Assembly: GCF_024298885.1 (NCBI RefSeq)
Contig: NZ_CP101166.1
Location: 1,922,001-1,986,000, forward strand
Source: Haloglomus halophilum
GTDB taxonomy: Archaea; Halobacteriota; Halobacteria; Halobacteriales; Haloarculaceae
Length of the DNA: 64,000 nt
Direction: 5' to 3'
Made by a program: the position numbers and the translations under genes
Notes under the pieces: generated by a model
Database searches by the model: none
What the model saw: only the letters and a program-made list of their open reading frames with translations
What the model was told of the DNA's origin: nothing
Part shown: positions 1-64,000 of the stretch, one piece after another
How the letters are laid out: the number at the start of each line of letters is the position of its first letter
Numbering within the stretch: position 1 is the first letter of the stretch

Positions 1-992
1 CGCTCGCCACCACGGCGACCGAGCTCGCGGTCGACGGCGGGCCGAGTGCCGAGCGGTTCGTGGGTCGGTGGGACCCGGGCGAGACCCGCACCCTCACCTA
101 CGACCTCACCGCGGGCGAGGCGACGACAGGCGGAACGTACACGCTCACGACGGGTGTCGCGTACACGGTCGATGGGGGGCAGGTCACCACCCGTTCGGTC
201 CCCGTCGGGGTACGACTGGCCGAGCCCCCCGAGTTCGGCCTCACCGACCTCGGCGGCGACCTCTACGTCGGGGAGCGCGGCACCGTCCGCGGGACGGTCG
301 TCAACGAGGGCAACCGGACTGCCCGGGACGCCGTGGTCGTCGTCGACTCCCGCGCAACGGGTATCTCGCTCCCCGGTGGTCCAGTGAGCCTCGGCGACCT
401 CGGGCCGGGTGAGTCGGCCGGCTTCGAACTGGAGACCGACGTGGCTTCGACCGCGACGGCCGGCAGCCGGCCGTTCGCGCTCACCGTCGAGTACGGGACC
501 AGCGACGGCACACGCCGGACGGGCGACGCGCTGACCTTCCGGCGCTCGGTCGCGCCGGACCGCGAGCCGTTGCAGGTCGAACCGGTGAACGCGACGTTCG
601 CGCCGGACAGCTCCGGGGCGCTCGTCGTCCGCGTGACGAACACCGGCGATACCGCTCGCGAGGACGTACGCCTGCAGATCGCGCCCGTCCCCCCGTTCAC
701 GAGCGTCGCGCCGTCGGCGTACGTCGCGCGGCTCCCGGCCGGCGAGACCGCCGAGGTGGCGTTCGAACTCTCCGTCGACGAGGACGCCGTTCCGAGCAGT
801 CACGCCGTGGCGCTGAACGTCTCCAGCGAATCCGCGGACGACCGCCGTGCGACGGTCGACAGGCACCAGCTGCCGGTGGTCGTCGCATCCGAGCCGGCCG
901 GGCCGGTCGACACCCCGTCGACCATCGCGGCCGTGCTACTGGGTCTCGCCGTCGCCGCGAGCACCGGCTACTGGTGGTTCCGGAGGCGATGA
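1..992 (+). CDS. CARDB/COG1361-type surface protein, 5' end outside the window
   Basis: The frame is open from base 3 to the stop at 990-992, so the gene starts upstream of the window and about 329 C-terminal residues are visible. They form repeated beta-rich units with the recurring pattern 'GERGTVRGTVVNEGNRTARD', typical of CARDB/COG1361 (S-layer-like) domains, each roughly 110-130 residues. The last 25 residues are a hydrophobic helix (about IAAVLLGLAVAASTGYWW) followed by RRR, so the protein is a membrane-anchored extracellular protein with a short basic cytoplasmic end. The next gene encodes a similar protein and is followed by an RND-type exporter, so these may be external partners of that transporter (inference). 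An internal GTG at 60 is not a convincing start because coding sequence continues in front of it. Confidence 0.75.
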   Translation, partial: LATTATELAVDGGPSAERFVGRWDPGETRTLTYDLTAGEATTGGTYTLTTGVAYTVDGGQVTTRSVPVGVRLAEPPEFGLTDLGGDLYVGERGTVRGTVVNEGNRTARDAVVVVDSRATGISLPGGPVSLGDLGPGESAGFELETDVASTATAGSRPFALTVEYGTSDGTRRTGDALTFRRSVAPDREPLQVEPVNATFAPDSSGALVVRVTNTGDTAREDVRLQIAPVPPFTSVAPSAYVARLPAGETAEVAFELSVDEDAVPSSHAVALNVSSESADDRRATVDRHQLPVVVASEPAGPVDTPSTIAAVLLGLAVAASTGYWWFRRR

Positions 993-1353
993 GGCCACTC
1001 GCCACCGTCCCGGTGGCCGCCTCCACTCCCCTGACGACCGGCTGGCTGAGACAGCCGGCCCGTAGCGGGCCCGGTCGGGTGAGCGGGGTGGGGCTGACTC
1101 TCCGCCGAGGGGGTCATCGGGGTGTCGCGGTAGGTCGGCCCCTGGCCAGCCGCGGACCCTGCTGGTGGCAATCGCTGGTCTCGGGGCTATCTCGACGTGA
1201 ACGGCCATTCTACGGGACGGGGGACTGTTAGTAGAGAATTACAAACAGTTTTACCGGCGCGACGACTACCGGCGGGCACTGAATGAATGTTCGATATACG
1301 AGTGACGGTGGCCGGTTTCGGCTGGCGGCCGTCACGCGGACGGAGGGACGGCG
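993..1353. other. intergenic region with probable promoter of the next gene
   Basis: 361 bases without a convincing gene; the open frames here are arginine- and proline-rich, as expected of non-coding GC-rich DNA. The only AT-richer stretch, about 1227-1252 (TTAGTAGAGAATTACAAACAGTTTTA), is the best candidate for the promoter of the gene at 1354, which would then have an untranslated leader of several tens of bases. Confidence 0.4.
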
Positions 1354-3282
1354 ATGAGAGGGCGTCGCGGACTCGCGCTCCTGCTTGTCGGACTGTTGTT
1401 GGTCCCGGCCGGCGCGATGGGTGTCGGGGCGACCCCCGCGAAGGGGAACCCGTCACTGTCGGTCTACGCGCCGAGCAACGAACTCACACCGGGACAGCCG
1501 GGCTCGCTGACGCTACAGATCGCCAACAGCGGCGAGGTCGCCTACGCCTCGCCCGGCACCTCCGGACAGGTCACGACCGCGCGCGCGGTCGCGGTCGAAC
1601 TCCGGAGTAACGTCGAGGGCATCGACGTGAAGACCGGGCAACAGTCCGTCGGGAGCATCCAGAGTGGCGGGCTGGGCGTGGCCGACTTCCAGGTCGTGAC
1701 CGCCGAGGACGTCTCGCCCGGGACGTACGAGCTGACCGCCGAGGTCGACTACGAGTACACCGAGATCGTCACCCAGAGCGGCGCCCAGCAGGAGGACGAC
1801 GCCGAGAAGGAGTTCGACGTGACCGTCCGGGTCACCGACGACGCGCGGTTCGCCGTCGTCGATGTCGAGAGCGACGTGGCCGTCGGGCAGTCCGGCGACG
1901 TGAACGTCACCGTCGAGAACGTCGGCGCGTCGACCGCACGCGACGCCAGCGTCACGCTCCAGTCGACGAGTTCGAGCGTCGTCTTCGGCGGCGCCGCCAG
2001 CGCGACCCGCTATGCGGGCGGGTTCGCCCCCGGCGAGACGCGGACGTTCTCGTTCGAGGCCACGGTCGCGCCGGACACGCCGAGCGCTGACTACGCGCTC
2101 CAGGCGACCGTCGACTTCGAGGGGACCGACGGGGTCCCCGATACCGACGGCCCCTTCCGGCTCGGGCTGCGCCCGGGTGCCGAGCGGACGGTCGACATCC
2201 GGGCCGATGCGACCGACCTCGGCGTCGGAACCGAGGGGTCGGTGACGCTGCAGGTCACCAACGACGGTCCCTCGACGCTTCACGACGCGACCATCGCCTT
2301 CCAGCCGGGCGGCGAGACGGTCGCCCCCGTCGAGGCCGAGCGGGTCGTCGGCACCCTCGACCCCGGCGCCTCGACGACGGTGGAGTACCCGCTCCGGGTC
2401 ACCGGGAGCGCCGAGCCCGGTCCCCGGCGGCTGACGTTCGCCGTCGACTACGAGAACGACGCCGGTGACGCCTACCGCACCGACCCGGTGGACCTGGTCG
2501 CCGAGGTGGCCCCCGAGCAGTCGTTCTCGCTGACCGGCGTGGAGCACTCGCTGCGCGTCGGCGAGGAGGGTGAGCTTCGGGGCACGGTCGTCAACGAGGG
2601 GCCCGGCCCCGCCCGCGACGCGGTGTTGCGGCTCGAGGCTGGCGGCCAGTCGATCCTGCCACAGGAGACCGAGTACGCCGTCGGGAGCCTGGAGTCCGGC
2701 GCGAGCGCCGACTTCGCGTTCCCCATCGATGTCTCCGCGGGCGCCGCCGAGGGCCCCCGGCAGCTCTCGGTGACGGTCGCCTACGACACGGACGACGGGA
2801 CGGCCGCGACGAGCGACCCGCTGAGCGCCCGGGCCGACGTGGCTCCCAGCCGCGACGTGTTCGTCATCGAAAGCGGTAACACGTCCATCGAGGCCGGCGA
2901 GAGCGGTACCGCCACCGTCTCGGTCACCAACAACCGGGACGTGGTGCTCCGGAACGTCAACGCCCAGGCGTTCGTCGACGACCCGCTGAGCGCCGACACC
3001 GAGGAGGCGTACATCCCGCGGCTGGCGCCCGGCGAGACCACCGAGATCGAGTTCGACCTGAGCGTCGCGAGTGGCGCGAGCGCCCGACCGTACCCGCTGG
3101 AGATGGACTTCCAGTACGACGAGCCGGACGGCGACACGAAGCTCTCGGACACCTACCAGGCCACCGTCCGGGTGACCGAGTCGACCGGCGGCGGCGGGTT
3201 CCTCTCGACGTACGGGCTCCCGCTCGGGCTGGTCGGCCTGCTCGCCCTGGCCGGCGCCGGGTTCGTCTACACGAGGCAGTGA
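1354..3282 (+). CDS. COG1361/CARDB multi-domain surface protein with signal peptide
   Basis: 642 residues. The start gives a classical signal sequence: MRGRR, then a hydrophobic stretch ending about residue 27 (GAMGVGA). The body consists of about four to five repeated CARDB/COG1361 units (approximate boundaries 30-160, 165-290, 290-410, 410-520, 520-620), each carrying a motif like 'G..G.V.V.V.N.G...A.DA.V.L'. The C-terminus (about 617-640) is a transmembrane helix after a GGGG linker, ending in YTRQ. It is a secreted, membrane-anchored, strongly acidic protein. The stop is three bases before the RND transporter gene, so the two are surely co-transcribed. COG1361 proteins next to MMPL/RND transporters recur in haloarchaea and may act as an outer adaptor (inference). 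No enzymatic motif is seen. Confidence 0.8.
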   Translation: MRGRRGLALLLVGLLLVPAGAMGVGATPAKGNPSLSVYAPSNELTPGQPGSLTLQIANSGEVAYASPGTSGQVTTARAVAVELRSNVEGIDVKTGQQSVGSIQSGGLGVADFQVVTAEDVSPGTYELTAEVDYEYTEIVTQSGAQQEDDAEKEFDVTVRVTDDARFAVVDVESDVAVGQSGDVNVTVENVGASTARDASVTLQSTSSSVVFGGAASATRYAGGFAPGETRTFSFEATVAPDTPSADYALQATVDFEGTDGVPDTDGPFRLGLRPGAERTVDIRADATDLGVGTEGSVTLQVTNDGPSTLHDATIAFQPGGETVAPVEAERVVGTLDPGASTTVEYPLRVTGSAEPGPRRLTFAVDYENDAGDAYRTDPVDLVAEVAPEQSFSLTGVEHSLRVGEEGELRGTVVNEGPGPARDAVLRLEAGGQSILPQETEYAVGSLESGASADFAFPIDVSAGAAEGPRQLSVTVAYDTDDGTAATSDPLSARADVAPSRDVFVIESGNTSIEAGESGTATVSVTNNRDVVLRNVNAQAFVDDPLSADTEEAYIPRLAPGETTEIEFDLSVASGASARPYPLEMDFQYDEPDGDTKLSDTYQATVRVTESTGGGGFLSTYGLPLGLVGLLALAGAGFVYTRQ

Positions 3283-3285
3283 GCC

Positions 3286-5745
3286 GTGGTGTCGGTCGAC
3301 TCACTGCTCGAACGGGCGGACTCGCTCATCGTGGACCGGCCGCGGGTCGTCATCGGCGCGTTCCTGGTGCTGACGCTGGTGATGGCCGGCGGACTGGGGC
3401 AGACGGCGACGCAGAGCGGCACTGACCAGTTCATCGAGGGCAACGAGGCCCAGGAGGCCCTCGACGAGATCAACGAGGAGTTCGAAGGGACGACGTTCGC
3501 CACGGACACGGGAGGTACCACGCTCATCCAGCGGAGCGAGAACGTCCTCTCGCGGTCCGCGATGCTGCGGATGCTCGCGGTGCAGGAGCGCGCACAGGCC
3601 CGCGAGGACCTCCGCGTGGTCGGCACCGGGAGCGCCGCCTCCATCGTCGCCCAGACCATCGACCCGTCGGCGACGACGCTGGCGGCCCAGCAGCGCGTCA
3701 TCGAGGACGCCTCCGCCGGACAGATAGACGACGCCGTCCGGCGGGCCGACGACACCCCTGGGTTCCGGTCGCTGCTCGGCGAGGACTACAACCCGACCGC
3801 GGCCTCGGCGAGCGCGACCATCGGCAGCCTCACCCACGAGGTGCCGTCGGGACTGTCCAGTTCGGCGGGTCAGGGCGGCTCCAGCCCGCTGACGAGTATC
3901 CAGCGCGACGTGGCCGACATCGCCGACGCGGTCGGCAGCGACATCACGGTGTTCGGCAGCGGCATCATCTCCGGCGAGCTGTCGGGCGTGGTGGGCGACT
4001 CGCTGGCCATCGTCGTCCCGGCGGCGTCGCTGCTCATCTTAGCCTTCCTCGTCTACGCCTACCGCGACCCGGTCGATCTGCTGCTCGGGGTCATCTCGCT
4101 GGTGATGGCCATCGTCTGGACGTTCGGCTTCATGGGCTGGGCGGACATCCCGTTCGGCCAGATCCTCATCACGGTGCCGGTGTTGCTGCTGGCGGTCGGC
4201 ATCGACTTCGGCATCCACGCGGTCAACCGCTACCGCGAGGAACGCGTCGAGGGCCGTGAGGCGAAGCCGTCGATGCGGACGACGACCGACCAGCTGCTGG
4301 TCGCCTTCTTCATCGTCACCGGGACGACGGTGCTGGGGTTCAGCGCGAACGGGCTGAGCGACCTGCCGCCCATCCGGGACTTCGGCATCGTCTCGGCGGT
4401 CGGCATCGTGTTCACCTTCCTCATCTTCGGGGTGTTCCTTCCGGCGGCGAAACTGTACGCCGACGAACTCCGGGAGTCGGTCGGGCTGCCGTCGTTCGGC
4501 CAGCAGCCCATCGGCAGCGAGGGGTCGGCCCTGAGCGGCGCGCTCGGGGCCGGCGTCACCGTCGCCCGCCGGGCGCCGAAACTGTTCCTGATCCTGACGC
4601 TGGTCGTGAGTTCGGGCGCCGCCGCCTACGGGACCGGGCTGGACACCTCGTTCTCGAACGAGGACTTCCTGCCGCCCGAGGAGATGCCCGACTACGTCGA
4701 GGGGCTCCCCGCGGGACTGGCCCCCGGGGAGTACACCGTCACGGAGACCATCAACTTCCTCGAGGACGAGTTCCAGTCCAGTGAGGGCGGAGGGACGGTG
4801 ATCGTCTACGTCAGGGGGAACCTGCGCCAGGAGGACAGTCTGGAGCAACTCTACCGCGCGAACGAGGACCCGCCCGACATCATCGTCGCGGAGGACCGGC
4901 GCGCCGACGCCCAGTCGCTGCTCGGCGTCATCGACAGCTACGCCGCTCGGGACCCCGAGTTCGCCGCGCTGGTCGAGCGGAACGACCTGAACGACAACGG
5001 TGTCCCGGACGACAACCTGGAGGACGTGTACGACGCCCTGACCGCGCCGGACTCGCCGGTCCGGGACCAGGCGCTCCGGTTCATCACGGAGGACTACTCC
5101 GCCACGCAGGTCCGCTACACCGTCGAGGCCGGCAACAGCGACGCCGCGGTGGTCGACGCGGGCGAGGAACTGGCGGGTCGGGTCCGCGAGGGCGGCGTGG
5201 CGACCGGGCAGACGGTCGTCTTCAAGGCGATCCAGGACACCATCCTGCTGTCGTCGCTGACCGGCCTGGCGGCCGCGCTGGTCGCTACGGCCCTGTTCCT
5301 GATGTTCATCTACTACGTCATCGAGGGACGCCCCTCGCTGGGGCTGGCCAATCTGGTTCCCATCCTCGTCGCCATCGCGCTGCTGGCGGGGTCGATGCGC
5401 TTCTTCGGCGTCCCGCTGAACGCGCTGACGGCGACCATCTTCTCCATCGCCGTCGGCGTGGGCATCGACTACTCCGCCCACATCGTCCACCGGTTCGCCG
5501 AGGAGTTCGACGAGACCGACGACCTGTACGGCTCGCTGGATGCCACCGTCCAGGGGACCGGCGGTGCGCTGCTGGGCAGCATGCTCACCACCTCCTCGGG
5601 AACGGCGGTGCTGGTGCTGGCCATCACCCCGATCCTCGGCCAGTTCGGGCTGGTCATCGCGCTGAGCGTGTTCTTCTCGTTCCTCACCGCGGTGCTCGTC
5701 ACCCCGCCGGTGATGGTCGTCTGGCACGAGGTGACGGTCGCATGA
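3286..5745 (+). CDS. RND superfamily (MMPL-type) exporter
   Basis: 819 residues, starting with GTG three bases after the previous stop. The architecture is that of RND/MMPL proteins: an N-terminal helix (about residues 20-40), a large extracytoplasmic loop, a block of helices (about 235-395), a second loop (about 440-640) and a second helix block (about 645-815). Each helix block carries the family signature, GIDFGIHAVNRYREE near residue 305 and GVGIDYSAHIVHRFAEE near residue 725. Such proteins export lipids, hydrophobic compounds or other solutes using the ion gradient; the cargo cannot be told from sequence. It sits between a CARDB-type surface protein and a TrmB regulator, whose start overlaps its stop by four bases (ATGA), implying translational coupling. 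Confidence 0.88.
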   Translation: MVSVDSLLERADSLIVDRPRVVIGAFLVLTLVMAGGLGQTATQSGTDQFIEGNEAQEALDEINEEFEGTTFATDTGGTTLIQRSENVLSRSAMLRMLAVQERAQAREDLRVVGTGSAASIVAQTIDPSATTLAAQQRVIEDASAGQIDDAVRRADDTPGFRSLLGEDYNPTAASASATIGSLTHEVPSGLSSSAGQGGSSPLTSIQRDVADIADAVGSDITVFGSGIISGELSGVVGDSLAIVVPAASLLILAFLVYAYRDPVDLLLGVISLVMAIVWTFGFMGWADIPFGQILITVPVLLLAVGIDFGIHAVNRYREERVEGREAKPSMRTTTDQLLVAFFIVTGTTVLGFSANGLSDLPPIRDFGIVSAVGIVFTFLIFGVFLPAAKLYADELRESVGLPSFGQQPIGSEGSALSGALGAGVTVARRAPKLFLILTLVVSSGAAAYGTGLDTSFSNEDFLPPEEMPDYVEGLPAGLAPGEYTVTETINFLEDEFQSSEGGGTVIVYVRGNLRQEDSLEQLYRANEDPPDIIVAEDRRADAQSLLGVIDSYAARDPEFAALVERNDLNDNGVPDDNLEDVYDALTAPDSPVRDQALRFITEDYSATQVRYTVEAGNSDAAVVDAGEELAGRVREGGVATGQTVVFKAIQDTILLSSLTGLAAALVATALFLMFIYYVIEGRPSLGLANLVPILVAIALLAGSMRFFGVPLNALTATIFSIAVGVGIDYSAHIVHRFAEEFDETDDLYGSLDATVQGTGGALLGSMLTTSSGTAVLVLAITPILGQFGLVIALSVFFSFLTAVLVTPPVMVVWHEVTVA

Positions 5746-6551
5746 GCGACGACGCCCGGTCCGACGCCGACGACGAGGACGCGGTCGTGGCGCTGGAGCG
5801 ACTCGGCCTCTCGAACTACGAGGCCCGGTCGTTCGTCGCCCTCCAGCGGCTCGGCACCGGTACCGCACGCGATATCCACGAGGAGACGGACATCCCCCGC
5901 TCGCAGGTGTACGGTGCGGCCGACGAACTCGAGGAGCGGGGGCTGGTGAGCGTCCAGCAGTCCCGGCCGAAACGGTACCGTCCCGTCGAACTCGCGGAGG
6001 CCCGCGAGCGACTCACCGCGGAGTTCGAGCGCGACCGCGAGGCCGCGTTCGACCACCTCGAACGGGTCCGCCGGGAGCCCGGGCCCAGCGAGGAGCGCCA
6101 GGAGGACGTCTGGACCATCACCGGCTCGGATGCCATCGACACCCGGATGACGGCACTCGCCGAGGAGGCCGACGAGCGGGTCGTCGTCGCGACCGACGAC
6201 GCCACGTACCTCCCGGACGAGACGTTCGAGGTGCTACGACACTTCCACGCCGACGGCGGCGAGGTCGTCGTCATCTCACGGACGGCGGCCATCCGCGAGT
6301 CGTTCGAGGCCGAGGGGATGGTCGCCGTCGCGCCGCCGGAGCGGCTCGTCGACCCCGAGAACGACCGCGGCGCCCGGCTAGTCCTCGTCGACGGGGACGC
6401 GCTCCTGCTGAGCGTGCTGGCCGACGAGGAGGTCGCCATCTGGAGCGCGCACACCACCTTCGCCCGCGTCTTCGGCGACCTGCTCCGCCAGGGACTGCTC
6501 GGCCCGGCCGACGGGGATGCGGTGCCCCACAACAGGGGCGACACGGCGTAG
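5742..6551 (+). CDS. TrmB family transcriptional regulator
   Basis: 269 residues. An N-terminal winged helix (about residues 10-85, with YEARSFVALQRLGTGTARDI and IPRSQVYGAADELEERGLV) matches the TrmB DNA-binding domain, followed by a short coiled segment (REAAFDHLERV) and a C-terminal effector half (about 115-255) of the TrmB/PLD-like type. Family members sense sugars or other small molecules and repress or activate neighbouring operons. The start overlaps the stop of the RND exporter gene (ATGA at 5742), so the regulator is co-expressed with the exporter and is its most likely controller. The effector ligand is unknown. Confidence 0.85.
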   Translation: MSDDARSDADDEDAVVALERLGLSNYEARSFVALQRLGTGTARDIHEETDIPRSQVYGAADELEERGLVSVQQSRPKRYRPVELAEARERLTAEFERDREAAFDHLERVRREPGPSEERQEDVWTITGSDAIDTRMTALAEEADERVVVATDDATYLPDETFEVLRHFHADGGEVVVISRTAAIRESFEAEGMVAVAPPERLVDPENDRGARLVLVDGDALLLSVLADEEVAIWSAHTTFARVFGDLLRQGLLGPADGDAVPHNRGDTA

Positions 6552-6794
6552 CCCCGAGGCTCGGGCCGCTACGCTCGTCTCGGTGCCGGTCCCGGCGCGA
6601 CACTCCGGACACCGGGCGTATCTGTCAACTTATCAAAGGTTCCTATAGCCTCTCAAGTGCGGAAATATATACAATACTGTGCAGCATAGCCGTATTTAGC
6701 GAAGGATACGGCGAGGATGACTCTCGGTGGTACGCTACCGCAGAACGGGCCCGGGTGGCCCGGATGGGGGATGGGACAGGCGCGGGTGTGCCGG

Positions 6795-8609
6795 TCAGCG
6801 GTCGAGGAACCCGCGGTCCTCGTTGTAGTCGAAGTAGCGCTGTGCGATGACGTCGGCCGTGCGGAGCGCGAGCGCCTGGCCGGAGTTCGTCGGGTTCGGC
6901 CCGCCGACGCCGTTGGCGAGCGCGGAGTGGTCCGCGACGAACAGGCGCTGGACGTCGTGTGCCTCGGCACCCTGGTCCAGCACCGGGCCGATGCGCATCG
7001 AGGACTGCATGTGGAGCAGCAGCGGCGGCCACTCCGACCGGTGGACGTGCTTGGCCCCGGCGTTGCGGTGGATGTTGGCCGCGATGCGTGCCAGCTCGTC
7101 GCGCCGCTCGTCGTCCTCGCGCCCGGGTTCGTACCGGACCTTCGGCACGGGACCGTGCTCGTCGGAGAAGGCGTCGTCCAGGGAGACCCCGTTCTCCTTG
7201 CGTGGCCGGTCGTCGGTGAGGACGAGCAGCGCCTTCGTGTTCTTGTAGTTCGACATCTTCCGCTTGAGTTCCTTGCCGACGACGTAGCCCCGGGTGTCCC
7301 AGGGCTCGCCCTCCGCGACGTTGTTCTCGAAGGAGTAGCCGGCCTCCGTGAACAGGTAGTCGGCGAAGGAGACGAGCCCCGGGGACATGCCGATGTCCTC
7401 GAGGCCGCCGACGCCGGGCTTGTCGAACCGAACCGCGGAGTTCTGCCCCTTGTACGGGTCCATGTGGCCGGCGTCGGTGATGTCCGCGACGGTGTCGTCG
7501 TCGTAGGTGCCGACGACCCAGTCGAACCAGTGGGTGGTCAGCCCCTTGCCGACCCAGCCGTTCGTGTTCGGCAGGCCGGAGTTGAGCCAGAGCCGCGGTG
7601 ACTCGATGCAGCCCGCGGCGAGGACCACCGTGTCGGCCTCGATGGTCTCGGTCGTCCCGGACCAGGTGTCGCGGATGTCGACGCCGGTCGCCTCCAGGTC
7701 GCCCGCGGGACCGCTGTCCGTATTGATGTTGGTGACGAACGTGTTGGGACGGATGGCGACGTTGCCCTTCTCGGAGTCCTCGTTGGTGTCCAGCGCGATG
7801 GGGACGTAGCCGATGTTGCTGGATTTGCGGGCCTTGTCACGAACCGGCGCGTTGACCGGCGTCGAGGAGCCCTGGAAGTGGTCGGCCGCCAGCGTGTCCC
7901 CACGGAAGCCGTCCTCGTAGTCGAACGTGCCGGTGTAGTCCGAGTCGAGTTCCTCGCCGTTCGTGGTCTGGCGCCCGGGCACCTCGACGGAGTTGGCCTG
8001 GGGCCGCCAGCCCGTCTCCGTGACGTTCTTGGTCTCGATGAGTGGGTACTCGCCCTCCTTCTCCTCGCTGGCGCCGTGGATGAACACCTCCTCCTTGCCC
8101 GTCATCGGGGCCTGCTGGGTGGAGGTGTTCTCCTCGTTCTCCTGGTAGTACGGCACCATGTCCGCGTAGTCGATGTCGCCCCAGTGGGGCTGGTCGTCGA
8201 ACGCGGTCGGGTAGCCGCGGGGGTGGTTGCCGAAGTAGTGGGTCGTGGTGCCGCCGACGGCCGCGACCTGCCAGATGAACGCGTTCTGATGCAGGTTCCG
8301 GAACCACGGCGCGCGGCTGTGGTCCGGTGGGCCGACGCGCAGGTAGCCCGCGGTCGGGTCGTTCGCACCGTTCTCGAGGTGGGTGTACTGCGAGTCGAGC
8401 AGTTTCCCGTCGAGGTCGTCCGGGTCGTTGCTGATGGTGCCCCCCTCGTCGGCGTGGGGGGTGGGCCACTTCGTGTTCCCGTGGAACGGGCCGGCCTCGA
8501 TCATCAGCACGTCCAGGCCGTGCTTGTCCGCCAGCGCCCAGGCCGCTGCGGGGCCGTCCGCGCCCGCGCCGATGATGATGACGTCGGGGTCCTCGTGGGG
8601 GTTGCTCAT
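6795..8609 (-). CDS. GMC family FAD-dependent oxidoreductase
   Basis: 604 residues. The N-terminus has the dinucleotide-binding motif VIIIGAGADGPAAAWAL (about 10-27; the usual GxGxxG is present, with Asp-Gly where Ala-Gly is common) followed by the acidic end of the second strand (MIEAG). The C-terminal GMC domain carries the expected His/Asn pair: HMQSSMRIG (about 526) and NPTNSGQALALRTADVI (about 570). These proteins oxidise alcohols, sugars or sugar acids and pass electrons to quinone or cytochrome. The start codon overlaps the stop of the subunit-3-like gene (8606-8609), so the two form the catalytic subunit plus Tat-exported small subunit pair known from gluconate 2-dehydrogenase-like enzymes. 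No signal of its own is visible, so it may be exported with its partner (inference). Substrate unknown. Confidence 0.85.
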   Translation of the reverse strand: MSNPHEDPDVIIIGAGADGPAAAWALADKHGLDVLMIEAGPFHGNTKWPTPHADEGGTISNDPDDLDGKLLDSQYTHLENGANDPTAGYLRVGPPDHSRAPWFRNLHQNAFIWQVAAVGGTTTHYFGNHPRGYPTAFDDQPHWGDIDYADMVPYYQENEENTSTQQAPMTGKEEVFIHGASEEKEGEYPLIETKNVTETGWRPQANSVEVPGRQTTNGEELDSDYTGTFDYEDGFRGDTLAADHFQGSSTPVNAPVRDKARKSSNIGYVPIALDTNEDSEKGNVAIRPNTFVTNINTDSGPAGDLEATGVDIRDTWSGTTETIEADTVVLAAGCIESPRLWLNSGLPNTNGWVGKGLTTHWFDWVVGTYDDDTVADITDAGHMDPYKGQNSAVRFDKPGVGGLEDIGMSPGLVSFADYLFTEAGYSFENNVAEGEPWDTRGYVVGKELKRKMSNYKNTKALLVLTDDRPRKENGVSLDDAFSDEHGPVPKVRYEPGREDDERRDELARIAANIHRNAGAKHVHRSEWPPLLLHMQSSMRIGPVLDQGAEAHDVQRLFVADHSALANGVGGPNPTNSGQALALRTADVIAQRYFDYNEDRGFLDR

Positions 8610-10039
8610 AGCAGGTCACCTCCGAGGCCCTCGGTGGCGTCTCCGTCTGTCACGCCGTCGGTCAGACCGTCGGTCAGGCCACCCGTCGGGCTCTCCTCGT
8701 CGTCCTCGTCGTCGGCGACCGTCCCCGCCGACGCCTCGTCCGGCGGGCCGTTGCCGGGCGTGTCGTCCGGCGGTCCGCCGGCCCTGCCGGCGAGTTCGTC
8801 GTCCGAGAGGACGTCGTCGCCGACCAGGTCGCCCTGGTAGTCCGAGGGGTCGTCGTCGAACCCGCCGTCGACCGCGTGGAACCAGTCGGTCGCGTAGCCG
8901 TCCGCTGGCCCGGGATAGCCCGTCTGCTGGTGGCTCTGGGCCTCGCCGACCGGCCGCTCCAGCTCGCGCTCCTGGGGCAGGTCCGTCTTCGTGTCGCCGT
9001 AGGCGGACCATTCCGTGTAGTAGCCGAAGCCGTGGAGGCCGTTACAGGCCATGATGACGTACTTCAGGATGCCGACCGTGGGCAGCATCGGCGAGAGTAT
9101 CGAGTCCAGTCGGTCGATGACGTTCCCGTCGACGATGTCCCAGAGGACGCGCAGGCGGTCCTCGCGGGAGAGCTTGGTGAACGTTCCGCCCGCAGGGAAC
9201 TGCGTGTTGGGGGAGGGGGTGTCCTCGTTGCGCTGGCGGAGCAGGAACTCCGCCGCCGCGATGTCGAAGACGACCGGGAAGACCTCCGCGTACGGATAGT
9301 TCTGCTTGACGCGGTGGACGGTCTCGGTGCCGGCCTCGACGAGCAGTTCCACGTCGGCCGGGCCGCTCGCGTCCGGTGCGGCCGGCGCGTTCGGGATGCT
9401 GATGTCGAGCGTGTCGAGCGCGCCGAAGTCCGTGAGGTCGGCGAGCTCGCCGAGGTCGACTACGTCGGTCAGCTCCGAGAGTACGCTCTCGTCCACGAGG
9501 TCCAGCACCGCGTCCAGGTCGGTGCCCGAGCCGGTCGTGTCGAGGGTGGTCTCGAACAGGTCGAGCGGCATCCGGTCCTCCTCGTCGAGCAGCCCGGCTG
9601 GCCCGGAGACCGAGTCGGTGACGTCCGAGACCGAGCCGGTCGGGGACCCGCCCAGCAGCCCGTCGAGGCGCCCCGGTAGCCCCGACGTACCGCTACTCGG
9701 TGCCTCGAGTGTTCCGTTCTTGGCGGGCGTCTGGAGCGTCTCCAGGCGGATCTCCTGGAAGTGGTTGAAGTCGTAGACGATGAACTTCTCCAGCTCGACG
9801 TCCAGTCCGCCGGCGACGTGTTCCTCCCCGAGCTCGTCGGCCAGCCCCGGCGTCCGTGGGACGATGGCGTCCACGATAGAGCGGTAGGTATCCAGCGTGT
9901 GCGGGTCGGTCGGTACCTCCTGCTGGAGGATCTCCCCGACGTCCTCGAGCTTCGTGTTGGACATCGAGAGGGCCGCGAACCCTCCCATGCCCTTCATCAT
10001 GCCGCGGCGCGTCGTTGACGGTGTGTTTTTGTCGTCCAT
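8606..10039 (-). CDS. gluconate 2-dehydrogenase subunit 3-like protein with Tat-type signal
   Basis: 477 residues from the ATG at 10037-10039. An in-frame start 72 bases upstream exists, but MDDKNTPSTTRRGMMKGMGG places a twin-arginine signal at the N-terminus and is preferred. The region around residues 45-110 (IVDAIVPRTPGLADELG, then FIVYDFNHFQEIR) and around 260-380 (FPVVFDIAAAEFLLRQRN, LSREDRLRVLWDIVD) fits the gluconate-2-dehydrogenase subunit 3 family. Between them lies an acidic, low-complexity segment of about 130 residues, and the C-terminus is Asp/Gly-rich with repeated TDG units (GLTDGLTDGVTDGDATEG). The protein is much longer than bacterial subunit 3 (about 200 residues). It overlaps the GMC oxidoreductase by four bases. 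Confidence 0.75.
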   Translation of the reverse strand: MDDKNTPSTTRRGMMKGMGGFAALSMSNTKLEDVGEILQQEVPTDPHTLDTYRSIVDAIVPRTPGLADELGEEHVAGGLDVELEKFIVYDFNHFQEIRLETLQTPAKNGTLEAPSSGTSGLPGRLDGLLGGSPTGSVSDVTDSVSGPAGLLDEEDRMPLDLFETTLDTTGSGTDLDAVLDLVDESVLSELTDVVDLGELADLTDFGALDTLDISIPNAPAAPDASGPADVELLVEAGTETVHRVKQNYPYAEVFPVVFDIAAAEFLLRQRNEDTPSPNTQFPAGGTFTKLSREDRLRVLWDIVDGNVIDRLDSILSPMLPTVGILKYVIMACNGLHGFGYYTEWSAYGDTKTDLPQERELERPVGEAQSHQQTGYPGPADGYATDWFHAVDGGFDDDPSDYQGDLVGDDVLSDDELAGRAGGPPDDTPGNGPPDEASAGTVADDEDDEESPTGGLTDGLTDGVTDGDATEGLGGDLL

Positions 10040-10201
10040 GTGGCTCGGTAGCTCCGTGCTCGACGCTGGGGGACACCATGGATAGGGCTGGTGCAGGACA
10101 TACGCGTTCATTCAAATGGGGGTCTGAATGAATGGTATCGGCCGTATTCGAGCGGCATGACCCGCTAGATGAGTGTTTCTTGATTCGAATGAATCGGATA
10201 G

Positions 10202-10222
10202 CTGTCCGGTATAGCCGGACAG
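10202..10222. promoter_or_regulatory. perfect 21-bp palindrome, candidate IclR operator (copy 1)
   Basis: CTGTCCGG, a five-base spacer TATAG, then CCGGACAG: a perfect inverted repeat in the space between the divergent Tat-protein gene and the IclR gene, centred about 40 bases before the IclR start at 10253. Almost the same palindrome with the same spacer length recurs at 11051-11071. The spacer contains TATA, so binding could block the core promoter. Assignment to the neighbouring IclR protein is inference. Confidence 0.6.
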
Positions 10223-10252
10223 ATTGAAGTGGTAGGGGGTCCACGGGTCGGT

Positions 10253-11029
10253 ATGGACACCGGCGACGACTACCCGGTGGGCGCGGTCAAGGTCACCCAC
10301 GATGTCATCGAACTGCTGGCCGAACGGGGACCGACCGGCGTGACCGCCGTCGCGGAGGCGCTGGACATCCCGAAGAGCACCGCGTACGACCACCTCCGGA
10401 CGCTGGCGGCGGTCGGCTACGCCGTCAACGAGGACGGGGCCTATCGTGCCAGCACCCGACTGTTCCACGCCGGCCGTCGCGCCCGTGACGACCACGAACT
10501 GTACGCTCATGGCCGGGGCGAGGTGTTGTCGCTCGACCGGAACACGGCCGAGGGCCGCCACGTCCAGCTCGTCGTGGTGGAACACGGACGCGGCGCCATC
10601 CTGTTCGCCACGCGGTGGCAGCGCGAGCGCCGCTCGGCTCAGCCCGCCCGCGCCTACCCCATGCAGGTCCGGCTCCACTCCAACGCCCCCGGCAAGGCGA
10701 TTCTGGCCGAGCTGCCCGACGAGCGGGTCGACGAGGTCCTCGACGAGGGGCTTCCACCCGTCACCGACCGGACCGTGACCGACGGGCGTGACCTCCGCAC
10801 GGAGCTGGAGGCAGTCCGGAGCCAGGGATACGCGACCGACGACGAGGAGCTCATCCGTGGGATGCGTGGTATCGCAGCCCCCATCGTGACCGAACGCGGC
10901 GTCCGCGGCGCCGTCGCCGTCTACGGCTCCGTCGACCGGATGCCCGCCGACCCGGCCACGGAGCTGGCCGAACCCGTGCGGGGGGCCGCCCGGACCATCG
11001 AGGCGAACATCATCTTCGGCGGGGACTGA
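10253..11029 (+). CDS. IclR family transcriptional regulator
   Basis: 258 residues from the ATG at 10253 (MDTGDDYPVGAVKVTHDV). A GTG 24 bases upstream is in frame but adds nothing conserved. Residues 10-75 form the IclR winged helix (VAEALDIPKSTAYDHLRTLAAVGYAV), and residues 80-255 the IclR effector domain, including the hallmark SNAPGKAILAELPD and GMRGIAAPIV segments. IclR regulators bind small organic acids and control catabolic genes. The position between a GMC oxidoreductase pair and an acyl-CoA synthetase, together with matching palindromes in front of this gene and of the synthetase, suggests it controls both and itself. Confidence 0.9.
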   Translation: MDTGDDYPVGAVKVTHDVIELLAERGPTGVTAVAEALDIPKSTAYDHLRTLAAVGYAVNEDGAYRASTRLFHAGRRARDDHELYAHGRGEVLSLDRNTAEGRHVQLVVVEHGRGAILFATRWQRERRSAQPARAYPMQVRLHSNAPGKAILAELPDERVDEVLDEGLPPVTDRTVTDGRDLRTELEAVRSQGYATDDEELIRGMRGIAAPIVTERGVRGAVAVYGSVDRMPADPATELAEPVRGAARTIEANIIFGGD

Positions 11030-11050
11030 CGACCCCCGGTCCTGCACCGG

Positions 11051-11071
11051 CCGTCCGGCGATACCGGACAG
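11051..11071. promoter_or_regulatory. 21-bp palindrome, candidate IclR operator (copy 2)
   Basis: CCGTCCGG, five bases CGATA, CCGGACAG. It matches the copy at 10202-10222 at 18 of 21 positions, with the same spacer length and the same following ATT. It lies 22 bases after the IclR stop and about 80 bases before the acyl-CoA synthetase start at 11150. A second short palindrome, GATTCG CGC CGAATC (11071-11085), directly abuts it. Confidence 0.55.
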
Positions 11072-11149
11072 ATTCGCGCCGAATCGGCCGTGCGGGCGCG
11101 CACGGATCTGGGAAAATCGTCTTTACCTCGTGGGTGGAACCAGTATCGC

Positions 11150-12691
11150 ATGAACTTCGCCAACCGCGTCGACCGCGCGGCCCGGAACGCCCCCGACAGG
11201 CGGGCAGTAGCGGACCCGGGCACGTCCCTGACGTTCCGTGACCTGTCGCGTGCCAGCGACCGGGTCGCGAGTGCGCTCGACTCGCTCGGTGTCGAGCCCG
11301 GTAACCGGGTGGCCGTCGCGGCGCCGAACGGGGTCGCCTTCGTGGCCACCCACCTCGGTATCCTCAAGCGGGGCGCGCTGTCGGTCCCGCTCAACCAGCG
11401 CTTCGACGAGCGACAGGCCGAGTACGTCCTGTCGGACGCCGATGCCGAGCTCGTCGTCACCGCCGGCGACGACGCGACCGTCGGCGGCACCCGCCCGGTC
11501 TACACCTACGCCGACCTCCGCGACCGCGGGGAGCCGGCCCACGAGACGGTCCCCCGGAAGACCGACGACGAGGCCGAACTGCTCTACACCAGCGGCACCA
11601 CGGGCGCCCCGAAGGGCGTGTTCCACACGCACGGCAACCTTTCTGCCAACGCCTGGGCGCTCGTCCACTACAAGGAGTGGAGCCGCGAGGACGTCGCGCT
11701 GACCGCCTGTCCGTGCTTCCACGTCACCGGGCTCAACATCACCACGACGCCGTTCCTCGAACTGGAGGCGACCAACCACCTCCTGCCGGAGTGGGACCCC
11801 GAGACCGCGCTCACCGCCATCGAGCAGTACGAGGTGACCTACACCTTCCTCATCCCGACGATGGTGCTGGACCTGCTGGAGGCCGACACCGACGCGTACG
11901 ACCTGTCGAGTCTGGAGACGGTCGGCGTCGGCGGGTCGCCGATGCCCGCCGAGCGTATCGACGAGGTCGAGGACGCGCTGGACTGTGCCCTGTTGCAGGG
12001 GTACGGCCTGACCGAAACCACGCCACTGGCGGCGTTCACCCGTCCCGAGGAGGCCGGCCAGAAACCGGGGAGCGTCGGCCAGCCCGCTCACGAGGTCGTC
12101 GACCTCCGCATCGAGGACCCGGACACGGGCGCGGTCGTGGAGCAGGGCGAGCGCGGCGAACTGCTGTGGGCCGGTGACACCGTGACGCCTCGCTACACCC
12201 GCGACCAGCTCACCGCCGACCGGTTCGTCCGGCGACCCGCCGACGCGACGGCCACGAGTGACGACACCGGCCCCGACACGGCCACGGTCGGCGACGGCGG
12301 CACCGGGAGCCACCGACGCTGGCTCCGCTCGGGTGACATCGGCTGGGTCGACGAGGACGGCTTCCTCCACGTCGTCGACCGGCTCGCGGACATGTTCACG
12401 ACGGGCTGTGGCGATGTCCATCCCCGCGAGATCGAGTCGGTCATCTACGGGCTGGCGGCCGTCGAGTCCGTGGCCGTCGTCGACAGCCGGGACGACGTCC
12501 GCGGGACGACCGTCACCGCCGTCGTCCGGACGCGCGAGGGGGCCGACCTCGACGGCGCGACGGTCGTCCGTGCCTGCGAGCGCGAACTCGCCGACCACGA
12601 GGTCCCGGACCGCGTCGAGTTCGTGGACGACCTCCCCACGACCGCGACCGGGAAGGTCGACCGGCGACGGCTTCGTGAACTGGTCAGATAA
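11150..12691 (+). CDS. acyl-CoA synthetase (AMP-forming), class I adenylate-forming family
   Basis: 513 residues from the ATG at 11150 (MNFANRVDRAARNAPDRRAV). A TATA-like stretch (GTCTTTACC, about 11117-11125) lies about 30 bases upstream, which fits a leaderless or short-leader transcript. Motifs seen: P-loop YTSGTTGAPKG (about 145), GYGLTETTP (about 284), GDIGWVDEDG and the late motif DRLADMF (about 400-415), and the catalytic Lys in TATGKVDRRRLRE near the C-terminus. An unusual acidic, Thr/Gly-rich insertion (about residues 363-385) interrupts the region just before the GDIGW motif. The enzyme activates a carboxylic acid to its CoA thioester via an acyl-AMP; substrate unknown. Linked to the upstream IclR gene by a shared palindrome. 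Confidence 0.88.
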   Translation: MNFANRVDRAARNAPDRRAVADPGTSLTFRDLSRASDRVASALDSLGVEPGNRVAVAAPNGVAFVATHLGILKRGALSVPLNQRFDERQAEYVLSDADAELVVTAGDDATVGGTRPVYTYADLRDRGEPAHETVPRKTDDEAELLYTSGTTGAPKGVFHTHGNLSANAWALVHYKEWSREDVALTACPCFHVTGLNITTTPFLELEATNHLLPEWDPETALTAIEQYEVTYTFLIPTMVLDLLEADTDAYDLSSLETVGVGGSPMPAERIDEVEDALDCALLQGYGLTETTPLAAFTRPEEAGQKPGSVGQPAHEVVDLRIEDPDTGAVVEQGERGELLWAGDTVTPRYTRDQLTADRFVRRPADATATSDDTGPDTATVGDGGTGSHRRWLRSGDIGWVDEDGFLHVVDRLADMFTTGCGDVHPREIESVIYGLAAVESVAVVDSRDDVRGTTVTAVVRTREGADLDGATVVRACERELADHEVPDRVEFVDDLPTTATGKVDRRRLRELVR

Positions 12692-12814
12692 CCCCGGCTT
12701 TCCGAGTCATCACCGTCGCGTGTTACGGTTCTCCAGCTCAGGTGCGGGCGGAGATAATCCGGGCCTATCGAGGTATACTCGTTTTAATGGGCTCGTTAAA
12801 CCCGGCACGGTGGT

Positions 12815-12823
12815 AATTTTTAA
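12815..12823 (+). promoter_or_regulatory. TATA box of the pilin gene
   Basis: AATTTTTAA centred about 32 bases before the ATG at 12851, in a locally AT-rich stretch of otherwise GC-rich DNA. The spacing implies a very short or absent leader. Confidence 0.5.
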
Positions 12824-12850
12824 GTCTTCAAACGGGGTAAGAGTACTACC

Positions 12851-13330
12851 ATGTTATTCGAACAGGTGGGGTGCGGAACCGGGTCCAGCGCGGCCGACGA
12901 CGGCCGGAGTGGGGGTCGGGGGCAGTCCGAGGTCATCGGCGCCATCCTGACGGTCGCGATCGTCGTCATACTGGGCGCGCTGGTCGGACAGTACGTGTTC
13001 GGACTCGATATCATCCAGGCCGGGGAGCAGAACGTCGGCCCGCAGATCAGCTTCGACACGACGGTGGAGAGTCCGGACGCTCTGGTAATCGAACACACGA
13101 GTGGGAACAGTGCCGAGGTCAGCGAGTTGTCGGTGGTCGGTTCGAAGTCGGACAAGTTCAACGTCGATTGGGACGCTCAGGGTGTCACCGGCGGCGGTGA
13201 TGACGAGTGGACTGCCAGCGAGTCCATCACTATCGATCCGGATGACAGTGGTGAAACCATCCGCATCATCTGGAAATCCTCGACCACCGGTGACAGCACC
13301 GTCGTCCTCAAGTACGAGTACACGCCCTGA
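12851..13330 (+). CDS. type IV pilin (PilA-like) precursor
   Basis: 159 residues. A short polar leader ends with the prepilin-peptidase site RGQSEVIGAIL (about residues 24-34; PibD cleavage expected between Gly and Gln), followed by a hydrophobic assembly helix (TVAIVVILGALVGQYVFGL). This QSEVIGAI block is diagnostic of haloarchaeal type IV pilins (DUF1628-type). The remaining about 105 residues are a beta-rich exposed domain with acidic surface. Pilins of this class mediate surface attachment. It stands alone, with its own promoter, and no pilus assembly genes are nearby. Confidence 0.88.
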   Translation: MLFEQVGCGTGSSAADDGRSGGRGQSEVIGAILTVAIVVILGALVGQYVFGLDIIQAGEQNVGPQISFDTTVESPDALVIEHTSGNSAEVSELSVVGSKSDKFNVDWDAQGVTGGGDDEWTASESITIDPDDSGETIRIIWKSSTTGDSTVVLKYEYTP

Positions 13331-13341
13331 ACGCCGCGCGG

Positions 13342-13881
13342 CTACTCCCTGACCGCGTCCAGCCGCTCGCGCAGGTCTCCGAGTTCGACCGGCCCCCACG
13401 TCTCCAGGTCGTAGCTCACGTCCAGCAGCCGTCCGACCAGCACCTCGTCCTCGTCAGCGACCGCGCGGGCCACGTCGCCACGGAACCGCTCCTCGACGGC
13501 GCGGCCCAGCTCGTCGCGGTCGACGCTCCGTGACTCGATATCGAGGATGTGGGGGAGGTCGGCGGTGCCGTCCGGAAGCGTCGGGAACGCCGACGGGCCG
13601 GGGACGAGAAGGGGGTCGACCGCGTCCCCGTCGTCGCTCTCGCCGTCCCCGCGCGGGTACTCCACCAGCGAGTACGCGCGGACCACCTGGTCGATGCGGT
13701 CCTCGGGCGGCGGCTCGACCCCGCGCCTGAAGGCGAGCTCCTCCAGGGCCTCGGCCAGCTCCGCCCGCGTGAGCCCGCCGAACAGGTCGGCGATGCCCGC
13801 GACCTCGTCCAGCGAGAGCGAGAGCCGTTCGGGGTCGTCCTCGCCCGCGTCCTCACCATCGTCGTCGCTGTGGTCGCTCAT
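13342..13881 (-). CDS. conserved haloarchaeal protein, DUF7109-like
   Basis: 179 residues, very acidic N-terminus (MSDHSDDDGEDAGEDDPERL). A helical middle (LSLDEVAGIADLFGGLTRAELAEALEELAFRRG, about 20-53) resembles a small helical DNA- or protein-binding domain; residues 60-75 (DRIDQVVRAYSLVEYPRG), the segment FPTLPDGTADLPHILDIESR and the end VSYDLETWGPVELGDLRERL are conserved features of the haloarchaeal family I know as DUF7109. No function is assigned to it. Its start codon is 20 bases from the left-end hairpin of the adjacent TnpB element, so the upstream region of this gene has been replaced by that element. Confidence 0.7.
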   Translation of the reverse strand: MSDHSDDDGEDAGEDDPERLSLSLDEVAGIADLFGGLTRAELAEALEELAFRRGVEPPPEDRIDQVVRAYSLVEYPRGDGESDDGDAVDPLLVPGPSAFPTLPDGTADLPHILDIESRSVDRDELGRAVEERFRGDVARAVADEDEVLVGRLLDVSYDLETWGPVELGDLRERLDAVRE

Positions 13882-13900
13882 CTTGCTGTAGCGAGGAAGC

Positions 13901-13918
13901 CCTGCCGTTCACGGCGGG
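13901..13918 (+). repeat. left-end copy of the TnpB scaffold hairpin
   Basis: CCTGCCG TTCA CGGCGGG: a 7-bp stem (one pair G-U in RNA) with a TTCA loop, preceded by GAGGAAGC. It matches the right-end hairpin at 15411-15428 (CCCGCCG TTCA CGGCGGG, preceded by GGAGAAAGC) in the same orientation. A right-end-type scaffold at the left side is unexpected: it may be the scar of a second element, a solo guide RNA, or the terminator of the small minus-strand gene. Confidence 0.6.
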
Positions 13919-13951
13919 GGGGAATCGCATTCGTACAGGCCACCCCTCGTT

Positions 13952-14086
13952 CTACAGCGGGCCCTCGGTGTCCAACGCCTTCGCGCCCTGAATGACGAGT
14001 CCTCGCCACGTGAGGCCGTGTGCGTCTTTCACTTCGCTCAGTCGTTCGTACTCTTCCTCGCTCACTTCTATGTTTAGGTTTGGCAT
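13952..14086 (-). CDS. 44-residue TnpB-associated protein, divergent from tnpB
   Basis: Reading from the ATG at 14084-14086: MPNLNIEVSEEEYERLSEVK, then DAHGLTWRGLVIQGAKAL, ending DTEGPL. The pattern (short beta strand, then two helices with EEYERLSEVK and WRGLVIQGAKAL) is that of a ribbon-helix-helix-like small DNA-binding protein. Similar tiny genes lie divergent to tnpB in several haloarchaeal IS1341-type elements (from memory). It shares a 55-bp intergenic space with tnpB that includes the palindromic AT-rich GCTATTTAATAGC (14088-14100), a good candidate for a shared promoter and operator. A regulatory role toward tnpB is inference. Confidence 0.7.
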   Translation of the reverse strand: MPNLNIEVSEEEYERLSEVKDAHGLTWRGLVIQGAKALDTEGPL

Positions 14087-14087
14087 C

Positions 14088-14100
14088 GCTATTTAATAGC
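14088..14100. promoter_or_regulatory. AT-rich palindrome between the small gene and tnpB
   Basis: GCTATTTAATAGC: a perfect inverted repeat (GCTATT / AATAGC) around TATTTAATA, lying two bases outside the start of the 44-residue gene and about 42 bases before the chosen tnpB start. It can serve as TATA element in either direction and as binding site for a small dimeric repressor. Confidence 0.45.
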
Positions 14101-14141
14101 GATTGGTTAGTCTTAACTTGCATTGGTTCGTTAATACTGAT

Positions 14142-15374
14142 GTGACCGTCACCTCCACGAAAACGCTCGAAGCCACGCTCGCGCCGCCGACCGCGCACAA
14201 AGAGCGTCGGCTTCAGCGGACCGTGGCAACGTACCGCCGCGCTCTCGCCGACTCGTTCGAGAGTGGCGCGGACACGCAGACGGCGGTCAACGATGTCGTC
14301 ACCGGCTACAATCTCACGTCCTACGCGAAAGACGCTCTCAAGAACTACGTCCCGCAACTTCGGGACACGTACAACGCCGAGGAGTTGGGCGACGACCATC
14401 CCGTTCGGTTCACGAATCGAGGGTGGCGTCTCGACCACTCCGAGGAGCGAACGCATGAGTTCTGCTGGCGTGTTCCGCAGGCCGGACGTGGTAACGCCTT
14501 CTGGATTCCGCTCCGCATCAACCCCGCTCAAGAATCGCTCTGGGCGGACTTGCTCGACGGCGACGTGTCGGTCGGAGAGTTCCGACTGCAAGAACACCGC
14601 ACCAACTGGGTGCTTCACGTCACCGTCGAGTACGAACTCGCGGAACCTGAAGAGCCGGACGACCCGACGCCGGTCGGCTTCGACATCGGAGAGTCCAAAC
14701 TCTTGACGGGCTGTGCCTGTCGAGACGGGACTCCGACCCAACCGTACATCTACGACGGCGGGCGTGCCCGATATCTCCGCAAAGAGATGTTCACGACCCT
14801 CCGCCGTCTCCAAGAACGCGACGCCGAGTGGCGAATCGACGAACGCTTCGACCACTACCAGAACGCGCTGACGGACATCGTGGAGAAGGCGTCCCACGAA
14901 GCCGTCCAATACGCCCGCCAGTTCGAGAACCCGGTTATCGTTCTCGAAGACCTGTCGGCCATCCGCGAGCATCTCGACTATGGGACGTGGATGAACCGCC
15001 GGCTCCACAACTGGGCGTTCGCGCGTCTCACCGGACGCATCGAGGACAAAGCCCTCGAAGCGGGCATCCCGGTCCGGAAGGTGAACCCGGCGTATACGTC
15101 CCAGACGTGTCACGCCTGCGGCCACCTCGGGTCGCGGTCGTCGCAGGCGGCGTTCCGATGCACGAACGACGAGTGCTGGGTGACGGAGTACCAAGCGGAC
15201 ATCAATGCGGCGGCCAACATCGCCGGTCGCCTCAACCCGTGGGGAGAGAGCCTGCCTTGGAAACCGGCAGGCGATGACTCGCCACGGGACGGGAGTGGCT
15301 GTGACACCACCACAGGACACCGCACGCCGAGTCGGCAACCCCGACAGACGACGCTTGCGGCGTTTCAGTCCTGA
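14142..15374 (+). CDS. tnpB: TnpB, RNA-guided endonuclease of IS1341-type element
   Basis: 410 residues from the GTG at 14142 (VTVTSTKTLEATLAPPT); an upstream in-frame TTG at 14103 is less likely. The three RuvC acidic residues are all present: Asp181 in GFDIGESKLL, Glu269 in VIVLEDLSAI, Asp353 in YQADINAAANIAGR. The zinc ribbon between RuvC II and III is intact (TCHACG about 323-326 and CTNDECW about 342-347). TnpB proteins cut DNA next to a short target-adjacent motif using an RNA made from the 3' end of their own gene. The Arg/Pro-rich C-terminal tail (about 375-410) overlaps the RNA-coding region. The length is typical and there is no frameshift, so the nuclease looks active. Confidence 0.92.
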   Translation: MTVTSTKTLEATLAPPTAHKERRLQRTVATYRRALADSFESGADTQTAVNDVVTGYNLTSYAKDALKNYVPQLRDTYNAEELGDDHPVRFTNRGWRLDHSEERTHEFCWRVPQAGRGNAFWIPLRINPAQESLWADLLDGDVSVGEFRLQEHRTNWVLHVTVEYELAEPEEPDDPTPVGFDIGESKLLTGCACRDGTPTQPYIYDGGRARYLRKEMFTTLRRLQERDAEWRIDERFDHYQNALTDIVEKASHEAVQYARQFENPVIVLEDLSAIREHLDYGTWMNRRLHNWAFARLTGRIEDKALEAGIPVRKVNPAYTSQTCHACGHLGSRSSQAAFRCTNDECWVTEYQADINAAANIAGRLNPWGESLPWKPAGDDSPRDGSGCDTTTGHRTPSRQPRQTTLAAFQS

Positions 15375-15428
15375 AACCTCCCTCGACGCGAGGCTTCCCC
15401 TGGAGAAAGCCCCGCCGTTCACGGCGGG
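15371..15428 (+). ncRNA. candidate omega/guide RNA scaffold at the tnpB 3' end
   Basis: Immediately after tnpB the sequence forms an imperfect stem around CTCGACGCGAG (15379-15392 region) and then the 7-bp hairpin CCCGCCG TTCA CGGCGGG (15411-15428). In characterised IS200/IS605 elements the RNA scaffold ends here and the following 15-20 bases act as guide; in this locus that would begin at 15429 (TGAGGATGTCACGCG...), i.e. the 3' end of the neighbouring glycosyltransferase gene. The 5' limit of the RNA is unknown and probably lies inside tnpB. Sense-overlapping transcripts of this kind are known for haloarchaeal IS1341-type genes. Confidence 0.6.
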
Positions 15429-15436
15429 TGAGGATG

Positions 15437-16540
15437 TCACGCGTGCTCCTCCGCGGCGGCGTCGAGGTCCGCCCGTACGGCCTCGCGCACCTCCGCCGTC
15501 GTCACGGGCGCCTCGTTCCACGGCGGGAGCCGCGTGTCCTCGCCCGGTGGTGCGATGCTGTCGGCGTAGGCCGCCACCTGCTCGCGTTCGTCCGCTCTGT
15601 TGTACTCCAGCCCGTTGAACGCGGCGTCGGTCGCGTACGCGTCGACGAACCCGTCGGCCGCGTCGCGGTAGCGCGCCGGCAGCGTCTCGTAGTTGGGCGT
15701 CACGCCGCCGTTCTCGACGGCCCGCAGCAGCGCCGCCCCGACCTCGTCGGCCATCGTCGACAGCCCGGCCGGGCCGGAGACGGCGCGGTGGTCGTGCTCG
15801 TGCAGCCCCAGGTCGACCTGCACGCTGCCGTCGAGGCCGGCGGCGTGGAAGGCGTCGCCGAGCGTGCCCACCTCCAGCCCCCAGCCCCGCTGCACATGCA
15901 GTGAACGGATCACGTCGCTCGTCGCGGCGAACTCCCCGGCCAGCGCGTACCGGAACGCGCCGAGGTAGTCCAGCACGGCGGCGTCGTGGGCGTCGCTCAG
16001 CGCGCGCACGAGCGGCGCGTAGAACAGCCGGAACAGCCGGCCGTACAGCCGCCGGTTCTCGACGCGGGCGTAGAACCCCTTCGAGAACGTGAACCCGTGG
16101 GCCAGCGGGAAGAGGAGCCGCGGGACGTGGGCCCTGCTGTAGGTGGAGGCGTCGGCGTCGTGGACCGCCACGAGGTCGGATTCGGCGGCCCGGCCCAGCG
16201 CCAGCCACACGTCCCGGCCCTTCCCGCGGTGGCCGTTCAGCCCCTCGCTCTCCAGCAGTTCTGCGAGCCGCGGGCCGTCGCACCACAGTGTCTCCACGTC
16301 GAGGTCGAACGAGTCCAGCCACTCGCGGACGGCGGGGACGCGCTCGGCCTCCGCGCGGAGTGCAATCACGACGCGGGCGGGCGCCACGTCCTCCAGCGCG
16401 GTCAGGACGCGCTCGGCGGCGAGGCTGGCGTGTTCGCGTTCCGTCATCGGCACGACGACGGCGGCCTCGTCGACCGGTGCGTCGGGGACGGGGTCCGTGA
16501 AGTCGTGGAGCGTCGTCACCCGTTCCTGGACGTACTCCAT
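15437..16540 (-). CDS. glycosyltransferase, glucosyl-3-phosphoglycerate synthase-like (GT-A fold)
   Basis: 367 residues. Two family signs are visible: a nucleotide-binding N-terminal half starting VDEAAVVVPMTEREHASLAA and the metal-binding DxD motif in AVHDADASTYSR (about residues 155-166). Further conserved elements are NGHRGKGRDVWLALG (about 135) and WGLEVGTLGDAF, with GLHEHDHRAVS (about 240-285), which match the GpgS/mannosylglycerate-synthase group (GT81-like). Such enzymes transfer a sugar from an NDP- or GDP-sugar to 3-phosphoglycerate to make an organic osmolyte precursor; in haloarchaea the family is common but the product is not established. The phosphatase that would complete that pathway is not adjacent. 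Its stop lies nine bases from the end of the TnpB element. Confidence 0.75.
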   Translation of the reverse strand: MEYVQERVTTLHDFTDPVPDAPVDEAAVVVPMTEREHASLAAERVLTALEDVAPARVVIALRAEAERVPAVREWLDSFDLDVETLWCDGPRLAELLESEGLNGHRGKGRDVWLALGRAAESDLVAVHDADASTYSRAHVPRLLFPLAHGFTFSKGFYARVENRRLYGRLFRLFYAPLVRALSDAHDAAVLDYLGAFRYALAGEFAATSDVIRSLHVQRGWGLEVGTLGDAFHAAGLDGSVQVDLGLHEHDHRAVSGPAGLSTMADEVGAALLRAVENGGVTPNYETLPARYRDAADGFVDAYATDAAFNGLEYNRADEREQVAAYADSIAPPGEDTRLPPWNEAPVTTAEVREAVRADLDAAAEEHA

Positions 16541-16584
16541 TGCCGGGCTGTAGTGGCGGCGTGCGTATCAATCCCGCCACTCGA

Positions 16585-16632
16585 CACCGTCCGCATTGGG
16601 TCCACACCGTCCGCATTGGGTCCACACCGTCC
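16585..16632. repeat. 20-bp tandem repeat, about 2.4 copies
   Basis: The unit CACCGTCCGCATTGGGTCCA occurs twice perfectly (16585-16604, 16605-16624) and a third time partially (16625-16632). It lies just upstream of the glycosyltransferase start (which is on the minus strand at 16540), so it may overlap its promoter region. Confidence 0.7.
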
Positions 16633-16665
16633 TGGCTCGTGGGTGCGCTCGGCCGAGAACTCTGG

Positions 16666-17017
16666 TCGGGTGGGACTGAAAGGGGCCGCCCGCTCGAACC
16701 CTCCCGGACCCGACAAGCACCGCAGCGACCGCAGGGAGCGAGGAGCGCAGTCGCCGCCGAAGGCGGTGCGAGCGAGGCGAGCAGGTCCCGGAGCGGTCGA
16801 GCGGGCGGGGGCTTTCTACGTCTGTCGAGCTCTCGCAGCAGCGGCCGCGAGGACGGATAGAAAGCCCCCGCCTGCTGCGGTCGCGCGGCTCGCTGCGCGC
16901 TTCGCAGTCCGGGCATGCGGCGGGTTCGCTATCGCTCACCCGCCGTTCCGGGCGTGTGCTGAAGTGCTTACGTCGCCGTGCTTCCCGCAGCAGGCGGGGG
17001 CTTTCAGTCCCACCCGA
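16666..17017. repeat. 352-bp element with 17-bp terminal inverted repeats, built of two long hairpins
   Basis: The ends TCGGGTGGGACTGAAAG (16666-16682) and CTTTCAGTCCCACCCGA (17001-17017) are perfect 17-bp inverted repeats. Inside, the left half (16675 to about 16822) folds on itself through GAAAG.GGCCGCCCGCTCGA against its complement before GGGGGCTTTCTA; the right half (about 16857-17007) has a perfect 21-bp inverted repeat starting GAAAGCCCCCGCCTGC. No coding potential is seen. Sequences with a GGGACTGAAAG...CTTTC design are scattered between genes in several haloarchaeal genomes (from memory), so this is probably a non-autonomous, MITE- or REP-like element. Confidence 0.7.
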
Positions 17018-17063
17018 GTCGGTTTCGCGCACGGTCGCTCCGCAGTCGAAACAAGGGTGTGTG

Positions 17064-17651
17064 CTATCCCTGGTCGGGCTGGAAGCCGATGCCGTCGGGC
17101 CAGCCCGTCGGCGCGGCCGCGCTCGGTTCCGCGAACTCGCGCTTGAGGACCATCGGCGTCCGTTCGAGCGACAGCACGAGTTCGTCGTCCTGGTTGAACG
17201 CCCGGAGCTCGGTCGTGACGATGCCGGAGTGCTCGCGTGACTCCAGTTCCCGTTTCGAGAGCACCTCGCTCTCGGCGAAGATGGTGTCGCCGTGGTAGAC
17301 TGGGGCGTGATGTCGGACGTTGTCGTATCCGAGGTTCGCGGTGGCGTTCGCGCTCACGTCGATGACGCTCATCCCGACGGCGAGTGCGAACACGTACGTC
17401 CCGTCGACGAGGCGCTCGCCGAACTCCGTCTCGGCGGCGTACGCCTCGTTGAAGTGCATCGGGTTGACGTTCATCGTCAGGTTGGTGAACCAGACGTTGT
17501 CCGTCTCGGTCACGGTGCGGCCGTAGGGGTGCTTGTACACGTCGCCGACCGCGAAATCCTCGTAGAAGCGGCCCTGCCAGCCCTCGACGAGGCGGCGGTC
17601 GTGGTCCGAGTCGTCGGTGGGGTCGTCGGCGGTGTCGGTGTCGTCGGCCAT
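17064..17651 (-). CDS. MaoC family dehydratase (hot-dog fold)
   Basis: 195 residues from the ATG at 17649-17651 (MADDTDTADDPTDDSDHDRR); the frame stays open further upstream, but that extension is Arg/Ser-rich and unlike a haloarchaeal protein. After an acidic tail, residues 28-190 form a hot-dog domain with FYEDFAVGDVYKHPYGRTVT, then NVNPMHFNEAYAAETEFGERLVDG (about 65-90) containing the Asp/Asn-His region of MaoC hydratases, and VYHGDTIFAESEVLSKRE. MaoC proteins hydrate or dehydrate enoyl-CoA esters; some haloarchaeal members act as mesaconyl-CoA hydratase, but that enzyme is longer. Substrate not assignable. Confidence 0.8.
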   Translation of the reverse strand: MADDTDTADDPTDDSDHDRRLVEGWQGRFYEDFAVGDVYKHPYGRTVTETDNVWFTNLTMNVNPMHFNEAYAAETEFGERLVDGTYVFALAVGMSVIDVSANATANLGYDNVRHHAPVYHGDTIFAESEVLSKRELESREHSGIVTTELRAFNQDDELVLSLERTPMVLKREFAEPSAAAPTGWPDGIGFQPDQG

Positions 17652-17700
17652 ACCGCGGCGTCGTGTGGTGGGGACTAACCGGTTGTGGCGGGGTCGGTCG

Positions 17701-18831
17701 TCAGGCCGGGAGCCCCTTCCCGAACTCCCGCGTGAACGACAGCACGTGCGAGTAGTCCTCCTGCGAGAGCGTGCCGACCACGGCCCCGTCGCGGACGACC
17801 AGTGCCGAGCCCTGGGTGCCGAGCAGTGCCAGCGTGTCGAAGGCGTCCGCCTCCGCGTCGATCCGGGGGACGTCATGGACCACCGCCGAGACCGGCGTGG
17901 CGTCGCGGTCGGTGGCGTCCACACCCCGGAGGTCCGCCAGCCGGACCAGGCCCACCGTCTCGCCGCCGTCGGTGACCGGGAACGCGGTCCGGCGCTCCCG
18001 GATCATCCGGTCGACCAGCCCGGCGACCGTCTCGTCCGCGTCGACGGTGGCGGTCGCCTCGGTCATCACGTCGCCGACGACCAGCCCCTCCAGCAGGTCG
18101 TCGATGACGACCGTCCGGGATTCGGTGGTCGCGGCGCCGTAGACGAACAGTGCCAGGAGCAGCAGGATGGGGTTGAACGCGAGCACGCCGACGACGGCGA
18201 ACAGGATGGCGAACAGCACGCCGACGCGGCCGGCGATGCGGGTCGCGCTGGCGTACGGCCGGTTCCGGGCCAGCAGCGCCCGGAGGATACGGCCCCCGTC
18301 CATCGGGAACGCGGGCAGGAGGTTGAACACCACGAGGATGACGTTGACGATGGCGAGGTAGCCGACGACGAAGCGGACGATGGGCAGCGACTCCGGCGTG
18401 ACCAGCAGGACGGCGTAACAGCCCGCCGCGACCAGCACGCTCGTGACGGGGCCGGCGATGGCGATCCAGAACTCACGGTCCCACTCGCGGGGAATCTCGC
18501 TCAGCGAGGCCATTCCGCCGAGAATCCAGAGGGTGATGGACTCGATGGTGAGCCCGTACCGGAGCGCGACCCAGGAGTGGCCGAGTTCGTGGAGCGTGAC
18601 GCTGGCGAACAGCCCGACCGCGGCCAGCGTGCCGACGAGCCACGGGGTGGTGCCGGCCCGCAGGACGCCCGTATCGAGCGCGACGCCGGTGAGCCGCTCG
18701 ATGTAGCCCGCGTACAGCTCGATCTGTCCGCCGCTCCCGATGAGCCACGCGAGGAGCGGGAGGAAGACCAGCAGCGAGACGTTCACCCGGATCGGAATCG
18801 ACCAGACCCGGAAGATAGTGAAACTGCGCAT
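17701..18831 (-). CDS. site-2 protease family (M50) membrane metalloprotease with two CBS domains
   Basis: 376 residues. N-terminal membrane part of about six helices (about 1-220). The zinc motif HELGH lies in ASVTLHELGHSWVALRYGL (about 75-93), and the second catalytic motif NLLPAFPMDGGRILRALL lies at about 170-187, which gives the third metal ligand (Asp of MDGG). Residues 245-365 hold a pair of CBS domains (VVGDVMTEATATVDADETVA and VVHDVPRIDAEADAFD), which bind adenosine nucleotides. S2P-CBS proteins cut membrane-bound regulators within the bilayer; the substrate is unknown. Own promoter upstream of 18831; the neighbours are unrelated. Confidence 0.9.
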   Translation of the reverse strand: MRSFTIFRVWSIPIRVNVSLLVFLPLLAWLIGSGGQIELYAGYIERLTGVALDTGVLRAGTTPWLVGTLAAVGLFASVTLHELGHSWVALRYGLTIESITLWILGGMASLSEIPREWDREFWIAIAGPVTSVLVAAGCYAVLLVTPESLPIVRFVVGYLAIVNVILVVFNLLPAFPMDGGRILRALLARNRPYASATRIAGRVGVLFAILFAVVGVLAFNPILLLLALFVYGAATTESRTVVIDDLLEGLVVGDVMTEATATVDADETVAGLVDRMIRERRTAFPVTDGGETVGLVRLADLRGVDATDRDATPVSAVVHDVPRIDAEADAFDTLALLGTQGSALVVRDGAVVGTLSQEDYSHVLSFTREFGKGLPA

Positions 18832-19183
18832 GCACTACTCTGGGGCCAGAGACGTAAATGGACGTGTACCTGCGGCATCGGTCGCACAGCTGCCGGAAGT
18901 GGCTGCAGCGGTACCGACCTGGCCGGCCGGGGGTCGCAGACGCTGACGTGGTGATGGGCTTGTGGCGCGAGTCGACGAGTGACCGCCCCCGGCTTCGACG
19001 CCCCTGCTCTCGCCGACTGTCTCCCTCCCTCGCCCCGGCATTTTCCGAATGGTTCCGGAATTACGGTAGAACACTCGGTTCTTGATCTAAACAACCGACA
19101 TTATGGGGGTGCCGGTCATGGAAAGTACAAATGCATGCGGGTAGCAAGCGAGACGGCCTTGGGAACAGCGTGGGCCGCCGGTG
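18832..19183. other. intergenic region, no gene seen
   Basis: 352 bases between the M50 protease start and the eif6 stop. No frame has haloarchaeal codon bias. The only notable feature is an AT-rich part (about 19080-19135, with TTGATCTAAACAACCGACATTATG) lying after the end of eif6; it could hold a transcript end or a small RNA, but nothing specific supports this. Confidence 0.3.
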
Positions 19184-19849
19184 TCAGTCGATGTAGCCGA
19201 GCGCGTTCTCGATGCGGCCCAGTTCCGGGCCCGACGTGTCCTGCCCGACGACGAAGCCGTTCTCGTTGGCCACCAGCCCGGAGCCGACGAGCGGCCCGCC
19301 GTAGTTGATGGTGCCCAGGTCGGCCGGCACGTCCAGCAGGTCCTCGAGGAAATCGAGTTCCTCGTCGGTCGATTTCGGATGACAGAGCACGCCGCGGTTG
19401 GTGGCGACCGCGGCCGTCCCGACGGTTCGGACGCCAGCGAGGTCGCCGCGCTCGACGGGCACGTCCAGCGTGTCCTCCACGGCCTGCACCGCCTTCCGGG
19501 AGAGGTCCGGGTGGACGTAGGCGCCGTGGTCGTTGCAGCAGACGACGTTGCCGGCGGCGTTCACCCGCCCCGGGAGTTCGCCGACGGGGAGGTCCGTGGC
19601 GTCCTCGATACGCTCGATCTCGCGCTCGTTGGCGCGGCTGCTGACGAGGATACCGTTGGCGTTGCCGGTCGCGAGCGCGCCGACGGTCGCCGAGCCGCCC
19701 ACCGTCGTGGGGACGGCCGGCACCTCGAGTTCCTCCGCGAACGACTCGCGGACATCGTCCTCGGCGTCTCGGCGGATCAGCAAGCAGTCGTCGGTGGCAC
19801 GGCTGAAGACGCCGATGTACGACGAGCCCCCGAATGCCGCCCGGAGCAC
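19184..19849 (-). CDS. eif6: translation initiation factor aIF6
   Basis: 221 residues, the normal length for archaeal IF6. It begins [20 protein letters not shown] and shows the internal five-fold pseudo-symmetry of the pentein fold (repeated patterns such as [20 protein letters not shown] and [17 protein letters not shown]). aIF6 binds the large ribosomal subunit next to L23/L14 and prevents premature joining with the small subunit. It is the last gene of the rpl39e-rpl31e-eif6 operon, starting one base after the rpl31e stop. Confidence 0.95.
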
Positions 19850-19850
19850 G

Positions 19851-20126
19851 TTACGCGGTCTCTGCTTCGACGACGGCCTCGCCGTCCTCTTCGAAGCGTG
19901 CGGCGCGGACGCGGAGCTTGGACGGCGGCTTCTTGCGACCGCGCGACCAGACCTCCTCGTTGATGGAGGGGTCGAGGCGGACGTCCTCCTCCTCGACCTT
20001 GAAGTGCTTCGCGAGGTGGCCGCGGATGATGCTCATCGCCTTGTCCGCGCGCTTGTGCTTGGCCGTGGCCTGCACGTCGCGCAGCGGCACCGTCACCACA
20101 CGCTCCTCGAAATCACTCGCGCTCAT
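19851..20126 (-). CDS. rpl31e: 50S ribosomal protein L31e
   Basis: 91 residues: [20 protein letters not shown], then [20 protein letters not shown] and [20 protein letters not shown], the standard L31e signatures. It is a ribosomal protein near the peptide exit tunnel. The start codon directly abuts the rpl39e stop (20127) and the stop is one base before eif6, so the three genes form a tight operon. Confidence 0.96.
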
Positions 20127-20279
20127 CTACTCGTCCGTGTCGTTCCGCCGCCAGTTGCGGCGCTTGGGGTTGCGGGTGGTGTCGCGGTCCGTCTTCATGA
20201 TGACCCACGCCGGGACCCGGCTGTTCTGCTTCTCGAGCTTGGCCAGCCGCTTCTTGGAGGCCTTCGACTTCTTACCCAT
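20127..20279 (-). CDS. rpl39e: 50S ribosomal protein L39e
   Basis: 50 residues from the ATG at 20277-20279: [20 protein letters not shown], then [13 protein letters not shown] and [14 protein letters not shown]. This is the complete, typical archaeal L39e, a small basic protein lining the ribosomal exit tunnel. It is the first gene of the rpl39e-rpl31e-eif6 operon. Confidence 0.96.
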
Positions 20280-20302
20280 GGTACGCCCACTTCCGACGCG
20301 GC

Positions 20303-20313
20303 GGTTAAATTCT
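20303..20313 (-). promoter_or_regulatory. TATA box of the rpl39e operon
   Basis: On the minus strand AGAATTTAACC, centred about 29 bases before the rpl39e start. The spacing means transcription starts at or next to the start codon, as is common for leaderless haloarchaeal genes. Confidence 0.5.
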
Positions 20314-20377
20314 TGTTCCTTTGGGCGTCCGCCCGGATGGCGACCAGTCCCGCCCTGACGGGGTCCACCCCCGGCGC

Positions 20378-21958
20378 TCAGGCGACCTCCGTCCCCTCGA
20401 CCTCGCCGGCGTCGTCCTCGTCGTCGCGGAGGCGGAACTTCTGGACCTTCCCGGACGGGTTCTTCGGCAGCTCGTCGACGAAGTAGTACGCCCGCGGTCG
20501 CTTGAAGTCCGCGAGGTCGTCGCTATCGAGGCAGAACGCGTCCAGCGTCTCGGCGTCCGTCTCGCCGACGACGTACGCGACGACGGCCTGCCCCCACTCC
20601 TCGTGGTCCTCGCCGACGACGGCCGCCTCGACCACGTCCTCGTGGCGGAACAGCACGTCCTCGACCTCCGCGGGATACACGTTCTCGCCGCCGGAGACGA
20701 TCATGTCGTCCTTGCGGTCGACGACGTAGAGGTAGCCGTCCTCGTCGCGGTAGCCCAGGTCGCCCGTGTAGTACCACTCACGGCCCTCGTGCTCGCGGAG
20801 CGACTCGCGGGTCGCCTCCGGCCGGTTCCAGTACTCGCGCATCGTGCACGGCCCGGCGAACAGGATCTCGCCGACAGCGCCCTGCTCGACGGTCGCGTCG
20901 GGGTCGGCGTCCGGTTCGACGATGCGAACGCGGTGGTTGAGTGCGGGTAGCCCCGCCGACCCCTGCTTCGTCAGCTGTTCCTCGGGGCTCTGGAAGGAGC
21001 CACAGGGGCCGATCTCGGTCATCCCGTACGCCTGGACGTAGTCCTCGCAGAGGTGTTCCATGCAGGCGTCGAGCACCTCTTCGGGCATCGGTGCGGCCCC
21101 GTACAGCCCCAGTCGGAGCGAGGAGACGTCGTGGTCGGTCTCGGCCGCCGTGCGGGCGACCCCGTTCCACGCCGTCGGCGCCGCGAAGAACACCGATACC
21201 TCGTGCTCCTCGAAGGCATCGAGCACCTGCACCGGGTCGAACTCGTGGTGGATGACGCTGGTCGCGCCGCGCTGGACCCGCGGGAACAGGTTGGCGTGGA
21301 GTTCGGCGCAGTGGTACAGCGGGAGCGCCGACAGCCCCACGTCGTCGGTGGTCAGGTTCATCTCCGCGATGCAGAGCAGGTTGTGCTCCATCATGTCGCG
21401 GTGCTCGTGGACGACGCCCTTCGGCCGGCCCGTCGTCCCCGACGTGTAGATGAACGCGTACGCGTCCGTCTCCTCGACCACGGTGTCCGGCCGCTCGGCG
21501 CTCGCACCGTCGAGCAACTCGTAGAAGTCCCGGTCCGTCTCCGGCACGTCCTCGTCGACGTAGACGTACTCCTCGACGGTCTCGAGGTCGTCGCGCGCGC
21601 CGTCGATGGCCGCCTTCGTGTCCCGTTCGTACAGGAGTACCGTCGAGCCGGCGTCGTTGACGATGTACTCCACCTCGCCGGCGGGCAGCCGGTAGTTGAG
21701 CGGGTTGAACACGGCGCCCAGTTTCGCGCAGGCGTAGACGGCGAGGCAGATCTCGGAGCCGTTGAACAGCATCGTCGAGACCCGGTCGCCCTGTTCGACC
21801 CCGAGGTCGGCCAGCGCGTTCGCCAGCCGGTTGGCCTTCGCGTCGAACTCGGCGTACGTCCAGTGCTGGTCCTTCCGTGGGTAGACGATGGCGTCGCGCT
21901 CCGGGTGGAGCTCGGCGCTTCGCTCGAGCGTGTCGGCTATCGTGGCGTGAGATGCCAT
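20378..21958 (-). CDS. long-chain-type acyl-CoA synthetase (AMP-forming)
   Basis: 526 residues from the ATG at 21956-21958 ([20 protein letters not shown]). Motifs: P-loop [16 protein letters not shown] (about 168), [10 protein letters not shown] (about 320), [20 protein letters not shown] (about 395-415), ENVYPAEVE, and the catalytic Lys in [15 protein letters not shown] near residue 510. It makes acyl-CoA from a carboxylic acid, CoA and ATP. It resembles the FadD/AlkK group of medium- and long-chain ligases; exact chain length cannot be read. It stands alone on its strand with regulators behind it. Confidence 0.9.
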
Positions 21959-22080
21959 ACCTGTACAAGAGGTAGCCGTCACAAAACGGTATGGGGCGTC
22001 CCGGTTCCGTCGGGTGGATTCGACTGGTGACGTGCGCCCGGAGCGATCTCCCTTGGTCGCGTGGCGTGTCTGCCCCGGCG

Positions 22081-22488
22081 TCAGTCCGCGAGGGCGCTGA
22101 ACGTGGCGACCTCGCTCGGTTCCTCCGACTGCGAGGCGTTCGAGAGGCGCACGGCCACCCCCTCGGGCCCCATCGTGACGACGATGTCGTCGACGGCGCG
22201 GACGTACTCGCTGGCGTGCTTGCCGGAGCGGCGGATGCGGACGCGCTCCTCGACGAGCGAGGCCTCGGCGAGGATGTCGAGCTTCCGGTAGGTCGTGGAG
22301 GTCGGGAGGTCACAGGCGTCGGCGACCTCGCTCGCGGTCAGGGCGCCTTTGCCCGTCTCGTCGAGGATGGCGCGGCAGTCCGGGTCCTCGAGTGCGCCGA
22401 GCACCGTCTCGACGGCGTCGTCATCGAGGAGGGTCGTGGCGTCGTTCTGCGTGCGGAGCGTCGGGGTGGACATCTGGGAACCGTTCAT
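22081..22488 (-). CDS. winged-helix transcriptional regulator (ArsR/HTH_20-like)
   Basis: 135 residues from the ATG at 22488 (MNGSQMSTPTLRTQ); the ATG five codons later is equally possible. The core is a winged helix: VLGALEDPDCRAILDETG, ALTASEVADACDLPTSTTYR as recognition region, then KLDILAEASLVEERVRIRR with a wing (GKHASEYVRAVDDIVVTM). The C-terminus is short and acidic. It is followed by a minus-strand HTH_10 regulator upstream at 22603; this pairing of two regulators recurs in haloarchaea. TATA sequence GTATATAAAC lies about 58 bases before the start. Targets unknown. Confidence 0.8.
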   Translation of the reverse strand: MNGSQMSTPTLRTQNDATTLLDDDAVETVLGALEDPDCRAILDETGKGALTASEVADACDLPTSTTYRKLDILAEASLVEERVRIRRSGKHASEYVRAVDDIVVTMGPEGVAVRLSNASQSEEPSEVATFSALAD

Positions 22489-22539
22489 ACCTGTAGGTCG
22501 ATGGGAACCGGCAGGTATCCCTACCCCCAGCAACGGGGT

Positions 22540-22551
22540 GGTTTATATACA
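22540..22551 (-). promoter_or_regulatory. TATA box of the winged-helix regulator gene
   Basis: On the minus strand TGTATATAAACC, a strong archaeal TATA element in the space between the two minus-strand regulator genes. It implies that the downstream regulator has its own promoter and is not only read through from the HTH_10 gene. Confidence 0.55.
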
Positions 22552-22602
22552 CCCGGCAGTGTGCCGGGGGAGCCACGGACCGGAACGGGGGCGGTGACGG
22601 GC

Positions 22603-23265
22603 TCAGAGCACGTCCGAGAGCAGCTTCCGTTCGGCGGCCGCGAGGTGCTCACTGAACGTCGAGGGGTCGATGCCGAGGGCGTCGGCGACCTCCCGGCCGT
22701 TCGCCTGCCGCGGGCGCTCGAAGTAGCCCATCTCGTAGGCGGTCTCGAGTACCTCCAGCTGGCGGGCGGTGAGGCGGCTCCGGTCGACGAGGACGCTATC
22801 CGCCCGATGGTCGTCGGTCGGCGCCCGGACGAACCGCTTGATGTCGAGGTCCGAGAACCCCTCGCGGAGCGCCCCGACAGCCGTCTGGAGGTCGTCGTAG
22901 TCGGCGGCGTGGAAGACGAGCGTCAGCGTCGCTCCGTCGGCGACGTAGCGGTCGACCGGGCAGCCGAGCCGACCGAGGCACTCGCACGGGCACTCGATGT
23001 CGTCGTCGTGGGGGAACCGGTACCACCGCCTCGCCCCGTGCGCGAAGACCGGTTCCAGCCCCGTTTCCGGTGCCTCGTCGCTCTCGACGGCGAACTCGGT
23101 CACGCAGTCCGAACAGTCCCCGGGGCAGGCCGTTCGCGACACCGAGTCCACGGTCGCATCCACCGACGCCGCGATGTCCACCACCGGACACCCCGCCGGC
23201 TCGGTGACCTCGACGGTGGCACGGATTCCTCCGGTCATCTGAGACCGGATGTTCAGGTCCACCAC
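22603..23265 (-). CDS. HTH_10 (bacterio-opsin activator-like) regulator with cysteine clusters
   Basis: 220 residues. The C-terminal 55 residues are the HTH_10 domain (LTARQLEVLETAYEMGYFER, then REVADALGIDPSTFSEHLAA) typical of haloarchaeal Bat-like regulators. The N-terminal about 150 residues carry two cysteine clusters, CPGDCSDC (about 48-55) and CPCECLGRLGC (about 90-100), suggesting a metal or redox sensor, which is unusual compared with PAS/GAF-type Bat proteins. The space between it and the next minus-strand regulator is about 115 bases. Which genes it controls is not evident. Confidence 0.82.
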   Translation of the reverse strand: MVDLNIRSQMTGGIRATVEVTEPAGCPVVDIAASVDATVDSVSRTACPGDCSDCVTEFAVESDEAPETGLEPVFAHGARRWYRFPHDDDIECPCECLGRLGCPVDRYVADGATLTLVFHAADYDDLQTAVGALREGFSDLDIKRFVRAPTDDHRADSVLVDRSRLTARQLEVLETAYEMGYFERPRQANGREVADALGIDPSTFSEHLAAAERKLLSDVL

Positions 23266-23353
23266 ACTTCAATACGGTCGGTGTCTCGCGCGCGCTGATG
23301 TGCGTGAGTAGGGTCCGCGGCTACACCGTGGGTCCGCGGGTGGTGATCCGCGG

Positions 23354-23815
23354 CTACGTCGTCCCGTCGTCGCGGTCGACCTCGATGCGCCGCCCCTGGA
23401 GCTGGCCGGGGTCGAGCCGGTAGAGGGCGATGTCGAGGTCGTGTTTCCCCTGGCCCCAGATCTCGAACAGCGGGCGCTTCGCCTCGCCGTACTGCTCGAT
23501 ATGTTCGACGGTGAGTTCCTCGCGGGGAATCTCCTGGAGTTGCCCGGTGGCGACGACGCTCCGGTAGACATCGCCGTCCTCCTCGTAGACGACCAGTCGC
23601 GACTCCGGTTCCGAGGCGAGGAACCGGCGCTTCTCGCTCTCGGGCGTGGAGACGAGCCGGAGGTAGAACTGCCGCTCGCCGGCGTCGTAGCCGTAGGAGA
23701 TGGGGATCGCGTAGGGTTCGTCGTCGCGCGCAAGCGTGAGGACGCCGGTCTCGTGGCGGGCGAGGAGGGTGTCGGTCTCGTCGGGTGACATGGTGCTCTG
23801 TTCGTCCAGCGTCAT
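23354..23815 (-). CDS. pyridoxamine 5'-phosphate oxidase-like flavin/split-barrel protein
   Basis: 153 residues. The sequence MSPDETDTLLARHETGVLTL starting at residue 9, followed by DDEPYAIPISYGYD and QFYLRLVSTPESEKRRFLAS, then SRLVVYEEDGDVYRSVVATG, is the split-barrel fold of the PNPOx-like family (HugZ/NimA-related haloarchaeal group). Members bind FMN, F420 or haem; the reaction is unknown. The start at 23815 (MTLDEQST) is followed by a second Met eight codons on, which could also be used. It lies just before a 29-bp tandem repeat array. Confidence 0.82.
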   Translation of the reverse strand: MTLDEQSTMSPDETDTLLARHETGVLTLARDDEPYAIPISYGYDAGERQFYLRLVSTPESEKRRFLASEPESRLVVYEEDGDVYRSVVATGQLQEIPREELTVEHIEQYGEAKRPLFEIWGQGKHDLDIALYRLDPGQLQGRRIEVDRDDGTT

Positions 23816-23856
23816 TCGCTCTCGTCAGTGACGGGTGCGGGGGTGGATAAATAACT

Positions 23857-24001
23857 CTCGGCGTACCGGTGTGGTCCGGTCACCGCTCGGCGTACCGGTG
23901 TGGTCCGGTCACCGCTCGGCGTACCGGTGTGGTCCGGTCACCGCTCGGCGTACCGGTGTGGTCCGGTCACCGCTCGGCGTACCGGTGTGGTCCGGTCACC
24001 G
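23857..24001. repeat. five perfect tandem copies of a 29-bp unit
   Basis: The unit begins CTCGGCGTACCGGTG and ends GGTCCGGTCACCG; copies are 23857-23885, 23886-23914, 23915-23943, 23944-23972 and 23973-24001, all identical. Each contains the nested palindrome-like motifs TACCGGTG and GTCCGGTCACCG. There are no spacers, so it is not a CRISPR. The last copy contains the stop codon of the zinc-ribbon gene at 23996-24145, and the first begins about 40 bases before the PNPOx-like start, so the array fills the space between these two minus-strand genes. Confidence 0.9.
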
Positions 24002-24145
24002 GGTGAACGCTGCCTCGGTCACGGTCGCGCTACAGATGACGCATCCCCGCTCGACGAGCGTCTCGCGCATCGGACCGTTCACCTCCAGCCGTTCGCCACA
24101 CTCCGGGCACTGGAAGATGTACTCGCGTTCCTCCTCGCAACTCAT
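23996..24145 (-). CDS. small zinc-ribbon protein, DUF7560-like
   Basis: 49 residues from the ATG at 24143-24145: MSCEEEREYIFQCPECGERL, then EVNGPMRETLVERGCVICSA, ending TVTEAAFTR. Cys13/Cys16 and Cys35/Cys38 form two CxxC knuckles of a rubredoxin-like zinc ribbon. Tiny proteins of this layout, with acidic residues and an MRE.L.ERGC.IC pattern, are widespread in haloarchaea (I know them as DUF7560); the function is unknown. Its stop codon lies inside the last unit of the 29-bp tandem repeat array. Confidence 0.8.
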   Translation of the reverse strand: MSCEEEREYIFQCPECGERLEVNGPMRETLVERGCVICSATVTEAAFTR

Positions 24146-24238
24146 GATACCTGATAGGAGGCGTCCCTACCATAAAGCCGATACTCTCGTTCCGACGCCG
24201 TGAGAACTACCCGCTGGTGCCGGCGCTCAGCCGTCCGC

Positions 24239-24919
24239 TCAGCCGTCCGCTGGCTCCGTGGCCGGGGCGTCCGTCGGGCGTTCGACACCCATCGAGAGGC
24301 CCATCTCCATCTCGTAGCCCGCGTCCTCCGTGACGACGAACCCGACATCGCGGTAGAGGCGGACCGCCGGGCGGTTGCCCCGCTCGACCAGCAACCAGAC
24401 GTCGTCGATGTCGTGCGTGCGGCCGTAACTCAGCATCGCCTCCGTCAGCCGCGTGCCGATGCCGGCGCCCTGGTACTCCCTGTCCAGGAAGATGGCGAAC
24501 TCGTGCCCGTCGTCGCCGTCGGGCACCAGTACCGCCTGTCCGACCGGCCGATCGCCGTGCCACGCCAGCACGCAGTGGCCGGCGAGCATGTGGTCCTGCC
24601 ACTCGGCGATGCGTTCCGGCGTGACCGGCGGGATGCCCAGTGCCCGGTCGTTCGGGTCGTAGCCGCGGTACATCGCCACGAGCGCCGCTCGCTCGTCGTC
24701 GACCGGGCCCTCGCCGTACGGCAGGAGGTTGATGCGGCGCCCCTCGCTGTCCGTGACCGAGCGCGGCGGCTCTCGGAGACGGTGGCGCTCGCCCAGCGGC
24801 GGGAAGTGCCCCCGGTACACGCTCGCTGTCTCGCGGGGCAGCACCCTCAACGTTCGGGTGGTGCCAGCGTTCCCCGAGGCCCCAGCGCGCCCGCCAGGAG
24901 CGTACGGAGCGGGACTCAC
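24239..24919 (-). CDS. GNAT family N-acetyltransferase
   Basis: 226 residues. The acetyl-CoA-binding motif REYQGAGIGTRLTEAMLSYG (about 150-170) is clear, preceded by the strand FAIFLD and followed by VWLLVERGNRPAVRLYRDVGF (motif B, about 180-200). The N-terminal about 50 residues (PYAPGGRAGASGN...) are unlike a GNAT start, so the true start may be further inside, for example at a GTG near the TLRVLPRETASVYRGHFPPLG segment. Substrate not assignable. The upstream gene's stop is eight bases away, so it probably shares a transcript with the LLM oxidoreductase. Confidence 0.8.
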   Translation of the reverse strand: MSPAPYAPGGRAGASGNAGTTRTLRVLPRETASVYRGHFPPLGERHRLREPPRSVTDSEGRRINLLPYGEGPVDDERAALVAMYRGYDPNDRALGIPPVTPERIAEWQDHMLAGHCVLAWHGDRPVGQAVLVPDGDDGHEFAIFLDREYQGAGIGTRLTEAMLSYGRTHDIDDVWLLVERGNRPAVRLYRDVGFVVTEDAGYEMEMGLSMGVERPTDAPATEPADG

Positions 24920-24927
24920 GGCCCGGG

Positions 24928-25878
24928 CTACACCCGTTCGAGCACGTCCTCCGCGAACCGCGTCAGGGCCCGTTCGGGGTCGGCCGCCTCGCCGTCCGTG
25001 TCGACGCCGACGAGGACGTGGTCGACGCCCGCTGATTCCAGTCGCCGGAGGTAGTCAGTGAACCACTCCGTACCCGCGCGGAAGCCCTGGTGGACGGGTT
25101 CGGGGTCCGCGCTGGGGTCGTCGGCCAGCGTCGCCCGCAGTGCCATCACGAACGGCTTGCCGCCGGCCGCGGCACGCCAGTCGTCGAGGTACGTCTCGAG
25201 CGTATCCTCCGGGAGGTGGTAGAACAGCCAGCCGTCGCCGTTCGCGCCGAGCCACTCGACGGGCTGTCGCGAGTGGCCCGTCGGCAGGAGGGGGAGCGTC
25301 CCGGCCGTCGGCTTCGGGACGAGGTCCAGTTCACCGTCGAGTTCGCCCCACCAGCCCGCGCGCTCGGGGAACTCCCCGCGCCACAGCGCCCGCATCGTCG
25401 CGACGGACTCGCGAAAGCGGGCGCCGCGCTCGTCCGGGTCGACGCCGAACGCGTCGTACTCCGGGTCCCGGTCGCCCGTGGCGACGCCGAGCACGAGCCG
25501 GCCGTCCGAGAGCCGGTCGACCGAGGCGGCGGCCTTGGCGACGTGGGCCGGGTGGCGGATGGGCAGGACGACGCTGGCAGTCCCGAGCGCCACGTCGTCG
25601 GTGTGGGCGGCGACGTGGCTCAGCCACGGGAAGGTGTCGTAGGTCTGGCCAGTGTCGCGGAAGCGCGGCCAGCGGAAGGGCACGTCGCGGGCCCACAGCC
25701 CGTCGAAGCCGACGGCCTCGGCGTGTGCGGCGAGTTCCAGTTCGCGCTCGACGGGCGGGCGGGACTGCCGGCTGTCCGTCAGCGGGAAGCCGGTCCCGAC
25801 GGTGAGGCCGTCGCCGCCGAACAGGCGCTCGAAGCCGGCGTTGCGGTGGTCGTCGGTCCGGCCGCCGCGCTCGGTCAC
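24928..25878 (-). CDS. LLM class flavin-dependent oxidoreductase (luciferase-like)
   Basis: 316 residues with a luciferase-like TIM barrel: ELAAHAEAVGFDGLWARDVP (about 48-67), LGTASVVLPIRHPAHVAKAA (about 97-116), RLVLGVATGDRDPEYDAFGV (about 127-146), PLLPTGHSRQPVEWLGANGD (about 195-215). It resembles the subgroup known as BA3436-type luciferase-like oxidoreductases. These enzymes use FMN or F420 (haloarchaea make F420) to oxidise small substrates. The downstream GNAT gene follows after eight bases. Confidence 0.85.
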   Translation of the reverse strand: MTERGGRTDDHRNAGFERLFGGDGLTVGTGFPLTDSRQSRPPVERELELAAHAEAVGFDGLWARDVPFRWPRFRDTGQTYDTFPWLSHVAAHTDDVALGTASVVLPIRHPAHVAKAAASVDRLSDGRLVLGVATGDRDPEYDAFGVDPDERGARFRESVATMRALWRGEFPERAGWWGELDGELDLVPKPTAGTLPLLPTGHSRQPVEWLGANGDGWLFYHLPEDTLETYLDDWRAAAGGKPFVMALRATLADDPSADPEPVHQGFRAGTEWFTDYLRRLESAGVDHVLVGVDTDGEAADPERALTRFAEDVLERV

Positions 25879-25929
25879 GGCGGTCCGTCGGGTCGCTGTC
25901 GGTATGGACCCTCCGGTCGCCCGGCCCGG

Positions 25930-26874
25930 TCAGGCCTCCGGGTAGAGGTCCGTCGAGAGGTACCGCTCGCCCGAGTCGGGCAACACCACCACGGTCGTCT
26001 CGTCGGGGTGTTCGGTGGCGTATGCCGTGGCAGCGGCGAGCGCCGCGCCCGACGAGATGCCGACCAGCAGTCCCTCGCTGCGTCCCAGCTCGCGAGCGGC
26101 CGCCTTCGCTTCCTCGTCCTCGACGGCCCGGACCTCGTCGACGAGGTCGGTCCGGAGGACGTCCGGCAGGAATCCGGGGCCGATACCCTGGATGTCGTGA
26201 CTGGCCCCGCTCTGCTCGGAGAGCGTCGGCGAGGCTGCCGGCTCGACCGCCACCATCGTGCAGTCCTCGCGCCCGCGGTCCTCCGTGAGGTACTCGCCGA
26301 CGCCGGTGATGGTCCCGCCCGTGCCCACGCCCGCGACGACCGCGTCGACGGTGCCGTCGGTGGCGGCCCAGATCTCGGGTCCGGTCGTCTGCCGGTGGGC
26401 GGCCGGGTTCGCCTCGTTCTCGAACTGGCGTGCCAGCACCGCGCCGGACCGTTCGGCGACCAGCTCCTCGGCCCGCTGGTTCGCCCCCGTCATCCCGTCC
26501 TCGGCGGGGGTGAGCTCCAGCTCGGCCCCGAGCCCGCGGAGCAGCGTCCGCCGCTCGGCCGACATCGAGGCCGGCATCGTCAGCACGCAGTCGTACCCCC
26601 GGGCCGCGCAGATCGCCGCCAGCCCGATACCGGTGTTCCCGCTCGTCGCCTCGACCACGACCCCATCCGGGCCGAGGGCCCCTTCCCGTTCGGCGGCGTC
26701 GAGTATCTCCCTCGCGATGCGGTCCTTGACGGAGTAGGGGTTCGCCGCCTCGACCTTCCCGAGGAGGTTGTCGGCGAACGACCGGAGCCGGAGCAACGGC
26801 GTCTCACCGACCAGGTCGGCCACGGACTCGGCCACGGTCAGCTCCGTTGCGCGTTCCTCGAGTGGCGCCATCAT
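25930..26874 (-). CDS. cysK: cysteine synthase-like PLP enzyme (CysK/CBS family)
   Basis: 314 residues from the ATG at 26872-26874 (MMAPLEERATELTVAESVAD; the second Met is also possible). The pyridoxal-phosphate lysine lies in ANPYSVKDRIAREI (about 49), followed by the substrate loop EATSGNTGIGLAA (about 72-84), the phosphate-binding GVGTGGTITGVGEYL (about 175-189) and SSGAALAAA (about 263). Family members make cysteine from O-acetylserine or O-phosphoserine and sulfide, or cystathionine; the loops seen fit cysteine synthase. The TTGPEIW motif is present. Confidence 0.88.
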   Translation of the reverse strand: MMAPLEERATELTVAESVADLVGETPLLRLRSFADNLLGKVEAANPYSVKDRIAREILDAAEREGALGPDGVVVEATSGNTGIGLAAICAARGYDCVLTMPASMSAERRTLLRGLGAELELTPAEDGMTGANQRAEELVAERSGAVLARQFENEANPAAHRQTTGPEIWAATDGTVDAVVAGVGTGGTITGVGEYLTEDRGREDCTMVAVEPAASPTLSEQSGASHDIQGIGPGFLPDVLRTDLVDEVRAVEDEEAKAAARELGRSEGLLVGISSGAALAAATAYATEHPDETTVVVLPDSGERYLSTDLYPEA

Positions 26875-27073
26875 CCGAGGCGAGTAACTCGGACGGATTA
26901 CCCATACGGGATGATTCCCGTTCGCCGAGAACGGCGGGTTCGTTCCGGGTACCCTGCCCGTCGCGGCCCGCTCGCTGGTGGGCAGGGCGGCAGTCGTGCC
27001 CGGTGAGGTTCTCCCCGGCGGAACCGTGGCAAACAGGCACACGATTTTGGGTCAGGGGGCCATCAGCTACTGC

Positions 27074-27595
27074 ATGGTCGACAGCCGAGACTACGCGTTC
27101 GAGGGAACCGAGCCCGACATCCACGAGGACGCCCACGTGAGCCGTGAGGCGACGCTGGTCGGCGACGTGACCGTCGATGCCGACGCGAGCGTGTGGCCGG
27201 GCGTCGTCCTCCGCGGCGACGTGGCCCCCGTCCGCGTCGGCCGCGCCGCTCATATCGGCGACAACGCCACCCTCCACGGCTCGGAGGTCAGCCGCGGCGT
27301 GATGGTCGGGCACGGCGCCGTCCTCAACGACACGTTCGTCGCGGCGGGCGCGATGGTCGGGTTCAACTCCACCGTCACCGACTCCACCATCGGCACGCGG
27401 AGCATCGTCGCCTCCGGCACCGTCGTCCCGGCGGACTACGAGGTCCCGCCGGAGTCGTTCGTCCGGGGGATGCCCGCCTCGGTCACGCCGCTGGAGGAGA
27501 CGACCATCGACCCCGACGAGGTGTTCGAGGAGTACCACTCGGGGGCGTACACGAACCTCGCGGAGCGCCACGAGGAACTGTTCGAGCGTGGGTAG
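27074..27595 (+). CDS. gamma-carbonic-anhydrase-like left-handed beta-helix protein, zinc site incomplete
   Basis: 173 residues from the ATG at 27074 (MVDSRDYAFEGTEPDIHEDA). Hexapeptide repeats run through residues 18-125 (VGDVTVDADASVWPGVVLRG, VGRAAHIGDNATLHG, RGVMVGHGAVLNDTFVAAG), followed by a C-terminal helix, the usual layout of gamma-CA/YrdA proteins. The metal site looks incomplete: VGHGAVLND has Asn where active enzymes have His (VGHGAVLHG), and the loop around ATLHG is shorter than the usual NVQDG..LH. It may therefore be a structural or acyltransferase-like relative rather than an active carbonic anhydrase. Confidence 0.75.
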   Translation: MVDSRDYAFEGTEPDIHEDAHVSREATLVGDVTVDADASVWPGVVLRGDVAPVRVGRAAHIGDNATLHGSEVSRGVMVGHGAVLNDTFVAAGAMVGFNSTVTDSTIGTRSIVASGTVVPADYEVPPESFVRGMPASVTPLEETTIDPDEVFEEYHSGAYTNLAERHEELFERG

Positions 27596-27908
27596 TCGCG
27601 GGCCGTGGTACGGACCGTCGCAGGAACCAGCCGCCGCTCAGCGGTGGTCGGGGACCAGCGGCGCGCCGAAGGTCCGCTCCGGGAGCGACCGCTTGGCACC
27701 GCCGTCGGTCGCACGGCCGGTGTACTGACACGATTCGGTCGTGACTGTCGGCATCTCCGGGACGAGCGGGGCATGGGCCATCTGTTCCATCGTGTCCCGT
27801 CCCACGACCTCCCGCCGAATAAAGATAATGATTGATAATGCTGTTTAGTGGATACGTAACCGCCTCCTCCCGGTCGGGGTGCCAGCGGCGACCACCGCGA
27901 TGGCCGCT
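27596..27908. other. intergenic region, no gene seen
   Basis: About 310 bases between convergent genes. Frames are rich in Arg/Pro and not credible. A short AT-rich part (AATAAAGATAATGATTGATAATG, near 27820-27842) could be a transcript end for one of the two convergent genes. Confidence 0.3.
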
Positions 27909-28445
27909 TCAGGCGGGTCGGTCGCCGTCGACGACCTGTCGAGCGTCGAGGCGTGCTCGAATCCCCGGAGCTACCCGGTCCAGTCGGCACACGAGCAGTC
28001 CCCCGACCGCGAGGCACCCGCCACAGAGGAGGGCGAGGTTCACGTCGGGGTTCCGCGCGGCCACCAGGTCCAGCGAGTAGGTGGTCGAGACGACCGGATG
28101 GAACGGGCTGATCCCCATCGGGGTCACCACGTCCCCGAGGAGGTGCGTCAGGCCGGCCACCACGCCGGCCACGAACGCGAGCGTCACGGTGGCTGTCCGC
28201 TCCGTCCCCCGTCGCCGGGTCCACAGCCCGGCGACGACCGCGAGTGCTGCACCGAGACCCAGCGCTGCCCACGCGGTGTGGGTGACCCCCCGGTGCGGGA
28301 TGCCTGCGAGGTAGATGTCGACATCGGGCGCTGTGGCGAGAACCACCGGGGCGCTCGCCGCGACGGTCCCTCGTCCCCCGCGGTAGCGGACAGCGAGGAC
28401 TGCGCCAGCGAGGAGTCCGAGCCCGAGGTGTCCTGGCAGGTACAT
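27909..28445 (-). CDS. DUF457/YdjM-like membrane-bound metal-dependent hydrolase
   Basis: 178 residues from the ATG at 28443-28445 (MYLPGHLGLGLLAGAVLAVR). There are about four transmembrane helices; the conserved histidine/aspartate motifs of the family are present: PGHLG near the start, ATAPDVDIYLAGIPHRGVTH (about 40-60, with PDxD and HRGxTH) and AGLTHLLGDVVTPMGISPFH (about 102-121). The family (PF04307) is annotated as a metal-dependent hydrolase induced by DNA damage in bacteria, with unknown substrate. Confidence 0.82.
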   Translation of the reverse strand: MYLPGHLGLGLLAGAVLAVRYRGGRGTVAASAPVVLATAPDVDIYLAGIPHRGVTHTAWAALGLGAALAVVAGLWTRRRGTERTATVTLAFVAGVVAGLTHLLGDVVTPMGISPFHPVVSTTYSLDLVAARNPDVNLALLCGGCLAVGGLLVCRLDRVAPGIRARLDARQVVDGDRPA

Positions 28446-28697
28446 CCCAGTTCCAGAGTGTCCGGTTCCCTGTATAAGCATACGCTGAGCGGACAGGAGG
28501 CAGGCCCGGTTACTGGTCGGTGAGCGTCACGAGGAACTGTTCGAGTGCGGTGTCGTGTGACGAGGCGAGGGGCGCTCCCTGTGGTCCGGGCCGTGCGGTG
28601 TCCGACGGTCCCCCGGGACGAGCGCGTCGCCGAGGGTGCGGTCGCCCATGTGGGCGCCGGCGCTGGTCGTCGGGGGTCGGCGGACTGACTGCCGCCG

Positions 28698-29996
28698 TCA
28701 GCTCATGTCCTGCTCGAAGAAGGGGTCCGCGGCCTTCAGGACCTCCTGCTTCGTCATCGCCTGGTCGACGGCCTTCGGGTACGGGCTCTTGCCGTTGAGT
28801 TCGTTGAGGAAGCCGGCGTGCCGGGCTTCGACGGAGTGGATCTTCGCGGCGGCGACGAAGACGGCGTTCGCCTTCACGCTCGGGGCGGCGCCGGCGTACG
28901 CCGCGACGCCGACGTTCTCCAGGATGCGCGCGGTCTGGATGAACTTCGTCGGGTGGTCGAGCGGGAAGTTGTACTCGGCCTTGCCGACCGGCGTCCCGTC
29001 GAGCTTGTTCACCGTGTCCGTGATGACGTCGACGTGGGCCTTCTCGTGGTCGCGTACCGTCTTCAGGCGGCCGGGGACGGACTGTTTCAGCTCGTCGTCG
29101 AACTTCGAGAGGACGTCGGCGTCGCGGAGCTGCTGGTCGCTGAACTTCTCGATGCCGGCCCTGTAGAACTGGTGCTCGAGGTGTTCGAGGGTGAGCGCGT
29201 AGTTCAGCACGGCCACGTCGCTCCGGTCGTCGGACTTCTTGCGGTCGGCGGTCGGCTCCCCGTCGCCGGAGAGGTTCCCGACGCTGCCCGCGATGTCGGC
29301 TTTGAAGAACGGGTTGGCCGCCTCCGTCACCTTCTGTGGCGACTTGGGCGCGTCGAACGCCTTCGGATACGGGCTCTTGCCGGTGACGGCGTTCAGGAAA
29401 CTCGCGTGACGGGACTCCACCGAGTGGATGCCCAGCGCCGACGCGAGGAGGTCGTTGGATTTGATGGCCGGCGCAGCGCCCTTGTAGGCGGCGACGCCCG
29501 TGTTCTCGAGGACACTCGCGGTTGCGAGGAACTTCGCCGGGTCGTCCAGCGGGAAGTTGTACTCGGCCGCCCCGACGGGCTCGCCGCCGAGGTCATCGAC
29601 GACGCTCGTGATGGTGTCGACGTGGCCCTTCTCGTGAGCACGGATGGTCTCGAGCCGGCCGACCAGCTTCGCGTTGACCTCGCCCCCAACACCTTCGGTG
29701 GCACCCTGGAGCTGCTGCTTGCTGAACGCCTCCAGCCCCTGCTTGTAGAACTGGTGCTCGAGGTGTTCGAGCGTGAGTGCGTAGTTCAGGACGTCGACGT
29801 CGGGGTTCGTCGACTGTCCACCACCGCCGCCACCGCCGTCGCCGCCCCCGTCGCCACCACCGCCGGTACAGCCTGCGAGTGCCGCAGCACCGATGGTCGC
29901 GGTACCGGCCAGGAACCGCCGCCGGGACTGGAAAGCGTCGATGATGGTGTCGTGTGCGTCGGTCCGCTCGGCCGAACTGCGCTGGTCGGGAGTCAT
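28698..29996 (-). CDS. Tat-exported lipoprotein with two ferritin-like domains
   Basis: 432 residues. The N-terminus has a twin-arginine signal (SRRRFLAGTATIGAAALAGC, about 24-43) ending in a lipobox cysteine, then a Gly-rich linker. The rest is two homologous copies of about 170 residues (about 65-235 and 260-432), each with DVLNYALTLEHLEHQFY / AVLNYALTLEHLEHQFY, HEKGHVD / HEKAHVD, EYNFPLD and HSVESRHASFLN / HSVEARHAGFLN. The Glu and His residues of a ferritin-like four-helix bundle (PF13668) are retained in both copies. The protein sits outside the membrane; metal binding is expected, the reaction is unknown. The duplication within one chain is distinctive. Confidence 0.85.
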   Translation of the reverse strand: MTPDQRSSAERTDAHDTIIDAFQSRRRFLAGTATIGAAALAGCTGGGGDGGGDGGGGGGGQSTNPDVDVLNYALTLEHLEHQFYKQGLEAFSKQQLQGATEGVGGEVNAKLVGRLETIRAHEKGHVDTITSVVDDLGGEPVGAAEYNFPLDDPAKFLATASVLENTGVAAYKGAAPAIKSNDLLASALGIHSVESRHASFLNAVTGKSPYPKAFDAPKSPQKVTEAANPFFKADIAGSVGNLSGDGEPTADRKKSDDRSDVAVLNYALTLEHLEHQFYRAGIEKFSDQQLRDADVLSKFDDELKQSVPGRLKTVRDHEKAHVDVITDTVNKLDGTPVGKAEYNFPLDHPTKFIQTARILENVGVAAYAGAAPSVKANAVFVAAAKIHSVEARHAGFLNELNGKSPYPKAVDQAMTKQEVLKAADPFFEQDMS

Positions 29997-30205
29997 TCAC
30001 CCGAACGGACGGCTACCCTCCCTAAACCAACTTTCCGAACTATGCCCGAAATTCTGCCAATGCACCGCCACATTTGTACCCAAATTCGCCACCATCTTCG
30101 ACTGTATCTGGATTCGGTATGAAGTGTCGAGTTTGGATGAAAAAATGCTGCCCATCTCCCACCTCTCACCCCGCTCCGTGAGACTACGCCCCGTACAAGC
30201 TACGT

Positions 30206-30694
30206 GTGGCTGCCGTTTCTGTCGGACATCCACCCACACCGAGGGACGACGTGGCCGAGTTCCTCGCGCCCATCTCCCTTCCTGCTGGCTACCGAGTCCG
30301 TTTCGAGCAGATGTCGACCGAGCAGGCCAGCGTGCAGTTCGGGGACCAGGTCCAGTCTGCCATCGAGGACATCGCGAACGCCTTCCGCGTGGTGGTTGAG
30401 GAGTGCGTCGCCTTCAGCTACGACCGCCACCGAACACGTCGCATCGTGTGCCGCGCTCCGGTGCTCGTCGTTCGAGAACGCCCGGAGCGACCGCCCTGGC
30501 CTCGATACCGTCGGTCGTCGTTGCTGGTCGATGGTCCAGTTCTCCGGTGTCCAAAAGGTTGGCGCGTGGCGGGGGGGTGGGGGGAAACCACACGCCGGGG
30601 ATACACCCTGATGGGTGTACCTCTCTCTTGTACATACCCGCTTAAATATCATGTGGATATAACCGGTTCTCGTATCGGGCGGCGCTGTCCCTAG
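30206..30694 (+). pseudogene. coding-like fragment of unknown family, probably decayed
   Basis: From the GTG at 30206 to about 30440 the frame has the strong G/C bias at third positions of real haloarchaeal genes and reads naturally (VAEFLAPISLPAGYRVRFEQ, then VQSAIEDIANAFRVVVEECV). After about residue 80 the same frame turns Arg/Pro-rich and loses the bias, up to the stop at 30694. This suggests a truncated or frameshifted gene whose remainder was lost. I do not recognise the family. It lies in a spacer of about 800 bases between the ferritin-like gene and the FilR1-type regulator. Confidence 0.35.
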
Positions 30695-30802
30695 ACGGGT
30701 CCCGTTCGTGGCGCGCCACTGCTCGCCCCCGTCCGAGTGGCCCGGTCCCCGGTGTCCAGGTGGGTTTTTGTCCCCGGATGGTGCAACCAGGGGTAGACGT
30801 CG

Positions 30803-31597
30803 ATGTTGGACCTCGCACTCGCGCGGCAAGCGTACCTGGAACGGCTGGCCGAGCGGCCGGCCTGGAAGCGAGACCTCATCGACGACCTCGGGGACTCCCG
30901 GTCCACGGTCGACCGTGCCATCGAGGCGCTCACGGACGCGGAGCTCGTCACCGAACGGGACGACGGGTTCGTGACGACGTACGCGGGCCGGGTGATGCTG
31001 GACACGGTGACGGAGGCCACGGCCATCGCGGAGACCGCCGGGGCGGCGACCGGGCTGGCAGCGAACCTGCCGGCCGACGCCCCCCGCGCCCACCGCTTCT
31101 TCGCCGGCGGCGAGGTCGTGAGCATGGACCGGTTCCCACCGGCCCAGGTCGTCGAGCGTATCACCGAGTCGCTCGCCGCGGCCGACCGCGTCCGCGGGGC
31201 CGCCGTCGCCCCCAACAGCGAGCAGTTCATCGAGGTCCTCTACCAGCGGACCGTGGTCGAGGAGGAGCTACGGATGGACCTGCTCCTCTCCGCGTCGCTC
31301 TTCCCCGCGCTCTTCGAGGGGTACGCCGACCGGCTCGCCGCCTCGCTGGAGAGCGAGTGGCTCACCTTCCGGGTCGTCGACGACCTCCCCTACGCGTTCT
31401 ACCTGATGACCGACGACGACACGACGACGGCACAACTCGTCGCCCACGGCCCTCACGACAACTTCCTCGGGTACGTCGCGAACGACGACGCGGCCGCCGT
31501 CGAGTGGCTGGAGGGCCTCTACACCGACTACCGCCGTCGGTCTCGGCCGCTCGGTGACCTCGCCGCCGAGCGACCGGAGTGGCCGCTCGGTGGCTGA
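30803..31597 (+). CDS. FilR1-type helix-turn-helix transcriptional regulator
   Basis: 264 residues. N-terminal winged helix: ERPAWKRDLIDDLGDSRSTV with recognition helix DSRSTVDRAIEALTDAELV (about 18-50). The C-terminal half (about 95-250) with VSMDRFPPAQVVERITESLA, GAAVAPNSEQFIEVLY and YGLPYAFY-like VDDLPYAFYLMTDDDT matches the FilR1/DUF1724 effector domain found in archaeal regulators. Upstream, CTTAAATATCATG (about 30641-30653) is an AT-rich candidate TATA element. Function and ligand unknown. Confidence 0.82.
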   Translation: MLDLALARQAYLERLAERPAWKRDLIDDLGDSRSTVDRAIEALTDAELVTERDDGFVTTYAGRVMLDTVTEATAIAETAGAATGLAANLPADAPRAHRFFAGGEVVSMDRFPPAQVVERITESLAAADRVRGAAVAPNSEQFIEVLYQRTVVEEELRMDLLLSASLFPALFEGYADRLAASLESEWLTFRVVDDLPYAFYLMTDDDTTTAQLVAHGPHDNFLGYVANDDAAAVEWLEGLYTDYRRRSRPLGDLAAERPEWPLGG

Positions 31598-32329
31598 CCA
31601 CGGGCGCTCCGACCGCTGCTGTCGCCCGATGGCTCCCGTCACCGGGTGACGAAACTCGTCGACCGCTGAACCGAAATCCGGGTCCGACGTAGCCCCCCGT
31701 GTAACGTCCGGTATCCGACTGGGGGGTCGGATTGCGATTCCGGGCGTTGCCCGAGGGGCCGGGCGAGGGATGCGCCCGCTGTGGTCAGGAGTTCCCGGTC
31801 CCCGACCGATGTCCATCCCGATTGTCACGTCCGATGACGATAGCTCCGCTTTCGGGGGTGCTCGGGTAAGTATATATTTTATGCGTGCAAGTAGATGAGA
31901 TATGGATGTTGCGAGAATATATCGGATGAGGATGGGAATATCATTATATGGGGCCAGATATAAGCTATAAACATTATAATTGGCAATTGGGGCAATTATA
32001 GTAAAATATATCGGCTCATTGGGTCTGAACCCGGCCCCGCTGGGAAGGAATAGAAATAGAATATATTTGATATATAGGGTAGGGTAAGAGATTAATTAAA
32101 TTATTTTGGGTTTTTAGTGTCTTAAATGGAGTTGGTGGGGACGGTATTGTCTGCATAACTTACTAATGGCGGCTACTCTATGTAGTTATATTTTGTACAG
32201 TATTATAAAGATATTGTGGATTTTGAACTGATATAGTGGTTGTGATGGTCTTCGAGTGGCCCCCGAGGGCTCGGTACTATCGAGCGGAAGAGGTATGCAG
32301 GGGGGTCACGATAGCCTCAGCCATCACCG
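31598..32329. other. intergenic region with a sharply AT-rich 380-bp core
   Basis: 732 bases without a gene. The first about 260 are GC-rich; from about 31865 to 32245 the base composition drops to roughly one third G+C, with many TATA-, TAAT- and ATAT-rich stretches (AAGTATATATTTTATGCG, ATTAATTAAATTATTTTGGG) and a direct repeat GGCAATT (31981 and 31991 area). No open frame of useful length is seen. It ends about 85 bases before rdfA, whose promoter must lie within or just after it. Confidence 0.6.
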
Positions 32330-32968
32330 ATGTCTGAAGCGACGGATGTCTGCGGCTGCAAGGTCGGTCGGGGTATCGAGCGCTACGGGCTCGACGGCCT
32401 CGACGCGGAGCTGGTACGTCGGCGCCGCGAGTCGGACGCGAGTCTTCGCGAGCTGGCCGACTACACCAACCGGCAGATGCTCGCGGCGGCGCTCGACGCG
32501 GCGTCGGTCGACCTGGACGACACCCTGTACGGTGCCGTCGACGACGAGGACGCCGTCGGGATGCTGTACGAGACGCTCGCGGACGACGAGACGCCGACCG
32601 AGCGGGTGGCCCGGGTCCGGACCCGGTTGGTCCAGAACGGTGTTGATGTCGAGGCCGTCCAGTCCGACTGGGTGACCCACACCACCGTCCGGTCGCATCT
32701 CCGGGAGTGCCTGGAGGTCGACACCTCGCGGGAGGCGTCCATCACCCCAGCCGACGGCCGTGACACCATCGAGTGGGCCCGGAACCGCTGTGCGAACGTC
32801 GTCGGGGAGACGCTCGAACGGCTACGGCGGGCCGACCTCCTCTCGACAGGGTCGCTCGAGACCTCGGTCACCATCCAGGTCACCTGCACGGACTGCGGGG
32901 GGACCTACCGGCCGGGGCAGCTCCTCTCGGAGCAGGCCTGTGACTGTGGCGGCGATACCTCCGGGTAA
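32330..32968 (+). CDS. rdfA: rod-determining factor RdfA
   Basis: 212 residues. Hallmarks of the haloarchaeal RdfA family are seen: the start CGCKVGRGIERYGLDGLDAE, RESDASLRELADYTNRQMLA (about 34-53), LVQNGVDVEAVQSDWVTHTT (about 102-121), RSHLRECLEV, and a C-terminal zinc ribbon CTDCGGTY...ACDCGG (about 183-208). RdfA was identified in Haloferax as a factor needed for rod rather than disk cell shape. The downstream gene, an SMC-related protein, is the usual neighbour; the gap of about 100 bases may allow co-transcription. Confidence 0.82.
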   Translation: MSEATDVCGCKVGRGIERYGLDGLDAELVRRRRESDASLRELADYTNRQMLAAALDAASVDLDDTLYGAVDDEDAVGMLYETLADDETPTERVARVRTRLVQNGVDVEAVQSDWVTHTTVRSHLRECLEVDTSREASITPADGRDTIEWARNRCANVVGETLERLRRADLLSTGSLETSVTIQVTCTDCGGTYRPGQLLSEQACDCGGDTSG

Positions 32969-33070
32969 CGGCTGCTCGAGCCTGCTCCACGGCCACCTCT
33001 CGAACACCTACGGACCGGTTCCTCGGCGGAAGGATTGATTACAGGGGGCGTAGATGTGGAGATAGGACCA

Positions 33071-35023
33071 ATGACTGACGGGCCACAGACAGATACCGGG
33101 GTGGTCACCGGCGATGCCACGCTGACCGCCTCGAACATCGGTGGAATCGACACGGCTCAGGTGGAGTTCTCCCCGGGCGTGACCCTCCTCACCGGCTACA
33201 ACGCGACCAACCGGACATCGCTCCTGCGCGCGGTGAACGGCGTGCTCGGGGGGACCGAGGCGACCCTGAGGAGCAGCGCCGACGAGGGGGAGGTCTCGCT
33301 GACCATCGGCGACGAGACCTACACCCGGTCGTACCGCCGCACGGGGTCGGGCGTCGTCGCCAGCGGGGAGCCGTTCACCGACTCCGAGGCGCTGGTCGAC
33401 CTCTTCGTCTCCCTGTTCGAGGACAACGAGGTCCGGCGGACGGTCGCCCGGGGGAAGAACCTCCACGACGTGGTGATGCGGCCGGTCGACACGGCGGCCA
33501 TCGAGCGGCGTATCCGCGAGCTACAGACCGAGCGGGAGGAGCTGCAACGCGAGCAGGAACGCGTCGCCGAGCGGCGCAACGAGCTCCCGGAGCTGGAGCA
33601 GCGCCGGAGCGAGATCGACGAGCGCATCGAGACGATCGACGAGCGCATCGCGGACCTCCGTGCGACCGTCGCCGAGTTCGAGGAGGATGCCGAGGCCGCG
33701 GAGGACGCCAATGAGATCGTCGACGAACTCGACAGCCGGCGCCAGGAGCTGAGCGAGACCGAGGACGAGATCGAGCTGGTCGAGTCGGAGCTGTCGGCCC
33801 TCGAGACCGAACTCGAGGAACTCAGGGAGGAGCGGGCGGCGCTCCCCGGGGGGTCAGAGGCCGACCGGAGTGACCTGGAGCGGACGCTGACCGACCTCCG
33901 GCAGGAGAAACGGGAGCTCGACGCCGAGATATCCAGCCTGACCACCATCCTCGAGTTCAACCGGGAGATACTCGCCGACGAGGACCACCAGCTCCCCTCC
34001 ATCGAGGCCGAGGACGAGGACGTGACGGCGGCGCTCGCGCCCGAACCCGAGCAGGGCGTGGTCTGCTGGACCTGCGGGAGCCGCGTCGAGCGGGGCGCCA
34101 TCGACGACCGGCTCGCGGAGCTGGAATCCATCGTCGAGGGCCGCCGGAGCGACCGCGAGGACGCCGCTCAGCGGATCGACGAGGTCGAGGACCGGCTCGC
34201 GGAGCTGGAGCAGCAGCGCCAGCGGAGCTCCAGCGTCGAGCACGACATCGAGCGGACCGAGGAGAAGATCGACCAGCGCGAGCAGCGCCTCGAACAGCTC
34301 GAGTCGACGGCGGCGACGCTCCGCGAGGCCATCCAGGAGCTGGAGGTGGAAGCGGCCGAGACGGAGGCACTCAGGGAGAACGACCTGCTGGAGACGTACG
34401 AGGAGCTGAGCGAACTGCAGTACGAGCGCGGCCAGCTCGAGCAGGAGCGCGACGACATCGACGAGGAACTCGCCGATATCAGCGACCTTCCCGACCCGGG
34501 CGACCTGTCGGAGCAGGTCGACGAGCTGAGTCGGGAACTGGAGCAGCAGCGGTCCCACATCACGGACCTCGAGACCGCCGTCGTCGAGGAGTTCAACGAA
34601 CGGATGGCCGACATCCTGGGCATCCTCCAGTTCAGCAACATCGCCCGCGTCTGGATCGAGCGCAAGGGTGGGGCCGGCGACGCCCGTGGGTCGGAGACGA
34701 CGTTCGACCTCCACGTCATCCGCGAGGACGAGGGGGGAACCGTGTACGAGGACGTCATCGACCATCTGAGCGAGAGCGAGCGCGAGGTCATCGGACTGGT
34801 CGTCGCCCTCTCCGGCTACCTCGCGCACGACGTCCACGAGACGGTCCCGTTCATCACGCTGGACTCGCTCGAGGCCATCGATGCCGAACGCATCGCCGAC
34901 CTCGTATCGTACTTCGCCGACTTCTCGTCGTATCTCCTCGTCGCGCTCCTCCCGGAGGACGCCGACGCGCTGCCCGACATCCACGACCGAATCTCCCCCG
35001 CCGAGTTCCGTCCGACCGGATGA
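33071..35023 (+). CDS. archaea-specific SMC-related protein with zinc-hook-like CxxC
   Basis: 650 residues from the ATG at 33071 (MTDGPQTDTGVVTGDATLTA). The N-terminal head has a Walker A variant, GYNATNRTS (42-50), instead of GxNGxGKS; residues 150-550 are coiled coil (long runs such as ELQTEREELQREQERVAERR) interrupted by GVVCWTCGSRVERG, in which Cys332 and Cys335 form a CxxC like the Rad50 zinc hook. The C-terminal head has TVPFITLDSLEAIDAERIAD (about 590-610), a Walker B in which Asp-Ser replaces Asp-Glu. In Haloferax a homologous gene next to rdfA (Sph3 type) is involved in cell shape. The ATPase may be atypical. Confidence 0.85.
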   Translation: MTDGPQTDTGVVTGDATLTASNIGGIDTAQVEFSPGVTLLTGYNATNRTSLLRAVNGVLGGTEATLRSSADEGEVSLTIGDETYTRSYRRTGSGVVASGEPFTDSEALVDLFVSLFEDNEVRRTVARGKNLHDVVMRPVDTAAIERRIRELQTEREELQREQERVAERRNELPELEQRRSEIDERIETIDERIADLRATVAEFEEDAEAAEDANEIVDELDSRRQELSETEDEIELVESELSALETELEELREERAALPGGSEADRSDLERTLTDLRQEKRELDAEISSLTTILEFNREILADEDHQLPSIEAEDEDVTAALAPEPEQGVVCWTCGSRVERGAIDDRLAELESIVEGRRSDREDAAQRIDEVEDRLAELEQQRQRSSSVEHDIERTEEKIDQREQRLEQLESTAATLREAIQELEVEAAETEALRENDLLETYEELSELQYERGQLEQERDDIDEELADISDLPDPGDLSEQVDELSRELEQQRSHITDLETAVVEEFNERMADILGILQFSNIARVWIERKGGAGDARGSETTFDLHVIREDEGGTVYEDVIDHLSESEREVIGLVVALSGYLAHDVHETVPFITLDSLEAIDAERIADLVSYFADFSSYLLVALLPEDADALPDIHDRISPAEFRPTG

Positions 35024-35079
35024 GCCGTCCCCTCGGGCCACCGCATCTGCCCGACGGCCCCGCAATCTCTTTCCAACCG

Positions 35080-35121
35080 TATGGATGTAAAGCAGAAGTT
35101 TACAACAATATGGATGTAAAG
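35080..35121. repeat. paired 13-bp direct repeat TATGGATGTAAAG
   Basis: Two identical copies, 35080-35092 and 35109-35121, separated by 16 bases (AGTTTACAACAA-containing). A start-to-start distance of 29 bases, close to three helix turns, would place both on one face of DNA, as for a dimeric regulator. They lie about 60-100 bases after the SMC-related stop. Confidence 0.45.
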
Positions 35122-35759
35122 AGCATCGGCCGGCTCCGATGGCAGGCCGCTCGAACACGGTCCCGGGCCGGTCGGCCGCCGCGAAGACGCGATACGTGTC
35201 GGCTCCTCTTCCCGTCCTGATGGCTGGGTATCCACGACATATCGTCGTTCCGGGGTATCCAGATATGGGCGTTTCTGGGTCTCTGTGGCCGATATTGGTC
35301 TCCTATTCGACTTTACGAAATCTCCACCGGGGTGAGCTGTGTCTCAGGGACTCCTGGTTCGCAATCGCCGAACAGATGTCGGCCAGCGAACGGGATCTCC
35401 CGGGATTGATTTCGGTATATGAATATATTCTTTGCTCAAGCACATCGCAAAATACTCGTCAAGTTCGGCATATCTGAATATTCTCTAGTTGTATTCTTGT
35501 ATGGTAATCTGCCGGAACTTCGGCACGTCGAACCGGATCTTCGAGCGCCCCAGCTCAGCCGAGGTCACGACATAATGTCCCGGGTTTGCCCACCCCGTGG
35601 CCGGGTGGGGTCCGTTCGGTTGTCCCAAATCGTATGCCACTACGAATTCATAACTAGCATTATGTGTTTGGTGATGGCTGTCAACGTTTCACACGGTTCG
35701 CGGCGATGTATAAAACGGGCTATTCACGATGTTCACACCGATTCGCGCCGGTCATGGAT

Positions 35760-35778
35760 GGTTGTTTATTAAATAACC
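35760..35778. promoter_or_regulatory. 19-bp palindrome overlapping the TATA region of the IclR gene
   Basis: GGTTGTTTA T TAAATAACC: nine-base arms with one mismatch. The AT-rich centre TTTATTAAATAA doubles as TATA box, 46 bases from the ATG at 35815. A related sequence, CGGGTTGTTAAACCG, occurs at about 36627-36641, just after the IclR stop and before the next gene. Probable autoregulatory operator (inference). Confidence 0.5.
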
Positions 35779-35814
35779 GAAATTATGATAATGGGTCCCC
35801 CGTTCCTCGTTGTC

Positions 35815-36585
35815 ATGGCACTCAGCGAGCCCGGGCGGATGGTGAAGTCGGCTCGAACCGCGTTCGAGATCATCGAGTACATCCACGAGCAGGATGGCGC
35901 GGAACTGGGTGAACTGTCCGAGCGGCTGGACCTCGCGAAGAGCACGATCCACGGGTACCTGTCGACGCTGGAGTCGCTGGAGTATCTGGTCAACGAGGGC
36001 GGGCGCTACCATCTGAGCCTCAAGTTCTTCTACCACGGGACCGCGGCCTGCAACTCCGTCCCGATAGCCGGCCTCGCCGACGAGACGCTCCGCTCGCTGG
36101 CCGAGGAGACCTCACTGGTCGCCTGGCTCGTCGTCGAGGAGCACGGTCGGGCGGTCTACCTCGACCGCGTCGTCAGCGACGACGCCGTCCGGACGTACGG
36201 GCGGGTCAGCAAGCGGACCCACCTCCATCGACCGGCCTCGGGCAAGGCCATCCTCGCACATCTTCCCGACAGCAGGGTCCGGAACATCGTGGACAGCTAC
36301 GGCCTTCCGGGCCGGACCGAACACACCATCACGGACGAGGAAGCGCTGTTCGAGGAGCTGGCGGCCGTCCGCCAGCGCGGGTACGCCATCAGCGAACACG
36401 AGGTCGCCCTCGGCGTCCAGTCGGTCGCCGCGCCGATTCACCACCGCGGTGAGGTGCTCGGGGCGGTCAGCGTCTCCGGGATGTCGAACCAGGTCGACGA
36501 CGAGTACTTCCAGTCGGAGCTCCCGGATGTCGTGGCGCTCGCCGCGGCCGACATCGGCGACCGGTACGCCGAGCGACACGGCTGA
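35815..36585 (+). CDS. IclR family transcriptional regulator of the catabolic island
   Basis: 256 residues from the ATG at 35815 (MALSEPGRMVKSARTAFEII); ten more codons are open upstream but would overlap the AT-rich promoter. Winged helix at about 8-70 (GELSERLDLAKSTIHGYLST), IclR effector domain at about 75-250 with HRPASGKAILAHLPD and LGVQSVAAPIHHRGEVLGAV. It is the first gene of the plus-strand island containing the importer, carboxylases and CoA ligases. IclR proteins respond to organic acids and ketone-type catabolites, so it is the likely regulator of the island. Confidence 0.9.
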   Translation: MALSEPGRMVKSARTAFEIIEYIHEQDGAELGELSERLDLAKSTIHGYLSTLESLEYLVNEGGRYHLSLKFFYHGTAACNSVPIAGLADETLRSLAEETSLVAWLVVEEHGRAVYLDRVVSDDAVRTYGRVSKRTHLHRPASGKAILAHLPDSRVRNIVDSYGLPGRTEHTITDEEALFEELAAVRQRGYAISEHEVALGVQSVAAPIHHRGEVLGAVSVSGMSNQVDDEYFQSELPDVVALAAADIGDRYAERHG

Positions 36586-36727
36586 CCCCCGGCGTTCGGC
36601 GTAGTTGCGGATGGTTCAGGTGAAGCGGGTTGTTAAACCGCCCGTGTGTTACGGCATCACGCTTAGTGTGGGGGTGAGACACATGCTGGCACATCCGCTC
36701 GAAGGACAGCGGATTGATCAGTCAGAC

Positions 36728-38017
36728 ATGCACCGGAAAACGCTCACCCTCTGTGTGGCGCTCGGCATACTCGCCATCGTGGCGGTCGCTGGGTCCACCA
36801 GCGCGCTGTACGCGGGCGCCAGTCAGACCTCGATGGAACTGCAGGAACAGAACTACGACGGGTCCAACGAGCCGGACAACCCGGACTGTCCGGACCCGAG
36901 CGAGTACTCGGAGTACAGTGAGTACGGCCACGACTGTGCCGCACCGAATGATCCGAGCCCCAACGACCACCCCCTGATGTTCGGGGATGACTTCACCGAG
37001 GTCAAATGGAACTCTCACTGGTTCTTCTACGGGCAGGGCCAGCACGAACCCGGCTACCAGGGTGCGAGCTACGCCTTCCGCTCCTGGCCGGTGAAGGAGG
37101 ACTTCAACATGGAGTACTACGAGTTCGTCGGCATCTACGCGCCGTGGGGCCGGTTCGGCGGTGACTCGGCCGGCGAGTGTACGGTCGCCGACACCCAGGC
37201 GGCCGGTATCGACCGCGGCAACGACGGGGCCAGCAAGTACCACTCCACCCGCGGCGGCGGGGACGACAGCTTGGTGAGTGCCATCCAGAACTCGAATATC
37301 AACAGTACGTACGGGTACTTCCAGTTCGCCGGGCCCGACAGCTTCGGCGACCGGAATATCCCGTTGAACCACAGCGACTCCTTCGTCGCGGCGCTCGGCG
37401 ATTGCTGGGCGAACCCCGAGGAGCCCGGCTGGTACCGGATGACCATCTGGATCAACGGAACCAATTATCAGGGCGAGGAGATCGGCTGGAAGGGGTACAA
37501 CCACTGGCAGTACTTCTGTAGCGACTGCGAGAACCGCCAGGACGCCATCGAGAAGTTCGGTCCGCCGGGCACGAACCCGGACAACCCCTGGAAGGACACC
37601 ACGGTATCGACCGCGTCGACAGCAACCGCGACCGCGACACCGACCGTGACGCCCACACCGACGGCCTCCGGGTCCGATAGTACGTCCACCCCATCCCCCA
37701 CGCCAGGGTCCGGGAACGAGCAGACCGCGACGGCCACTCCACCACCGACGGCGACACCGACTCCAACGGCGACGGACACGCCAACTCCAACGGCGACGGC
37801 CACCGCGACGGAGACGGCGTCGCCGACGCCAGCCGACCAGAGTGGCGCGAACACGCCGACGGAGACGGCGACAGCGACCAGTGGTGGTGGCTCGAACGAC
37901 GCCCAGCAGGCCCCGGATGAGGGGTCACCGACCGCCCAGAGCGGCCCCGGGTTCGGGTTCGTCGTCGCGCTGCTGGGGACCCTTGTGGCCGCCCTGCTGG
38001 CCGTGAGACGGTCGTAA
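36728..38017 (+). CDS. secreted glycoprotein-like surface protein with PGF-CTERM anchor
   Basis: 429 residues from the ATG at 36728 (MHRKTLTLCVALGILAIVAV), which gives a clean signal peptide; in-frame ATGs at 36605 and 36683 give extensions unlike an export signal. Residues 45-290 form a globular acidic domain with several cysteines (NPDCPDPSEYSEYSEYGHDC, FCSDCENRQ) and Trp/Tyr-rich strands (WNSHWFFYGQGQHEPGYQGA). Residues 295-400 are a Thr/Pro/Ala/Glu-rich stalk of the kind that is O-glycosylated. The C-terminus GPGFGFVVALLGTLVAALLA then VRRS is a PGF-CTERM signal, processed by archaeosortase A and lipid-anchored. The function is unknown. Its place next to the importer suggests a surface role in substrate capture (weak inference). 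Confidence 0.78.
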   Translation: MHRKTLTLCVALGILAIVAVAGSTSALYAGASQTSMELQEQNYDGSNEPDNPDCPDPSEYSEYSEYGHDCAAPNDPSPNDHPLMFGDDFTEVKWNSHWFFYGQGQHEPGYQGASYAFRSWPVKEDFNMEYYEFVGIYAPWGRFGGDSAGECTVADTQAAGIDRGNDGASKYHSTRGGGDDSLVSAIQNSNINSTYGYFQFAGPDSFGDRNIPLNHSDSFVAALGDCWANPEEPGWYRMTIWINGTNYQGEEIGWKGYNHWQYFCSDCENRQDAIEKFGPPGTNPDNPWKDTTVSTASTATATATPTVTPTPTASGSDSTSTPSPTPGSGNEQTATATPPPTATPTPTATDTPTPTATATATETASPTPADQSGANTPTETATATSGGGSNDAQQAPDEGSPTAQSGPGFGFVVALLGTLVAALLAVRRS

Positions 38018-38076
38018 CACCCGCTGCACCGTTCACCGCCCGAACATTCTTGTCCGAACACGTCCCGTGACAACTC

Positions 38077-38304
38077 ATGACACGACGAGCTGACGACGAC
38101 GCGTGTGCGGTCTGTGGCGACGAACTCCCGGAGGACCCGCCGGATGTCACGCTCCCGACCAGGTTCGCCCCTCGGATGACGCCGCTCGCCGGTCCGGGTG
38201 TCCGTCGGGTCGAGTTCTGCAGCGAGCGCCACCGACGGGACTGGCTCGACGCCCGCCGGGGCGAATGGCCCGATACCGACGACGAGTCCGATTCAGGCAA
38301 TTAA
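38077..38304 (+). CDS. small zinc-knuckle protein, DUF7576-like
   Basis: 75 residues: the start MTRRADDDACAVCGDELPED has Cys10/Cys13, and RRVEFCSERHRRDWLDARR has Cys48 and His52, a treble-clef-like CxxC...CxxxH zinc site seen in a widespread haloarchaeal small-protein group (DUF7576, from memory). The function is unknown. It lies between the surface protein and the ABC transporter genes and has about 60 bases on either side. Confidence 0.75.
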   Translation: MTRRADDDACAVCGDELPEDPPDVTLPTRFAPRMTPLAGPGVRRVEFCSERHRRDWLDARRGEWPDTDDESDSGN

Positions 38305-38329
38305 ACACCCGGTGATTGCCCGCAGAATC

Positions 38330-38338
38330 ATTTTATGC
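38330..38338 (+). promoter_or_regulatory. TATA box of the ABC transporter operon
   Basis: ATTTTATGC centred about 27 bases before the ATG at 38361. The spacing places the transcript start at the start codon (leaderless). Confidence 0.5.
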
Positions 38339-38360
38339 ACTGTTCTGGTTACCGCTACCC

Positions 38361-39749
38361 ATGCCGCGAGACAGCGGTGACACCAGAGACGGAACCGTCG
38401 ACCGTCGCGATCTACTGCGATCTGCCATCGCCGGGGCGACGACAGTTGGCATCGCCGGTTGTCGGAGCCTCGATGCGGCGGGTCCGGCGGGCACCGGGAA
38501 CGAGACGGGTCCGGGCACCGAGGTACCGAACGACCTGTTCAAGGGTGAAACGCTCAAGATCGGCGGGATGTGGCCCCTCCCCGACGACTACACCATCGGG
38601 CGCGACGCACAGCGTGGTGCGGCGCTGGCCGTCAAGGAGCACAACCAGTCGTCCAACGGCGTGCTGGGTGCCGACCTCAAACTCCTCAACCGGAGCACCG
38701 ACATCTCGCCCGCCGCCTCACGGCAGAACACACGGGAGCTCTGTCTGGACGAGGAGGTCGACGTGCTCAACGGCGGCTTCCTCGGACAGTCGTACAAGCT
38801 GATGATGGAACCCATCGCGAGCACGCAGACGCTCTCGTACTTCTCGTGTGGGGCGTCGGTGCCCGTGGTCGAGAAGATCGCCAGCAACTACGAGCGCCAC
38901 AAGTACAACTTCCGGTCCATCGGGAACATGGCTCAGGCCCGCGACGCGGAGCTCAACTTCCTCGAGACCGCGGCCGACCGGATGGGCTGGGACCGCATCG
39001 CCGTCTTCACCGAGAATCTGGAGGTGTACGACGCCGTCGCGGACCCCCTGGTGCAGGGCATCCGTGACCGGGGAATCGCGGAGGTCCCCATCGCGAAGCG
39101 GACCTCGCAGTCCATCATCGACTGGAAGCCGCTGTTCGACCAGGCCGAGGAGGCCAACTGTGACCTCGTCTGTGCGAACCTGGTCCTCACCGGGATGACC
39201 GCAGCCCGGCAGTGGGGGACCTCCGAGCGCCCGTTCGACTTCGGCGGCATCCACTTGCTCGCGATGGCGCCGGACTTCTGGGAGGCCGTCGGTCGGGTCT
39301 CGCCCGGCCTCTGGACGCTGAACATGGGGGCCTTCGACAGCCAGCAGACCCCCCAGATGTCGACGATGCAGGACCGGTTCAAACAGGAGTACGGCTACAA
39401 GACCAGTGCCTACTCCTGTTTCTGTGCGTACGATGCGGTCAACAACTGGGTGGAGGCGGTGAAGGCGACCGGTTCCACCGACCCGGAGGACCTCATCCCG
39501 TACCTGAAACAGCGGACCTGGAACGGGAGCATCCTGAAACCGACCCTCGAGTACTACGATGAAGACGCCCAGTACCCGCACGACATCAAGTGGAGCGCAC
39601 CGGACATCGAGACCTGGAACGAGCTGGGGTTCCCGCCCGTGATCCAGTGGCAGGGCGAGAAGAACGGCGAGGCTCGCATGGAGACCATCGCGCCCAAGCG
39701 GGCGGCGGGCGGCGAGTACAAGATCAAGAAGACGCCGTGGCTCCGCTAG
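38361..39749 (+). CDS. branched-chain amino acid-type ABC transporter substrate-binding lipoprotein
   Basis: 462 residues from the ATG at 38361 (MPRDSGDTRDGTVDRRDLLR). A Tat lipoprotein signal follows (DRRDLLRSAIAGATTVGIAGC). The body is a periplasmic-binding-protein type 1 fold of the LivK/urea-binding group: LKIGGMWPLPDDYTIGRDAQ with RGAALAVKEHN, LKLLNRSTDISPAASRQNTR, the VDVLNGGFLGQSYKLMMEPI segment and GWDRIAVFTENLEVYDAVAD. The ligand cannot be read; related proteins bind amino acids, amides and aromatic or aliphatic acids. It begins an operon with two permeases and an ATPase; the next start is 13 bases after its stop. Confidence 0.88.
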   Translation: MPRDSGDTRDGTVDRRDLLRSAIAGATTVGIAGCRSLDAAGPAGTGNETGPGTEVPNDLFKGETLKIGGMWPLPDDYTIGRDAQRGAALAVKEHNQSSNGVLGADLKLLNRSTDISPAASRQNTRELCLDEEVDVLNGGFLGQSYKLMMEPIASTQTLSYFSCGASVPVVEKIASNYERHKYNFRSIGNMAQARDAELNFLETAADRMGWDRIAVFTENLEVYDAVADPLVQGIRDRGIAEVPIAKRTSQSIIDWKPLFDQAEEANCDLVCANLVLTGMTAARQWGTSERPFDFGGIHLLAMAPDFWEAVGRVSPGLWTLNMGAFDSQQTPQMSTMQDRFKQEYGYKTSAYSCFCAYDAVNNWVEAVKATGSTDPEDLIPYLKQRTWNGSILKPTLEYYDEDAQYPHDIKWSAPDIETWNELGFPPVIQWQGEKNGEARMETIAPKRAAGGEYKIKKTPWLR

Positions 39750-39762
39750 GAGGTGGACAGGA

Positions 39763-40632
39763 ATGGTCAACATCACCAACATACTGATAAGCGGAATCGC
39801 GATCAGCTCGCTGTACGCGCTCGTAGCTATCGGCTTCACCCTCATCTTCGGCGTCGGCGGGGTGTTCAACCTCGCCCACGGGGCCTTGCTCGCGCTCGGG
39901 GGGTTCACCTCCTACTTCATCTCCTTCCGGTACGGGCTCTCCCCGATACTGGGCCTCGTCGGCGCGGTCGTCGTGACGGGGCTCGTCGGCGGCGTTCTCT
40001 ACCTACAGGTGATCGAACCCGTCGAGGACAACACCGTGGCGGTGCTGATACTGACACTGCTCGCCGGCTTCCTCATCCAGTTCGGCTTCGGCATCTTCGT
40101 CACCAAGCAGACCATCTCCATCCCACAGATCGCTCCCGGGTCGGTCAGTATCGCCGGCACGGGCATCCAGAACAACACGATTTTCGTCTTCGTCTCGTCC
40201 GTCGTCCTCATGGCCGGGCTGTTCGTCCTCGTGGAGCGGACGGATATCGGGAAGGCGATAATCGCGATGAGCATGAGCGAGAAGGGCGCCTCCCTCGTCG
40301 GCATCGACCAGCGCCGGATGAAGCTCTACACCTGGATGCTGGCGGCCATGTTCGCCGGGTTCGCCGGCGTCCTGCTGACCTCCTACCAGACGGGGCAGTG
40401 GAACATGGGGCTGCAGCCGTTGTTGCTGTCGTTCACCATCGTCGTCCTCGGCGGGCTGGGGTCGATCAAGGGGAGCATCATCGCCGCCTACCTCATCGGC
40501 TTCGTCGAGACCATCACGACGTCGGTGGTCAGCTCGCAGCTGACCGGGGTCGTTCCGCTCTCCCTGCTCATCGTCATCCTGCTCGTGCGGCCACAGGGAC
40601 TGTTCGGACGGGGGGTGGACACCGATGTCTGA
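39763..40632 (+). CDS. branched-chain amino acid-type ABC transporter permease (LivH-like)
   Basis: 289 residues with eight or so transmembrane helices. LivH signatures are present: ALVAIGFTLIFGVGGVFNLA with HGALLALGG (about 20-50) near the N-terminus and RRMKLYTWMLAAMFAGFAGV followed by VVLGGLGSIKGSIIAAYLIG (about 225-245), the cytoplasmic coupling segment. It forms the channel together with the LivM-like protein, whose gene overlaps it by eight bases. Confidence 0.9.
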   Translation: MVNITNILISGIAISSLYALVAIGFTLIFGVGGVFNLAHGALLALGGFTSYFISFRYGLSPILGLVGAVVVTGLVGGVLYLQVIEPVEDNTVAVLILTLLAGFLIQFGFGIFVTKQTISIPQIAPGSVSIAGTGIQNNTIFVFVSSVVLMAGLFVLVERTDIGKAIIAMSMSEKGASLVGIDQRRMKLYTWMLAAMFAGFAGVLLTSYQTGQWNMGLQPLLLSFTIVVLGGLGSIKGSIIAAYLIGFVETITTSVVSSQLTGVVPLSLLIVILLVRPQGLFGRGVDTDV

Positions 40633-41773
40633 CGGCTTCCTGCGGGGGCTCCCGCGCCGATACTACCTCGGCCTGGTGTTCCTCGTCGCCCTCGGGCTCT
40701 CGCCCGTCGTCACGACGCAGACCCAGCTGATCACCATCATCGGCATCCTCTACCTGATGATGTTCGCGATGACCTGGGACGTAGCCTCGGGCTACACCGG
40801 GCAGCTCAACCTCGGACACGCCGCGTTCATCGCTGTCGGGGGGTACACGACCGCGATCCTCAACATCACACACGGGGTCTCGCCGCTGGTCAGTATCCCC
40901 GTCGCGATGGTGCTGTCCGGGCTCGCCGGGCTCGCCATCGGCATCCCGGCGCTCCGTATCCGCGGTGCGTACCTCGCCCTGGTCACGCTCGTCATCCCGA
41001 CGATATTCTTCCAGATCGTCATCCTGTTCGACGGCGTGTTCAAGGGGTCGTTCGGCTTCAAGAGCCCGCCGACGAGCCTCGCCGGCACCGGCGGGAGCAC
41101 CGGCGCCCTCGTCACCGTGAACCGCTCGGCGATGGCCACCATCATCGACTTCTACATCTCGTACGCGGTGCTGCTGGTGCTGTTCCTGGCGCTGTTCGCC
41201 TACACCCGCAGCGACTCCGGGCGGATCCTGTCGGCCATCCGCGAGGACGAGGATGCGGTCGTCGCCGCCGGGATCGCGCCGGCCAAGCACAAGGTGTTCG
41301 CCTTCGTCCTCAGCGCGATGACCGCCGGCCTCGCCGGCGCGCTGTTCGTCCACTCCACGGCCGGCTTCCCGCACCCCGACCAGCTGCTCGCCGACACGCT
41401 GAGCCTGAACATCGTCATCGTCAGCGTGCTCGGCGGCCTCGGGACGATCATCGGGCCGATGGTGGGTGCGCTCCTGTTCGGCGGGCTCCAGTTCGTCGCC
41501 GGGGAGTTCGATGTCGCGCTCCCGATGCTGGAGCAGACGTTGAGCGACGTCATCCCGGTCGTGCTGTTCGTCCTCGGCATGGTCGTGGTGTACTACCGGC
41601 CCGAGGGGCTGGTGCCGGCGCTGCTCCAGCGGAGCGAGCCGGAGCTGGAGGACCCCACGAGACGCCCGTCGGAGACGGCCGCCGACGGCGGGACGACCCC
41701 GGTCGAACAGGTCGCGGAGAAACAGGCGGAATCGCTCCCGAACAGCGGCCAGTCACAGGACAATGAGTACTGA
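40625..41773 (+). CDS. branched-chain amino acid-type ABC transporter permease (LivM-like)
   Basis: 382 residues; about ten transmembrane helices in residues 10-330, with the LivM motifs YTGQLNLGHAAFIAVGGYTT (about 57-76), AIREDEDAVVAAGIAPAKHK (about 203-222) and SVLGGLGTIIGPMVGALLFG (about 270-290). A hydrophilic acidic C-terminal tail of about 45 residues is longer than in bacterial LivM. The start overlaps the LivH-like gene by eight bases and the end overlaps the ATPase gene by eleven, so all are co-translated. Confidence 0.9.
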   Translation: MSDGFLRGLPRRYYLGLVFLVALGLSPVVTTQTQLITIIGILYLMMFAMTWDVASGYTGQLNLGHAAFIAVGGYTTAILNITHGVSPLVSIPVAMVLSGLAGLAIGIPALRIRGAYLALVTLVIPTIFFQIVILFDGVFKGSFGFKSPPTSLAGTGGSTGALVTVNRSAMATIIDFYISYAVLLVLFLALFAYTRSDSGRILSAIREDEDAVVAAGIAPAKHKVFAFVLSAMTAGLAGALFVHSTAGFPHPDQLLADTLSLNIVIVSVLGGLGTIIGPMVGALLFGGLQFVAGEFDVALPMLEQTLSDVIPVVLFVLGMVVVYYRPEGLVPALLQRSEPELEDPTRRPSETAADGGTTPVEQVAEKQAESLPNSGQSQDNEY

Positions 41774-42560
41774 TACCCCCGAGACGTCGACCAGTGGACC
41801 AGGGTCACGAACAGCACGCGACTCGGACGACGGGATGCTCGTCGTCGACAACCTGCGCAAGGAGTTCGGTGGACTGGTCGCGGTCGATGACCTCTCCTTC
41901 ACCGTGCAGGAGCAGGAGATACTGGGGTTCATCGGCCCGAACGGTGCCGGGAAGTCGACCACGTTCGACTGCATCATGGGCGCCCACAAACCGACCAGCG
42001 GCACCGTCCGGTACCGGGACGAGGACGTGACGGGCTACCCCGGCGACGCGATGATAAAACGGGGAATGGCCCGGACGTTCCAGGATTTCGCCCCGCTCGA
42101 CGACCGGACGGTCGTCGAGAACGTCGCGCTCTCGTTGATGCCCGACCGGCTCGTCTCCACCTCCGGGTTCCAGCAGGAGACGGAAGAGATCGCTGCCGAG
42201 ATCTGTCGCCGGGTCGGGCTCGGGAACCGGCTCCGGTCGACTCCCGGCGAGCTTCCCCACGCCGGGCTCCTCCGGCTGGAACTGGCGCGTGCCATCGCGA
42301 CCGACCCCGACCTGGTGCTGGTCGACGAGCCGTTCGCCGGCCTCTCGAGTCAGGAGGTCGCGGAGGTCTCCGAGCTGCTCGAGTCACTGCGCTGGCGAGG
42401 CATGACGTTCATCGTCGTCGACCACAACATGCGCGGGCTGCTGGACCTCATCGACCGGGCCATCGTCATCCAGTTCGGCTCGAAGATCGCCGAGGGCCCG
42501 CCCGAGACCATCACCGACGACGAGGCCGTCCAGAAGGCCTACCTCGGGGAGGAGATGTGA
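41763..42560 (+). CDS. ABC transporter ATP-binding protein (LivG-like) with degenerate signature motif
   Basis: 265 residues. Walker A GPNGAGKST (about 60-68), Q-loop in GMARTFQDF (about 100), Walker B LVLVDEP followed by FAGLSS (about 180-192) and the switch histidine in FIVVDHNMRG (about 217-226) are intact. The ABC signature, normally LSGGQ or LSYGEQ, reads LPHAGLLRLELARAI (about 162-176), as in some LivG-like groups. It energises the two permeases. Usually a second ATPase (LivF) accompanies LivG; none follows here, so either this protein forms a homodimer or LivF is encoded elsewhere. Confidence 0.88.
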   Translation: MSTDTPETSTSGPGSRTARDSDDGMLVVDNLRKEFGGLVAVDDLSFTVQEQEILGFIGPNGAGKSTTFDCIMGAHKPTSGTVRYRDEDVTGYPGDAMIKRGMARTFQDFAPLDDRTVVENVALSLMPDRLVSTSGFQQETEEIAAEICRRVGLGNRLRSTPGELPHAGLLRLELARAIATDPDLVLVDEPFAGLSSQEVAEVSELLESLRWRGMTFIVVDHNMRGLLDLIDRAIVIQFGSKIAEGPPETITDDEAVQKAYLGEEM

Positions 42561-42651
42561 GTCCCGTGTCGTCGCTCGCACTCGTCGGCGCTACGGTGGC
42601 CGGGGTCCCTGGCAGGGGTAGATTGATTACGATCCGTGATACACAGCATGG

Positions 42652-42663
42652 TGTGTTAACACA
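42652..42663. promoter_or_regulatory. perfect 12-bp palindrome at the start of the membrane protein gene
   Basis: TGTGTTAACACA; its last base is the A of the ATG at 42663. A binding protein here would overlap the translation and transcription start of a leaderless gene. Which regulator uses it is unknown. Confidence 0.4.
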
Positions 42664-43160
42664 TGTCGCCTGATACGGAGGAACTGAGAGCCGCGGTCGT
42701 GGGTGCACTGTTCGGCGGAATCACGCTGGGCGTCGTCATCCAGTTCACGACCCCCATGATGCCCGCGATGGGGCGGGTGTACATGGTCGACCAGCCCTCG
42801 CTCGTCGGCGGGTGGGTGGCGCTGCTGTTCCTCAGTGTCATCCTCGGCATCCTCTTTGCGGCCATCGTCACGCGGTACATCGACGATTACATCTCGACCG
42901 TGCTGTCGCTGACGACCCGCTCGGAGGCCGCGAAGAACATGGTGATGCCGCTGACGAACCGCTTCGGGATGGCGCTGGTCGTCACGACGGCGATGGGGCT
43001 CGTCTACGGGCTCGTCGTCGGCTTCGGCCTCGGCGCCGTCATCGTACCGATGCTGGCGCCGGTCGTCGTCGTCCCGTATCTCGACGGCTCGCTCCTCGCC
43101 GGGTTCGTCCTCTTCGGGGTCATCCTCGGCGGGACGTACGGCGAGCTGGTCATGGGATAG
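42663..43160 (+). CDS. small integral membrane protein of unknown family
   Basis: 165 residues with about four hydrophobic helices (about 10-30, 48-70, 98-122, 125-160; for example WVALLFLSVILGILFAAIVT and FGMALVVTTAMGLVYGLVVG). A basic/polar loop (RYIDDYISTVLSLTTRSEAA) lies between helices 2 and 3. No recognisable family motif. It sits between the ABC importer and the acetone-carboxylase-like genes, on the same strand, with its own palindrome at the start. It could be an accessory membrane protein of the import system (inference only). Confidence 0.6.
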   Translation: MSPDTEELRAAVVGALFGGITLGVVIQFTTPMMPAMGRVYMVDQPSLVGGWVALLFLSVILGILFAAIVTRYIDDYISTVLSLTTRSEAAKNMVMPLTNRFGMALVVTTAMGLVYGLVVGFGLGAVIVPMLAPVVVVPYLDGSLLAGFVLFGVILGGTYGELVMG

Positions 43161-43346
43161 TCGCGGTCGGCCTCTCGTGCCGTCGTGGCCGGACTGGTTC
43201 TCCGCACGCTGCATCGACCGCGGACACGGGCTGGTATATGTAGCACACCGTCTACTGATGGGCAAATCTTTAGTGAGGGGGTTCCGTGGGTCCCTGTGAC
43301 GCGGGAGGAGTGCGAACACTTCCCGTGAACGGAGGTCAGCCAATCG

Positions 43347-45512
43347 ATGAGCACTGAAGACCAGTCAGAACACGAACCGCGTCTCCTCGCCCTCGACACG
43401 GGTGGGACCATGACGGACTCGTTCATCGTGGACGAGGAGGCCAACTACACGGTCGGAAAAGCACAGACAACGCCGGACGACGAGTCGGTCGGCGTGAAGA
43501 ACTCGTTCGACAACGGGCTCGGGTACTGGGGCACCTCGTTCAGCGAGAGTGCCGCCTCGCTCGACGGCGTCGTCTACGCCGGCACGGCGATGCTCAACCG
43601 GCTCCTCGAGCGCGAGGGTGAGGGGGATATCGGTGTCATCACGACCGCCGGCTTCGAGGACCACCACCGGATGGGCCGCGGCATCGCCAGCTGGGCCGAC
43701 CTGTCGTACGCGGGTCGGCTCCACGCGCGGGAACACGAACACCCCGAGCCGCTCGTCCCCCGTGAGAACATCAAGGGCGTCCGCGAGCGCGTCAACATGC
43801 TCGGCGTCCCGATCATCAGCATCTACGAGGACGAGATTCGGGAGGCCGTCCACGACCTGCTCGACCGCGACGTGCGGGTCATCGCCGTCTGTACGATCTT
43901 CTCCTACGCGAATCAGGAACACGAGCAGAAGATCAAGGAGATCGCCGAGGAGATCAAGGACGAGCGCAACGACGACACACCGGTGTGGCTCTCGAGCGAG
44001 CAGAACCCGGTTCGGGGCGAGACCCCGCGGCTGAACACGCTCATCCTCGAGGCCTACGCCGTGGAGCCGTCGCGCGAACAGCTCTACAACATCGAGGACA
44101 CGCTGCAGGAGGAGGGACTGGACTCGCCGTTCCGGGTTCTGACCTCGTCCGGTGGAACCATCGCGCCGGACCACGACTGGCTGGCGGAGACGATGCTGTC
44201 GGGTCCCATCGGTGGGGTGTTCGGCGGCGAGTTCCTCACCGACAAACTGGGCATCGACAACCTCGTCTGCTCGGACGTCGGGGGCACGAGCTTCGACGTG
44301 GCGCTCATCACCGAGGGCCACTACCCGACGCGCTGGGACCAGACGCTGGCGCAGATCCCGACCAACATCCCGATGACCGCGCTGGACTCCATCGGCTCGG
44401 GGACGGGGTCGTACCTGCGTGTCGACCGCGCCTCCGACCGCATCGAGGTCGGGCCGGACTCGGCCGGGTACGAGGTCGGCGTCGCGAACCAGAACGCCGA
44501 CCTGGATACGCCGACCGTCACGGACTGCACGGCGCTGCTGGGCTACATCAACCCCGACTTCTTCCTCGGTGGCGACATCCCCATCGACGTCGACGCAGCG
44601 CGGGAGGCCATCGACGAGCAGCTCGCCAGCCAGCTCGGCGAGGACCCCGTCGAGACGGCCCGTGGCGTGCTCAACATCGTCGAGCGCGACATGGCCAACG
44701 AGCTCCGGTCGATGGTCCACGGGCTGGGCTACGCACCCGAGAACTACAACCTCATCAGCTACGGTGGCGGCGGGCCGCTCCACGCGGCCGGCTACTGCAA
44801 GCCGCTGAACTTCAAGGACATCCTCGTCCCGGACTGGGCGGCCGCGTTCTCCGCGTTCGGCACCGCGTGTGCCGACTCGGCGTACCGGCACGACCAGTCC
44901 GTCGACGTCATCCTGCAGCCCGACTTCAGCAACGCGGACGACGTGGCTGACACCCTGACCCAGGTGTTCCACAAGGTGCGCGACAAGGCGGCCGGCGCCT
45001 TCGAGCGCGACGGCATCGACCCCGATGTCATGGAGTTCCGTCCGGCCATCCGTGCCCAGTACACCGGCATGCTCGACGACCTGGAGGTCCAGATCGAGGA
45101 CTTCTGGGACGGGGGCCTGGACGGCGATGACATCGAACAGATCATCGAGCGGTTCGAGGACGAGTTCGGCCGCGTGTTCCAGCGTGCGGCCCGCTCACCA
45201 GAGAACGGCTACCAGTTCACCGTCGCCATCGGGACGGGTGTCGCGCCCTCGACGAAGCCCGAACTCCCCGAGGAGGAGCCCGTCTCGGCGGACACGCCGC
45301 CCGAGCAGGCCCACAAGAACGAGCGGGCCATCTACTGGGAGGGTGACTGGCACGACGCCGACATCTGGGACATGGACCACATCCAGGCCGGCAACGTCAT
45401 CGAGGGGCCGGCGGTCACGGAGGCCCCGGCGACGACGATGCTGGTGCCGCCGGGCTGGGAGGCATCGCTCGACAACAACCGCATCTACCACCTCTCCCCA
45501 CCAGACCAATGA
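43347..45512 (+). CDS. acxA: acetone carboxylase beta subunit-like protein (HyuA family ATPase)
   Basis: 721 residues, close to bacterial acetone carboxylase beta (about 717). The actin-like ATPase phosphate loops are LALDTGGTMTDSFIVD (about 13-28) and SDVGGTSFDVALITEG (about 309-324), flanked by the hydantoinase/oxoprolinase N and A domains. In known carboxylases this subunit hydrolyses ATP to activate the ketone and bicarbonate. The following genes encode HyuB-like alpha and the cysteine-rich gamma subunit; the presence of gamma distinguishes carboxylases from hydantoinases and oxoprolinases. The stop overlaps the next start (ATGA at 45509). A TATA-like AATCTTTAGTG lies at about 43266-43276. 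Acetone as substrate is inference. Confidence 0.8.
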   Translation: MSTEDQSEHEPRLLALDTGGTMTDSFIVDEEANYTVGKAQTTPDDESVGVKNSFDNGLGYWGTSFSESAASLDGVVYAGTAMLNRLLEREGEGDIGVITTAGFEDHHRMGRGIASWADLSYAGRLHAREHEHPEPLVPRENIKGVRERVNMLGVPIISIYEDEIREAVHDLLDRDVRVIAVCTIFSYANQEHEQKIKEIAEEIKDERNDDTPVWLSSEQNPVRGETPRLNTLILEAYAVEPSREQLYNIEDTLQEEGLDSPFRVLTSSGGTIAPDHDWLAETMLSGPIGGVFGGEFLTDKLGIDNLVCSDVGGTSFDVALITEGHYPTRWDQTLAQIPTNIPMTALDSIGSGTGSYLRVDRASDRIEVGPDSAGYEVGVANQNADLDTPTVTDCTALLGYINPDFFLGGDIPIDVDAAREAIDEQLASQLGEDPVETARGVLNIVERDMANELRSMVHGLGYAPENYNLISYGGGGPLHAAGYCKPLNFKDILVPDWAAAFSAFGTACADSAYRHDQSVDVILQPDFSNADDVADTLTQVFHKVRDKAAGAFERDGIDPDVMEFRPAIRAQYTGMLDDLEVQIEDFWDGGLDGDDIEQIIERFEDEFGRVFQRAARSPENGYQFTVAIGTGVAPSTKPELPEEEPVSADTPPEQAHKNERAIYWEGDWHDADIWDMDHIQAGNVIEGPAVTEAPATTMLVPPGWEASLDNNRIYHLSPPDQ

Positions 45513-47797
45513 GCAAACCCGAATCAGAACTCCACGACCCCGGAACGACCACCCGCGAACGCGAGTTCGAGCACGTAGAGCCGCCCATCGGCTGGGACGG
45601 CCAGACGCTCCAGGAGATGCTCGACGAGAGCGAGCAGCTCCTCGAGGAGACGGGCCGCTACCAGGGCCTCGACGAACTCGAACTCAAGGAGAACGACCCG
45701 TTCAAGTACGAACAGATGTACTCGCGGCTCCGGGGCGCACTCGTCTCGGCCCGCGAAACCGCCCTGCACGTGAGTGCGTCGCCCATCGTGCGCGAGATCG
45801 GGGAGCTGTGCTTCCAGATCTACACGCCCGAGGGCGACTCGGTGGCCGTCTCGACCGGTATCATCGTCCACGTTCACACGGGGTCGCTCGCGATCAAGTA
45901 CATGATCGAGGAGGGGTACGAGACGAACCGTGGTATCCAGCCCGGGGACGTGTTCTGCAACAACGACAACGACCTCGGAAACGTCCACACCACCGACGTC
46001 CACACCTTCGTCCCCATCTTCTACGAGGACGAACTCGTCGCCTGGGCCGACGGTGTCACCCACGAGATCGACATCGGCGGGATGACCCGCGGCCACGACC
46101 AGGTCGCCTCGACGAACCGGCACGAGGACGGGCTGTACGCCACGTGTGAGAAGATCGGTGAGGACGACAAGCTGTACCAGGACTGGCGGGACCGCGGGCA
46201 GCGCGGCGTGCGGACGCCGATGTACTGGGACCTCGACGAGAAGTGCCGGCTCGCGGGCTGTCACATGATCCGCGAGGCGATCCACGAGATGATCGACGAG
46301 GTCGGCGTGGACACGTTCAAGCAGTTCCTCTACGAGGCCGTCGAGGAGGGCCGACAGATCATGGAATCCCGGGTCAAAGAGCGGATGTTCCCGGGGACGT
46401 ACCGCGAGACCGGCTTCCACCCCATCCAGTGGGAGGACAAGGCCTGGCAGCCCGGCGCCCAGCAGAACATGATGAACCACCTCCCCGTCGAGATGACCAT
46501 CGACGGGGAGGGCGGGATGGAGCTGGACATGGAGGGGGCCACGCCCCCCGGTCCGCACCCGTTCAACTGCGCGAAGGGTTCGATGGAGGGGGCGCTCTGG
46601 GTGTATCTCACCCAGTCCATCCTCCACGACGGGAAGGTGAACGACGGGGCCCACTACGCGGTGGACACCAACTACCCGGAGGGGACGGTGGTGAACCCAC
46701 AGGACCCCGAGCTGTCGTACCACACTCCGTGGCTGACGATCTTCCCGACGTACCTGGCGGTGTCGAAGTGCCTCTCCAACGGGTTCTTCTCGCGGGGGTT
46801 CCGCGAGGAGGTGATCACCGGGTACGGGGAGCCCTGCGACGCGCTCCAGGGCGGCGGGAAGCTGATGGACTCGCTGGCCGAGGCCATCCCGGACGCGCTG
46901 GGTGATTACTTCCCGGTCGGCCCGTTCGACTTCTCGTGTCAGGGGCTCGGTGCCTCGGCGTGTCGTGACGGGCTGAACTACGGGTACGCGATGTTCAACC
47001 CCGAGGCGGACCTCGGCGACGTCGAGGAGTGGGAGCAGACCCAGTGGGGCCTCATCCAGCTGGCCCGGCGGGTCAAGCCCAACACCGCGGGCCACGGCAA
47101 GTACCGCGGTGGCTCCGGCTGGGAGGGACTCCACACCGTCATGGGCAGCGAGGACGTCTCGCTGTACGCGCTCAGCATCCCGACGGTGACGTGGTCGTCC
47201 GCCGGCATGTCCGGCGGCTACCCCGGCGGGACCAGCTACTCCGTTCGCGCACACGACACGGATCTGGCCAAGCGGACCGTCACGGACGAGCCGTACCCGC
47301 TGGACGACATGCCCCACCACGGCCGGATCGAGGACCAGATTGACGCCGAGGAGGTCATCCGCGACCACGACGGGATGTTCTTCCCGGAGGAGTTCGAGAA
47401 CTACGACCTGCTCCGCTACCAGACCAGTGGTGGCCCCGGCTGGGGTGACCCGCTGGAGCGGCCGCCGGAGAAGCTGAAGGAGGACATCGAGAAGGACATC
47501 TTCACGCCGGACGTCGTCGAGGAGGTGTACGGTGTGGTCGGCGACTACGACGCGGAGAACCGTGACTTCACGATCGACGAGGAAGCGACCGCGGAGCGAC
47601 GTGCGGAGATCCGTGAGGAGCGGGCCGAGCGGACTCAGTCGTTCGAGGAGTTCTTCGAGGAGGAGCAGGCCCGCGTGAAGCAGAGCGACTGGAACGACGG
47701 CGTCCAGTACATGTACGAGGGCGTCTTCGAGACGAGCGAGGAATGGGCTCAGGACTTCCGCGAGTTCTGGGACCTCGGCGACGGATACTCCCCCTAG
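45509..47797 (+). CDS. acxB: acetone carboxylase alpha subunit-like protein (HyuB family), copy 1
   Basis: 762 residues (bacterial acetone carboxylase alpha about 776). It is a HyuB domain protein along its full length: KYEQMYSRLRGALVSARETA (about 71), HVHTGSLAIKYMIEEGYE (about 122), GDVFCNNDNDLGNVHTTDVH (about 147), HEIDIGGMTRGHDQVAS (about 187), GKYRGGSGWEGLHTVMGSED (about 530-549) and SGGPGWGDPLERPPEKL (about 643). In acetone carboxylase this subunit carries the carboxylation site with its metal. The start overlaps the beta gene (ATGA); the gamma gene follows ten bases after the stop. A second, closely related copy lies at 48432. Confidence 0.8.
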   Translation: MSKPESELHDPGTTTREREFEHVEPPIGWDGQTLQEMLDESEQLLEETGRYQGLDELELKENDPFKYEQMYSRLRGALVSARETALHVSASPIVREIGELCFQIYTPEGDSVAVSTGIIVHVHTGSLAIKYMIEEGYETNRGIQPGDVFCNNDNDLGNVHTTDVHTFVPIFYEDELVAWADGVTHEIDIGGMTRGHDQVASTNRHEDGLYATCEKIGEDDKLYQDWRDRGQRGVRTPMYWDLDEKCRLAGCHMIREAIHEMIDEVGVDTFKQFLYEAVEEGRQIMESRVKERMFPGTYRETGFHPIQWEDKAWQPGAQQNMMNHLPVEMTIDGEGGMELDMEGATPPGPHPFNCAKGSMEGALWVYLTQSILHDGKVNDGAHYAVDTNYPEGTVVNPQDPELSYHTPWLTIFPTYLAVSKCLSNGFFSRGFREEVITGYGEPCDALQGGGKLMDSLAEAIPDALGDYFPVGPFDFSCQGLGASACRDGLNYGYAMFNPEADLGDVEEWEQTQWGLIQLARRVKPNTAGHGKYRGGSGWEGLHTVMGSEDVSLYALSIPTVTWSSAGMSGGYPGGTSYSVRAHDTDLAKRTVTDEPYPLDDMPHHGRIEDQIDAEEVIRDHDGMFFPEEFENYDLLRYQTSGGPGWGDPLERPPEKLKEDIEKDIFTPDVVEEVYGVVGDYDAENRDFTIDEEATAERRAEIREERAERTQSFEEFFEEEQARVKQSDWNDGVQYMYEGVFETSEEWAQDFREFWDLGDGYSP

Positions 47798-47806
47798 GTG
47801 ATACCA

Positions 47807-48328
47807 ATGACTGATCTCGACCAAGCACGCGTGGAATCGCTGATCGACGGAGAGCTGTCCTGGGACGAGCTGCGCAACGAGGTGCTCCCGGACCCGAAGG
47901 ACCCGGACCGCTTCCAGAAGACCCGCGAGGTGCTGCAGGAGCGCGTCGACTGGGACGACCCCATCCTCGTCCCGCTGAACGACCATCTGTTCGTGGTCGG
48001 CACGGACGATGGTCGGGTCATCCGGGCCGACTGTGGCACGGACCTCTGTGACGCCGGCGAGAACTGGAAGCGCTCCTGTGAGGTCTTCGTCCGCGAGGAC
48101 GACGACGAGTTCGAGGAACTCTACGAGGAGTACATGCACGTCGACCCGGACTGGGCGTTCGAGCTCCGGGAGTGGTACTGCCCGGAGTGCTACCAGCTCC
48201 TCGACGTGGACGCGGTACCGGTCGGGTATCCGGTGCTCAAGCCGTTCGAGCCGGATATCGACACCTTCTACGAGGAGTGGCAGGGTCGTCCCGCACCGGA
48301 CCGGGAGGGTGAGCAAGCCGCGGACTGA
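47807..48328 (+). CDS. acxC: acetone carboxylase gamma subunit-like protein
   Basis: 173 residues (bacterial gamma about 168) from the ATG at 47807 (MTDLDQARVESLIDGELSWD). Cysteines at 76, 81, 91, 125 and 128 (ADCGTDLCDAGENWKRSC and REWYCPECYQLLDVD) provide a zinc site as in known gamma subunits, and the C-terminal block PVGYPVLKPFEPDIDTFYEE is a family feature. Gamma shapes the active site in the alpha-beta-gamma complex and is not found with hydantoinases. It overlaps no gene; it starts ten bases after the alpha stop, and the second alpha gene starts about 100 bases after its own stop. Confidence 0.82.
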   Translation: MTDLDQARVESLIDGELSWDELRNEVLPDPKDPDRFQKTREVLQERVDWDDPILVPLNDHLFVVGTDDGRVIRADCGTDLCDAGENWKRSCEVFVREDDDEFEELYEEYMHVDPDWAFELREWYCPECYQLLDVDAVPVGYPVLKPFEPDIDTFYEEWQGRPAPDREGEQAAD

Positions 48329-48420
48329 CGCTGCCAGCCGTCCTGCCGCTCTCCTCGCGTACCGGTTTTCCGGACGCCCGTGTGGCACCGTTCGACCACA
48401 ACCGTACCTTCCATATGACA

Positions 48421-48437
48421 CCACCAGACCAATGAGC
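48421..48437 (+). repeat. duplication scar: tail of the beta gene repeated before alpha copy 2
   Basis: CCACCAGACCAATGAGC here is identical to 45498-45514, where its first part encodes the last residues (P-D-Q) and stop of the beta subunit. At 48421 there is no beta gene, so these bases are carried-over sequence marking the left break of the duplication that made the second alpha gene. Confidence 0.7.
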
Positions 48438-50723
48438 AAACCCGAATCAGAACTCCACGACCCCGGAACGACCACCCGCGAACGCGAGTTCGAGCACGTA
48501 GAGCCGCCCATCGGCTGGGACGGCCGGACGCTCCAGGAGATGCTCGACGAGAGCGAGCAGCTCCTCGAGGAGACGGGCCGCTACCAGGGCCTCGACGAAC
48601 TCGAGTTCAAAGCGGAGCAGCCGTTCAAGTACGAGCAGATGTACTCACGGCTCCGGGGGGCGCTCGTCTCGGCCCGTGAGACGGCCCTGCACGTGAGTGC
48701 GTCACCCATCGTGCGCGAGATCGGGGAGCTGTGCTTCCAGATCTACACGCCCGAGGGCGACTCGGTGGCCGTCTCGACCGGTATCATCGTCCACGTTCAC
48801 ACGGGGTCGCTCGCGATCAAGTACATGATCGAGGAGGGGTACGAGACGAACCGTGGTATCCAGCCCGGGGACGTGTTCTGTAACAACGACAACGACCTCG
48901 GCAACGTCCACACCACGGACGTTCACACCTTCGTCCCCATCTTCTACGATGGGGAGCTGGTGGCGTGGGCGGATGGTGTCACCCACGAGATCGACATCGG
49001 CGGGATGACCCGCGGCCACGACCAGATCGCCTCGACGAACCGGCACGAGGACGGGCTGTACGCCACGTGTGAGAAGATCGGGGAGGACGACAAGCTGTAT
49101 CAGGACTGGCGGGACCGCGGGCAGCGCGGCGTGCGGACGCCGATGTACTGGGACCTCGACGAGAAGTGCCGGCTCGCGGGCTGTCACATGATCCGCGAGG
49201 CGATCCACGAGATGATCGACGAGGTCGGCGTGGACACGTTCAAGCAGTTCCTCTACGAGGCCGTCGAGGAGGGCCGACAGATCATGGAATCCCGGGTGCA
49301 GGAACGGCTCTTCCCCGGGACGTACCGCGAGGCCAGCTTCCTCCCCATCCAGTGGGCGGACAAGGCCTGGCAGCCCGGCGCCCAGCAGAACATGATGAAC
49401 CACCTCCCCGTCGAGATCACGGTCGATGGGGAGGGCGGGGTGGAACTGGACATGGAGGGGGCCACGCCCCCTGGTCCACACCCGTTCAACTGCGCCGAGG
49501 GCTCGATGGCGGGGGCACTCTGGGTGTCGCTGACCCAGTGTCTGCTCCACGACGGGAAGGTGAACGACGGGGCCCACTACGCGGTGGACACCAACTACCC
49601 GGAGGGGACGGTGGTGAACCCACAGGACCCTGAGCTTTCCTACCACAGCCCCTGGGGGACCATCTTCCCCACCTACCAGGGTGTCTGGAAATGCATCTCG
49701 CGTGGCTTCTTCTCGCGGGGGTTCCGCGAGGAGGTTGTCACGGGCTATGGGGAGCCGTCGGACGCCATCCAGGGCGGCGGGAAGCTGATGGACTCGCTGG
49801 CCGAGGCCATCCCGGACGCGCTGGGTGACTACTTCCCGGTGGGGTCGTTCGACTTCTCGTGCCAGGGCCTGGGTGCTTCGGCCTGCCGCGATGGCCTGGA
49901 CTACGGGTATGCGATGTTCAATCCGGAGGCCGACCTCGGCGACGTCGAGGAGTGGGAGCAGACCCAGTGGGGCCTCATCCAGCTGGGACGGAAGGTCAAG
50001 CCCAACACCGCGGGCCACGGCAAGTACCGCGGCGGCTCCGGCTGGGAGGGGCTCTACACCGTCATGGGTAGCGAGGACGTCTCGCTGTACTGCGTGAGTC
50101 TCCCGAGCGTCGCGTGGTGTACCTCGGGGATGTCCGGTGGCTACCCCCACGGTACTGGGTACTCCGTGCGCGCACACGACACGGACCTGGCCAGGCGGAC
50201 CGTCACGGACGAGCCGTACTCCATCGGGGACGACCGCCCGGGCGAACACCAGTTCGAGCAGGACATCGAGGCCGAGGAGTTCATCCGCGACCAGGACCCG
50301 ATGTTCTTCCCGGAGGAGTTCGAGAACTACGACCTGCTCCACTACAAGACCAGCGGTGGTCCGGGGTGGGGCGACCCGCTGGAGCGGCCGCCGGAGAAGC
50401 TGAAGGCGGACATCGAGGAGGACGTCTTCACGCCGGACATCGTCGAGGAGGTGTACGGCGTGGTCGGCGACTACGACGCGGAGAACCGTGAGTTCACGAT
50501 CGACGAGGAAGCGACCACGGAGCGACGTGCGGAGATCCGTGAGGAGCGAGCCGAGCGGACCCAGTCGTTCGAGGAGTTCTTCGAGGAGGAGCAGGCCCGC
50601 GTGAAGCAGAGCGACTGGAACGATGGCGTCCAGTGGATGTACGAGGGCGTCTTCGAGACGAGCGAGGAATGGGCTCAGGACTTCCGCGAGTTCTGGGACC
50701 TCGGCGACGGGTACTCCCCCTAG
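48432..50723 (+). CDS. acetone carboxylase alpha subunit-like protein (HyuB family), copy 2
   Basis: 763 residues from the ATG at 48432, fixed by identity with copy 1 (both begin MSKPESELHDPGTTTREREF). The first about 55 codons and the last about 80 codons are almost identical to copy 1 even at the DNA level. In between, differences cluster, for example ELEFKAEQPF versus ELELKENDPF, WGTIFPTYQGVWKCISRGFF versus WLTIFPTYLAVSKCLSNGFF, and LYCVSLPSVAWCTSGMSGGY versus LYALSIPTVTWSSAGMSGGY. All HyuB motifs are kept, so it should be functional. It probably exchanges with copy 1 in a complex with the same beta and gamma subunits, changing the substrate range (inference). Confidence 0.8.
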   Translation: MSKPESELHDPGTTTREREFEHVEPPIGWDGRTLQEMLDESEQLLEETGRYQGLDELEFKAEQPFKYEQMYSRLRGALVSARETALHVSASPIVREIGELCFQIYTPEGDSVAVSTGIIVHVHTGSLAIKYMIEEGYETNRGIQPGDVFCNNDNDLGNVHTTDVHTFVPIFYDGELVAWADGVTHEIDIGGMTRGHDQIASTNRHEDGLYATCEKIGEDDKLYQDWRDRGQRGVRTPMYWDLDEKCRLAGCHMIREAIHEMIDEVGVDTFKQFLYEAVEEGRQIMESRVQERLFPGTYREASFLPIQWADKAWQPGAQQNMMNHLPVEITVDGEGGVELDMEGATPPGPHPFNCAEGSMAGALWVSLTQCLLHDGKVNDGAHYAVDTNYPEGTVVNPQDPELSYHSPWGTIFPTYQGVWKCISRGFFSRGFREEVVTGYGEPSDAIQGGGKLMDSLAEAIPDALGDYFPVGSFDFSCQGLGASACRDGLDYGYAMFNPEADLGDVEEWEQTQWGLIQLGRKVKPNTAGHGKYRGGSGWEGLYTVMGSEDVSLYCVSLPSVAWCTSGMSGGYPHGTGYSVRAHDTDLARRTVTDEPYSIGDDRPGEHQFEQDIEAEEFIRDQDPMFFPEEFENYDLLHYKTSGGPGWGDPLERPPEKLKADIEEDVFTPDIVEEVYGVVGDYDAENREFTIDEEATTERRAEIREERAERTQSFEEFFEEEQARVKQSDWNDGVQWMYEGVFETSEEWAQDFREFWDLGDGYSP

Positions 50724-50774
50724 TGACCGCGGACCGACAGCTGCCCTCTGCTCCTGAATGGCTTGAGGTACGGT

Positions 50775-50784
50775 AACTTTTTAC
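50775..50784 (+). promoter_or_regulatory. TATA box of the first CoA ligase gene of the island
   Basis: AACTTTTTAC centred about 28 bases before the ATG at 50808, so the transcript would be leaderless. Confidence 0.45.
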
Positions 50785-50807
50785 AAGACGGAGTACAAGG
50801 ACGTTCC

Positions 50808-52427
50808 ATGCCGGCCGAAAGCGGCAGTACCACCAGTCGCCACGGTAGCATCGAGCAGACGGGTACGGCGACGACGCTCACGGACGCGCTCGTCGACAGC
50901 CTCGACCGGTTCGCCGACCGGACCGCGATCAGCGTCGACGGCGAGGAGTTCACCTATCGGGAGCTCGACGAACGGTCGAACGCGGTGGCGAACGCGCTGG
51001 TCGCACGGGGGGTCGAACCCGGCGACCGCGTCGCGCTGATGATGTCGAACTGCCTCGGCTACGTCGTCGCGGACCTGGCCCTGCTGAAGACGGGCGCGGT
51101 GAAACTCCCGCTCAACGACATGCTGACCGAGGACGAGTTCGAGTACATGCTCCGTGACTCCGGGGCCGGCACCGTCATCTCGGGGGCGGATTTCACGGAC
51201 ACGCTGGCGTCGCTGGTCGACGCCGTCGACACCGTCGAGCGCGGGTTCGTCATCGACACCGAACACGACCGGTTCGACTCGCTCGCCGACCTGGAGGCCG
51301 AGGGCGACAGCGCGACCGCGCCGGACGTGACCGTGCGGCCCGAGGACCCGTCCGGCCACTTCTACACCGGCGGCACCACCGGCGACCCGAAGGGCGTCGT
51401 CCACTCGCACGACAACTTCCTCCAGAACATGTACGCCCACATCACGGAACTGGGCCTGACGGGGAACGATACGCTGCTCCTGATGACGCCGCTTCCCCAC
51501 TCGGCCGGGGCGTTCCTGTGGGCCGCCCTGCTCGTCGGCGCGAAGTCGGTCATCCGGCCCGGGTTCGACCCCGGGCAGGCACTGGCTGACATCGAGGAGC
51601 ACGACGTGACGTGGACGTTCCTCGTCCCGACGATGATCTACACGGTGCTGGACCACCCAGACCTCGAGACGACGGACACGTCGTCGCTGGAGACGCTGGT
51701 CTACGGCGCCGCGCCGATGACGCCGGCCCGCCTCCGTGAGGGAATCGACGAGTTCGGAACCGTGTTCACCCAGTTCTACGGGCAGACCGAGGTGCCGAAC
51801 ATCATCACCGTCCTCGGGAAGGAGGAGCACCGCATCGCCATCGAGGAGGGTGAGGAGCAACGCCTCGGCTCTGCCGGCCAGCCCGCGCTGATGGCGGACG
51901 TGAAGATCGTCGACACGGAGACCGGCGAGCGCCAGCCGCCCGGCGCCGAGGGTGAAATCATGGCGACCGCGCCGTACGTGATGGACGAGTACTGGCAGCT
52001 GCCCGAGAAGACCGCCGAGACCGTCGAGGACGGCTGGGTCCACACCGGCGACGTCGGCAAGCGCGACGAGGACGGCTACGTCTACCTGCTCGACCGGAAG
52101 AGCAACATGATCATCTCCGGCGGGATGAACGTCTACAGCACCGATGTCGAGGACGTGCTGGTCACGCACGAGGGCGTCTCGCAGGTCGCCGTCATCGGGG
52201 TCCCCGACGAGAAGTGGGGTGAGGCGGTGACCGCCATCGTCGTTCCGGAGGACGAGTCGGTCACGACCGAGGAGATCCACGCGTTCGCCGACGAGGAGCT
52301 CGCGGACTACAAGCGCCCCAAACACGTCGAGTTCCGCGACGAACTGCCCCAGACCCCGTACGGCAAGATCGACAAGAAGGCGCTCCGGGAGCCGTTCTGG
52401 GAGGACTCCGACCGGGAGATTAACTGA
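50808..52427 (+). CDS. acyl-CoA ligase (AMP-forming), candidate 3-oxo-acid activating enzyme
   Basis: 539 residues from the ATG at 50808 (MPAESGSTTSRHGSIEQTGT); TATA spacing supports it over an upstream TTG. Motifs: P-loop YTGGTTGDPKGVVHSH (about 185; Gly in place of the common Ser), FYGQTEVPN (about 323), HTGDVGKRDEDGYVYLLDRK (about 412-431), GGMNVYSTDVED and the catalytic Lys in PQTPYGKIDKKALRE (about 520). It converts a carboxylic acid to its CoA ester. Directly behind a ketone-carboxylase-like cluster the logical substrate is the 3-oxo acid product (acetoacetate-like), but that is inference. Confidence 0.87.
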   Translation: MPAESGSTTSRHGSIEQTGTATTLTDALVDSLDRFADRTAISVDGEEFTYRELDERSNAVANALVARGVEPGDRVALMMSNCLGYVVADLALLKTGAVKLPLNDMLTEDEFEYMLRDSGAGTVISGADFTDTLASLVDAVDTVERGFVIDTEHDRFDSLADLEAEGDSATAPDVTVRPEDPSGHFYTGGTTGDPKGVVHSHDNFLQNMYAHITELGLTGNDTLLLMTPLPHSAGAFLWAALLVGAKSVIRPGFDPGQALADIEEHDVTWTFLVPTMIYTVLDHPDLETTDTSSLETLVYGAAPMTPARLREGIDEFGTVFTQFYGQTEVPNIITVLGKEEHRIAIEEGEEQRLGSAGQPALMADVKIVDTETGERQPPGAEGEIMATAPYVMDEYWQLPEKTAETVEDGWVHTGDVGKRDEDGYVYLLDRKSNMIISGGMNVYSTDVEDVLVTHEGVSQVAVIGVPDEKWGEAVTAIVVPEDESVTTEEIHAFADEELADYKRPKHVEFRDELPQTPYGKIDKKALREPFWEDSDREIN

Positions 52428-52571
52428 GCGCGACGACCGCCGGTCTCGACGCGTCGGGACCCGATTCGCGGGGGAAACCGTTAACTACTCGCATGGACTG
52501 ACCTGACACGATGGTTGCACCGACGCGCGCCGGTCGCCGGACCCGCGCCCGACCACCTGTGCCATGGACCG

Positions 52572-54158
52572 ATGAGCCAAGTCGTATCTGACCAGCACGA
52601 GACCCTCGTCACGCTTCTCGCCGACCGGGCGGCCAGCATCGGTGACGGTACGCTCGTCCACACCGCCGACCGGACGTACAGCTATCGGGAACTCGACCGA
52701 CAGTCCAACGCCATCGCGAACGCCCTCGTCGACCGGGGCATCGAGCCGGGCGACCGTATCTGTACCTTCCTCGAGAACAGTCCCGAGTACCTCGCCGTCT
52801 GGTTCGGCATCGCCAAGGCCGGGGCGGTCATGGTCCCGCTGAACACCGACCTCCACGGCGAGGGGCTGGCGTACGTCCTGCGTGACTCCACGGCGACGAC
52901 GATCTTCATCGACGACGCGACCCGGGAGCACTACGAGACGGTTCGCGGTGACGACAACCACGTCGAGACGGAGTTCCTGCTGGGCGAGGCTCCCCCACGC
53001 TCGTCGTACCGGCCGTTCGAGGCTCTGCTGGACGCCGAGCAGGCCATGGGACCGAGTCGGTCTCCCCGCGGCTCGGATCCGATGTCCATCATCTACACGA
53101 GCGGGACCACCGGCGAGCCGAAGGGCGTCGTCCTCCCGCACTACTCCTACATCACCACCGGAAGCGTGTTCGCGGATATGGTGCTGTCCTCGGGCCGGGA
53201 CGACCGTGCGTTCACGACGCTTCCCCTCTCTCACGCCAATGCCCAGCAGACGACCGTTCCGGGGGCGATTCTCGCGAAGACGGATTTCGCCCTGTACGAG
53301 GAGTTCGATCCGGACCGCTTCTGGGACCAGATTCGGCGCCACGACGCGACGGTGTTCAACTACATCGGGACGATGATCACCAACCTCCACAACACCGAGG
53401 CGAAACCGGACGATGCCGACAATCCCGCGGTGTACGGCGTCGGTGCCAACGCTCCGCCAGGTGTTTTCGACTCGTTCGAACCCCGCTTCGATGTCCAGCT
53501 GGTCGAAGGGTACGGGCTCACCGAGACCGCGACCATCGCGGCGATCAACCCCGTCGACGCCCCGCGCCGCGGGAGTATCGGGAAACCCCTCCCGCACACG
53601 GAGATGGAGATCGTCGACGAAGAGGACCGTCCGCTATCCCCCGGTGAGGAGGGTGAGATCGTCGTCCGGCCCCTCGAGCCGAACGTGTTCATGCTGGGCT
53701 ATCACAACCGGCCCGAGGAGACCGTCGACGCGTGGCAGAACCTCTGGTTCCACACCGGCGATATCGGCTACAAGGACGAGGACGGCTACGTCTACTTCGT
53801 CGACCGGAAGGCGTACGCCATCCAGCAGCCTGGTGGGAACATCTCCTCCTACGAGGTCGAGAGCGTCCTCAGTGACCACCCCGACCTGAAGGAGGCCGCG
53901 GTGTTCGGCGTTCCGGACGACCGGGGTTCCGAGGCCGTCAAGGCGGTCGTCGTCCCGAAATCGGGGGCGACGCCGACACCCGTCGACATCGTCGATTACT
54001 GCGACGGCAAGCTCGCCTACTTCAAGGTCCCGCGGTACATCGACATCCGGGACGAGCTCCCGAAGACGGCAACCGAGCGCGTGAAGAAGTACGAGCTGAT
54101 GGCAGAGGGTAACGACGGGGTCTGGGACCGCGAGAGCGGCTACGAACTCAAGCGGTGA
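52572..54158 (+). CDS. acyl-CoA ligase (AMP-forming), second of the island
   Basis: 528 residues from the ATG at 52572 (MSQVVSDQHETLVTLLADRA). Motifs: P-loop YTSGTTGEPKGVVLPH (about 174), YGLTETATIAAINP (about 313), HTGDIGYKDEDGYVYFVDRK (about 395), and the segment AIQQPGGNISSYEVESVLSD (about 416), where the usual IKSGG-type hinge is AIQQPGG. The catalytic region near the C-terminus reads ELPKTATERVKKYELM: the position normally occupied by GK(V/I) is ERV, as seen in CaiC/crotonobetaine-CoA-ligase-like relatives. The substrate is unknown; the pairing with the ligase upstream suggests two different acids are activated. Confidence 0.85.
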   Translation: MSQVVSDQHETLVTLLADRAASIGDGTLVHTADRTYSYRELDRQSNAIANALVDRGIEPGDRICTFLENSPEYLAVWFGIAKAGAVMVPLNTDLHGEGLAYVLRDSTATTIFIDDATREHYETVRGDDNHVETEFLLGEAPPRSSYRPFEALLDAEQAMGPSRSPRGSDPMSIIYTSGTTGEPKGVVLPHYSYITTGSVFADMVLSSGRDDRAFTTLPLSHANAQQTTVPGAILAKTDFALYEEFDPDRFWDQIRRHDATVFNYIGTMITNLHNTEAKPDDADNPAVYGVGANAPPGVFDSFEPRFDVQLVEGYGLTETATIAAINPVDAPRRGSIGKPLPHTEMEIVDEEDRPLSPGEEGEIVVRPLEPNVFMLGYHNRPEETVDAWQNLWFHTGDIGYKDEDGYVYFVDRKAYAIQQPGGNISSYEVESVLSDHPDLKEAAVFGVPDDRGSEAVKAVVVPKSGATPTPVDIVDYCDGKLAYFKVPRYIDIRDELPKTATERVKKYELMAEGNDGVWDRESGYELKR

Positions 54159-54279
54159 GGCGGCTTCAGCGACACTACCGGCCCCTCGTGACGAGGACGG
54201 TCCGTCCGGGGGGAGTGAACTGGTCGAGCGCCGACATGCCGAGAGGGGAAGTACCGTTATCTCCTCCACGACACGCCAA

Positions 54280-54288
54280 GATTTTTAC
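54280..54288 (+). promoter_or_regulatory. TATA box of the SCP2-like gene
   Basis: GATTTTTAC, about 43 bases before the ATG at 54327, implying a leader of some 15-20 bases. Confidence 0.4.
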
Positions 54289-54326
54289 TGGCCCCCGACA
54301 ATCGTTCGCGTGGCGGTGACTGACAC

Positions 54327-54746
54327 ATGGCGAAGACATTCCCAAGCGACGAATGGTTCGACGAACTGGGAGACCGACTGAACGCGAACGAGACCTACGC
54401 CGAGCAGGCCGAAGGCTGGGGAGTCGACTTCGACGGTGACTTCATCTTCACCATCGAGGCTGGCGATGGGCTCCCGGAGACCTACCACTACTTCATCGGC
54501 CTCGAGGACGGCGACTGCACTGGGACTCATCCGGTCGACAACCCGGCCGAGGTCGAGAACGGCTTCGAGCTCTCCGGCCCGTACGGGAACTGGCAGTCCC
54601 TCGTCCGCGGCGAGATGGGCGCCATCGAGGGTATCATGGGTGGCGATTTCGAGCTGGACGGGAGTATGAACACCTTGCTCAAATACCAGGACGCCGCGAC
54701 GACGTTCGTGGAGTCCTGCTCGGATATCGAGACGGAATTCGCGTGA
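54327..54746 (+). CDS. SCP2 sterol-binding-domain-like protein
   Basis: 139 residues (MAKTFPSDEWFDELGDRLNA...). The layout of an N-terminal helix, a five-stranded sheet (GVDFDGDFIFTIEAGDG) and the C-terminal segment with ESLVRGEMGAIEGIMGGDFE (as WQSLVRGEMGAIEGIMGGDF) and LDGSMNTLLKYQDAATTFVE is that of SCP2-like lipid or acyl-CoA binding proteins. Haloarchaea lack sterols; small SCP2 proteins are thought to carry acyl-CoA or other hydrophobic ligands. It lies between the CoA ligases and the five-gene carboxylase operon, so it may handle the same intermediates (inference). Confidence 0.78.
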   Translation: MAKTFPSDEWFDELGDRLNANETYAEQAEGWGVDFDGDFIFTIEAGDGLPETYHYFIGLEDGDCTGTHPVDNPAEVENGFELSGPYGNWQSLVRGEMGAIEGIMGGDFELDGSMNTLLKYQDAATTFVESCSDIETEFA

Positions 54747-55094
54747 AACTGCCTGCCGGGGCCCCTGACGCTCAGGTCGGCGTCTCCGCCGGTCATGGTG
54801 AGTCGTCTCGCGATGTCTGAGCGGTGTATGTGGGCCTCGGAGGCACCTCGGCTGCCTCTGCGCTATTTATATATGGGGCGTTTTTAAGCGGCTCCTATGG
54901 AAAAATATAATAAACTCTCTTTCAAACAGCTGCCTGCATGCGGACCAGTACCAACCCTCTCGCGGTATGGCGGACCGTGAGACGAGCCGGCGCCGGCGCG
55001 AGGGGATGAGTCGGTGACCTGACGGTCAGCCCCGCGACGGACGTCTGAAGACCGGAGAGTACCGGGATGATGAACAGCAGACACGAACTCACAG
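54747..55094 (+). promoter_or_regulatory. promoter and long leader of the acetophenone-carboxylase-like operon
   Basis: 348 bases with no annotated gene. A strong TATA element TATTTATATATGG lies at 54864-54876, followed by TTTTTAAGCGG (54881-54891). The predicted transcript start near 54896-54900 is about 195 bases before the operon start. The first bases of the transcript would be ATGGAAAAATATAATAAAC: an ATG at 54896 opens a 27-codon frame to 54979. Whether this is a leader peptide or a coincidence is undecided. Confidence 0.45.
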
Positions 55095-57029
55095 ATGGAA
55101 ACGACAATCGACATCGACACAGGCGGAACGTTCACGGACGGCACCGTCAGGCGCGGTGACGAGGTATGGACGCTCAAGACGTCCACGACACCACATGACC
55201 TGACGGTCTGCTTCTCCGATATCATCGAACAGGCGGCCGCCCTGTTCGAAGAAGAACCACGGGAGTTGCTCACGACGGTCGACTGCATCCGATACTCGAC
55301 TACTATCGGTACCAACGCGGTCATCGAGCGTGAGGGGGCGAACGTGGGGGTTCTGACCCCCCGGACATCTCTCGGCCAGCTCGAGAGCTACGACGCTTCT
55401 CTCGTGGACGATATCCTCGAACAGGGAGCCCAGCGGGAGCTGGCGAGCGCCTCTGACTCCCGACAGACAGCGAAGCGGTACAACGACCTGGCCGAGGAGT
55501 TGAGCGACAACATCGTCGTCGGGATGGACTCACTGGATTCCGAACGGGCCATCCAGGACATCCTGCTGGACGAACAGCCCCAGCACTACCTGGGGAGCGT
55601 TCCGTTGCATCTCACTCACGAACTGACAAGCGACCCCGACGACCAGCGGCGCCTCAGGACGACGCTGGTCGACTCGTACCTGCACCCCTCGCTCGGGGAG
55701 TTCCTCTACCGGGCCGAGGACTTCCTGCGCGACCACGGGTACGACAACCCCCTGCTCGTCTTCTGTAACGACGGCGCCTCGACTCGGGTCGCCAAGACGA
55801 CGGCGTTACAGACCTACAACTCCGGCCCGTCCGCCGGCATCCAGGGGGCGGCCGAGATGGCGACCCTGTACGACGCATCGGACGCTGTCGCACTCGATAT
55901 CGGGGGGACGAGCGCCGACGTGGCACTCATCCGGGACGGTGCGGTCGCACGCGACGAGTTCGGGGAGGTCGAGGGCGTCGAGGTATCCTTCCCGATGCGC
56001 AAACTCTTCCCGGTCAGTGGCGGTGGCGGCACCGTCGCGAAGGTCGTCGATGACGGCCTCGAACTCGGACCCGAGAGTGCGGGGGCGAATCCGGGTCCGG
56101 CGTGTTACGGCCTCGGTGGCCGGCGGCCGACGGTCACCGACGCGGATGTCGTCTCGGGTATCATGACGCCCGGGTTCTTCGCGGGCGACGAGGTCTCGCT
56201 CGACGCCGACCGGGCCCGGAGCGTCATCGAGGAGCATATCGCCGAGCCGCTCGGGCTCACGCCCGAGGAGGCTGCACTCGAGATCCGCAACCGGCTCGAG
56301 GGACAGATCGGGTCGTTCATCCGCGAGAAGCTCTCCGACCGCGATATCGCTCCCGCCGAGGCGACGCTCGTCGTGTACGGGGGGGCCGGTCCGACCCACG
56401 CGTGTGGTGTCGCCCGCAATGCAGGCATCGAGCGTATCGTCGTCCCGTCGTATCCGTCGGTCTTCAGCGCGCACAGCGTCGGTTTCAGCGATGTCGTCCA
56501 CGACTACCACTTCCGCGCGGCGGAGCAGAACGACCTGGACGGGCTCTCGGACGAGGTCGGCCGCTTGCGACAGCGGGCCCGCCGCGACATGGAGGGCGAG
56601 GGCTTCGGAGCTGACGAGGTCGAACTGTCCTGGCACGTCAGCGGCGTCACCGGAACCGAGGCCACCGACCTCGGAGCCGTCGACCCGGCCGAGGCCGAAT
56701 CCGAACTGGCGGCGCGGCTCGACGACTACGATCAGGTCGTCCTGACGCTCACCGCGACCGCACAGCTCCCGACGAACACGTTCACCCCGCGACTGTCGAC
56801 CACGACCGAGCTGGAGCCGGCCAGCGAGAGCGACATCGCGTGGCAGACCGCCGATGGGCAGGCGACCGAACAGACTCCCGTCTTCGACTACCGGGAGATC
56901 CAGGGCCAGGCCTCGGCCGCGGGGCCAGCGGTGCTGCGTGACACCTCGACGACATACTCGATTCCCCCCGACTGGCGGTTCGAGATCAACGAGTACGGAC
57001 ACATGGTCATCACTGCGGAGGACAGCTAA
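55095..57029 (+). CDS. HyuA-family subunit of acetophenone-carboxylase-like complex (alpha type)
   Basis: 644 residues, about 70 kDa. Actin-like ATPase loops: TIDIDTGGTFTDGTVRRG (about 4-21) and LDIGGTSADVALIRDG (about 266-281), with the HyuA middle segment GGGGTVAKVVDDGLELGPES (about 312-331) and AGPTHACGVARNAG (about 431). It is shorter than the HyuA protein of the acetone-carboxylase-like set and of different sequence. Bacterial acetophenone carboxylase has two different HyuA-like chains that each consume ATP; this gene and the one at 57445 would be those two. The stop and the next start share the bases TAATG (57026-57030), so translation is coupled. Confidence 0.78.
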   Translation: METTIDIDTGGTFTDGTVRRGDEVWTLKTSTTPHDLTVCFSDIIEQAAALFEEEPRELLTTVDCIRYSTTIGTNAVIEREGANVGVLTPRTSLGQLESYDASLVDDILEQGAQRELASASDSRQTAKRYNDLAEELSDNIVVGMDSLDSERAIQDILLDEQPQHYLGSVPLHLTHELTSDPDDQRRLRTTLVDSYLHPSLGEFLYRAEDFLRDHGYDNPLLVFCNDGASTRVAKTTALQTYNSGPSAGIQGAAEMATLYDASDAVALDIGGTSADVALIRDGAVARDEFGEVEGVEVSFPMRKLFPVSGGGGTVAKVVDDGLELGPESAGANPGPACYGLGGRRPTVTDADVVSGIMTPGFFAGDEVSLDADRARSVIEEHIAEPLGLTPEEAALEIRNRLEGQIGSFIREKLSDRDIAPAEATLVVYGGAGPTHACGVARNAGIERIVVPSYPSVFSAHSVGFSDVVHDYHFRAAEQNDLDGLSDEVGRLRQRARRDMEGEGFGADEVELSWHVSGVTGTEATDLGAVDPAEAESELAARLDDYDQVVLTLTATAQLPTNTFTPRLSTTTELEPASESDIAWQTADGQATEQTPVFDYREIQGQASAAGPAVLRDTSTTYSIPPDWRFEINEYGHMVITAEDS

Positions 57030-57448
57030 TGGCACACAGCGAACACGGTACGAATCAGGGCGTACAGACCGACGGAATCGAGGCCGAGGTCGGGCTCGAC
57101 GAGCCCGCCGTCGTCCCGATCACGCCGTACCTCGGAATCGACCTCGACGTCGAGCAGTGGCGGTGCCGGCGTTGCGGCGAGGAACTCGACGACGCCACGG
57201 AGAACTACAAGCACGGGCTCCTCGTCAACGAGCGGGACCCGAGCGAGATCCACCGGCCGCTCATCGGTGACGAGTACGAGTACACCTACTCCCCGGACTC
57301 GGAGTGGTGTCGTATCCTGGAGTACTACTGCCCCGGTTGTGGGGCACAGGTGGAGACGGAGTACCTGCCCCCCGGGCATCCACCGACGAACGAGATCCAG
57401 CCGGACCTCGACTGGCTCCGTGAGCGCTACATGGAGGGAGACACATGA
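57029..57448 (+). CDS. acetone/acetophenone carboxylase gamma-like small zinc subunit
   Basis: 139 residues, about 15.6 kDa. Cysteines at 46, 49, 94, 101 and 104 (EQWRCRRCGEELDDATENYK and YYCPGCGAQVETEYLPPG) make a four-cysteine zinc site; the spacing of the two CxxC pairs and the block CGEELDDATENYKHG match the gamma subunits of this carboxylase family, including the larger relative at 47807. The gene overlaps the alpha-type gene by one base (TAATG) and the second HyuA gene by four (ATGA), so subunit ratio is probably set by coupled translation. Confidence 0.8.
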   Translation: MAHSEHGTNQGVQTDGIEAEVGLDEPAVVPITPYLGIDLDVEQWRCRRCGEELDDATENYKHGLLVNERDPSEIHRPLIGDEYEYTYSPDSEWCRILEYYCPGCGAQVETEYLPPGHPPTNEIQPDLDWLRERYMEGDT

Positions 57449-59574
57449 AACGCGTCAGTGTCGATATCGGCGGAACCTTCACCGACTGTGTGGTCGCGTG
57501 GGGCGGCCAGCGTGTCGAGTCCAAGGCGCCGACGACGCATCACGACCTCACCGAGGGGTTCATGGAGGCGCTGACGGCCGGTGCTGAAAAAATCGACCTG
57601 TCCGTCGAGACGGTGCTCTCGGATGTCGATTCGGTCAGGTACGGGACCACGCTCGGGACGAACGCGCTCATCGAGCGGACCGGTGAGCGCGTCGGCCTCA
57701 TCACGACGAAGGGCCACGAGGACACCATCCGCATCGGCCGGGGGCGCCAGTACGGCGATGGCCTCTCTATCGAGGACCAGGCTGACATCCCGGGCGCCGA
57801 CCGACCGGACCCAATCGTCCCCTCGGACTACCGCTACGGCATCCGCGAACGGATCGACTACAAGGGCGATGTCCTGCTGGAGGCCGACCGGGAGGAGATC
57901 CGCGAGGTCGTCAACTCGCTGGTCGATGACGGTGTCCGCGCCATCGCGGTCGTGCTTCTGAACAGCACCGTCAATCCGGTCCACGAGCTCCTCGTCGAGG
58001 AGATCGTCAACCAGGAGTACCCGAGCAACGTCCTCGGGTCGACGCCGGTCGTCCTCTCTCACCGGGTGACGGGCAAGAACGGGGAGTACATGCGCAGCAA
58101 CGCGACGGTCATCAACGCCTACCTCCACCGCATCATGCGGGAGGGGCTGCAGGACATGCAGTCGGTCCTCCGGGACCACGGCTACGAGAAGCCGCTCCAG
58201 CTCGTCCACAACACCTCCGGGATGGCCCAGCTGGGCAAGACCTACGCCATCCAGACGATGCACGCGGGGCCCGTCGCGGGACTGGGCGCCGCCCAGCAGC
58301 TCGCCGACGAACTCGACGACGAGAACCTCATCACGACCGACATGGGGGGCACGAGCTTCGATATCGGGGCCGTCACGGAGGGTGAGGTCTCGCTGTACGA
58401 GTACGAGCCCATCATCGACCGGTGGCTCATCAACATCCCGATGGTGTACATGAAGACCATCGGCGCTGGCGGGGGGTCGATACTCGGCTACAACTCCGCG
58501 GAGGACGTCATCACGGTCGGCCCGGAGAGCGCGGGGTCGGACCCCGGCCCGGCGTGTTACAACCGCGGCGGCCGTCGGGCGACGGTGACCGACGTCGATG
58601 TCGTACTGGGGTATCTCAACCCGGACTACTTCTGGGGCGGCGAGCTGGAGCTGGAGGAGCGGCTCGCCCGACGCGCCGTCCGCCGAGACATCGCGGAGCC
58701 GATGGACGTGAGCGTCGAGGAGGCCGCCGCCGCTGCGAGACAGGTTGTCGACACGAAGATGGCCCAGACGATGTTCAACGAGATCTCGCTGCAGGGCTAC
58801 GACCCACGGAACTTCTCCATCCTCTCGTACGGTGGGGCTGGCCCGACCCACGCGTGCGGGTACGCGGAGGAACTGGACGTCGAGAAGGTCATCGTGCCGC
58901 CGTTCAGCCCCGTGTTGTCGGCGGCCGGCGCCGGCAACCTCGACCAGATGCACATGTACGAGCAGTCGGTCTACCTCGAACTGTTCGACGGTGAGGGGCA
59001 GACGTACTTCGACGACTACGAGCAGTTCAACGACGTCGTCGCGACACTCCAGGACAAGGGCCGGCGTGACCTCCTCGACGAGGGCTACTCGGCCGACCGC
59101 ATCCAGCACACTGTGGAGTGCGACCTGAAGTACGGTGTCCAGCTGCAGACGACGACGGCTCGGAGTCCGGTCGAGACCATCGACGACCGGGAGGACCTGC
59201 TGCGGTTACTGAAGGCCTTCCGCGACTCCTACGGGGACAACTTCGGCGACGAGGCCCACATGCCGAGCTCGGACATCAACCTCATCACCATCCGGGTGCA
59301 GTCCTACGTGGAGCAGCCCCGGATGGAGTACACCTCGACCGGCGACGCGGCGGCGCTGACAGACGGTGCCGGGACGCCGGACACCGGGCGCTCCCGGTCG
59401 TGCTACTTCGGCGGCGAGTTCGTCGAGACGCCGGTCCACCGGTTCACCGAGATGGGTACCGGCGCGGTCGATGGGCCGGCCATCGTCGAGCACCCCGAGA
59501 CGACCATCGTGGTCAACGACGGCTGGACCTTCGACCGGACGCCGGCCGGCGTCTCGTATCTCAGACGACAGTGA
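57445..59574 (+). CDS. HyuA-family subunit of acetophenone-carboxylase-like complex (second ATPase chain)
   Basis: 709 residues, about 77 kDa. Phosphate loops SVDIGGTFTDCVVAWGG (about 4-20) and TDMGGTSFDIGAVTEGE (about 298-314), plus AGGGSILGYNSAEDVITVGP (about 344-363), the ATP-binding fold of hydantoinase A. It differs clearly from the 644-residue paralogue, which fits a complex with two distinct ATPase chains. The C-terminal part (about 640-705) with GAVDGPAIVEHPETTIVVND is the usual HyuA beta-barrel end. The start overlaps the gamma-like gene (ATGA at 57445); the HyuB-like gene begins 43 bases after the stop. Confidence 0.8.
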   Translation: MKRVSVDIGGTFTDCVVAWGGQRVESKAPTTHHDLTEGFMEALTAGAEKIDLSVETVLSDVDSVRYGTTLGTNALIERTGERVGLITTKGHEDTIRIGRGRQYGDGLSIEDQADIPGADRPDPIVPSDYRYGIRERIDYKGDVLLEADREEIREVVNSLVDDGVRAIAVVLLNSTVNPVHELLVEEIVNQEYPSNVLGSTPVVLSHRVTGKNGEYMRSNATVINAYLHRIMREGLQDMQSVLRDHGYEKPLQLVHNTSGMAQLGKTYAIQTMHAGPVAGLGAAQQLADELDDENLITTDMGGTSFDIGAVTEGEVSLYEYEPIIDRWLINIPMVYMKTIGAGGGSILGYNSAEDVITVGPESAGSDPGPACYNRGGRRATVTDVDVVLGYLNPDYFWGGELELEERLARRAVRRDIAEPMDVSVEEAAAAARQVVDTKMAQTMFNEISLQGYDPRNFSILSYGGAGPTHACGYAEELDVEKVIVPPFSPVLSAAGAGNLDQMHMYEQSVYLELFDGEGQTYFDDYEQFNDVVATLQDKGRRDLLDEGYSADRIQHTVECDLKYGVQLQTTTARSPVETIDDREDLLRLLKAFRDSYGDNFGDEAHMPSSDINLITIRVQSYVEQPRMEYTSTGDAAALTDGAGTPDTGRSRSCYFGGEFVETPVHRFTEMGTGAVDGPAIVEHPETTIVVNDGWTFDRTPAGVSYLRRQ

Positions 59575-59617
59575 CGGCGAGCACAGGCACGGAACCGACA
59601 TCACACCGGATACGACA

Positions 59618-61957
59618 ATGACAGACGACACCCAAGACGACGGGACCGACCGAAAGGCCGACGGCGGCGTCTCACAGGCGGCGCCCGTCGCCGAGGACGA
59701 GCGGAGTATCGAAGCCGAGATGACCGAATTCCTCGAAGGCGAGGAACTGTTCGAGGGGCCGGATCGGGAGATAATGGAGCAACACTCCATGGAGCCCCGG
59801 ACGGACCGTCAGGAGGCGGCACTCGACGCGATCGCCGACGAGGACGTGACCCGGATGGTTGTCAACAACCAGCTCCAGGCCATCGGTAACGAGGGACTGG
59901 ACATGGCGATGCAGATCGCCTCCTCGCCCGGGGCGAAGTGGGGCGACCTCATCACGGGCCTGTTCACCCGCGAGGGCGACCTGGCGGTGGCCTCCTCCAG
60001 TGGCGTGCTGTCGTTCATCGTCCTCCAGGGCCTGCCCATCAAGCACGTGATGAAGAAGTGGCGGGAGAACCCCGACTACGAGATCAACGAGGGGGACGTG
60101 TTCCACCACATGGACGCCCGGTACGGGAACATCCACAACGCCGACCAGAGCACGTTCATCCCGGTGTTCGATGGCGACGAGCACATCGCGTGGGCGAGCT
60201 GTGTCATCCACGAGGGCGAGAACGGCTCGACCGAACCGGGTGGCATCCCCGGCGACGCCGAGAGCCCGTACGACGAGGGGCTGAAGACCCAGCCGATGAA
60301 GATCGGCACGGACTACGAACTGGACGAGGAGCTCATCACGTTCTTCCAGAACTCCACCCGGGACAAGAAGCTCACCCGGAACGACCACCAGGCGCGGCTG
60401 GCGTCGGTGATGCGGATGATAGACCGCATCGACGAGGTCATCGACCAGTACGGTGCCGACCACGTGGTCGGGGGCTTGCGCCACTCGCTGGAGTCGGCCG
60501 AGGAGGAGATGCGAGCCCGCATCGAGGCGACCCCCGACGGAACCTACCGGCACACCACGTTCGCCGACAGCACCCTCAAGGAGGACTGTCTCATCAAGAT
60601 CCCCTGTGAGATTACCATCGAGGGCGACGAGATCACCATCGACTACCGCGGCGCCGGGCCCGAGTTCGACGACCGGGCGACCAACGCCATCTTCGCGTCG
60701 CTCAAGAGCGTCCTCATGCCGGCGTTCCTCAACTTCATCTGGCCGGACCTGCCGCGGAACCAGGCCATCTTCGAGCCGGTCCACATCGAGGCCGACCGCG
60801 GCTCCATCGTCCACTGCACCCGGGAAGTACCAAACGCCCAGAGCATGATGACCCTGTTCCCGGCGTTCTCCTCGATGGAGCAGTCGATGATGAAGGCGCT
60901 CTACCCCGAATTCACCCAGGAGAACCGCTCGGAGGCCACCGACATCCACGCCAACCACTACAACTGCATCAACGGGTGGACCTACGGCGGGACCAACCAG
61001 CACGGTGACTTCGTCGGCAACATCGTGACCGACATCAACACGATGCCCGGCGCCGCCCGCTGGGACCGCGATGGGCTCCACTCCCAGGCCGCCTTCTTCT
61101 GTGCGATGGGTGACATGGGCGAGACCGAGCACTACGAGGAGGAGTACCCCTTCGTGGCGCTCTCGCGGGCGCGGCTCCTGAAGGACCTGCAGGGTTTCGG
61201 CCGCTACCGTGGCGGCCACGGCCATCAGCAGGTGTTCACCCACAAGAACACCCCGGCGTGGGCGTGGCTCGCGACCGGCATCGGGTCGCGGTTCCCCTCG
61301 GTCCACGGACTGTACGGGGGCTACGGCGCCCCGGCCATCCCCGCCGGCCGCATCAAGGACGCCAACGTCCTCGAGCTGCTGGAGGAGGACCCCGAAGACT
61401 GGGAGTACGACATCCCCGACCTGATGCAGGAGAAACCGCTCGACGGGGAGTACACCACCTGGGACCTCGGTCTGCAGCAGGAGCTGGCCGAGGAAGGTGA
61501 GGTCTACTGGGTGACCCAGGGGGCCGGCGGTGGCCTCGGTGACCCCATCGAACGCGACGCCGAGTCGGTCCTCGAGGACCTGGAGAAGGACCTCATCTCC
61601 GAGTGGGTCCTCGAGAACATCTACGAGGTGGCCTACGACGAGGAGACCATGATGGTCGACGAGGCTGCCACCGAGGAGCGCCGCGAGTCGAAACGTGAGG
61701 AGCGACTGGAGGAGGGCGTCCCGTTCGACGAGTTCGTCGATGACTGGGAGACGGAGACGCCGCCGCTCGACATGCCGTACTTCGGGTCGTGGGACGACCG
61801 AGAGGAGATCTACGCGGGCTGGGTCAACCAGCGGATGGCTCCCGACGAGCTGGAGGGCATGCCGATGAACTTCTTCCGCACGCAGGCGCCCGCACTGTTC
61901 GACACCCCGAAGTACCCGCCACGGCCGGAGTACAAGGGCGACCTCAGCGACGACTAG
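59618..61957 (+). CDS. HyuB-family subunit of acetophenone-carboxylase-like complex
   Basis: 779 residues, about 87 kDa, from the ATG at 59618 (MTDDTQDDGTDRKADGGVSQ); the frame is open further upstream inside the preceding gene, but that part is not haloarchaeal-like. HyuB features: GDVFHHMDARYGNIHNADQS (about 159-178), IPCEITIEGDEITIDYRGAG (about 328), RYRGGHGHQQVFTHKNTP (about 529) and the Gly-rich TQGAGGGLGDPIERDAESV (about 633-651). It shares only the family fold with the two alpha proteins of the first cluster. In acetophenone carboxylase the HyuB-like subunit holds the carboxylation site. Confidence 0.8.
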   Translation: MTDDTQDDGTDRKADGGVSQAAPVAEDERSIEAEMTEFLEGEELFEGPDREIMEQHSMEPRTDRQEAALDAIADEDVTRMVVNNQLQAIGNEGLDMAMQIASSPGAKWGDLITGLFTREGDLAVASSSGVLSFIVLQGLPIKHVMKKWRENPDYEINEGDVFHHMDARYGNIHNADQSTFIPVFDGDEHIAWASCVIHEGENGSTEPGGIPGDAESPYDEGLKTQPMKIGTDYELDEELITFFQNSTRDKKLTRNDHQARLASVMRMIDRIDEVIDQYGADHVVGGLRHSLESAEEEMRARIEATPDGTYRHTTFADSTLKEDCLIKIPCEITIEGDEITIDYRGAGPEFDDRATNAIFASLKSVLMPAFLNFIWPDLPRNQAIFEPVHIEADRGSIVHCTREVPNAQSMMTLFPAFSSMEQSMMKALYPEFTQENRSEATDIHANHYNCINGWTYGGTNQHGDFVGNIVTDINTMPGAARWDRDGLHSQAAFFCAMGDMGETEHYEEEYPFVALSRARLLKDLQGFGRYRGGHGHQQVFTHKNTPAWAWLATGIGSRFPSVHGLYGGYGAPAIPAGRIKDANVLELLEEDPEDWEYDIPDLMQEKPLDGEYTTWDLGLQQELAEEGEVYWVTQGAGGGLGDPIERDAESVLEDLEKDLISEWVLENIYEVAYDEETMMVDEAATEERRESKREERLEEGVPFDEFVDDWETETPPLDMPYFGSWDDREEIYAGWVNQRMAPDELEGMPMNFFRTQAPALFDTPKYPPRPEYKGDLSDD

Positions 61958-62040
61958 GGCGGGCTATCCTAGCTCTGTCGTGGGTTCCGACACCACGCCA
62001 GGGTTTAACGTGTAGTCGGTCCAACCTCGGGTCGAGTCGG

Positions 62041-62928
62041 ATGAGTGTACCAGTGTTCGACGGCCAGTTCGTCTACGTACCGCTGTATCAGGACTACGCC
62101 GCACGGGTCGGCGACGAGATGCCCGACCGACCCTGGACCGACCCCGTCGGTTGGTCGACGGCGTTGCGACAGACCGCCGACCTCGTCGGTCCGGACGTGG
62201 CCGCCGTCTCCGGTGTCGACGCTCTCGCCGCGGACCTCGAAACGGCCGATGGGGCCGACCTCGCGAGTGTCCGGTTCGACGAGGCACTGGGCCCGGGCGT
62301 CGAGGGGTTCGCCGAGACCATCGGTATCGTCGCGGATGTCCGTTCGGAGCCTGTCGGTGCCGTCCTGCCGAGCCCGGCCACGGTCTGTGTCGACCAGCTG
62401 GGCGCCGACTGGCTCGATGCCGTCGCGGCCGACGAGTTCGCCGCCCTCGACGCCCTTCACGAGGCGGGCCAGGCGGTGAGTGATGTCGTCCGGTCGCTCG
62501 AGGGAACCGTCGAAGTCCTGGTTCTCGATGAGCGTGGTCTCGAGACGGCTCGTGACCGGGGACTGTCACTCGACGACGCGCTCCTCGAGGCGGGGGCCGT
62601 GTTCAACACCGCCGACCACCACGGCCTGCGTGTGGTCGGTCGCTTCCCGTCGACGCTTCGGGCCGACGCCGCGGCGCTTCTCGACGAGTACGATGTGGTG
62701 ACGTTCGAGGCGCTGCCACCCGAGGCCGTCGAGTCACTGGCCGACGTTTCCGGTCGAACTGGTGGCTCGCTGCCCGCGGCGGTGTGGTCTGCGGAGCCGG
62801 CGACGTTCGAGTCCCGCGTTGAATCCTTCCAGAATGCGCTGCCGGAGGGGTTCGTGTGGCTCGTGCCCGTTCCCGCCACCGCCGCGCCCGAGCGTGTCCA
62901 GCGCTTCCGCGAGCTGCTCGGTCGGTGA
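62041..62928 (+). CDS. fifth gene of the carboxylase operon, about 31 kDa, unknown fold (ApcE-like position)
   Basis: 295 residues from the ATG at 62041 (MSVPVFDGQFVYVPLYQDYA). The start VYVPLYQDYAARVGDEMPDR and the alternating strand/helix pattern with a metal-ligand-like TADHHGLRVVG (about 196) resemble a TIM-barrel protein such as the uroporphyrinogen-decarboxylase/methyltransferase group, but no active-site motif is certain. Its position after the HyuB gene (83-base gap, same strand) and its size parallel the fifth, separable subunit (about 34 kDa) of bacterial acetophenone carboxylase, which is needed for activity. I infer the parallel from composition and order, not from recognised sequence similarity. 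Confidence 0.55.
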   Translation: MSVPVFDGQFVYVPLYQDYAARVGDEMPDRPWTDPVGWSTALRQTADLVGPDVAAVSGVDALAADLETADGADLASVRFDEALGPGVEGFAETIGIVADVRSEPVGAVLPSPATVCVDQLGADWLDAVAADEFAALDALHEAGQAVSDVVRSLEGTVEVLVLDERGLETARDRGLSLDDALLEAGAVFNTADHHGLRVVGRFPSTLRADAAALLDEYDVVTFEALPPEAVESLADVSGRTGGSLPAAVWSAEPATFESRVESFQNALPEGFVWLVPVPATAAPERVQRFRELLGR

Positions 62929-62965
62929 CGAGCGTCCGGACGTGGCGGCCGTGGCATCGGGTGAT

Positions 62966-63997
62966 TCACTCCGGTTGGGGCCCGATATCGGTCAATAACC
63001 GCCGGCGTACCGCTCGGTCGTCGAACCCGAGGTGAGACAGAAGGTTACACATCACCGTCGTCCGGTACAGCGGGACCTGGTCCGGATACGTGCGGTGGAG
63101 CGTCGACTCGACCGCCCGCCCGACCGCCTCGGCGTGGTCACAGCGCGGGTGGTGGGGGTAGAACTCCTCGCTGAAGAACGCGTAGAAGAACGCCGGCAGC
63201 TCGTCCCGACTCCGTCGCTCGAAGAACGCCCGGAGACGGTCGTACGACCAGTTCTCGAAGTAGCTACCGATGTCGAGGTTCTCGAGCTGGCCGACCAGCC
63301 GGCTCTCCGGGTTGAGGTCCGCCAGCGTGAGGTCGTGGGTCGCCAGCTCCTGCTCGAAGGCGGCGAGGACCGCTTCCCTGTCGCCACTGGCGCGCAGCTC
63401 CGTAACCCGCTCGTCACCGACGGAGAGCATGGTGTCGAACCGGCGCCGGCGCTCGGTCAGGAACCGTTCGCCACAACAGTCGGGGTATCCCAGGAGATCG
63501 CTCTTCGTCCGGATCTCGGCGAGCTTGTGGTCTCGCGAGGCTGCCGTCGGGACTCGTCCGTTCCGGAGCGAGCGGAGATACTGCTCCTTCCGATGGCTGA
63601 TGCGCTCGATATCCTCGCGAACACGTTCGTCGGTGAAGAGGTACGCCTCGACCTTCCAGCCGGGCGTGCCGTCGCGGTAGACGGCCGACTCGAACATCGT
63701 ATCGCGGTACGGGACGGCGACGATTTCGCTCGACAGTCCCTCGAGGTCGGGGGTGAGTACCGATGTCCAGAGCGCCTCCGCGAAGAACGCCTCGACGGTG
63801 TCGGTGGCCGCGAGGAGCTGCTCATTCACCGCCGGGGCCGAGTCCGACTCGACCGTCGGGTGGTCCGTCCGATGGAATTCGGCCAGCAGGTCCGGGAACC
63901 GGCTCTCGTCGAACGGAACCATCGTACACGGCCGTTCGGGGAGCGTGAGGAGGGCGTCCGCCACGACATCCGGATACTGAGACGAACGGAGGTGCAT
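62966..63997 (-). CDS. DUF483-like conserved protein
   Basis: 343 residues, start at 63997 (MHLRSSQYPDVVADALLTLP), three bases from the window edge, so a longer N-terminus cannot be excluded. The motif LLGYPDCCGERFLTERRRRF (about 174-193) with adjacent cysteines is the hallmark I associate with DUF483 proteins, and PHHPRCDHAEAVGRAVE (about 292-308) gives a further Cys/His cluster, so a metal site is plausible. A segment DTMFESAVYRDGTPGWKVEA lies at about 95-115. It is convergent with the carboxylase operon and closes the plus-strand island. Function unknown. Confidence 0.6.
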   Translation of the reverse strand: MHLRSSQYPDVVADALLTLPERPCTMVPFDESRFPDLLAEFHRTDHPTVESDSAPAVNEQLLAATDTVEAFFAEALWTSVLTPDLEGLSSEIVAVPYRDTMFESAVYRDGTPGWKVEAYLFTDERVREDIERISHRKEQYLRSLRNGRVPTAASRDHKLAEIRTKSDLLGYPDCCGERFLTERRRRFDTMLSVGDERVTELRASGDREAVLAAFEQELATHDLTLADLNPESRLVGQLENLDIGSYFENWSYDRLRAFFERRSRDELPAFFYAFFSEEFYPHHPRCDHAEAVGRAVESTLHRTYPDQVPLYRTTVMCNLLSHLGFDDRAVRRRLLTDIGPQPE

Positions 63998-64000
63998 ATC

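Follow-up and report, generated by a model that had tools for sequence, protein, structure and literature searches.

Does a haloarchaeon possess a ketone carboxylase with the subunit composition of acetophenone carboxylase (Apc), and if so, is acetophenone its substrate? This question is raised by a locus in the window, by which we mean the whole 64,000-nucleotide stretch of Haloglomus halophilum DNA that was analysed. Between positions 55095 and 62928, five genes on one strand form an operon with the Apc subunit composition, which we confirm: in order, they encode alpha', gamma, alpha, beta and a fifth protein, with calculated masses of 69.2, 15.9, 77.7, 87.7 and 31.1 kDa. Pfam detects Hydantoinase_A in two of the products, Acetone_carb_G in one and Hydantoinase_B in one, the product of gene 5 being without a match. 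Domains, gene order and masses bear out the subunit set proposed in a sequence-only reading of this DNA (two HyuA-like proteins, a HyuB-like protein, a four-cysteine gamma-like protein and an extra protein). The published gene order is apcABCD(E), and the Apc masses given in that reading (70, 15, 87, 75 and 34 kDa) are to be corrected to 70, 15, 80, 75 and 32 kDa, although the abstract of the paper puts epsilon at 34 (PMC5214803). Since ApcD is given as 75 kDa, the beta subunit found here, at 87.7 kDa, is clearly longer.

The genes are tightly arranged, with overlaps between genes 1 and 2 (TAATG) and genes 2 and 3 (ATGA), and gaps of 43 bases between genes 3 and 4 and 83 bases between genes 4 and 5. 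For beta we took the ATG at 59618 as the start, although its mechanical ORF begins upstream of it, and for the fifth gene the ATG at 62041, where the mechanical ORF begins at 61789. The operon is not a product of chance, since a genome of the same genus keeps this stretch at 95-98% DNA identity and the five-gene order recurs both on a Halorientalis marina plasmid (protein identities of 72, 78, 81, 75 and 48% for genes 1 to 5) and in a Haloarculaceae MAG, which has one additional gene between genes 4 and 5.

Table 1. Features of the five-gene operon and of the region upstream of it in the window.
Feature	Position	Strand	Basis
Acetone-carboxylase-type operon	43347..50723	+	Upstream of Apc-type operon; trees
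HyuA of acetone-carboxylase-type operon	43347-45512	+	In clade of Acx reference
HyuB of acetone-carboxylase-type operon	45509-47797	+	Tree: with partners of Acx-type clade
Gamma of acetone-carboxylase-type operon	47807-48328	+	
Second HyuB of acetone-carboxylase-type operon	48432-50723	+	Tree: with partners of Acx-type clade
Acyl-CoA ligase, candidate activator of the beta-keto acid product	50808..52427	+	NCBIfam NF004837, 484.7 bits (cut-off 476)
Second acyl-CoA ligase	52572..54158	+	NCBIfam acyl-CoA ligase models; best 25 of 106 all below cut-offs
SCP2-like lipid-binding protein, possible pathway neighbour	54327..54746	+	Pfam SCP2, 21.7 bits (cut-off 21.3)
Alpha' subunit, ApcA-like ASKHA ATPase, 644 aa, proposed bicarbonate kinase	55095..57029	+	NCBIfam, PDB, ATP motifs, tree
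Gamma subunit, ApcB-like, four-cysteine zinc site, 139 aa	57029..57448	+	Pfam, NCBIfam, PDB, invariant cysteines
Alpha subunit, ApcC-like ATPase, 709 aa, proposed ketone kinase	57445..59574	+	NCBIfam, PDB, RERIDYKG and ATP motifs, tree
Beta subunit, ApcD-like, long form, 779 aa, Asp/His/Asp/His metal site	59618..61957	+	NCBIfam, PDB, metal ligands, tree
Epsilon candidate, divergent ApcE, URO-D/MtaA-type fold, 295 aa	62041..62928	+	Profile-profile links, AF2, Foldseek, position after apcD

As for the four core proteins, all are homologous to their Apc counterparts, with better matches than to acetone carboxylase (Acx) or hydantoinase. The best PDB match of alpha' is ApcA (5l9w_b, 324 bits, versus 141 for Acx beta), while gamma scores 127 bits with 5l9w_C (Acx gamma, 36), alpha 546 bits with 5l9w_B (hydantoinase, 311; Acx, 286) and beta 284 bits with 5l9w_A (Acx, 136). 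None of the four reaches the NCBIfam equivalog cut-off for acetophenone carboxylase, the margins being wide for ApcA (378 bits, cut-off 1250), ApcB (138, cut-off 250), ApcC (582, cut-off 1500) and ApcD (308, cut-off 1500).

The ATP, zinc-site and metal-site residues are in place. ATP motifs are intact in both ATPases, and alpha contains the RERIDYKG motif, with no RERID match in alpha', a rule that is imperfect among relatives (the pattern is missed in the alpha of locus L084 and found in the alpha' of locus L032). The zinc-site cysteines of gamma (C46, C49, C101 and C104) are invariant in all seven aligned haloarchaeal copies; at 139 residues, gamma is slightly extended relative to that of Apc (129), the Acx subunit having 168. 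In beta, the Asp/His/Asp/His metal ligands are conserved. However, its 779 residues (684 in Apc, 776 in Acx) correspond to acetone-carboxylase length, contrary to published Apc criterion 3, beta length being an approximate distinction of Apc from Acx (PMC5214803).

Phylogeny, which the sequence-only reading had proposed as a check, places alpha and beta beside the Apc references and in neither the hydantoinase/oxoprolinase group nor that of acetone carboxylase. In an alpha-type tree of 104 of the 201 collected sequences, the window ApcA falls in the clade of Aromatoleum ApcA with a support of about 0.99, and the window ApcC joins Aromatoleum ApcC with a support of only 0.795. A beta tree of 24 of the 80 named loci, in which the Acx and Hyd references are haloarchaeal proxies, puts the window ApcD in the clade of Aromatoleum ApcD with a support of 0.999 or more. 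Because these FastTree trees were midpoint rooted, support values next to the root are uncertain as to the branch they describe. The two trees agree in where they place the window proteins. Members from Nevskia and Burkholderia share the window clade for alpha', alpha and beta and, judging from these trees, the clade of the window enzyme is sister to that of Aromatoleum.

Is the fifth protein part of the enzyme? It could instead be an unrelated URO-D- or methyltransferase-like protein that follows an Apc-type core of four genes by chance. Searches with Pfam, NCBIfam and phmmer gave no direct match for it in Pfam, NCBIfam or the PDB, hence none to ApcE, and its family profiles run against the PDB did not match ApcE either. 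Profile-profile comparison by hhalign nevertheless links its family to the family found after apcD in bacteria (E 3.7e-18) and to the ApcE-containing family (E 1.6e-8). All control families remained below 1% probability; these were compared with profiles A2 and A3, not A4, under settings differing from those of the main links, and some were small (livK 3, livH 5, livM 7 and luciferase-like 1 besides the query). Under the control settings, the three epsilon links have values of 3.8e-22, 1e-10 and 6.5e-19. An AF2 model of the protein (pLDDT 92.1) adopts a uroporphyrinogen-decarboxylase fold, for which Foldseek lists MtaA and URO-D entries first and the ApcE crystal structure 9fou, the comparison suggested earlier, at rank 20 (E 2.9e-7). 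For the only bacterial relative that was modelled, however, the three best fold matches are all ApcE chains. Conserved positions of the window protein are R151, H193, W249 and E284.

Gene position points the same way. The fifth gene occurs in 4 of the 146 genomes of the host's family, each time within about 1.2 kb after apcD, although another gene intervenes in the MAG. More broadly, we looked at 62 loci, drawn from the best 80 of 342 relatives, that have apcD with no less than 1.5 kb of sequence after it; in 51 of them an ApcE-related gene comes next. This count is partly by construction because 27 of the loci supplied rows to the profiles used for epsilon (A2 took rows from 2, A3 from 20 and A4 from 5); among the loci that gave no rows, it is 25 of 35. 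The 11 loci in which the gene was not found include one script artefact, L103, itself a profile row, where the first of two apcD copies was taken and the ApcE-like gene follows the second. A chance follower is therefore unlikely, and the fifth protein appears to be a counterpart of ApcE, the detachable subunit of the bacterial enzyme, that has diverged greatly. This link is indirect, being drawn from profile-profile comparison, predicted fold and gene position. The paper on the characterised Apc reported close ApcE orthologues in only two other organisms and described some predicted operons as lacking epsilon (PMC5214803); with a distant ApcE relative in 51 of the 62 loci, epsilon would be a normal component of the enzyme and not an exception.

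The composition is thus that of Apc, but acetophenone as the substrate is not supported. A true acetophenone carboxylase, making benzoylacetate, would fit the subunit composition and order, which are those of the single Apc characterised by 2017 (PMC5214803), as well as the presence of acyl-CoA ligases nearby. Yet the window proteins lie in a separate clade together with bacterial clusters, their scores are far below the equivalog cut-offs, and only two of the seven residues proposed for the ketone pocket are kept, the other five differing from Apc. Moreover, the three aromatic-pathway models searched, for benzoyl-CoA oxygenase B, benzoyl-CoA reductase B and gentisate dioxygenase, have no match in this genome. 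We consider this identity very unlikely, and the true substrate is probably not acetophenone. In the bicarbonate pocket of alpha', two of the three proposed residues also differ from Apc.

Also very unlikely is that the operon specifies a hydantoinase, oxoprolinase or lactamase that depends on ATP and has acquired further subunits. Such an enzyme would belong to the same HyuA/HyuB superfamily, but the second ATPase and the epsilon-like gene figure in the description of Apc and in that of neither Hyd nor Acx, the trees put the window proteins outside the hydantoinase/oxoprolinase group, and the neighbouring genes here and in two named relatives are for CoA ligases, thiolase and CoA transferase. 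The gamma-like gene, earlier taken to argue against hydantoinase and 5-oxoprolinase, does not by itself rule out an enzyme of the hydantoinase kind: a short gamma-like gene also adjoins some HyuA-HyuB pairs of haloarchaea whose grouping is, if weakly, with hydantoinases. Subunit set, order, scores and trees together led us to reject hydantoinase/oxoprolinase and, likewise, a plain acetone carboxylase.

Upstream, the acetone-carboxylase-type operon has a duplicated large subunit, its two HyuB proteins being 90.6% identical, and is followed by the CoA ligase genes. The Halorientalis copy of the five genes has two AMP-binding proteins and a thiolase-domain gene nearby, while CoA transferase genes lie alongside the Neorhizobium copy. 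A CoA-activation gene is found in 41 of the 62 related loci, whatever its position in the locus and with no background control for the count, and this genome has seven Thiolase_N matches. An SCP2 gene is also present near the Rhodococcus jostii RHA1 cluster.

Gene order, core matches, trees, kept residues and the links of the fifth protein thus lead us to the reading that the operon quite probably specifies, in an archaeon, a ketone carboxylase of the Apc type that uses ATP but no biotin and has the full predicted set of five subunits. This sustains the Apc-type assignment of the sequence-only reading, which order, PDB matches, trees and the structural match of the fifth protein all favour. 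If the enzyme works like the Apc of Aromatoleum aromaticum, its ApcC-like alpha would phosphorylate the enol form of a ketone, which we infer to be one other than acetophenone, and the ApcA-like alpha' would phosphorylate bicarbonate to carboxyphosphate, a division of labour that is tentative even for Aromatoleum. The beta/gamma scaffold with its metal site would bring both activated substrates together, while epsilon, a separable URO-D-fold barrel, may complete the active complex. The beta-keto acid product could then be activated by a nearby acyl-CoA ligase and cleaved by thiolase. Such an operon would give haloarchaea a concrete route for ketone use. Genetically tractable haloarchaeal hosts exist.

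We also entertain, as a possibility we would rather doubt than assert, a joint reading in which a large sister clade of Apc, extending from many bacteria to haloarchaea, carboxylates ketones other than acetophenone. The fifth subunit throughout the Apc branch would be a repurposed URO-D-type barrel, a decarboxylase fold put to use in a carboxylase, where it closes its two kinase sites or spans them, and in this archaeon the enzyme would work beside an acetone-carboxylase-type enzyme in a ketone-catabolism island of roughly 27 kb.

How widespread is this arrangement? Gamma has 49 matches, spread over 38 of the 391 genomes of Halobacteria searched. Two lie in this genome, and the others, apart from one weak match in genome G313, were followed through 38 regions and seven 3.3-kb loci; four of the 38 regions (L040, L046, L047 and L052) showed no clear gene set by BLAST. 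Among the loci examined, the Apc gene order is found in 7 of the 391 genomes. Our literature search found nothing on acetone or acetophenone carboxylase in haloarchaea, nothing tying acetophenone carboxylase to uroporphyrinogen decarboxylase and nothing on acetophenone together with ApcE since 2018. An Apc-like gene from this kind of habitat has been published before, however: a passage in Rhodes et al. 2011 (PMC3236060) lists an acetophenone carboxylase gene, 45% identical to that of Azoarcus, among fosmids from the Dead Sea.

Among known systems for comparison is acetone carboxylase AcxABC (5m45), which shares the superfamily, a gamma subunit and an equivalent metal position (with Glu for Asp), but has one ATPase, three genes in another order and a longer gamma. 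A second lineage of haloarchaeal Apc clusters (L032, L033 and L035-L038) shares Apc-type subunits, including a URO-D-like epsilon; in contrast to the window, its epsilon gene lies between alpha' and gamma and its short beta groups with Aromatoleum ApcD. Bacterial ABCD(E) clusters, for which we found no characterisation, occur for example in Nevskia, Burkholderia, Solimonas, Rhodococcus jostii RHA1 (plasmid pRHL2) and Neorhizobium petrolearium; the last three share the gene order and are best matches to the window proteins by BLAST or annotation. These clusters share the long beta and mostly have a gene of ~280 residues after it. They differ in their bacterial host and in the genes for acetoacetyl-CoA-synthetase-like proteins and SDRs seen in many loci (27 and 24 of the 62 related loci, respectively, counted in the same way as the CoA-activation genes, again with no background control). 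With ApcABCDE of Aromatoleum aromaticum EbN1 (5l9w for the core, 9fou for epsilon), finally, the window shares the gene order, two HyuA-like ATPases, a short four-cysteine gamma, the beta metal ligands, a homologue of the separable subunit and an acyl-CoA ligase nearby. It differs in its archaeal host, a beta about 95 residues longer, a strongly diverged epsilon, changed substrate-pocket residues, a separate clade and an acetone-carboxylase-type operon upstream.

The plus strand carries five genes at 55095-62928, read as open reading frames in the window, which lies on the 4.18-Mb contig of a 4.45-Mb, three-contig genome. In gene order, the five proteins (α′, γ, α, β, and an ε candidate) have calculated masses of 69.2, 15.9, 77.7, 87.7, and 31.1 kDa, which come out close to the sizes given in the sequence-only reading. 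Gene pairs 1/2 and 2/3 overlap, and the remaining gaps are 43 bases (3/4) and 83 bases (4/5). As for the four core proteins, Pfam and NCBIfam recognize two HyuA-like proteins, one acetone carboxylase γ, and one HyuB-like protein. The top NCBIfam models follow the gene order as ApcA, ApcB, ApcC, and ApcD of acetophenone carboxylase (Apc), all four proteins scoring well under the curated cut-offs. Among solved structures, each core protein reaches its top score with its counterpart in the Aromatoleum aromaticum Apc core (PDB 5l9w): α′ scores 324 bits (141 against the β subunit of acetone carboxylase, Acx), γ 127 (Acx 36), α 546 (hydantoinase 311, Acx 286), and β 284 (Acx 136).

Features surrounding the five-gene operon in the window
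Feature	Position	Strand	Remark
IclR-type regulator	35785	+	upstream of operon
ABC-transporter genes, branched-chain amino-acid type	38316-42560	+	from sequence reading, without family match
Small protein	42663-43160		between transporter genes and acetone-carboxylase-type operon; apparently membrane-spanning by sequence
Acetone-carboxylase-type set	43347-50723	+	upstream of five-gene operon
Two acyl-CoA ligases		+	between acetone-carboxylase-type set and operon
SCP2-like gene	54327-54746	+	directly upstream of five-gene operon
Convergent gene	62966-63997	-	beside fifth gene

Phylogeny was assessed with a FastTree of 104 HyuA-type proteins picked from 201 and a tree of 69 HyuB-type sequences, both midpoint-rooted, with references represented by aligned segments only and with haloarchaeal proxies as Acx and hydantoinase β references. 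The window α′ nests with copies from a Halorientalis marina plasmid and a Haloarculaceae metagenome-assembled genome, next with bacterial clusters (0.997), and this group joins the Aromatoleum ApcA clade with a support of ~0.99 at a root-adjacent split. Full support unites the window α with the same clusters; this clade adjoins Aromatoleum ApcC with a weaker support of 0.795, and acetone carboxylases and hydantoinases group elsewhere in the tree. The window β lies in a clade (1.0) whose sister is that of Aromatoleum ApcD (jointly ≥0.999, root-adjacent). The HyuA/HyuB phylogeny that the sequence-only reading had called for thus places α′, α, and β beside the Aromatoleum Apc references.

The phosphate and adenosine motifs are intact in both ATPases. 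RERIDYKG is present in α and absent from α′, a pattern described for Apc (PMC5214803); as exceptions among the relatives shown, the pattern search missed the α of locus L084 (a bacterial relative) and matched the α′ of L032 (a haloarchaeal one). Cysteines 46, 49, 101, and 104 of γ are invariant in all seven aligned haloarchaeal copies. The mercury-binding β residues of 5l9w (Asp65, His123, Asp126, and His148) are conserved in 7/7 further Apc-type sequences, and four of four acetone-carboxylase-type sequences have Glu/His/Asp/His at these positions. In Xanthobacter acetone carboxylase, Mn is coordinated by H150, D153, and H175, with E89 added upon AMP binding (PMC10865871); judging from the alignment, this metal site is probably the counterpart of the β site in Apc. 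The Apc authors prefer the γ cysteines as the zinc site and judge both sites distant from the active site (PMC5214803).

Direct Pfam, NCBIfam, and PDB sequence searches with the fifth protein gave no match. Among the best 80 of 342 relatives from a γ-based search of named genomes, two kinds of gene were seen: many bacterial clusters belonging to the window's clade have a first kind, ~280 codons long, behind apcD, and several clusters closer to Aromatoleum have a second kind of ~240-340 codons. When ten of these proteins were scanned, the five second-kind ones matched NCBIfam ApcE below its cut-off of 450 bits (327 bits for L116, 37-84 bits for the other four), and the five first-kind ones (window, L070, L071, L084, and L114) gave no match. 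Pfam URO-D was above cut-off in four of the ten (L032, L103, L118, and L148) and just under in L130, with no match for L116, the closest to ApcE, or for first-kind proteins. A second-kind profile retrieved from the PDB the ApcE structure 9fou (6e-53) and methylcobalamin:coenzyme M methyltransferase (7e-11). Sequence searches with a profile built from the bacterial family, or from the window protein plus its relatives, both missed 9fou; what ties the fifth protein to ApcE is therefore profile-profile comparison, predicted fold, and gene position. In profile-profile comparison, the window protein family matches the bacterial family (E 3.7e-18) and the ApcE family (E 1.6e-8), and the bacterial family matches the ApcE family (E 3.3e-14), while the controls, nine families plus three reversed alignments, all stayed at <1% probability. 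The best fold matches of the AlphaFold2 model of the window protein (pLDDT 92.1, pTM 0.91) are MtaA and URO-D structures, with 9fou following at rank 20 (E 2.9e-7, TM 0.63); the structural match of the protein at 62041 to ApcE that the sequence-only reading asked for was thus found, behind these structures. For the L084 model (pLDDT 92.4), the top three fold matches are ApcE chains.

Of the 62 loci with enough sequence (from the best 80 of 342), 51 have an ε-family gene no more than 2.5 kb downstream of apcD; 27 of the 62 supplied rows to the ε profiles, and among the other 35 the gene is found in 25. The window family profile matches in 4/146 genomes of the host's family, each time within ~1.2 kb after apcD, once with an intervening gene. 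In 2017, close ε orthologues were reported in only two other organisms (PMC5214803). Across 391 Halobacteria genomes, γ-family genes occur in 38, and Apc order was seen in seven, namely H. halophilum and six of a second lineage (L032, L033, and L035-L038), in which a URO-D-like ε gene sits between α′ and γ and α′ falls apart from other ApcA proteins in the midpoint-rooted HyuA-type tree.

The acetone-carboxylase-type operon in the window has two HyuB genes (45509-47797 and 48432-50723) on either side of its γ gene, 90.6% identical in protein and 91.6% in DNA, both covered by alignment with a same-genus genome (G404). A second HyuB gene also occurs in six other haloarchaeal clusters of this type (L063, L064, and L066-L069), these copies forming their own subgroup in the HyuB-type tree. 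Haloarchaeal HyuA-HyuB pairs at L041-L044 and L050 group weakly with hydantoinases and have a short γ-like gene after HyuB; those at L041, L042, and L050 are near branched-chain-type ABC transporter genes. Pfam scans of the convergent gene, and Pfam and NCBIfam scans of the small protein, gave no match; a 55% identical relative of the former adjoins the Halorientalis ε gene in the same position. Genes resembling the SCP2-like gene lie near the Rhodococcus jostii RHA1 Apc cluster and an acetone-carboxylase-type cluster (L054).

As for the substrate, only two of seven tentative acetophenone-pocket residues (P285 and I333) and one of three proposed bicarbonate-pocket residues (D274) are kept, changes that argue for a ketone other than acetophenone. 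In the H. halophilum genome, three aromatic-pathway models (benzoyl-CoA oxygenase B, benzoyl-CoA reductase B, and gentisate dioxygenase) have no match; as these cover some of the aromatic routes, the result speaks only weakly against an aromatic substrate. Thiolase_N has seven matches there. Two AMP-binding proteins are encoded upstream of the Halorientalis copy, with a thiolase-domain gene nearby; CoA transferase genes follow the Neorhizobium copy on the opposite strand, and an SCP2 gene is near the RHA1 plasmid copy. A CoA-activating gene is present in 41/62 loci (from the best 80 of 342), counted without a background rate. In Aromatoleum, a gene for benzoylacetate-CoA ligase belongs to the same operon as apcABCDE (PMC4729919). 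By analogy, the ketone would be converted to a β-keto acid and then a β-ketoacyl-CoA for thiolysis, the same logic as in Aromatoleum.

The sequence-only reading of an Apc-like five-gene operon holds: composition, order, motifs, and phylogeny place it in the Apc branch. Its proteins score below the acetophenone carboxylase equivalog cut-offs, and the window β departs from Apc in length, one of the published criteria. The most likely predicted role is that of a five-subunit enzyme that uses ATP to carboxylate a ketone different from acetophenone. Apc-like clusters are ordered apcABCD(E), whereas hydantoinases have two genes and acetone carboxylase three (Weidenweber et al. 2017, PMC5214803); the gene order of the window operon is that of Apc.
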